Source: a virus. From it: DNA of 20,117 nt. The notes under the pieces were generated by a model that was not told where the DNA came from, searched no databases, and saw nothing but the letters and a program-made list of their open reading frames with translations. Position 1 is the first letter of the stretch. Each line of letters begins with the position of its first letter. The stretch lies in IMG/VR virus record IMGVR_UViG_3300051212_000738, positions 1 to 20,117 of that record; one strand, 5' to 3'. Positions 1-20,117 of the stretch are shown piece by piece. The position numbers and the translations under genes were made by a program.

Positions 1-553
1 AGCTATGGGATTAGATCTCAAACGTTCAGATACTCCTGTTGTTATTCAAGATTTCTTAACAGATGTTCTTACCAAGGTACTAAATGGTGTTGAAAAAGAA
101 GAAATTCTAGAGTTTATTACATCATTTAGAACCGAATTTAAAACTAGACCCGGATGGGAGAAAGGATCACCAAAACGTGCCAACAACATTACAGAATACG
201 CCAGTAAAGAGAAGAAAGCTGGCAAGGCAAATATGCCTGGTCATGTTAGAGCAAGCCTTAACTGGAATACGCTCAAAAGAATGTTTGACGACAAATACTC
301 GATGTCAATCACGGACGGAGCAAAAGTCATCGTCTGCAAAGTGAAAGATAATCCAATGGGCTATACATCAGTGGCATATCCTGTTGATGAACTACGATTA
401 CCGCAGTGGTTCAAGGATTTGCCTTTTGATGATGCAGGAATGGAAAATGCAGTTATTGACGAAAAACTAGAAAACCTTATTGGTGTTTTGGAATGGGACA
501 TCAGTTCAACAAGGTCGGATAATACATTCAACAAATTGTTTGATTTTGAATGA
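1..553 (+). CDS. 43: DNA polymerase, T4 gp43 family B, C-terminal end (5' partial)
   Basis: C-terminal part of the replicative DNA polymerase; the reading frame is open to the left edge, so the exonuclease and palm/fingers lie outside the window. The first residues (MGLDLKRSDTP) match the T4 gp43 thumb segment that reads KIMGMETQQSSTP. The pattern continues through a thumb with PGHVRASLNWN and a VAYPVDELRLP stretch resembling T4 IAWPSGTELP. The protein ends NTFNKLFDFE, which looks like the C-terminal clamp-binding peptide of RB69 polymerase (SLFDMFDF). That fits a probable sliding clamp being encoded next. The stop is at 551-553. About 183 residues are visible. Family assignment is by remembered similarity to T4/RB69. 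Confidence 0.88.
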   Translation, partial: AMGLDLKRSDTPVVIQDFLTDVLTKVLNGVEKEEILEFITSFRTEFKTRPGWEKGSPKRANNITEYASKEKKAGKANMPGHVRASLNWNTLKRMFDDKYSMSITDGAKVIVCKVKDNPMGYTSVAYPVDELRLPQWFKDLPFDDAGMENAVIDEKLENLIGVLEWDISSTRSDNTFNKLFDFE

Positions 554-561
554 TTTCAGGG

Positions 562-590
562 TTGATTTCTATTCACGATCTAAATATAAT
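562..590 (+). promoter_or_regulatory. sigma70-like promoter before the clamp gene
   Basis: TTGATT at 562-567 and a perfect TATAAT at 585-590 are separated by exactly 17 bases. They sit in the 61-base gap between the polymerase stop and the clamp start. Transcription would begin near 597, leaving a short leader that contains the Shine-Dalgarno GGAG at 603-606. Probably used by unmodified host RNA polymerase early in infection. Confidence 0.65.
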
Positions 591-614
591 CTTATTATTA
601 ATGGAGAATTCTCA

Positions 615-1352
615 ATGAAAGATATTTTACAAGATATTGTGTCACATACACAAAACCTAGGCTTCTTGACAACTGTCAAAGTTACGGGTGCAGAAGACAA
701 GACACAGATTTTTTCTATGGCAGACGATCGCTCTGTGATCATGGAGGCGGAAACTGCCAATCCCTACCCAGACATGATTGGTACATTTGGTATGCCTCAG
801 CTCAACAAGCTCAAGTATCTCTTAGAAGGTGCAGAATATAAAGAGGACGCTAAGATCAGTATCACTACTGCCGAACGCAACGGCGAAACTATTCCGGCTG
901 GTATCCACTTTGAAAACAAAGATGGCGATTTTAAAAACGACTATCGCTTTATGAATCAGGAAATCATCAACGAAAAGATGAAGACTGTCAAGTTCCGCGG
1001 TGTTAAGTGGGATGTAGAGATTGAACCTACCGTAGCCGCAGTACAGCGTTTCAATTTTCAAGCAGGTGCTAACAATGAACAGCCAACTTTCTTGGCAAAA
1101 ACAGATAGTGGCAATCTAAAGTTTATCTTTGGTGATTCTGCGACACACGGTGGTGAATTTATTTTTGCGCAAAACGTTGCAGGTAAATTAGATCGCGGTT
1201 GGACTTGGCCTGTGCTTCCAATCTTAAGCATCCTTAAGATTGCAGACGTTAACAATTGCAAGATGAGTTTGAGCAACGAAGGTGCTATCCAGATCACTCT
1301 AGACAGCGGTCTTGCTACTTACAAATACATCATTCCTGCAAAGGCAGTATAA
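615..1352 (+). CDS. 45: Probable sliding clamp (T4 gp45-like)
   Basis: 245 residues, close to the size of T4 gp45 (228). The clamp is a ring that tethers the polymerase to DNA; in T4 it also activates late transcription. The sequence looks like repeated clamp-fold units: an N-terminal helix, a beta-rich first half with MPQLNKLKYLLEG, then WDVEIEPTVAAVQRF, GGEFIFAQNVAGKL, WPVLPILSILK and a C-terminal strand LATYKYIIPA. Start chosen at 615 because GGAG (603-606) lies 8 bases upstream and the longer frame would run back into the polymerase gene. A consensus promoter precedes it. The next gene starts within the stop codon (TAATG). Assignment rests on fold-like patterns plus position after gp43; similarity to T4 gp45 itself is weak by eye. 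Confidence 0.65.
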   Translation: MKDILQDIVSHTQNLGFLTTVKVTGAEDKTQIFSMADDRSVIMEAETANPYPDMIGTFGMPQLNKLKYLLEGAEYKEDAKISITTAERNGETIPAGIHFENKDGDFKNDYRFMNQEIINEKMKTVKFRGVKWDVEIEPTVAAVQRFNFQAGANNEQPTFLAKTDSGNLKFIFGDSATHGGEFIFAQNVAGKLDRGWTWPVLPILSILKIADVNNCKMSLSNEGAIQITLDSGLATYKYIIPAKAV

Positions 1353-1720
1353 TGATTAATTCAGTTACCAGTTCTAGCAAACACGTTTATGCCGCAGGGG
1401 GTAGTTCGCTACCCTATGTATCATATAATTCATCTAATCCCGCACAGGGTATGTTGCGCATTAATGGATCCGAAATGGAAGTGTTTGATGGTAACCAATG
1501 GATGAAGATTTATGCTAGTAGTGCAAACGTAGGCCTAAATAGCGAAGCTGAAAGTGCTATTGATTGGGCTATTAAGAGACAAAAGCAAGAAAAAGAATGG
1601 TACGAATTGGCTTCTTCGAACGAAGCTGTTCGTATCGCTCTTGATCAACTAGAACAGGCACGAACAAGAGTAGAACTTACAGCAATTTTAGCGAGAGAAC
1701 ATGAGCAAACAACCAGTTAA
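1352..1720 (+). CDS. Conserved phage protein of unknown function
   Basis: 122 residues. Start at 1352 overlaps the clamp stop codon (TAATG), suggesting translational coupling. The N-terminal half is Ser/Gly/Asn-rich and includes QGMLRINGSEMEVFDGNQW, a pattern seen in small beta-structured phage proteins (a G-x-L/I-R-x-N-G...D-G-x-x-W repeat-like motif, known from tail and head decoration proteins). The C-terminal half (from about residue 66) is helical and charged, ending HEQTTS. I do not recognise a function. Its place between the clamp and the DpdA-like gene makes it an early gene rather than an obvious structural one. The last 20 bases overlap the next gene. Confidence 0.7.
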   Translation: MINSVTSSSKHVYAAGGSSLPYVSYNSSNPAQGMLRINGSEMEVFDGNQWMKIYASSANVGLNSEAESAIDWAIKRQKQEKEWYELASSNEAVRIALDQLEQARTRVELTAILAREHEQTTS

Positions 1721-3242
1721 TTTAACACCACTACAAAAAGATTACGCAGTATACCTTCCAGCAATTAGTTGTTTTTATTCAACATACATTGCCAAACAGC
1801 GAACTGAAAAGTTTATTGAAGATGAAAGAATTCCTAAAGGATTTGATCGCGGTATTGAAGGAATGAACTTCCTTAATCCAGATCAAGGTTATTTTACATA
1901 CAAATACGGTTTGTATTCTGCAGGTCATGCAACATTAGATTTGAATAAAACTATGGTTCGTGACGCGATGATACAAGAACGAGATAGAAATAATTCTATC
2001 ATCCTCGGCGACTCCGGTGGATATCAAGTAGGTAAAGGTGTTCTTAAGTTTGACTGGCAGAATTTTGAAGGACCTGCTGCTAATAAAACTAGAGACGATA
2101 TCCTTAACTGGTTAGAATTAACAGCAGATTGGTCAATGTTATTGGACGTTCCTACCTGGGCTTGTGATCATATCCATAGTCCAAAGACAGGATTAAAGGA
2201 TTTTCAAGACTGTTTAGATAAGACAAGATTCAACAACGAATACTTCTTAAAGAATCGTTTAGGACAAACAAAGTTTTTAAACGTTTTACAAGGCAGTGAC
2301 TGGGATACAGCGGAACGCTGGTATCAAGGAGTAAAAGAATTTAGTGATCCTAAAGTATGGAGTGATAAGGCTTGTGAGGGTTGGGCCATGGGCGGTGCCA
2401 ATATGTGCAAGATGCCAATCACTCTACGCAGATTGATTACTATGAGATTTGACGGTATGTTAGAAGGCAAAGATTGGATGCACTTCTTAGGTACCGCTCA
2501 ATTAGACTGGAGTTGTTATCTTACTTCTATTCAAAGGCAAATTAGAAAACATGTTAACGAAAACTTTACCATATCTTTTGACTGCGCATCACCCTTCATT
2601 GCGACAGCGCACGGACTTGTCTACACAAACGCCCAACATACAAACAAGCGTTGGTCAGTCATCATGGACAAAGCGCCAGATACCAAGACTCTTTCAGGAT
2701 CCGACACGCCATTCCCATTCGAATCAGAAATCGGCAGAAGATTATCAATCGGAGACATCTGCTGGTACAAACCAGGAATGCTCAACAAGGTAGGTAAAGA
2801 AGGCAAAACTTCTTGGGATAGTTTTGCCTACGCATTAATGATGGCACATAATGTTTACTGTCACATTGTTGCTGTGCAAAGAGCCAATCAATTGATGGAT
2901 ATTGAGCGTTCAATTAAGAAACCAGATTGGAGAAACTGGCGCAAAGTTAAAGATGCTGATAAGAGCGACGAATTTTCAGAGTGGGTTCCGAGAAACATTC
3001 TTTACTTTGATCGGTTCGTTGAAGAGCTCTTCGATTGTAAAACTAAAGACGAAGCATTTGCGATGATTGCTGAAGCAGAACGTCTTGGTTTCTTACAAAA
3101 TCTAGAAGGTGCTAGATTGCGTGGCGGTGTCACAAATATCGTTAACAATCTATTTGACGAAGTAAAAGAAGATGGAAGTATTGAAGTTCCATGGACTGAT
3201 GATAGAGAGGACGAGGAACTTGATAAGCTTGTAGTAGAATAA
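1701..3242 (+). CDS. dpdA: DpdA/TGT-family guanine exchange enzyme (DNA 7-deazaguanine insertion)
   Basis: 513 residues, TIM-barrel transglycosylase of the tRNA-guanine transglycosylase superfamily. Visible landmarks in TGT order: GDSGGYQ (Asp104, the base-binding DSGG loop), LLDVP (Asp149), VLQG (Gln197), GWAMGGA (227-233), and SFDCASPF (Asp294), which aligns with the nucleophile motif FDCVMPT. The canonical CxCxxC zinc site is reduced: only Cys354 (GDICWY) and a His383/Cys387/His388 patch remain. Phage DpdA proteins replace guanine in DNA with preQ0 or relatives; tRNA-type TGTs are normally shorter (about 370-380) with a full zinc site. Sharing the window with folE, queE and a QueD-like gene favours DpdA. 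Action on tRNA cannot be excluded. Starts 20 bases inside the previous gene. Confidence 0.78.
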   Translation: MSKQPVNLTPLQKDYAVYLPAISCFYSTYIAKQRTEKFIEDERIPKGFDRGIEGMNFLNPDQGYFTYKYGLYSAGHATLDLNKTMVRDAMIQERDRNNSIILGDSGGYQVGKGVLKFDWQNFEGPAANKTRDDILNWLELTADWSMLLDVPTWACDHIHSPKTGLKDFQDCLDKTRFNNEYFLKNRLGQTKFLNVLQGSDWDTAERWYQGVKEFSDPKVWSDKACEGWAMGGANMCKMPITLRRLITMRFDGMLEGKDWMHFLGTAQLDWSCYLTSIQRQIRKHVNENFTISFDCASPFIATAHGLVYTNAQHTNKRWSVIMDKAPDTKTLSGSDTPFPFESEIGRRLSIGDICWYKPGMLNKVGKEGKTSWDSFAYALMMAHNVYCHIVAVQRANQLMDIERSIKKPDWRNWRKVKDADKSDEFSEWVPRNILYFDRFVEELFDCKTKDEAFAMIAEAERLGFLQNLEGARLRGGVTNIVNNLFDEVKEDGSIEVPWTDDREDEELDKLVVE

Positions 3243-3253
3243 AGGAGACTATT

Positions 3254-3463
3254 GTGTATAAAGGTAGAATTGCCCATTTAACTGAAACACACAGAATTTT
3301 AGACAAGCAAATTAATGATATGGAAAGAACAGGCAACTTTAAAGATGAAGTTCTTTCCGAAATGAAGAAAAGAAAGCTCGCTATCAAAGACGAAATTTCT
3401 CGTTTAACCAAACTACAATGGGAATACGAACATGAACGAGTTGACTTTGATGATGATAGATAA
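3254..3463 (+). CDS. Small DUF465-like (YdcH-type) helical protein
   Basis: 69 residues with a GTG start, set by a strong Shine-Dalgarno AAAGGAG at 3241-3247 that partly overlaps the dpdA stop. The sequence is a helical hairpin: HLTETHRILDKQINDMER in the first half and KKRKLAIKDEISRL in the second. This is the heptad-like pattern of the DUF465/YdcH family, small bacterial proteins of unknown role often present in phages. The tail is acidic (VDFDDDR). The final codons contain the -35 hexamer of the promoter for the next gene. Family call is by pattern only. Confidence 0.72.
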   Translation: MYKGRIAHLTETHRILDKQINDMERTGNFKDEVLSEMKKRKLAIKDEISRLTKLQWEYEHERVDFDDDR

Positions 3464-3469
3464 TATAAT
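3441..3469 (+). promoter_or_regulatory. Consensus sigma70-like promoter, leaderless start
   Basis: TTGACT at 3441-3446, a 17-base spacer and TATAAT at 3464-3469. Six bases separate the -10 element from the ATG at 3476, so transcription should begin at or next to the start codon. No Shine-Dalgarno sequence is present, consistent with a leaderless message. The -35 lies inside the upstream DUF465-like gene. Confidence 0.65.
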
Positions 3470-3475
3470 TTAAAT

Positions 3476-3922
3476 ATGATTGAAGAAGATTACGACAAGT
3501 TTGCTGATCATATGACAGAAAAATATCCAAAGATATTTTCAAAACCATATGGCGGCTTTTGTATTGGACCCGGTTGGTGGCCCATTGTAGAAAAGCTCTG
3601 CGACCAAATTCAACATCATATTGATTGGAATAACAAGAATGCAGTCGCCGGTTACAAAGACTTCCAACCAATCGAGCAAGTTGTAGTAGACCAAATTAAA
3701 GAAAAATTTGGTGGGCTTCGTTTTTATTATCAAGGTGGCGATAATTATATCCGCGGACTAGTGAGTATGGCAGAATCTTGGGCATGGCATAGCTGCGAAG
3801 AATGCGGTGTTCCTGGAAAGAGTCGCGGCGGAGGTTGGATCAAAACTCTTTGTGACGAACACGATAAAGAACGTCAATTAAAATACGAACAATATGCTAA
3901 ACAGAATGGACTGGAACTATGA
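3476..3922 (+). CDS. Conserved phage protein with Cys/His zinc-binding pattern
   Basis: 148 residues. The start follows a consensus promoter with no room for a ribosome-binding site. The middle carries GPGWWPIVEKLCDQI and QIKEKFGGLRFYYQGG, strongly conserved-looking blocks I associate with an uncharacterised protein common in T4-like and other large phages. A likely zinc site is formed by SCEECGVPG and LCDEH (Cys-x2-Cys then Cys-x2-His). I know no function. It overlaps the following 52-residue Cys-rich gene by ATGA, so two putative zinc proteins are co-translated. Confidence 0.75.
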   Translation: MIEEDYDKFADHMTEKYPKIFSKPYGGFCIGPGWWPIVEKLCDQIQHHIDWNNKNAVAGYKDFQPIEQVVVDQIKEKFGGLRFYYQGGDNYIRGLVSMAESWAWHSCEECGVPGKSRGGGWIKTLCDEHDKERQLKYEQYAKQNGLEL

Positions 3923-4077
3923 AATGCGAATCCTGTGGTCTTACAATTAAAGAAGGCGGTGTAGGCTGCGATTGGCAACAAGGACGTTGCCCACATAGAA
4001 CTCCATACCTCACCGCTTATCATTTTCGCTATCTAAATCTCATCAACTCGATTAAAAATCTCTTTAAGAAAGGCTAA
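3919..4077 (+). CDS. 52-residue zinc-ribbon-like protein
   Basis: A short gene starting in an ATGA overlap with the previous stop and ending one base before the next ATG. The N-terminal half has MKCESCG (Cys3, Cys6), then GCDW (Cys17) and GRCPHR (Cys24, His26): a compact metal-binding knuckle. The C-terminal half is an aromatic and basic helix ending in LFKKG. Tight packing on both sides and the Cys spacing argue it is real. Function unknown; possibly DNA- or protein-binding. Confidence 0.65.
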   Translation: MKCESCGLTIKEGGVGCDWQQGRCPHRTPYLTAYHFRYLNLINSIKNLFKKG

Positions 4078-4078
4078 T

Positions 4079-4576
4079 ATGGCTAATTGGAAAGTTTCGC
4101 CTTATTACAAAAAATCCTGCGAAGAACACGAACACTATACCAAAGATGAAATGACTATCATTCGTAAAACTGGATATCGTGGTGCTAGCTTCTACGTAGA
4201 AACTTCAGACGATAATCCACCAGAATTTGAATTTAGCTTTGTACCCGGCGGCGACGGAAACAAAGACAGTATCAATATGTACGACTGTTATGGTAATAAC
4301 ATTGAAAACGTTGAACTAGAATCTATGTGGGATGGATGCTGGGAAGATATTGAATTTCCAGATGAAATGGAGGCTGAAGAAGTTGAACGCCTGCAAGACC
4401 TTATTGAAGAAGAAGGTGACATCTACGATGTTCTAGAAAATCAAGAAGGGTGGAGTCAAAGCGAAACTGAAGCGTGGATCTGGGGGCCAATCTTGATTGA
4501 AGACGAAGCGGGTAACCAAGTTCGTATTATTATTGCAGACGAAGACGGTAACGTCGTAGACTACAAGGACGAATAA
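4079..4576 (+). CDS. Very acidic conserved phage protein, unknown function
   Basis: 165 residues with about 45 Asp/Glu against about 11 Lys/Arg, most of the acid concentrated after residue 75. Recognisable blocks are VELESMWDGCWEDIEFP and GWSQSETEAWIWGPI, the latter a tryptophan-rich motif I associate with an uncharacterised T4-like family. The start is one base after the upstream stop; two bases separate its stop from the next ATG. No catalytic motif seen. Such strongly negative proteins can act as DNA mimics or simply be soluble accessory factors; the sequence does not decide. Confidence 0.75.
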   Translation: MANWKVSPYYKKSCEEHEHYTKDEMTIIRKTGYRGASFYVETSDDNPPEFEFSFVPGGDGNKDSINMYDCYGNNIENVELESMWDGCWEDIEFPDEMEAEEVERLQDLIEEEGDIYDVLENQEGWSQSETEAWIWGPILIEDEAGNQVRIIIADEDGNVVDYKDE

Positions 4577-4578
4577 TC

Positions 4579-5136
4579 ATGAAGCGTGATTATAAAGACG
4601 GTGTTGCCACAGATATCACATTCTTTATGGGAACAGAAATTGAACGCACTCCTGCATATGGAATGAAAACTCTGTTTGTAGTAGGTGTTCATGATCCTAT
4701 AGATATTCTAGAGATTGTTACAGAAAGCAGATCCTACTTGGACGAATCAAAGCACATAAAACATATCTATTTTGGTGCCAATCAAAGTTTCCATACTAAA
4801 GGTGTCAACGATGTGGAAGGTTGGCGTCCTTGGGAAAATATGATCTGCGCCTGTCTCGAATCTAAATATAATCTTTGGTGTACTCTAGATTTTGACGTAA
4901 GAGAAGCCGAAGGTCTTTTGGAAAGTGGACTTACAGAAAACCGTAGATTTATTCCTCAGATCAGTGTAAAATTACCCTATATTAATCAACTAGGTTACAA
5001 TGCTACACTAAAGATTGATGATAAAGATTTTTGTGCAACTAATCCTGGGGTTTGGTGCCATAACCTACAGGACCTGATGGGTAGAGATCGTTTTACCGAT
5101 TGGGATCAATATGGCAAGGATGAAATTATTAAATGA
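4579..5136 (+). CDS. Conserved phage protein of unknown function
   Basis: 185 residues. Alternating strands and helices: ITFFMGTEIERTPAYGMKTLF, then KHIYFGANQSFH, WENMICACLESKYNLWCTLDFD, and RFIPQISVKLPYI. I recall a similar uncharacterised protein in marine T4-like phages (pattern HT/RTPA.G.KTLFVVG and IYFGANQSF), but no function. Six cysteines are scattered without a metal-site spacing. It ends in an ATGA overlap with the next gene, part of a coupled run of small genes from 4579 to 6093. Confidence 0.72.
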   Translation: MKRDYKDGVATDITFFMGTEIERTPAYGMKTLFVVGVHDPIDILEIVTESRSYLDESKHIKHIYFGANQSFHTKGVNDVEGWRPWENMICACLESKYNLWCTLDFDVREAEGLLESGLTENRRFIPQISVKLPYINQLGYNATLKIDDKDFCATNPGVWCHNLQDLMGRDRFTDWDQYGKDEIIK

Positions 5137-5486
5137 GTACGGGTCAACTACTTAGCTACGCTAAACAACCCAGAGCATCTGCTATCAGGCCTGCTCGTAA
5201 AGTTAGGAAAGAAAAAGTGAAACTTACATTAAAGCAACGTTTTCGTAATTGGCTTAACGATAACGAATACGAAACAGACTCTCCTCAATATGTAGAAGCA
5301 GATCGATTTTCTACCGATGGTATGCGTATGCAAATCTATAAGGCTAGTGGCGGTTATGTTGTAGAAACTCGTACATATGACAGTCATAAAGATCGTCAAC
5401 ATCACAGTATGCACGTTATCACTGAAGAGCAGGATCTTGGTGACGCTTTAGGTAAAATTGTATTAATGGAGGCATTGAAGCGATGA
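5133..5486 (+). CDS. Small conserved phage protein, basic N-terminus
   Basis: 117 residues. The first 45 residues are strongly basic (RPARKVRKEKVKLTLKQRF), probably disordered and nucleic-acid contacting. The second half is a beta-rich domain with MRMQIYKASGGYVVETRTYD followed by DLGDALGKIVLMEAL. I recognise the latter pattern from small proteins near replication genes in T4-like phages, with no known role. ATGA overlaps at both ends couple it to its neighbours. Confidence 0.72.
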   Translation: MSTGQLLSYAKQPRASAIRPARKVRKEKVKLTLKQRFRNWLNDNEYETDSPQYVEADRFSTDGMRMQIYKASGGYVVETRTYDSHKDRQHHSMHVITEEQDLGDALGKIVLMEALKR

Positions 5487-5701
5487 AAGAAAATTTTAAA
5501 TCATTTACTGTTAAAGAAAATAAAGGATTCCGCTTGAGAATCGAATCGTGGGATGCATTGGCTCCTAAAGGATTAGTAGCTGTTGAGTTTATCCAAGAGT
5601 GCCTAAATAACGAGGGAGAAGTTGATTCTTCTAGCGTATACAGTTATAATATGACTAGAGATGAAATTGGTAATATGTGCAAAGGTCTAATGAGTGTATG
5701 A
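5483..5701 (+). CDS. Small hypothetical phage protein
   Basis: 72 residues, starting in an ATGA overlap with the previous gene. It reads as a beta-hairpin (FRLRIESWDAL, LVAVEFIQECL) plus a C-terminal helix (TRDEIGNMCKGLMSV). No motif recognised. The upstream sequence has AATGGAGG at 5467-5474, a good ribosome site for ATG 5483. It ends in an ATGA overlap with the QueD-like gene. Confidence 0.7.
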   Translation: MKENFKSFTVKENKGFRLRIESWDALAPKGLVAVEFIQECLNNEGEVDSSSVYSYNMTRDEIGNMCKGLMSV

Positions 5702-6093
5702 TCATTAAACAAGACGTAAGACCTAATAAAATGATCTGGGTTACTTTCCGCAAGGAAGGAATTCATAAATATCCTGCGGCTCTAACAGATCCAAATTTAG
5801 CCACAGGAGACGAATATGACGTATCGTTTTTGGGTCATCCCCATCGCCACATTTTTCATTTCAGGGTGTGGATCAGTGTGCAGCACAATGATAGGGACAT
5901 CGAGTTCATCCAATTCAAACGATGGCTCGAGTCGCTGTATAGTGGTCAAGGTGCCGTTCTAAGCCTTGATCATAAGAGTTGTGAAATGATGTCAGATGAT
6001 TTAGCTCACATCATTTCACTAAAGTATCCAGGCCGCGAGGTTTGGATTGAGGTCTCCGAGGACGGAGAAAATGGTTCATTCATCAAATATTGA
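5698..6093 (+). CDS. queD: Divergent QueD / 6-pyruvoyltetrahydropterin synthase-like T-fold protein
   Basis: 131 residues, the usual QueD size (about 120). QueD converts 7,8-dihydroneopterin triphosphate, the FolE product, to 6-carboxytetrahydropterin, the QueE substrate. Matching landmarks in order: His23 (GIHKY), HRH at 49-51 in place of the zinc-binding HGH, an amphipathic strand FRVWISV, DIEFIQFKRWLE in place of the V-x-DF-x-x-LK segment, LDH at 90-92 (the QueD catalytic Asp-His), a DDLAHII helix where QueD has SEVLAKWI, and IEVSEDGENG resembling the final V-x-E strand. The catalytic cysteine normally four residues before HGH is absent (Leu45 there). Start at 5698 chosen for the ATGA overlap. 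Context with folE, queE and dpdA supports the call; homology is by eye only. Confidence 0.58.
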   Translation: MIIKQDVRPNKMIWVTFRKEGIHKYPAALTDPNLATGDEYDVSFLGHPHRHIFHFRVWISVQHNDRDIEFIQFKRWLESLYSGQGAVLSLDHKSCEMMSDDLAHIISLKYPGREVWIEVSEDGENGSFIKY

Positions 6094-6103
6094 AAAGGAA
6101 ACA

Positions 6104-6337
6104 ATGATGAAACAAGAAGTCGTTAAGATTTTCGATGATCTCGACGCCCTGCTCGATTTCTGCAGGTTTGAACTCCTGCCGTATAATCCGGCAGATTTGT
6201 ATAACCGCCAAAGTAAGGTTTGGCAGGCTTACGAGGCATCTAAACGTCCTCGTCGACACTTTGATCGTAATGATCGAAATGCCGAACGAAAGGAGTGGAA
6301 GCCAAGAGGCACTCAAAATTATCGGACAAGACACTGA
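6104..6337 (+). CDS. Small basic phage protein, unknown function
   Basis: 77 residues from ATG 6104 (a second ATG follows at 6107). A ribosome site AAGG at 6095-6098 lies just after the upstream stop. The N-terminal half is acidic and hydrophobic (VVKIFDDLDALLDFCRFELL), with a segment NPADLYNRQSKVWQAY. The C-terminal 30 residues are rich in Arg, Asn and His (KRPRRHFDRNDRNAERKEW), likely a nucleic-acid-contacting tail. No known family function. The stop overlaps the next start as TGATG. Confidence 0.68.
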   Translation: MMKQEVVKIFDDLDALLDFCRFELLPYNPADLYNRQSKVWQAYEASKRPRRHFDRNDRNAERKEWKPRGTQNYRTRH

Positions 6338-7392
6338 TGACAATATTCCTAGTTGATTTAGAAGCAGTTGAAACTAGGTACACAGGCGAGTGGAAAACCC
6401 ACTTGCCTGTTGTTCTACGAAAGGCAGGACACAATGTTCAAATTATTGACGGCCCTGAAGATATCCCTCGTGCCACTACTCCTGGCGCCTTTCTTAATTT
6501 TGGTGGCACTAATATCTATAAGTCTGCACAAGTTGAAAAGATTGGTAGACTATTTTGCGCTGGACGCATTTCAGCTGGCGACCATTTTATTTTTACTGAT
6601 GCTTGGCATCCAGGCATTATAAACTTAAAATACATGAGCGAGCTTCTTGGTATTCCAGTCAAGATTCATGCTCTATGGCATGCTGGTAGTTATGATCCTC
6701 AAGATTTCTTAGGACGGTTAATTGGGGATGCTCCGTGGGTTAGACATGCTGAAAAAAGTTTCTTCCATGCAATTGACCATAACTGGTTTGCTACAGATTT
6801 TCATATCAAAATGTTTGATCACAACTTGTTAAATCATGTTGTTGACTACGATGATAAGAAAGTTGTTCGCACAGGCTGGCCTATGGAATATATGCCAGAC
6901 ATCTTGAGCATGTACAAAGGAATGCCTAAACGCAATTTGATTCTATTTCCTCATCGTATTGCTCCAGAAAAACAGTTAGATATTTTCTTAGATCTCAAAG
7001 AACAGTTACCGCAATATGAGTTTAAGGTCTGTCAAGAATATCCGTTGACAAAGAACGAATATCACAACATGCTAGGCGAAGCTAAATTAGTGTTCAGTGC
7101 CAATCTACAAGAAACACTCGGCATTAGCTGGTATGAAGGTGCCATTGTTGATGCTATTCCAATGGTTCCAGATCGTTTAAGCTACAGCGAAATGGCGCTA
7201 GACGAATTCAAGTATCCCAGTGTGTGGACTGAAAGTTTTGAAAATTATCTTGGATGTAGAAATCAAGTAATAGAAAAAATTATCGATTACATGGAAAATT
7301 ATGATAAGTATCTACCACGCCTAAATAAACAGGTAGACATGTTAACTAAAAACTATTTTAGTTGCAATGGCTTATTGGAGATGTTAAAATAA
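6337..7392 (+). CDS. GT-B (GT4-like) glycosyltransferase
   Basis: 351 residues. The N-terminal domain is Rossmann-like (MTIFLVDLEA... LPVVLRKAGHNVQIIDG, FLNFGGTNIY). The C-terminal domain shows retaining GT-B features: LILFPHRIAPEKQLDIFLDL at 201-220 and an E-x7-E motif, Glu259 and Glu267, in ETLGISWYEGAIVDAIPMVPD. That motif binds the nucleotide-sugar donor in GT4 enzymes. Acceptor unknown: it could glycosylate a modified DNA base, as T4 does on hydroxymethylcytosine, or a virion or host surface component. Its place in the early gene run beside folE favours an intracellular job, an inference only. Start 6337 overlaps the upstream stop. The promoter for folE lies in its last 31 bases. Confidence 0.75.
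   Translation: MTIFLVDLEAVETRYTGEWKTHLPVVLRKAGHNVQIIDGPEDIPRATTPGAFLNFGGTNIYKSAQVEKIGRLFCAGRISAGDHFIFTDAWHPGIINLKYMSELLGIPVKIHALWHAGSYDPQDFLGRLIGDAPWVRHAEKSFFHAIDHNWFATDFHIKMFDHNLLNHVVDYDDKKVVRTGWPMEYMPDILSMYKGMPKRNLILFPHRIAPEKQLDIFLDLKEQLPQYEFKVCQEYPLTKNEYHNMLGEAKLVFSANLQETLGISWYEGAIVDAIPMVPDRLSYSEMALDEFKYPSVWTESFENYLGCRNQVIEKIIDYMENYDKYLPRLNKQVDMLTKNYFSCNGLLEMLK
7362..7390 (+). promoter_or_regulatory. Extended -10 sigma70-like promoter before folE
   Basis: TTGCAA at 7362-7367, a 17-base spacer and TAAAAT at 7385-7390, with TGT immediately before the -10 (extended -10 TGn). The -10 overlaps the stop codon of the glycosyltransferase gene. Start of transcription is predicted near 7397, leaving a leader of about 29 bases with GGAG at 7414-7417. 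Confidence 0.5.
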
Positions 7393-7425
7393 TGTCATCC
7401 ACGACAATAACTCGGAGAATAATTA

Positions 7426-8121
7426 ATGTCAGAAAAAAATCTAGCTCAAGTAATTCGTGAGCGCATGAAACAAGACGGCAAAAGATTTTGGGCCGGCGAC
7501 AATATCAGTGACTACGTCACTCCAGAAATTAAACACAAATTAATCGACGAAGCAACAGAAGCATTTGAACTAGTATTAGATCAACTGTTAATCGATCGCG
7601 AAAATGATCCTAACTCTCATGGTACAGCAAGACGTCTTGCAAAAATGTACTTTAACGAAATAATGAGTGGTAGGTATGACCCGGCACCGAGTGCAACAGC
7701 ATTTCCAAACGATACTGAAGATCGTTACGAAGGCATGCTAGTTGTTCGCTCAGAGCTACGCAGTATGTGTAGTCATCATCATCAGCCTGTCAGTGGTGTT
7801 GCATACATCGGCATTATTGCTGCCGAAAAACTTATCGGACTTTCTAAGTACACACGCATTGCACAATGGTGTGCTCGACGGGGAACTCTTCAAGAAGAAC
7901 TAGCCAATGACATCGCTCGCGAAATCATGAAAGCCACTGGCGCTAAGGATGTAGGTGTCTATGTACAAGCCGTACATGGCTGCTGTGAAAATCGAGGTAT
8001 TATGGCACATAGTTCTTTAACACAAACTACTGTGTTAAAAGGTGCGTTTAAAGATGATGCAGGTACAAAGAAAGAATTCTTTGACAATATCAAACTTCAA
8101 CAGGACTTTGCCCCAAGATGA
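7426..8121 (+). CDS. folE: GTP cyclohydrolase I
   Basis: 231 residues, similar to E. coli FolE (222). It converts GTP to 7,8-dihydroneopterin triphosphate, the entry step for both folate and 7-deazaguanine. Zinc ligands are visible as Cys115 and His118 in MCSHHHQPV and Cys186 in VHGCCENRG. His117 and His184 match the E. coli catalytic His112 and His179. Further landmarks: IGLSKYTRIAQWCARR and LQEELANDIA, then GVYVQAVHGCC and a Thr/Ser-rich TQTTVLKG. Strong ribosome site GGAG 8 bases upstream and its own promoter. The stop overlaps the next ATG. In phages, folE usually accompanies queuosine-type genes; here a QueD-like gene, queE and a DpdA homologue lie nearby. Confidence 0.96.
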   Translation: MSEKNLAQVIRERMKQDGKRFWAGDNISDYVTPEIKHKLIDEATEAFELVLDQLLIDRENDPNSHGTARRLAKMYFNEIMSGRYDPAPSATAFPNDTEDRYEGMLVVRSELRSMCSHHHQPVSGVAYIGIIAAEKLIGLSKYTRIAQWCARRGTLQEELANDIAREIMKATGAKDVGVYVQAVHGCCENRGIMAHSSLTQTTVLKGAFKDDAGTKKEFFDNIKLQQDFAPR

Positions 8122-8339
8122 ACTCAATAGAACAAGCTAATGCATTTATTGATAGAGTTAAAAATCTACAAACATTTGAAGTTAAGCGTATGTTAGACGA
8201 ACCTTTAGAATTTAGAGGTGGTAGAGTACCGTTTGATATTCGCGCCAATCAAGAGTGTGCATGGTTCAAGGTTATAGCGTTATCTCAGAAAGAAGCAGAA
8301 GATATGGTAGACCGTTGGCTAAGAGGCGAGGATGAGTGA
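8118..8339 (+). CDS. Small hypothetical phage protein
   Basis: 73 residues, ATGA-coupled to folE. N-terminal helix (SIEQANAFIDRVKNLQTFEVKRML) followed by a small alpha/beta unit, with C-terminal VIALSQKEAEDMVDRWLRGEDE, which resembles the end of small phage proteins where a strand is followed by an A/SEEQAEEMVDxWL helix. No catalytic residues visible. It overlaps the DNA glycosylase gene by 8 bases. Confidence 0.7.
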   Translation: MNSIEQANAFIDRVKNLQTFEVKRMLDEPLEFRGGRVPFDIRANQECAWFKVIALSQKEAEDMVDRWLRGEDE

Positions 8340-8751
8340 ACCGCTACTCGACGAGTTAATGGTGCAACAACAATTGCCGGCCAAAAACGAGAGACATCGT
8401 GCATGGCAGCATATGGTTGGAGTTATAATGCTAAACCAAACTGGTAGAAAACCAGTGAAGTATGTGCTGCCACTTTTCTTAGATCGTTGGCCAACTCCTA
8501 ATACGTTTTTGTTTGCTACAGAAGACGAAGTCAAAGAAATCATTTGGCCTTTGGGTATGTACAATACTCGTTTCAAAAGACTTAAACGCATGACTGCTGA
8601 TTTCTTGACTTGGAACGGAGAAGATGCTACAAAATTATATGGCATTGGTAAGTATGGTTCAGATAGCTATGAAATCTTTTTCAAACAAAACTATACAGTA
8701 AACCCTACAGATAAAGAACTTATTCGTTACTTAAAAGAGGAAATTCTATGA
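8332..8751 (+). CDS. HhH-GPD DNA glycosylase, MBD4-like
   Basis: 139 residues, matching only the catalytic domain of human MBD4, a glycosylase that removes T or U opposite G. Correspondences in order: VIMLNQTGRKPV (MBD4 FLNRTSGK), IIWPLGMYNTRFKRL (LLKPLGLYDLRAKTI), the helix-hairpin-helix LYGIGKYGSDSYEIF (LHGIGKYGNDSYRIF), and NPTDKEL with the catalytic Asp127 (HPEDHKL). There is no lysine in the bifunctional position and no Fe-S cysteine cluster, so a monofunctional glycosylase is expected. It may repair deaminated bases in phage DNA, or cut out particular bases; the substrate is inference. Stop/start overlaps on both sides place it in the folE-to-dCMP deaminase run. Confidence 0.82.
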   Translation: MSEPLLDELMVQQQLPAKNERHRAWQHMVGVIMLNQTGRKPVKYVLPLFLDRWPTPNTFLFATEDEVKEIIWPLGMYNTRFKRLKRMTADFLTWNGEDATKLYGIGKYGSDSYEIFFKQNYTVNPTDKELIRYLKEEIL

Positions 8752-9080
8752 AAACTATCGAAGAAGCTTGGGATATTATCGAGAGTCTTAATGACGATGC
8801 TCATAATCAGGCATGGGACACATGGGTCGAGTCAGATAATTTAATGGAGTCTGACGACGAAGCCGATTGGGAAGCTGCTGAAGATTTACGTGAACAGGCC
8901 AGTTTAGAACAAGCAGAATATTTTCGCGATGCTTGGTATGATCTCAGCAACGAAGATCAAGAATTGATAGAATATTGGCTAGAGCGTGATGAAGATTTTA
9001 GAGAACAATTTTCAACATACTTTGGTCAAGAAGAATTTGCAAATGAATTTCCTGCTTTTGAAATTCAAAAGGATGAATAA
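8748..9080 (+). CDS. Extremely acidic Trp-rich protein, candidate DNA mimic
   Basis: 110 residues with 37 Asp/Glu and only 6 Lys/Arg, net charge about -31, plus six tryptophans. Predicted to be almost all helix (repeating segments such as AWDTWVES, EADWEAAEDLREQ, DAWYDLSNEDQELIEYWLE). No known domain recognised. Charge density like this is typical of phage DNA-mimic inhibitors (T7 Ocr, T4 Arn), which bind restriction or other DNA-binding proteins, but that role is inference. It is ATGA-coupled to the DNA glycosylase upstream and TAATG-coupled to the cupin gene, so it is made with them. An inhibitor of a DNA glycosylase (Ugi-like) is another possibility. Confidence 0.75.
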   Translation: MKTIEEAWDIIESLNDDAHNQAWDTWVESDNLMESDDEADWEAAEDLREQASLEQAEYFRDAWYDLSNEDQELIEYWLERDEDFREQFSTYFGQEEFANEFPAFEIQKDE

Positions 9081-9526
9081 TGTTTCTTAAACTTTTAGAA
9101 AAACTAGGACGTAAGCGTATCATTATGGATAGGATGAGTGATGAGCCTTACCTAGAACGCTATTATCTTTTTCTTAAAGAAAGAGATCGTTTTCCTTTTA
9201 ACATTTTCTTACATAAATTTCTAAAAGGAGATCCGGATGATCTCCACGATCATCCTTGGCCTTATGCTACATTAATTCTAAAAGGCGGTTATTGGGAAAC
9301 TACACCCAAAGGACGATTCTGGCGCGGTGCCGGACACTTTAGGACCTGTAGTGCTGAAAGCTATCACCGCATTGAATTAGAACCTGGCGTCGAATGCTGG
9401 ACACTGTTCATGCCTGGTCCACACAAACGCGAATGGGGTTTTGATGTCGATGGTCGTTGGGTGCAACACGAACAATATCTAAAGGAGAGGTATGAACAAG
9501 CTCATAATCAACCAACACGAGCTTAA
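9080..9526 (+). CDS. Cupin-fold protein
   Basis: 148 residues. Cupin pattern: LHDHPWPYATLILKGGYWE, with His56 and His58 as metal-ligand candidates, then a turn at residues 74-86, SYHRIELEPGVECWTLFMPGP with His96 as the third ligand, and a C-terminal REWGF. This is a small single-domain cupin seen in many tailed phages, of unknown substrate. Start at 9080 shares a base with the previous stop (TAATG). The last 35 bases overlap the phosphoribosyltransferase gene, whose ribosome site lies within this gene. Binding of a small metabolite or sugar nucleotide is plausible. Confidence 0.72.
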   Translation: MFLKLLEKLGRKRIIMDRMSDEPYLERYYLFLKERDRFPFNIFLHKFLKGDPDDLHDHPWPYATLILKGGYWETTPKGRFWRGAGHFRTCSAESYHRIELEPGVECWTLFMPGPHKREWGFDVDGRWVQHEQYLKERYEQAHNQPTRA

Positions 9527-10085
9527 TGGTTTAGTTGGCAAAATCTGTAGAAACATTCTTATAAGTGGTTGGAAGCCAGATTATATAGTAGGGATTACCA
9601 GAGGTGGTTTAATCCCTGCTGTCATGATCAGCCAGTACTTAGGTGTTCCTATGCACACTTTAGAAGTAAGCCTGCGAGACGGGGGAGACACTGAAAGTAA
9701 TCTATGGATGGCTGTAGATGCGTTTGGAACACCAGAAAAAGAAATCGTTATTAAAGACGAACAAGACATTGGAAGTGTATTGGATGCTGCGTCATCATTA
9801 TTAGAAATGCCAGAGCTGCCATCTTATAAAAATATATTGTTAGTCGACGACATCAATGATACTGGCGCAACGTTTAATTGGATTATGAACGATTGGAAAT
9901 CTAGTTGTTTTCCAAATGATCCAGCATGGTATGAAATCTGGAATAGCAATGTTAAATTTTCTGTATTGATTGATAATTTAGCCAGTCAGTGTGAAGTTAA
10001 AATGGATTTTATTGGCAGGGAAATCAACAAAGCAGAAAATGATGTTTGGGTAGATTTTCCTTGGGAAGATTGGTGGACGAAATGA
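9492..10085 (+). CDS. Phosphoribosyltransferase (type I, purine-salvage-like)
   Basis: 197 residues. The type I PRTase fold is shown by WKPDYIVGITRGGLIPAVMIS (residues 27-47, the first strand and Rossmann-like loop) and by the PRPP-binding loop NILLVDDINDTGAT (114-127), with adjacent Asp119-Asp120 and the DTG turn. It looks closest to xanthine/guanine phosphoribosyltransferases (Gpt-like), which join a free purine to PRPP. Residues 62-111 contain an acidic insertion between strands. A link to salvage of guanine or a 7-deazaguanine base released during DNA modification is attractive but unproven. Ribosome site GGAG at 9484-9487. Ends in an ATGA overlap with the HIT gene. Confidence 0.85.
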   Translation: MNKLIINQHELNGLVGKICRNILISGWKPDYIVGITRGGLIPAVMISQYLGVPMHTLEVSLRDGGDTESNLWMAVDAFGTPEKEIVIKDEQDIGSVLDAASSLLEMPELPSYKNILLVDDINDTGATFNWIMNDWKSSCFPNDPAWYEIWNSNVKFSVLIDNLASQCEVKMDFIGREINKAENDVWVDFPWEDWWTK

Positions 10086-10468
10086 AAGAAAATGTAATGA
10101 ACGATCAACCTCCTTTTATTGAGGACGGTAATGCTCCTTGGGATAATTTGTTAGAAGAAGACTTTCACGTAAAAGTTTTTTATGACAAATATCCTGTTAC
10201 AGAGGGTCACTTGTTATTTGTGCCTAAATATAACACCGTCGCAGTACTAATGGACGCATTTGAAAGTGCAGTTCGAGATGGCATGCGTATGGTAGATGAA
10301 GGACACTGTGACGGATTTAATATTGGTTTTAATTACGGTAAGAGTGCAGGTCAAACTGTAGGCTGGCCCCATGTACATCTTATTCCGAGACGAACAGGCG
10401 ATATGGAAGATCCAACAGGCGGAGTTCGTCATGTTATACCAGAGAAAGGAAATTACAAAAAATGGTAA
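10082..10468 (+). CDS. HIT-family nucleotide hydrolase/transferase
   Basis: 128 residues from ATG 10082, chosen for the ATGA overlap with the previous gene. HIT landmarks: FYDKYPVTEGHLLFVPK (33-49, with the G-H-L/x-x-V/F-P-K strand) and the triad region GQTVGWPHVHLIPRR (90-104), where His97 and His99 match the H-x-H of the histidine triad. The first His of the canonical H-x-H-x-H is replaced by Gly-Trp-Pro, typical of the phage branch as I recall it. HIT enzymes hydrolyse or transfer nucleotidyl groups such as AMP-NH2 or Ap4A. It likely serves nucleotide housekeeping with the neighbouring phosphoribosyltransferase and dCMP deaminase. Confidence 0.85.
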   Translation: MKENVMNDQPPFIEDGNAPWDNLLEEDFHVKVFYDKYPVTEGHLLFVPKYNTVAVLMDAFESAVRDGMRMVDEGHCDGFNIGFNYGKSAGQTVGWPHVHLIPRRTGDMEDPTGGVRHVIPEKGNYKKW

Positions 10469-10644
10469 AAGAAGGATCTAAATGGTGGGCCGGTGATAAA
10501 GTTTTTCAAGTGATCAATGTTCTTGAAATTGATAATCATACTTGGGTTTATTATAGAACTGTAAAACCAGTAGATGAAGAACCTAGAGAATATAGCTGTT
10601 ACATTGAAAGCTTTCTACAGAGATTTACTGCCTTACCAGAATGA
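10462..10644 (+). CDS. Small conserved phage protein (SH3-like barrel)
   Basis: 60 residues, overlapping the HIT gene by 7 bases. Beta-rich sequence: GSKWWAGDKVFQVINVLEID, HTWVYYRTVKP, then REYSCYIESFLQRFTALPE. The W-x-x-G-x-x-x-x-V and Y-S-C-Y-x-E-S-F-x-x-R-F pattern is familiar from short uncharacterised phage proteins that look like small SH3-type barrels. No function known. ATGA-coupled to the next gene. Confidence 0.7.
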   Translation: MVKEGSKWWAGDKVFQVINVLEIDNHTWVYYRTVKPVDEEPREYSCYIESFLQRFTALPE

Positions 10645-10838
10645 ATACTATTTGCATTAAATGGGAAACGAATCGTCGTGAAGTAAGTTGGTCTAATCTT
10701 TGTGCATCTGTTGTTGAACAGTTTGGATTACCTGGTGGTCGATATCAAACTGAAGTATGCGAAGATTGGATGTCGTTTCATTTCCACAATGATAAAGATG
10801 CATTTATGTGTAAAGTGTTATTAAGCGAATACCTATGA
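10641..10838 (+). CDS. Small conserved phage protein, unknown function
   Basis: 65 residues between two ATGA overlaps. Sequence pattern SWSNLCASVVEQFGLPGGRYQ then DWMSFHFHNDKDAFMCKVLL suggests a small alpha/beta ferredoxin-like unit. I recall the FGLPGGRY...FHF.N.KDA.M.K motif from uncharacterised proteins in T4-like phages. No catalytic residues can be assigned. Placement just before dCMP deaminase, with coupled translation, is the only functional hint. Confidence 0.7.
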   Translation: MNTICIKWETNRREVSWSNLCASVVEQFGLPGGRYQTEVCEDWMSFHFHNDKDAFMCKVLLSEYL

Positions 10839-11335
10839 AAGAAAAATTTAAAAAAGCATTCATGGAAACTGCAAAGTTATTTGCAGAGTTAAGTCATGCC
10901 AAACGATTGCATGTTGGCGCTATTGTCGTTAAGGATGATCGTATCATTAGTATCGGTTATAACGGTATGCCGGCAGGATGGGAAAACGATTGCGAGTATA
11001 AAGACTACATGAGCAGAGATGCGGGCGGTTGGCTAAATCCAGATGAAATTGAACAGCGTTGGCAGTATCTAGAAGAGGACGGCACTAGATACTCTTTAAA
11101 AACCAAACCAGAAGTACTACACGCAGAAACAAATGCCATCGCTAAATTAGCCAGAAGCACAGAATCTGGCGTTGGATCGACAATGTTTATTACACATAGC
11201 CCATGTCTAGATTGTGCCAAATTAATTTACCAGTCAGGAATACAAAGAGTGTATTATGGCGAAGCCTATAGAAATAATGACGGTGTTGAGTTTTTAGAAA
11301 AATCAGGAGTTCAAATTGAAAAGATGGATACTTAA
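10835..11335 (+). CDS. cd: Deoxycytidylate (dCMP) deaminase
   Basis: 166 residues, zinc-dependent deaminase making dUMP from dCMP for thymidylate synthesis. The zinc site is clear: His96-Ala-Glu98 (VLHAETNA) with the proton-shuttling Glu, and Cys124/Cys127 in HSPCLDCAK. GYNGMPAGWENDC (41-53) is the T4-type substrate loop, and KRLHVGAIVVKDDRI the first strands. Length and motifs match phage T4 gene cd (about 190). ATGA-coupled to the upstream gene. In the same window as an MBD4-like glycosylase, nucleotide deamination and uracil/thymine repair may be linked, an inference. The last 20 bases overlap a small TTG-start gene. Confidence 0.94.
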   Translation: MKEKFKKAFMETAKLFAELSHAKRLHVGAIVVKDDRIISIGYNGMPAGWENDCEYKDYMSRDAGGWLNPDEIEQRWQYLEEDGTRYSLKTKPEVLHAETNAIAKLARSTESGVGSTMFITHSPCLDCAKLIYQSGIQRVYYGEAYRNNDGVEFLEKSGVQIEKMDT

Positions 11336-11480
11336 CGTAGAAGAAGATCCAGAAACAGGAGATGGTATTTTAACATTTCCAGAGGATCTTCTTGAAGAAT
11401 CAGGATGGAAAGAAGGAGATCAAATTTTGTGGACCGATAATGGGGACGGGTCTTGGACTTTAACAAAAAAGAATGTATAA
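11316..11480 (+). CDS. 54-residue AbrB-like (swapped-hairpin) protein, TTG start
   Basis: A short frame running from TTG 11316 to TAA 11478-11480. The start is fixed by a perfect AGGAG at 11305-11309, 6 bases upstream. The sequence MKRWILNVEEDPETGDGILT, then FPEDLLEESGWKEGDQILW and DNGDGSWTLTKK, has the look of an AbrB/MazE swapped-hairpin domain (strand, P-x-D/E-L-L-E-E-x-G-x-K-E-G-D, strand). I also recall this family as a small conserved protein in T4-like phages. It might be a DNA-binding regulator, possibly acting on the adjacent queE promoter, but that is speculation. It overlaps dCMP deaminase by 20 bases. Confidence 0.72.
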   Translation: MKRWILNVEEDPETGDGILTFPEDLLEESGWKEGDQILWTDNGDGSWTLTKKNV

Positions 11481-11481
11481 T
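11453..11481 (+). promoter_or_regulatory. sigma70-like promoter before queE, near-leaderless
   Basis: A perfect TATAAT at 11476-11481 with a weak -35 (TTGGAC, 11453-11458) at 17-base spacing. The -10 overlaps the stop codon of the preceding 54-residue gene. Only five bases lie between the -10 and ATG 11487, so transcription should start at the start codon or a base or two inside it. No Shine-Dalgarno sequence precedes the ATG. Confidence 0.5.
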
Positions 11482-11486
11482 ATATT

Positions 11487-12338
11487 ATGGAAAAAATTAA
11501 AATTGCAGAGCTGTTTTACAGCATTCAAGGAGAAGGACGTTATATGGGCGTTCCTTCTGTATTTCTGCGCACTTTTGGTTGCAACTTTAAGTGCGCTGGT
11601 TTTGGTATGCCTAGGGGTGAATTGAGCAATGAAGTAGAGGCTATTGCTCAAAAAATCAACGAGTTTAAGATCTATGAAGAACTTCCATTAGTTAGTACTG
11701 GCTGCGATAGTTATGCTAGTTGGGACCCAAGATTTAAAAATCTAAGCCCTATGCTAACTGTCGATGCAATTGCAGATCGCATCTGTGAAATTCTTCCTTT
11801 TAATGAATGGAAAGATGAGCATCTAGTGATCACGGGCGGTGAACCTTTACTAGGTTGGCAACGTGCATATCCTGCATTGCTTGAACACTCTAAGATGAAA
11901 AATCTTAAAGAGATTACATTTGAAACTAATGGTACTCAAAAATTAACTCCAGAATTTAAAAAATATCTAATGAACTGGGGAATTGATAATCGAGGTTATC
12001 ATAAATTAACTTTTAGTGTCAGTGCAAAATTAAGTTGTTCCGGAGAATCTAGACACGAAGCTATTCGTCCAGATATAGTCTGCGAATACGAAGAAGTTGG
12101 ATATACCTATCTTAAATTTGTAGTAGCAACAGAGGAAGATGCAGATGAAGCGATCGAAACAGCAGACATTTACAGAGCCGAAGGGTTTGCGGGACCCATA
12201 TATCTTATGCCAGTTGGTGGGGTGGAGTCTGTTTATACTCTTAATAATCGTAGGGTCGCTGAACTAGCAATGAAAAATGGACTTCGCTATAGTGATAGAC
12301 TACAAGTGCCGTTATTTAAAAATGAGTGGGGAACTTAA
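11487..12338 (+). CDS. queE: 7-carboxy-7-deazaguanine synthase, QueE
   Basis: 283 residues, radical SAM enzyme converting 6-carboxytetrahydropterin to 7-carboxy-7-deazaguanine. N-terminal IAELFYSIQGEG(R)YMGVPSVFLRTFGCNFKC is diagnostic (QueE S-x-Q-G-E-G and R-x-x-G-C). HLVITGGEPLL carries the GGEP SAM motif, and ITFETNGTQ the following strand. The cluster motif is split: Cys32 and Cys36 keep the C-x3-C spacing, but the third cysteine appears to be Cys73 in STGCDSYASWDP, aligned to B. subtilis WCDSAFTWD, after about 36 extra residues that include GFGMPRG. At 283 residues it is longer than most bacterial QueE (about 210-245), consistent with an insertion. Supplies the deazaguanine core expected by DpdA. 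Confidence 0.92.
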   Translation: MEKIKIAELFYSIQGEGRYMGVPSVFLRTFGCNFKCAGFGMPRGELSNEVEAIAQKINEFKIYEELPLVSTGCDSYASWDPRFKNLSPMLTVDAIADRICEILPFNEWKDEHLVITGGEPLLGWQRAYPALLEHSKMKNLKEITFETNGTQKLTPEFKKYLMNWGIDNRGYHKLTFSVSAKLSCSGESRHEAIRPDIVCEYEEVGYTYLKFVVATEEDADEAIETADIYRAEGFAGPIYLMPVGGVESVYTLNNRRVAELAMKNGLRYSDRLQVPLFKNEWGT

Positions 12339-12345
12339 TTCTAAA

Positions 12346-13344
12346 ATGAATAGTCGAGAAATCATAAAGATAAAATCTACTATTCCTAGCAATGTTTTGA
12401 GACTAGAATTGTTTCTAAGTGATTTTTGCAATTATCAATGCTGGTATTGTTCAAAAGATTTTAATGGTAGGACCGTAAAATGGCCTACCCTTGAAATACT
12501 TCTTCCAAATTTTATACATCTCTTAAATTTTTATAAATCAAAAGGTAAATCTAAATTTATAATTCACATCGGCGGGGGAGAACCTTCTCAATGGCCCGAA
12601 TTAGTGAATTTTGTCTTAACGATCAAAAAATATCATAACTGCGTAGTTAGTTTAACTACAAACGGAAGCAGAACATTAAGATGGTGGAACGAGAATGTTA
12701 AAACTTTTGACCATATTGGACTAAGTGTTCATCACGAGAAAGCAAATGCTAATCATTTGAAAAAAGTGGGAGATATCGTTTATAAGAATAAAGTAGCGTT
12801 GTGGACTTCAGTTTTAATGGATCCAAATCACTGGGAAAAGTGTATTTCAATTATTGAAGAATTAAAAACTAGCAAATATAAATGGTCAATAACAGCAAAT
12901 CAAATTCATTGGAACGATTTAATTTATACCGATGATCAGAAAGAATTTTTAAAACACAGAATATGCAGGAAAAACAATATTTTTTATGAGTGGTTCATCA
13001 ATAAAAGAAAGCGCCCCAACTACCAGCAGCCAATAGTATATTTTAAAGATTATTCAAAAAAAGTTAAAAATCATTGGTTGTTGTTAAACAACTATAATAA
13101 TTTTAAGAATTGGGAATGTTATATTGGTATAGAAACTATATTCATCGATAAAAAAGGTGAGATTAAAGGTAGTTGTGGAAACACTCTATTTGATAAAGAT
13201 TTTTTTTACAATATATACGATAAAGATTTTGTATCAAAGTTTGACGTTGAACTAATACCAACTACATGCCAAATGAATCGATGCATTTGTCAACCAGAGG
13301 TAAACTGTACTAAAATTAATTTAAAATATAAGGAATTGTTATGA
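12346..13344 (+). CDS. Radical SAM enzyme with SPASM-like C-terminus
   Basis: 332 residues from ATG 12346, 7 bases after the queE stop; ATG 12322, overlapping queE, is an alternative, and neither has a good ribosome site. The SAM/4Fe-4S motif is canonical: Cys28-x3-Cys32-x2-Cys35 in DFCNYQCWYC, followed by IHIGGGEPSQWPEL. The C-terminal part has WECYIGIETIFIDKKGEIKG, then GSCGN and a cluster TTCQMNRCICQPEVNC: cysteines 258, 277, 308, 313, 315 and 321. This resembles a SPASM domain that binds auxiliary iron-sulphur clusters. Substrate unknown. Position directly after queE suggests tailoring of a deazapurine or other nucleotide, but SPASM enzymes more often modify peptides or sugars. It looks more AT-rich than queE, so it may be a later insertion. 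Confidence 0.82.
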   Translation: MNSREIIKIKSTIPSNVLRLELFLSDFCNYQCWYCSKDFNGRTVKWPTLEILLPNFIHLLNFYKSKGKSKFIIHIGGGEPSQWPELVNFVLTIKKYHNCVVSLTTNGSRTLRWWNENVKTFDHIGLSVHHEKANANHLKKVGDIVYKNKVALWTSVLMDPNHWEKCISIIEELKTSKYKWSITANQIHWNDLIYTDDQKEFLKHRICRKNNIFYEWFINKRKRPNYQQPIVYFKDYSKKVKNHWLLLNNYNNFKNWECYIGIETIFIDKKGEIKGSCGNTLFDKDFFYNIYDKDFVSKFDVELIPTTCQMNRCICQPEVNCTKINLKYKELL

Positions 13345-13805
13345 TCGATTTTATTAAAAAAATTGCAAAAAAAATTACCGGTATAGAAAAAATAGAAAAA
13401 TCTATCCAAGATCTTCACCAAAAAGAAAGAGAAGCTGTCGAAAAAATGGCTGAAAGTCAAAGAGAGGCAGAAAGAGCTCGTCAAGAAGCAGAAGAGGCTA
13501 AACTTACACCAAAAGAACGTGCAACAAAAAAAGGTGAGCCTTGGGTTGCTGTTTTAGAAACGCATGTTAACAAAGAAAATCTGCGAAATGGTTTTTTTGA
13601 ACTTGACTGGAATGAACATTTTGTTGTACAATTAAAGCAACAAGGATACGGATTTGAAGGCGATCCAGATGAAGAAATTGTAGATCGCTGGTTCCGAGCT
13701 TTGTGCAATGATATTGCAGGTGACGAAGGGATTAATATGGACCGACGAGGTGCCGGATATATTAATGTTCAACAAATTGCTGGTGGAAAATCTGAGGTTT
13801 CATGA
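13341..13805 (+). CDS. Conserved phage protein with coiled coil
   Basis: 154 residues, ATGA-coupled to the radical SAM gene. Residues about 18-60 form a charged coiled coil (DLHQKEREAVEKMAESQREA and following Glu/Arg/Ala heptads). The second half has a conserved block: GEPWVAVLETHVN, NGFFELDWNEHFVVQLKQ, GYGFEGDPDEEIVDRWFRAL, then GAGYINV. I recognise this as a widespread uncharacterised protein of marine T4-like phages. Role unknown. ATGA-coupled to RNase H, suggesting a replication-related job. Confidence 0.75.
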   Translation: MIDFIKKIAKKITGIEKIEKSIQDLHQKEREAVEKMAESQREAERARQEAEEAKLTPKERATKKGEPWVAVLETHVNKENLRNGFFELDWNEHFVVQLKQQGYGFEGDPDEEIVDRWFRALCNDIAGDEGINMDRRGAGYINVQQIAGGKSEVS

Positions 13806-14788
13806 CATATATTCTAGTCGATACGGCTAATACATTCTTCCGTGCAAGGCACGTAATTAACGGTGATACCGACATGAAGCTCGGTATGGCTTTTCATATT
13901 ACCTTAAATTCAATTAAAAAAGCATGGAAAGATTTTAATGGTTCCCATGTAGTTTTTTGTCTTGAAGGACGTAGCTGGCGCAAAGATCACTATGCGCCAT
14001 ATAAACGTAATAGAGCCGAAACCAGAGCTGCTCTTACTCCATCTCAACAAGAAGAAGATAAACTATTCTGGGAAGCGTTTGACGCTTTCAAAGATTTCAT
14101 TATTGAAAAGACTAATTGTACAGTTTTACATAATTCTGTGTTAGAAGCAGATGATCTTATTGCAGGATGGATACAGAGTCATCCAAATAATAATCACGTT
14201 ATCATTTCCACAGATACAGATTTTGTACAACTAATCGCTCCAAATGTTAAACAATACAACGGCGTCACAGAGACGACAATTACTCACGAAGGCTACTTTG
14301 ATGAAAAAGGTAAGCCCGTTATTGATAAAAAAACTAAAGAAGCAAAAATTGCTCCGGATCCCGAGTGGTTACTTTTCGAGAAGTGTATGCGAGGAGATAC
14401 CTCAGACAACATCTTCAGTGCTTATCCGGGAGTACGTATTAAAGGAACAAAGAATAAGGTTGGTCTTCAAGAAGCCTTTGCTGATCGAAACACTAAAGGA
14501 TTTAGTTGGAACAATTTAATGTTACAACGTTGGGTAGATCACAATGGAGAAGAACATCGCGTGTTAGATGATTATCAGAGGAACAGTCTTCTAATCGATT
14601 TAACTAAACAACCAGACAATATTAGGCACGTCATTAAAGAAACTATTGACAGTGCCATATCAGCAAATAAAGACGTGGGACAAGTCGGAATTAAATTATT
14701 AAAATTTTGCAATCTTTATGATCTAAAAAAGATTGCAGATCAGGCACAGATTTACGCCGAGCCATTAAATGCAAAATATACATTCTAA
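13802..14788 (+). CDS. rnh: RNase H / 5'-3' exonuclease (T4 Rnh-like, FEN family)
   Basis: 328 residues, near T4 RNase H (305). It removes RNA primers from lagging-strand fragments. FEN-family acidic residues in order: ILVDTAN (Asp7), VLEADDLIAGW (Glu115, Asp117, Asp118), ISTDTDFVQLI (Asp138, Asp140), and MRGDTSDNIFSAYPGVRIKG (Asp199, Asp202) leading into the helix-3-turn-helix region. The block SWRKDHYAPYKRNR is the helical arch side. The N-terminus needs no extension and the start is in an ATGA overlap. It fits with the polymerase and clamp at the window start as part of a replisome set. Confidence 0.9.
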   Translation: MTYILVDTANTFFRARHVINGDTDMKLGMAFHITLNSIKKAWKDFNGSHVVFCLEGRSWRKDHYAPYKRNRAETRAALTPSQQEEDKLFWEAFDAFKDFIIEKTNCTVLHNSVLEADDLIAGWIQSHPNNNHVIISTDTDFVQLIAPNVKQYNGVTETTITHEGYFDEKGKPVIDKKTKEAKIAPDPEWLLFEKCMRGDTSDNIFSAYPGVRIKGTKNKVGLQEAFADRNTKGFSWNNLMLQRWVDHNGEEHRVLDDYQRNSLLIDLTKQPDNIRHVIKETIDSAISANKDVGQVGIKLLKFCNLYDLKKIADQAQIYAEPLNAKYTF

Positions 14789-14801
14789 AAGCGAGGAAAT
14801 T

Positions 14802-15281
14802 ATGTCCGCAGAGCTACATGCAAAACCAATTATTGAAAATAAATTTTGGGTAATTGAGAAAGACGGTAGTCGTTATGCCACTCTTCGAAAAGACGAAGAA
14901 GATCGATTTGTAATGAGCAATTCCACCGGTGTTAAAATTTTTAAAAATAAAGAAAGCGTAACAAAACAGTTCGGTAAGGATTTTTTTGTTGCAAAAATTA
15001 TTAGAGAACCCGATAACTCAGAACCCAACGAAGTCCACGGTTATGCTACCAGTGTTACTCCACACAATCCATTGTACGATATAAAAAGAAAGCTTCCGTT
15101 GTTTACTAAAAGTGAAGATAGTAAAAGTTTATATTGTGCTGGGCACTATATAATTAAATTTGATAAAGGTTGGGTAAAAAGCTTTTGTCCTAAACTAATT
15201 ACACTACAACGATATGATTATCGTGGTCCTTTTAAAAATGAAATTGATTTAAAACAGGCTATTAATAATGTTACAAGATAA
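14802..15281 (+). CDS. Conserved phage protein of unknown function
   Basis: 159 residues from ATG 14802, chosen for GAGG at 14793-14796. Beta-rich: AKPIIENKFWVIEKDGSRYATLRKDE, VHGYATSVTPHNPLYDIKRKLPLFTK, SLYCAGHYIIKFDKGWVKSFCPKLITLQRYDYRGPF. These blocks match an uncharacterised protein that I recall next to replication genes in T4-like phages of marine bacteria. Two cysteines only; no catalytic pattern. The last bases overlap the next gene by 14. Confidence 0.72.
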   Translation: MSAELHAKPIIENKFWVIEKDGSRYATLRKDEEDRFVMSNSTGVKIFKNKESVTKQFGKDFFVAKIIREPDNSEPNEVHGYATSVTPHNPLYDIKRKLPLFTKSEDSKSLYCAGHYIIKFDKGWVKSFCPKLITLQRYDYRGPFKNEIDLKQAINNVTR

Positions 15282-15516
15282 ATTACCAGATAGACTAACA
15301 AGTGTTGAAAAAATGGTTCAACGCCTTAAAAGTGCAGAAATGAGTAATCAAAAAGAAATACGCATGTCTGTACAAGAAGCTAGAGAGATAATAACTGATT
15401 TGTCCATTTTAACATCCAAAATGGCAAATCACGTTCAAGAGATAAGCGAGAGACTTAAAAAACTTGAGTCTAGCCAGGGAGTTATTGAAGTTAAGATGGA
15501 CGGTGGAACATTCTAA
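15268..15516 (+). CDS. Small coiled-coil phage protein
   Basis: 82 residues, nearly all helix with heptad repeats (LTSVEKMVQRLKSAEM, MSVQEAREIITDLSILTSKMA, VQEISERLKKLESSQ). Ends with a short strand VIEVKMDGGTF. Probably a small coiled-coil oligomer; no function recognised. It overlaps the upstream gene by 14 bases and is followed by one of the few intergenic gaps (38 bases) with a late-type promoter. Confidence 0.68.
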   Translation: MLQDKLPDRLTSVEKMVQRLKSAEMSNQKEIRMSVQEAREIITDLSILTSKMANHVQEISERLKKLESSQGVIEVKMDGGTF

Positions 15517-15519
15517 AAA

Positions 15520-15527
15520 GATAAATA
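15520..15527 (+). promoter_or_regulatory. Possible T4-like late promoter
   Basis: GATAAATA, matching 7 of 8 positions of the T4 late -10 element TATAAATA and the NATAAATA form used by related cyanophages. It sits 28 bases before the ATG of the gene at 15555, in a 38-base gap, and no sigma70 -35 is seen upstream. Transcription would begin near 15533-15535, inside a hairpin. One short match, so uncertain. Confidence 0.4.
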
Positions 15528-15529
15528 TA

Positions 15530-15552
15530 TGCGTATATAATTTGGATACGCA
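15530..15552 (+). repeat. Perfect 7-bp inverted repeat (hairpin) before the gene at 15555
   Basis: TGCGTAT (15530-15536) and ATACGCA (15546-15552) can pair around a 9-base loop, ending two bases before the ATG at 15555. There is no other obvious ribosome site, so it could affect translation initiation. No T-run follows, so it is not an intrinsic terminator. It also contains a TATAAT (15536-15541). Confidence 0.5.
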
Positions 15553-15554
15553 AT

Positions 15555-15842
15555 ATGAGTAGACCTAAACCAAAAGTTCTTTTAGAATACGCTAGTAAGG
15601 ACAATTATAAATTAGAACAGATTTTAGAAGCGGAGGCTATTTGGGCCGTATTCTATAAGGGCCACCCTTTTAACTTAAAAAGTGGAAGCATGGTCGCTAG
15701 CTATCCTGGTCCAAAATATAAAAAAGTTAGTTTTAGCAATCCAGGACATGCACACAATCTTGCAAAAAAACTAAACAAACTTTTTAAGACTCAGGATTTT
15801 TCAGTTTATAAGTTGACTACCGGTGAAGAAATTAAAAGTTGA
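15555..15842 (+). CDS. Conserved small phage protein
   Basis: 95 residues. Pattern: RPKPKVLLEYASKDNYKLEQILEAEAIWAVFYKGHPFNLK, SYPGPKYKKVSFSNPGHAHNLAKKLNKLFKT, then FSVYKLTTGEEI. The K-x-x-S-F-S-N-P-G-H-A block and PGPKYKK are familiar from a family shared by many T4-like marine phages; function unknown. Predicted fold is a mixed alpha/beta domain. The 5' end has a hairpin and possible late promoter. The 3' end overlaps the next gene by 20 bases. Confidence 0.74.
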   Translation: MSRPKPKVLLEYASKDNYKLEQILEAEAIWAVFYKGHPFNLKSGSMVASYPGPKYKKVSFSNPGHAHNLAKKLNKLFKTQDFSVYKLTTGEEIKS

Positions 15843-16242
15843 AATTGATTCAAAGGATCGATACACAAATATATTCTTAACAGCGGCAAACGTTGAAATA
15901 ACTGACACGAAATTTAAAGACTACAAAAACGCATGGTGGCTAAATCTAAGACAGAAAAAAGATAGCGGTTTGAGATTAACTGATCAGGGATTAGATTTTG
16001 TACAGAAGTATGCCGACATAAAAACCTATTTCATTGAATTCCCAACAGATCTAAAAGTAACTCCTCAAATTTTAGTTTGGCTAGACAACTTTATTAAATC
16101 ACCGTATCATATAGGAAAAAAAGGTATAACAGTATTGTCAGAAATGGATGCTTTTGAATTGTATCTTTTCTCCGGTGATGTTTGGAAACTTGGATCTAAT
16201 AAAGCAATGTCTAAACGATACGCTCAAGATTTAGACAAATAA
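15823..16242 (+). CDS. Conserved phage protein, GTG start
   Basis: 139 residues with GTG at 15823, inside the previous gene. Sequence: VEIDSKDRYTNIFLTAANVEITDTKF, DYKNAWWLNLRQK, DSGLRLTDQGLDFVQKYADIKTYFIEFP, LVWLDNFIKSPYHI, then ITVLSEMDAFELYLFSGDVWKLG. The segment GLRLTDQGLDFV is typical of an uncharacterised phage family I recall adjacent to the previous gene's family. Winged-helix-like order of helices and strands is possible but unproven. A later start inside the frame would remove its N-terminal strand. Confidence 0.72.
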   Translation: MKKLKVEIDSKDRYTNIFLTAANVEITDTKFKDYKNAWWLNLRQKKDSGLRLTDQGLDFVQKYADIKTYFIEFPTDLKVTPQILVWLDNFIKSPYHIGKKGITVLSEMDAFELYLFSGDVWKLGSNKAMSKRYAQDLDK

Positions 16243-16253
16243 AAATTCACTTG

Positions 16254-16261
16254 TTTAAATA
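16254..16261 (+). promoter_or_regulatory. Weak late-promoter-like element
   Basis: TTTAAATA, 7 of 8 match to TATAAATA, in the 24-base gap before ATG 16267. Transcription would start inside the coding sequence at about the second codon, which makes a working promoter doubtful unless a downstream start is used. Confidence 0.2.
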
Positions 16262-16266
16262 TTATC

Positions 16267-16539
16267 ATGAAACTTAACCCATTGAGTATTTGTAAAAAAA
16301 GAAAAGTCGGATTTCTTCCTGTACACTTTTCTAAAGTTCCAATTCACAACGATAGTCTTCTTTTTGATGACGATTTAACAAATTGGATTGAAAATAAACT
16401 TAATGGGAGATATGCGATTGTATCTCTGCCATATGTGGGAGAAAGTAATAAAATGACTACGAAAACATTCGTAGCATTTGAAGAACCAAAAGAACTAACT
16501 TATTTTATGTTAGCCTATCCAAATTTAAGGAGAAATTAA
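16267..16539 (+). CDS. Small hypothetical phage protein
   Basis: 90 residues. Lys-rich N-terminus (LSICKKRKVGFLPVHF), an acidic turn DSLLFDDDLTNWIENKL, then strands YAIVSLPYV and KTFVAFEEPKELTYFMLAYP. No family recognised. There is no good ribosome site before ATG 16267. The stop shares a base with the next ATG (TAATG), and a strong AAGGAG for the next gene lies in its last codons. Confidence 0.65.
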   Translation: MKLNPLSICKKRKVGFLPVHFSKVPIHNDSLLFDDDLTNWIENKLNGRYAIVSLPYVGESNKMTTKTFVAFEEPKELTYFMLAYPNLRRN

Positions 16540-16766
16540 TGAACGAAGAACAAGTAACACAGACTGCAACTGAAGCACCTGTTACACAGCCACAAGAATC
16601 AGCAAAAGAAGGTGTCGAATTAAATATCAGCGACCTCCAATCGTTGAAAGCAATTGTTGACATTGCAAGTCAGAGAGGAGCATTCAAAGCATCAGAAATG
16701 GCGGCTGTAGGAAATACCTATAACCGTTTAAGCAAGTTTCTTGATGAAGTCGCTAAAGGACAATAA
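16539..16766 (+). CDS. Small conserved phage protein
   Basis: 75 residues. The first 28 are Gln/Thr/Glu-rich and low-complexity, then a helical core ELNISDLQSLKAIVDIASQR and GAFKASEMAAVGNTYNRLSKFL. I recall this core as highly conserved in T4-like marine phages, function unknown. Ribosome site AAGGAG at 16527-16532. Two bases separate its stop from the next ATG. Confidence 0.74.
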   Translation: MNEEQVTQTATEAPVTQPQESAKEGVELNISDLQSLKAIVDIASQRGAFKASEMAAVGNTYNRLSKFLDEVAKGQ

Positions 16767-16768
16767 TC

Positions 16769-17434
16769 ATGGCTATTAAACACGTTGGAAAAATGAAAAA
16801 TAACGGAGCCAAGGTTCTCGTTGTTTTTCGAACATTGCCTGGAGATCCCTATTTTGCATTAGTTGTCGGTACCGCCAGTTTGGATGATACTTATCATAAT
16901 GCAATTATCAATGTAGTTGAAAGTCAACAGGCACAAGATGCAAACGAACTTGGAGAAATTCTAGGTATTAGACATTTTCCAGATGGAAAATTAATGTTAG
17001 AAGCTCTACACAGAGATGGAAAACTTGTTAAAGTTCCAACGTCTGATGTATTGATGACTCCCGACACTGTAAATAGTGTTCCGTTGTCAGAATTAAATGC
17101 GTTAATTGCCGAACAACGAGGTGTAGCAATTGACGAATTAGTTAACTTTATTGGTCATACCAATACAAACTCTTCTATTGAAGAAGTTGCTAAAGTTAAT
17201 GAAATTCCGAGTGAATCGCCAACTTTGCCAACAGGTGATGATACAGCTAAAACTACTTCTGCCAGTGTAAATCAAACTGAAAATTTAGCGTTAACTGACA
17301 AAGATCTTGCAAAGTCTTATCGTAGCCAAGCAGATGCGATGTACAAAGAAGCTGCAAAATTACGCAAACAAGCAGACGAATTAGATCCGCCCGCAAAGAA
17401 AACTGTAAAGGTTAAAGAAACTACTGATGCCTAA
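16769..17434 (+). CDS. Conserved phage protein with helical C-terminal tail
   Basis: 221 residues in two parts. Residues 1-120 form an alpha/beta domain: MAIKHVGKMKNNGAKVLVVF, ALVVGTASLDDTYHNAIINVVESQ, ELGEILGIRHFPDGKLMLEAL, DVLMTPDTVNSVPLSELNALI. Residues 125-180 are a low-complexity Thr/Ser linker, followed by a helix (LAKSYRSQADAMYKEAAKL) and a Lys-rich end. I associate the N-terminal pattern with an uncharacterised T4-like protein. Ribosome site AAAGGA at 16756-16761. It overlaps the next gene by 8 bases. Confidence 0.72.
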   Translation: MAIKHVGKMKNNGAKVLVVFRTLPGDPYFALVVGTASLDDTYHNAIINVVESQQAQDANELGEILGIRHFPDGKLMLEALHRDGKLVKVPTSDVLMTPDTVNSVPLSELNALIAEQRGVAIDELVNFIGHTNTNSSIEEVAKVNEIPSESPTLPTGDDTAKTTSASVNQTENLALTDKDLAKSYRSQADAMYKEAAKLRKQADELDPPAKKTVKVKETTDA

Positions 17435-17732
17435 AAAGTTTTTTCGACCTCCGCAGACAGTAGTTAAGCAATGGCCAGAAATTTTTGAAGATATGTATAT
17501 GAGTTCCGTACCCCTCTATTATACTAAATCTATACAGATTAAATTTGATAATGGAAGGATATGGCAACTCAATATACAAGAGTTGGTTCTTGAACACGGA
17601 AGTGATTCTTTATCCACAAAATTATTAGAAACATTTAAAGAATATCAAAATGATATTGCTGGTATTGAATTTGAAGTCGACGTTAAGAAACTAAAGAAAG
17701 ATATTAAAAAATCAATTAAAAAGATTCTTTAA
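17427..17732 (+). CDS. Conserved small phage protein, last plus-strand gene
   Basis: 101 residues. MPKKFFRPPQTVVKQWPEIF, then EDMYMSSVPLYYTKSIQIKF and GRIWQLNIQELV, ending in a Lys-rich helix (VDVKKLKKDIKKSIKKIL). The KKFFRPPQTVVKQWPEIFEDMY opening is a familiar block in marine T4-like phages, function unknown. It ends tail-to-tail with the minus-strand glycosyltransferase-like gene, the two coding regions overlapping by 17 bases. No terminator hairpin is visible at this convergent junction. Confidence 0.72.
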   Translation: MPKKFFRPPQTVVKQWPEIFEDMYMSSVPLYYTKSIQIKFDNGRIWQLNIQELVLEHGSDSLSTKLLETFKEYQNDIAGIEFEVDVKKLKKDIKKSIKKIL

Positions 17733-18921
17733 AGTATTCTTCTGTGGTACTAATAATTTTATCAAGATATTGTTTTCTAAAGTTTAATCTTTTATATGTA
17801 TAAAGATTGTGTTCAACTATATCTATCCATTTTTTAAAATACTTTTCTTTATCCTCATCATTGATCCAATTTAAAAAAGATTCGTGAAATTTAGCGAATC
17901 TTTTTTTATTGTCTTCTATATCATCATAACTTGTATCTATAAAATCAGTTCTAAATCCGTAACTTTGTAATTTTTTTAATATACCAAATTGTCCTAAAAT
18001 AATAAATGGATGTCCTATTGCTATAGGACGAAATGTCTTTTCTGTAATAAACAATCCTGGATCATCAAAGAACGTTTCAGTTGAAACGGTTAAAAGTGTA
18101 TTTTGAAATATATCTAAATTAGATATTCCTGCAAGATGCGATTCGGCAACTTTGTGTATTGGAATATCTATAGATAAAGGATAATTATTGTTTAAAACTT
18201 GTTTAAATGACTCTGGATCCTCGCTAATAAAAGTTGGATCCATTAAAAATAAATTTTCTTTAAATAGAGCTCCTCCGGAAATCATTCCTTTGTTTAACAA
18301 TTCATTTTTTGCTAAAAAGTATAAATGATCAGTTCTATGAGTTCGATGTGCTCTATTTAAACTATTAAAAAATTTACTATGATTTTTAATTGAATTATAA
18401 AAGATAGGCTCATATTGTTTTTTCCAATGTTCACCAAACCACTCAATTCCTTCAATAAATTCTAATAGCGGATTCAATAATTTATTACGACACCAAGTTT
18501 CATATTGTTGCTGTGCTCTTAGATTTCCCGAAATAATTAAAACACCTTTTCTTGGAAGATTTAACTGTTGAAACGATTTGTGCAAAAAATCAAAACAATC
18601 GCAAGTTGAATTAAAGCTATCTCCCTCAATAATTGATATTATAACTATCCTTAAAATTTTTTTTTGGGCAGCAGAAATTACATGAGATGGGATATTTTCT
18701 AAAATTTTAAATGAATTTGGAAAATTGTCAGCACACCAAAGATGGGAATGTTTAGAAACTTCTATTATATACACGCCAGGAGACGAATAATTAGTTGTTA
18801 CTATCGGGATTAATTTTTTATGACTTATACGAAATAATAATTCATCGTATTTTCTCACAGATCTTATCTGATCTATATTAGATAAATTTAACGAATCATT
18901 TTTATCAAAATAACAATTCAT
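17716..18921 (-). CDS. Glycosyltransferase-like protein (GT10/fucosyltransferase-like motif)
   Basis: 401 residues from ATG 18921, chosen because the minus strand reads GAGG five bases before it; the upstream ATG (18948) has no ribosome site. C-terminal VSTETFFDDPGLFITEKTFRPIAIGHPFIILGQFGIL resembles the donor-binding E-T/N...TEK-x-x-x-x-x-x-G-x-P-(V/F)-x-x-G block of GT10-type transferases. Residues 187-216 (SLNRAHRTHRTDHLYFLAKN and following) resemble the L-N-R-x-x-R-x-H-R block seen in marine phage glycosyltransferase-like proteins. Acceptor unknown: capsule/LPS mimicry, virion decoration or DNA-linked sugar are all possible. AT-rich, minus strand, last gene of a three-gene cassette. Overlaps the upstream methyltransferase gene by 17 bases. 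Confidence 0.65.
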   Translation of the reverse strand: MNCYFDKNDSLNLSNIDQIRSVRKYDELLFRISHKKLIPIVTTNYSSPGVYIIEVSKHSHLWCADNFPNSFKILENIPSHVISAAQKKILRIVIISIIEGDSFNSTCDCFDFLHKSFQQLNLPRKGVLIISGNLRAQQQYETWCRNKLLNPLLEFIEGIEWFGEHWKKQYEPIFYNSIKNHSKFFNSLNRAHRTHRTDHLYFLAKNELLNKGMISGGALFKENLFLMDPTFISEDPESFKQVLNNNYPLSIDIPIHKVAESHLAGISNLDIFQNTLLTVSTETFFDDPGLFITEKTFRPIAIGHPFIILGQFGILKKLQSYGFRTDFIDTSYDDIEDNKKRFAKFHESFLNWINDEDKEKYFKKWIDIVEHNLYTYKRLNFRKQYLDKIISTTEEYFKESF

Positions 18922-19510
18922 TATATCCTCGTACCAGGATAACCCCATTATTCTTTGAATAAACGATTCTATAATTTCTAGAAATTAAAAATGGAATTAC
19001 TGCTGAAGATTTTCCAATATATAATCCGCAATGTTCTTGAAACACTGTATCATCGCATATGATTACAGAGTTTTCGGCCATGTACGGATAACAATAAATC
19101 ATTTGATCTAGATGTTCCGAGGCACAATTTAAATTGGTCCAATGTAAATCAATAGCATGATATTGATCTTTGAGACCAGTTTTATCTGGGTCTTCTGGTC
19201 TATGATTCCAATCGTAATTATCAAGATAAAGTATTTTAATTTTTTTGTTCAAAGAAGGCAATTCTTCTCTTGCCCATTTTGATCCCATCGAAACAACAAA
19301 TGATGTATTTTTTAAATGAGATAATTTATTTTTGGCATTGTCTAATAAGTCAACACTATAAAACGGAACATTGAATTGTCCGGCATAAGAATCAAAGAAT
19401 TCAGTAGATCCTTCACCGCGTTCGCTGCCGATCTCTACTATTACATCATTCTGTTTATCGTATCCGGCATATAGAATATAAGGAATTGCGTTTTTATGAA
19501 AATTAGCCAT
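18905..19510 (-). CDS. Class I SAM-dependent methyltransferase
   Basis: 201 residues from ATG 19510 (MANFHKNA), 5 bases after the upstream oxygenase stop. An in-frame ATG at 19552 exists but lies in the upstream gene. Rossmann motifs: DVIVEIGSERGEGSTEFF (motif I, SAM-binding), PFYSVDLLDN (motif II acidic residue), KIKILYLDNYDWN and NSVIICDDTVF (motif IV region), then GKSSAVIPFLISRNYRIVY. It looks like a Methyltransf_24-type or sugar/small-molecule O-methyltransferase often found beside glycosyltransferases. Target not evident. No sign of the DPPY/NPPY motif of adenine-N6 or cytosine-N4 DNA methylases. Confidence 0.75.
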   Translation of the reverse strand: MANFHKNAIPYILYAGYDKQNDVIVEIGSERGEGSTEFFDSYAGQFNVPFYSVDLLDNAKNKLSHLKNTSFVVSMGSKWAREELPSLNKKIKILYLDNYDWNHRPEDPDKTGLKDQYHAIDLHWTNLNCASEHLDQMIYCYPYMAENSVIICDDTVFQEHCGLYIGKSSAVIPFLISRNYRIVYSKNNGVILVRGYNELLF

Positions 19511-19515
19511 ATTAA

Positions 19516-20117
19516 TTATAAAAATTTCGATCTTCTTGGTGCTTCTTCCCAAGTTGCATTACTTGAATAATAAAAGCTTATAAGACTGTCTCTACCGATA
19601 TTCTCTGGAGTTTTTAATGTTTCCGAATGTCCATGTATTAACCAAGTTTCATAGTTCCAAAAAACTAATCTATTTTGTTTTGGTTCTATTTTAACTTGAC
19701 ACTCTGAACCATCTTTATTCCAAAATTCTAAATCACCATTCCAATCTTTTTGCCAATTGGGCGTTAAGTATAAAATTAAATTAACTTTTCGATTAAGACT
19801 TAATTGATCGTTCCAGTTAAAATCGGTGTGAAGTCCTAGTTTTTCTCCAGACAATACTCTTGCAAATCCGGCACCTCGTAGATGAGGATCAGGAATCAAT
19901 TTATTAATTCCTGATATTTGTTCAATCCAATAAATGAATTTACTAGATTGAAAACAATTTGAAAGAGTTTTTATTAGATACGAAGTTTTGAAATCTCTAC
20001 ATTCAAGCCTACGACTATTAGAATTTTCAAATGTTGTGAAATTATTCTGAGCAATTCTATCAATATCTTTTAAAATTTCGTTATATATTTCTTCAGAGAG
20101 AAAATTATCAATTATAG
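19516..20117 (-). CDS. 2-oxoglutarate/Fe(II)-dependent oxygenase, prolyl-hydroxylase-like (5' partial)
   Basis: Open from the right edge of the window to the stop at 19516-19518, 199 residues visible; the true start is outside. Reading through the edge gives IIDNFLSEEIYNEIL, the usual opening of these oxygenases, and then GAGFARVLSGEKLGLHTDFNW with the iron-binding H-x-D (His codon at 19828-19830). NLILYLTPNWQKDWNGDLEFW follows, then FWNYETWLIHGHSETL with the distal iron ligand His, and GRDSLISFYYS with the 2OG-binding Arg. A shorter frame starting at TTG 19899 would omit the first strands and is less likely. Hydroxylation target unknown; such genes are common in marine phages next to glycosyltransferases. 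Confidence 0.82.
   Translation of the reverse strand, partial: IIDNFLSEEIYNEILKDIDRIAQNNFTTFENSNSRRLECRDFKTSYLIKTLSNCFQSSKFIYWIEQISGINKLIPDPHLRGAGFARVLSGEKLGLHTDFNWNDQLSLNRKVNLILYLTPNWQKDWNGDLEFWNKDGSECQVKIEPKQNRLVFWNYETWLIHGHSETLKTPENIGRDSLISFYYSSNATWEEAPRRSKFL

Follow-up and report, generated by a model that had tools for sequence, protein, structure and literature searches.

A putative branch of phage DNA guanine hypermodification without QueC and with a glycosyltransferase

In work published in NAR in 2023, Cui reportedly described phages with dDG or dCDG that carry DpdA3 and a predicted CDG decarboxylase, DpdL. Vibrio phages nt-1 and KVP40 have a dG+ pathway with DpdA2 (Hutinet 2019, PMC6884629), and in nt-1 this enzyme has been associated with DNA modification (PMC6884629). 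The DNA analyzed here, referred to as the window, is a 20,117-base piece of a large aquatic phage and constitutes the whole record. An initial annotation had placed four genes of a 7-deazaguanine DNA-modification pathway in it (a TGT/DpdA-type gene, a QueD-like T-fold gene, folE and queE), starting at 1701, 5698, 7426 and 11487. All four were found at these places, on the plus strand. The genes considered below are:

1701..3242, plus strand: DpdA-type DNA-guanine transglycosylase of TGT fold, DpdA2-related branch (AF2/Foldseek, hhalign, invariant Asp)
4579..5136, plus strand: conserved gene between dpdA and the T-fold gene (conservation at the locus; no Pfam match)
5698..6093, plus strand: QueD paralogue of T-fold type without QueD's catalytic residues, proposed QueC stand-in (phrog_17812, fold, residue table, genome distribution)
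6337..7392, plus strand: GT4-like retaining glycosyltransferase, the next gene downstream after that for the T-fold protein (PF00534 matches in the family, motifs, linkage)
7426..8121, plus strand: FolE, GTP cyclohydrolase I (PF01227, GTP_cyclohydroI, E 3.5e-39)
9492..10085, plus strand: phosphoribosyltransferase, xanthine/guanine type (PF00156, E 7.7e-13)
11487..12338, plus strand: QueE, long-spacer type, CX3CX36CDS (phrog_2076, 'QueE-like', E 1.4e-54)

The folE and queE assignments held up in HMM searches of the window proteins. FolE scores 134.5 bits against the GTP_cyclohydroI profile, whose curated cut-off is 27, and QueE gives the strong PHROG match listed above. Alignment of the latter protein shows the QGEG motif, three cluster cysteines and the TGGEP motif, in a CX3CX36CDS arrangement instead of the canonical CX3CX2C spacing. 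The unusual spacing is shared: in 123 of 133 distinct QueE relatives, CX3C is followed by CD[STA] after 34-50 residues. That this type of QueE works is indicated by phage 6E351A, which has a QueE of the same family and whose DNA contains 15% dPreQ1 by mass spectrometry (PMC12028318).

The 513-residue product of the 1701 gene had no match in Pfam, PHROG or NCBIfam. Since profile searches by sequence against the PDB gave nothing meaningful for either DpdA or the T-fold protein, their folds were predicted. The AF2 model of the 1701 protein (pLDDT 90, pTM 0.89) has a TGT fold, the best 50 PDB matches listed by Foldseek being all tRNA-guanine transglycosylases (best E 1.2e-7). When aligned by hhalign with a profile of the DpdA2-type proteins of phages ACP17, BUCT-ZZ01 and X1, the protein showed 97% probability of relationship (E 1.1e-10) over 195 columns, with the DSGG, QG, HxLG and ISxD motifs aligned. 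Residues D104 and D294, which do not vary among 67 sequences, are the aspartates of DSGG and of the ISxD nucleophile; their equivalence to the catalytic aspartates of TGT is based on reading and on the DpdA2 alignment. Profile searches gave no match to PF01702 (tRNA TGT), and direct reading of the sequence revealed no CxCxxC zinc-site motif. The initial identification as a TGT/DpdA-type enzyme is thus borne out by the fold and by the relation to the DpdA2 profile, and this relationship suggests that the enzyme would act on DNA, not tRNA. The transglycosylase-like proteins of L400, L402, L405 and L408 are recognized by motif reading only, and no link to the DpdA profiles could be found for them.

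The 5698 protein is a paralogue of QueD and not QueD itself. The initial annotation was correct in describing a QueD-like T-fold: the AF2 model (pLDDT 93.5) finds its nearest PDB folds in PTPS (2dj6) and E. coli QueD (4ntk), with E of about 1e-4 and TM of 0.6-0.7. It erred in assigning to this protein the QueD step of the pathway. The catalytic residues Cys27, Asp70 and His71 (E. coli QueD numbering) occur in none of 220 T-fold relatives versus all of 34 QueDs. The T-folds of these 220 relatives retain the zinc histidines H16, H31 and H33, and the base-binding glutamate E110 is retained in T-folds and QueDs alike. Of 21 large relatives, 15 encode a separate canonical QueD elsewhere in the genome, as do most isolates; none was found in the other 6 relatives, which are possibly fragments. 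In many phage QueDs from T-fold genomes, two of the zinc histidines kept by the T-fold are gone. Phages PA5oct and Bakedbeans and one large relative (G016), however, carry a zinc-complete QueD (C...HGH) alongside the T-fold, and HGH-type QueDs likewise accompany T-folds at several loci in bacterial genomes. On the grounds of its residues and of the separate QueD, the T-fold protein was rejected as the QueD of the pathway.

The absence of QueC and QueF from the window, pointed out in the initial annotation, extends over the whole 20,117-base record, and a search beyond it detected no full-length copy of either gene in 21 large relatives. QueC is also absent from the isolates carrying the glycosyltransferase. 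These results make it unlikely that, as had been suggested, preQ0 is made with a distant QueC; the product of the module is probably not derived from preQ0. Vibrio phage D479 contains a divergent QueC-like gene next to a nicotinamide phosphoribosyltransferase gene. Lying about 100 kb from the T-fold gene, it is probably another paralogue and was discounted as the QueC of the pathway. Conversely, the two QueC genomes tested, those of nt-1 and Vibrio phage 2.275.O, have neither the T-fold paralogue nor the glycosyltransferase. Together, FolE, QueE, a DpdA-type transglycosylase and the lack of QueC and QueF support the proposed 7-deazaguanine pathway, with DNA as the presumed substrate.

Missed in the gene set initially described was the 6337-7392 glycosyltransferase gene, which accompanies the module more consistently than any other. 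A longer reading frame for it starts at 6295. While the window protein itself has no Pfam match, 8 of 19 members of its family match PF00534 (Glycos_transf_1; best E 8e-12), and an EX7E motif (ETLGISWYE) and an RxxxEK motif can be read directly in its sequence. The gene adjoins the T-fold gene in every DpdA/DpdA2 locus with enough flanking sequence, and in six phage groups, each isolated separately, the two genes are direct or near neighbors. DpdA, T-fold and glycosyltransferase genes occurred together in 27/27, 18/18 and 24/24 full-flank loci from three separate queries, a linkage that cannot be ascribed to chance. Among 74 non-redundant T-fold loci, 58 have DpdA or DpdA2 with the glycosyltransferase, 14 have a smaller transglycosylase without it, and 2 have the glycosyltransferase alone. 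Wherever the transglycosylase is of the DpdA or DpdA2 type the glycosyltransferase is there too, and it is absent from all 14 smaller-transglycosylase loci. QueC-free phages thus split in two, those with a T-fold and a small transglycosylase without the sugar enzyme, and those with a T-fold, DpdA or DpdA2 and the sugar enzyme. In Cellulophaga phage phiST, the T-fold paralogue gene adjoins a small transglycosylase-like gene. The 4579 gene is present in 233 of 259 loci with DpdA and glycosyltransferase (overlapping loci, not deduplicated), and its homologue in ACP17 adjoins dpdA2. PA5oct and BUCT-ZZ01 have homologues of the phosphoribosyltransferase gene near the module, and such homologues accompany all three classes of transglycosylase.

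The observed gene content, folds, lost QueD residues, missing QueC and gene linkage can be accommodated in the following scheme. FolE, a canonical QueD encoded outside the fragment and the long-spacer QueE would convert GTP to 7-carboxy-7-deazaguanine (CDG). The T-fold paralogue would replace QueC and convert CDG, decarboxylation to 7-deazaguanine being the likeliest reaction, and the DpdA2-related transglycosylase would exchange guanine in phage DNA for the converted base. The glycosyltransferase would then decorate the base so inserted; a different target with a link to that base is the less likely alternative. Guanine released by DpdA is probably returned to GTP by the phosphoribosyltransferase. 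While guanine is probably swapped for a 7-deazaguanine produced without the usual QueC enzyme, the scheme as a whole, from FolE to the glycosyltransferase, is one that we favor with reserve. The constant pairing with a glycosyltransferase points to a guanine-like base that carries a sugar. At C7, unsubstituted 7-deazaguanine offers neither a hydroxyl nor an amine; addition of a sugar would therefore need a C-glycoside or another position. This tension raises the possibility that the T-fold reaction is not decarboxylation. We put forward only tentatively the full picture of a phage genome with glycosylated 7-deazaguanine, in which the T-fold protein would produce either 7-deazaguanine or some novel derivative of CDG for insertion by DpdA, and the GT4 enzyme would glycosylate the inserted base, perhaps through a C-glycosidic bond at C7.

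A simpler pathway would end at QueE, the inserted base being CDG itself (dCDG) and the T-fold protein a divergent QueD or accessory subunit. Relatives without QueC or QueF, and the QueD fold of the T-fold protein, agree with this idea. We nevertheless consider it improbable: QueD catalytic residues are missing from the T-fold in all relatives, PA5oct, the G016 relative and Bakedbeans encode a complete QueD in addition to it, and the need for CDG by itself would hardly explain why such a range of phage groups keeps a second T-fold. The same three genomes, and the HGH-type QueDs in several bacterial-genome T-fold loci, argue against a mixed QueD enzyme to which the T-fold and a zinc-poor phage QueD each contribute half an active site. 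Such an enzyme would account for the complementary losses, HGY-type QueDs lacking H16 and H33 but keeping Cys/Asp/His/Glu and T-folds keeping the histidines without Cys/Asp/His; still, we give this idea little credence. Even more remote, in our estimation, is that the module consists of auxiliary metabolic genes raising queuosine in host tRNA. QueE and FolE alone are indeed common to tRNA queuosine synthesis, but the relatives lack QueC and QueF, and the 1701 transglycosylase lacks a tRNA-type PF01702 match and is related to DpdA2.

The rival that deserves the most attention, though we consider it unlikely, separates the glycosyltransferase from deazaguanine; its target would be some protein, the surface of the host or a pyrimidine modification, and the linkage would reflect a shared hypermodification region. 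In its favor, GT4 enzymes have many acceptors. Against it stands the perfect tracking of T-fold and transglycosylase type by the glycosyltransferase in the 74 loci and in isolates. Furthermore, thymidylate-synthase-family genes (PF00303) were detected neither in 13 of 21 relatives nor in ACP17, X1 or BUCT-ZZ01; since most relatives lack them, a hydroxymethylpyrimidine of that origin was rejected as the general acceptor. A search for Tet/JBP gave no match in 26 genomes, with controls also silent, so that this route is only weakly excluded.

The tentative reading of a glycosylated 7-deazaguanine would if true mean a sugar-decorated purine in DNA, common to a wide group of jumbo and T4-like phages and to some bacterial chromosomes. 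A limited literature search found no description of a sugar-decorated guanine-like base of this kind. The module is carried by cultured phages: PA5oct and Paride (Pseudomonas), Phosso (Sinorhizobium), ACP17 (Acidovorax), X1 (Xanthomonas) and BUCT-ZZ01 (Synechococcus) have the same T-fold/glycosyltransferase pair as the window, together with DpdA or DpdA2 and QueE. Their module genes are mostly annotated 'hypothetical protein', and the same limited search found no report on DNA modification in these six phages; likely functions can now be offered for such genes, including those of PA5oct and Paride.

Among described systems, nt-1 and KVP40 resemble the window lineage in their QueE of the long-spacer family, FolE and QueD. 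The nt-1 gene found by tblastn with the ACP17 DpdA2-type protein, which we take to be the nt-1 DpdA2, is profile-related to the window protein. Unlike the window lineage, nt-1 has a full-length QueC and an amidotransferase, with no T-fold paralogue and no glycosyltransferase. The likeness to dDG/dCDG phages with DpdA3 and DpdL lies in the reported absence of QueC, in a further enzyme predicted to act on CDG and in the T-fold paralogue that phiST shares with the window, but loci of that type have no glycosyltransferase. The parallel with the T4 DNA glucosyltransferases is a phage glycosyltransferase whose proposed target is a modified base in DNA; the T4 enzymes act on hydroxymethylcytosine, whereas the partner genes in the window are those of a deazaguanine pathway.

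The four genes that the initial annotation had assembled into a guanine hypermodification pathway, coding for a TGT/DpdA-type enzyme, a QueD-like protein, FolE and QueE, were all found on the plus strand. The window spans an entire IMG/VR virus record of 20,117 bases. Omitted from that list was a glycosyltransferase (GT) gene lying directly 3' of the QueD-like one. The genes considered here are:

1701-3242, plus strand: transglycosylase
4579-5136, plus strand: conserved gene, nearly always present in loci with DpdA and GT, and also in phage ACP17
5698-6093, plus strand: T-fold protein, a QueD paralogue
6337-7392, plus strand: GT4-like glycosyltransferase (PF00534 in 8 of 19 family members; EX7E motif)
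7426-8121, plus strand: folE (PF01227, E 3.5e-39)
9492, plus strand: phosphoribosyltransferase, which reappears close to the module in phages PA5oct and BUCT-ZZ01, and does so in each of the three transglycosylase classes
11487-12338, plus strand: queE (phrog_2076, E 1.4e-54)

Of the 1701 and 5698 proteins, only the latter matches a PHROG, one of unknown function, and neither was matched in Pfam and NCBIfam searches, so that structural evidence was needed for both. When an AF2 model of the 1701 protein (alignment of 67 sequences; pLDDT 90, pTM 0.89) was compared with PDB folds, the top 50 matches listed were tRNA-guanine transglycosylases (best E 1.2e-7). Residues D104 (DSGG) and D294 (ISFDCASP) show no variation in relatives, and the profile is related to that of DpdA2-type proteins from phages ACP17, BUCT-ZZ01 and X1 (97% probability, E 1.1e-10); the protein has neither a PF01702 match nor a CxCxxC zinc motif. 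On these grounds it is placed as a DpdA-type enzyme, in a branch related to DpdA2, and we infer that its substrate is DNA. The ACP17 protein, used as query, retrieved a gene of phage nt-1 (237,921-238,682) near that phage's QueC (239,385), taken to be the published nt-1 DpdA2; nt-1 DNA contains dPreQ0, dADG and dG+ (PMC6884629).

Loci were gathered by three separate queries and scored only where flanks were complete. The other two genes were present in every case, whether the query was the T-fold (27/27), DpdA (18/18) or GT (24/24), the usual order being DpdA, T-fold, GT. Clustering T-folds at 90% identity and requiring at least 4 kb on each side yielded 74 loci: 56 carry DpdA and GT, and two DpdA2 and GT. 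Fourteen lack GT and have a smaller transglycosylase like that of Cellulophaga phage phiST; this type is recognized from motifs and location, and its profile similarity to DpdA falls short of significance. The remaining two have GT without a nearby dpdA; in one, phage Phosso, dpdA lies about 170 kb away. A gene annotated as a glycosylase sits just 5' of the Phosso T-fold gene, and the window itself encodes a short EndoIII/MutY-like HhH-GPD protein (8332-8751).

The AF2 model of the T-fold protein (pLDDT 93.5) has PTPS and E. coli QueD as its nearest folds. When 220 relatives of the T-fold protein were aligned with 34 phage QueDs, catalytic Cys27, Asp70 and His71 (E. coli QueD numbering) turned up in every QueD and in none of the T-folds, which nevertheless retain Glu110 and all three zinc histidines. 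Of 21 large relatives, 15 encode a separate PF01242 QueD away from the module (in G001 some 42 kb from dpdA), and so do PA5oct, Phosso, ACP17, phiST, BUCT-ZZ01, RHph_I1_18 and X1. With the catalytic residues gone and a separate QueD in relatives, the role of pathway QueD first proposed for the 5698 protein was not borne out; judging by its sequence, the T-fold gene is not QueD. HGY-type QueDs, in which two zinc histidines are gone, are frequent among phages of the lineage (L367-L378 and PA5oct, L379); PA5oct has one HGH and one HGY QueD.

Among the phage genomes compared, full-length QueC was found only in nt-1 and Vibrio phage 2.275.O, and QueF above cut-off only in the latter; T-fold and GT are both absent from these two phages. 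The presence of the T-fold where QueC is missing suggests a reaction on 7-carboxy-7-deazaguanine (CDG), the product of FolE, QueD and QueE, and the T-fold probably acts on CDG in place of QueC. Decarboxylation is the chemistry that we tentatively prefer, from the fold, the distribution and the case of DpdL, which has reportedly been predicted to be a CDG decarboxylase. Good GT relatives among 50,697 phage records are confined to T-fold phages, four more records giving a weak match (24% over 65%). GT may well act on the modified base. The difficulty here is chemical: since plain 7-deazaguanine has no ordinary acceptor at C7, either a C-glycoside would be formed or the T-fold product would be something else.

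In the QueE, which is of a phage type, the usual CX3CX2C is replaced by CX3CX(34-50)C, the long spacer lying between the second and third cluster cysteines. Of 133 distinct QueEs examined, 123 have this spacer; we know of no radical SAM enzymes with such spacing. A QueE of this family is found in phage 6E351A, whose DNA contains 15% dPreQ1 by mass spectrometry (PMC12028318); the type is therefore functional. The window encodes a second radical SAM protein (12325-13344), this one with CX3CX2C; its resemblance to viperin is weak (47 bits, where the cut-off is 180), and only 24 of the loci have it. The phosphoribosyltransferase is read as recycling guanine freed by base exchange. At L402:6445-7374, FolE is fused to an N-terminal phosphoribosyltransferase-like stretch recognized by its PRPP-loop motif, the FolE half alone having a significant Pfam match. 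Outside the module, three minus-strand genes occupy the 3' end (17716-20115): two code for proteins of 410 and 215 aa, and the partial 199-aa product of the third resembles a 2-oxoglutarate oxygenase.

A scan of GTDB genomes detected the T-fold in 24 loci. GT, T-fold, DpdA and QueD are consecutive in Magnetospirillum contigs, where the DpdA member scores 217 bits, and this arrangement is seen across Magnetospirillum and Rhodospirillaceae contigs (L393-L396, L398). L395 has a CoiA-nuclease-like gene close by. These loci could be host defence or epigenetic islands. In an Amycolatopsis locus, terminase and capsid genes come after T-fold, QueD, QueE and FolE, so this one is a prophage. In L406 and L407 (Streptomyces sp. 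NEAU-Y11), T-fold, QueD and FolE precede a deaminase and an FAD-binding oxidoreductase, and DpdA and GT were not detected; these are possibly 7-deazapurine natural-product clusters.

It is very likely that the DNA of this phage carries a 7-deazaguanine modification. Pathways of this type are already known, as are phage DNA 7-deazaguanines made without QueC. No description of the glycosyltransferase-linked branch was found in the literature searched.
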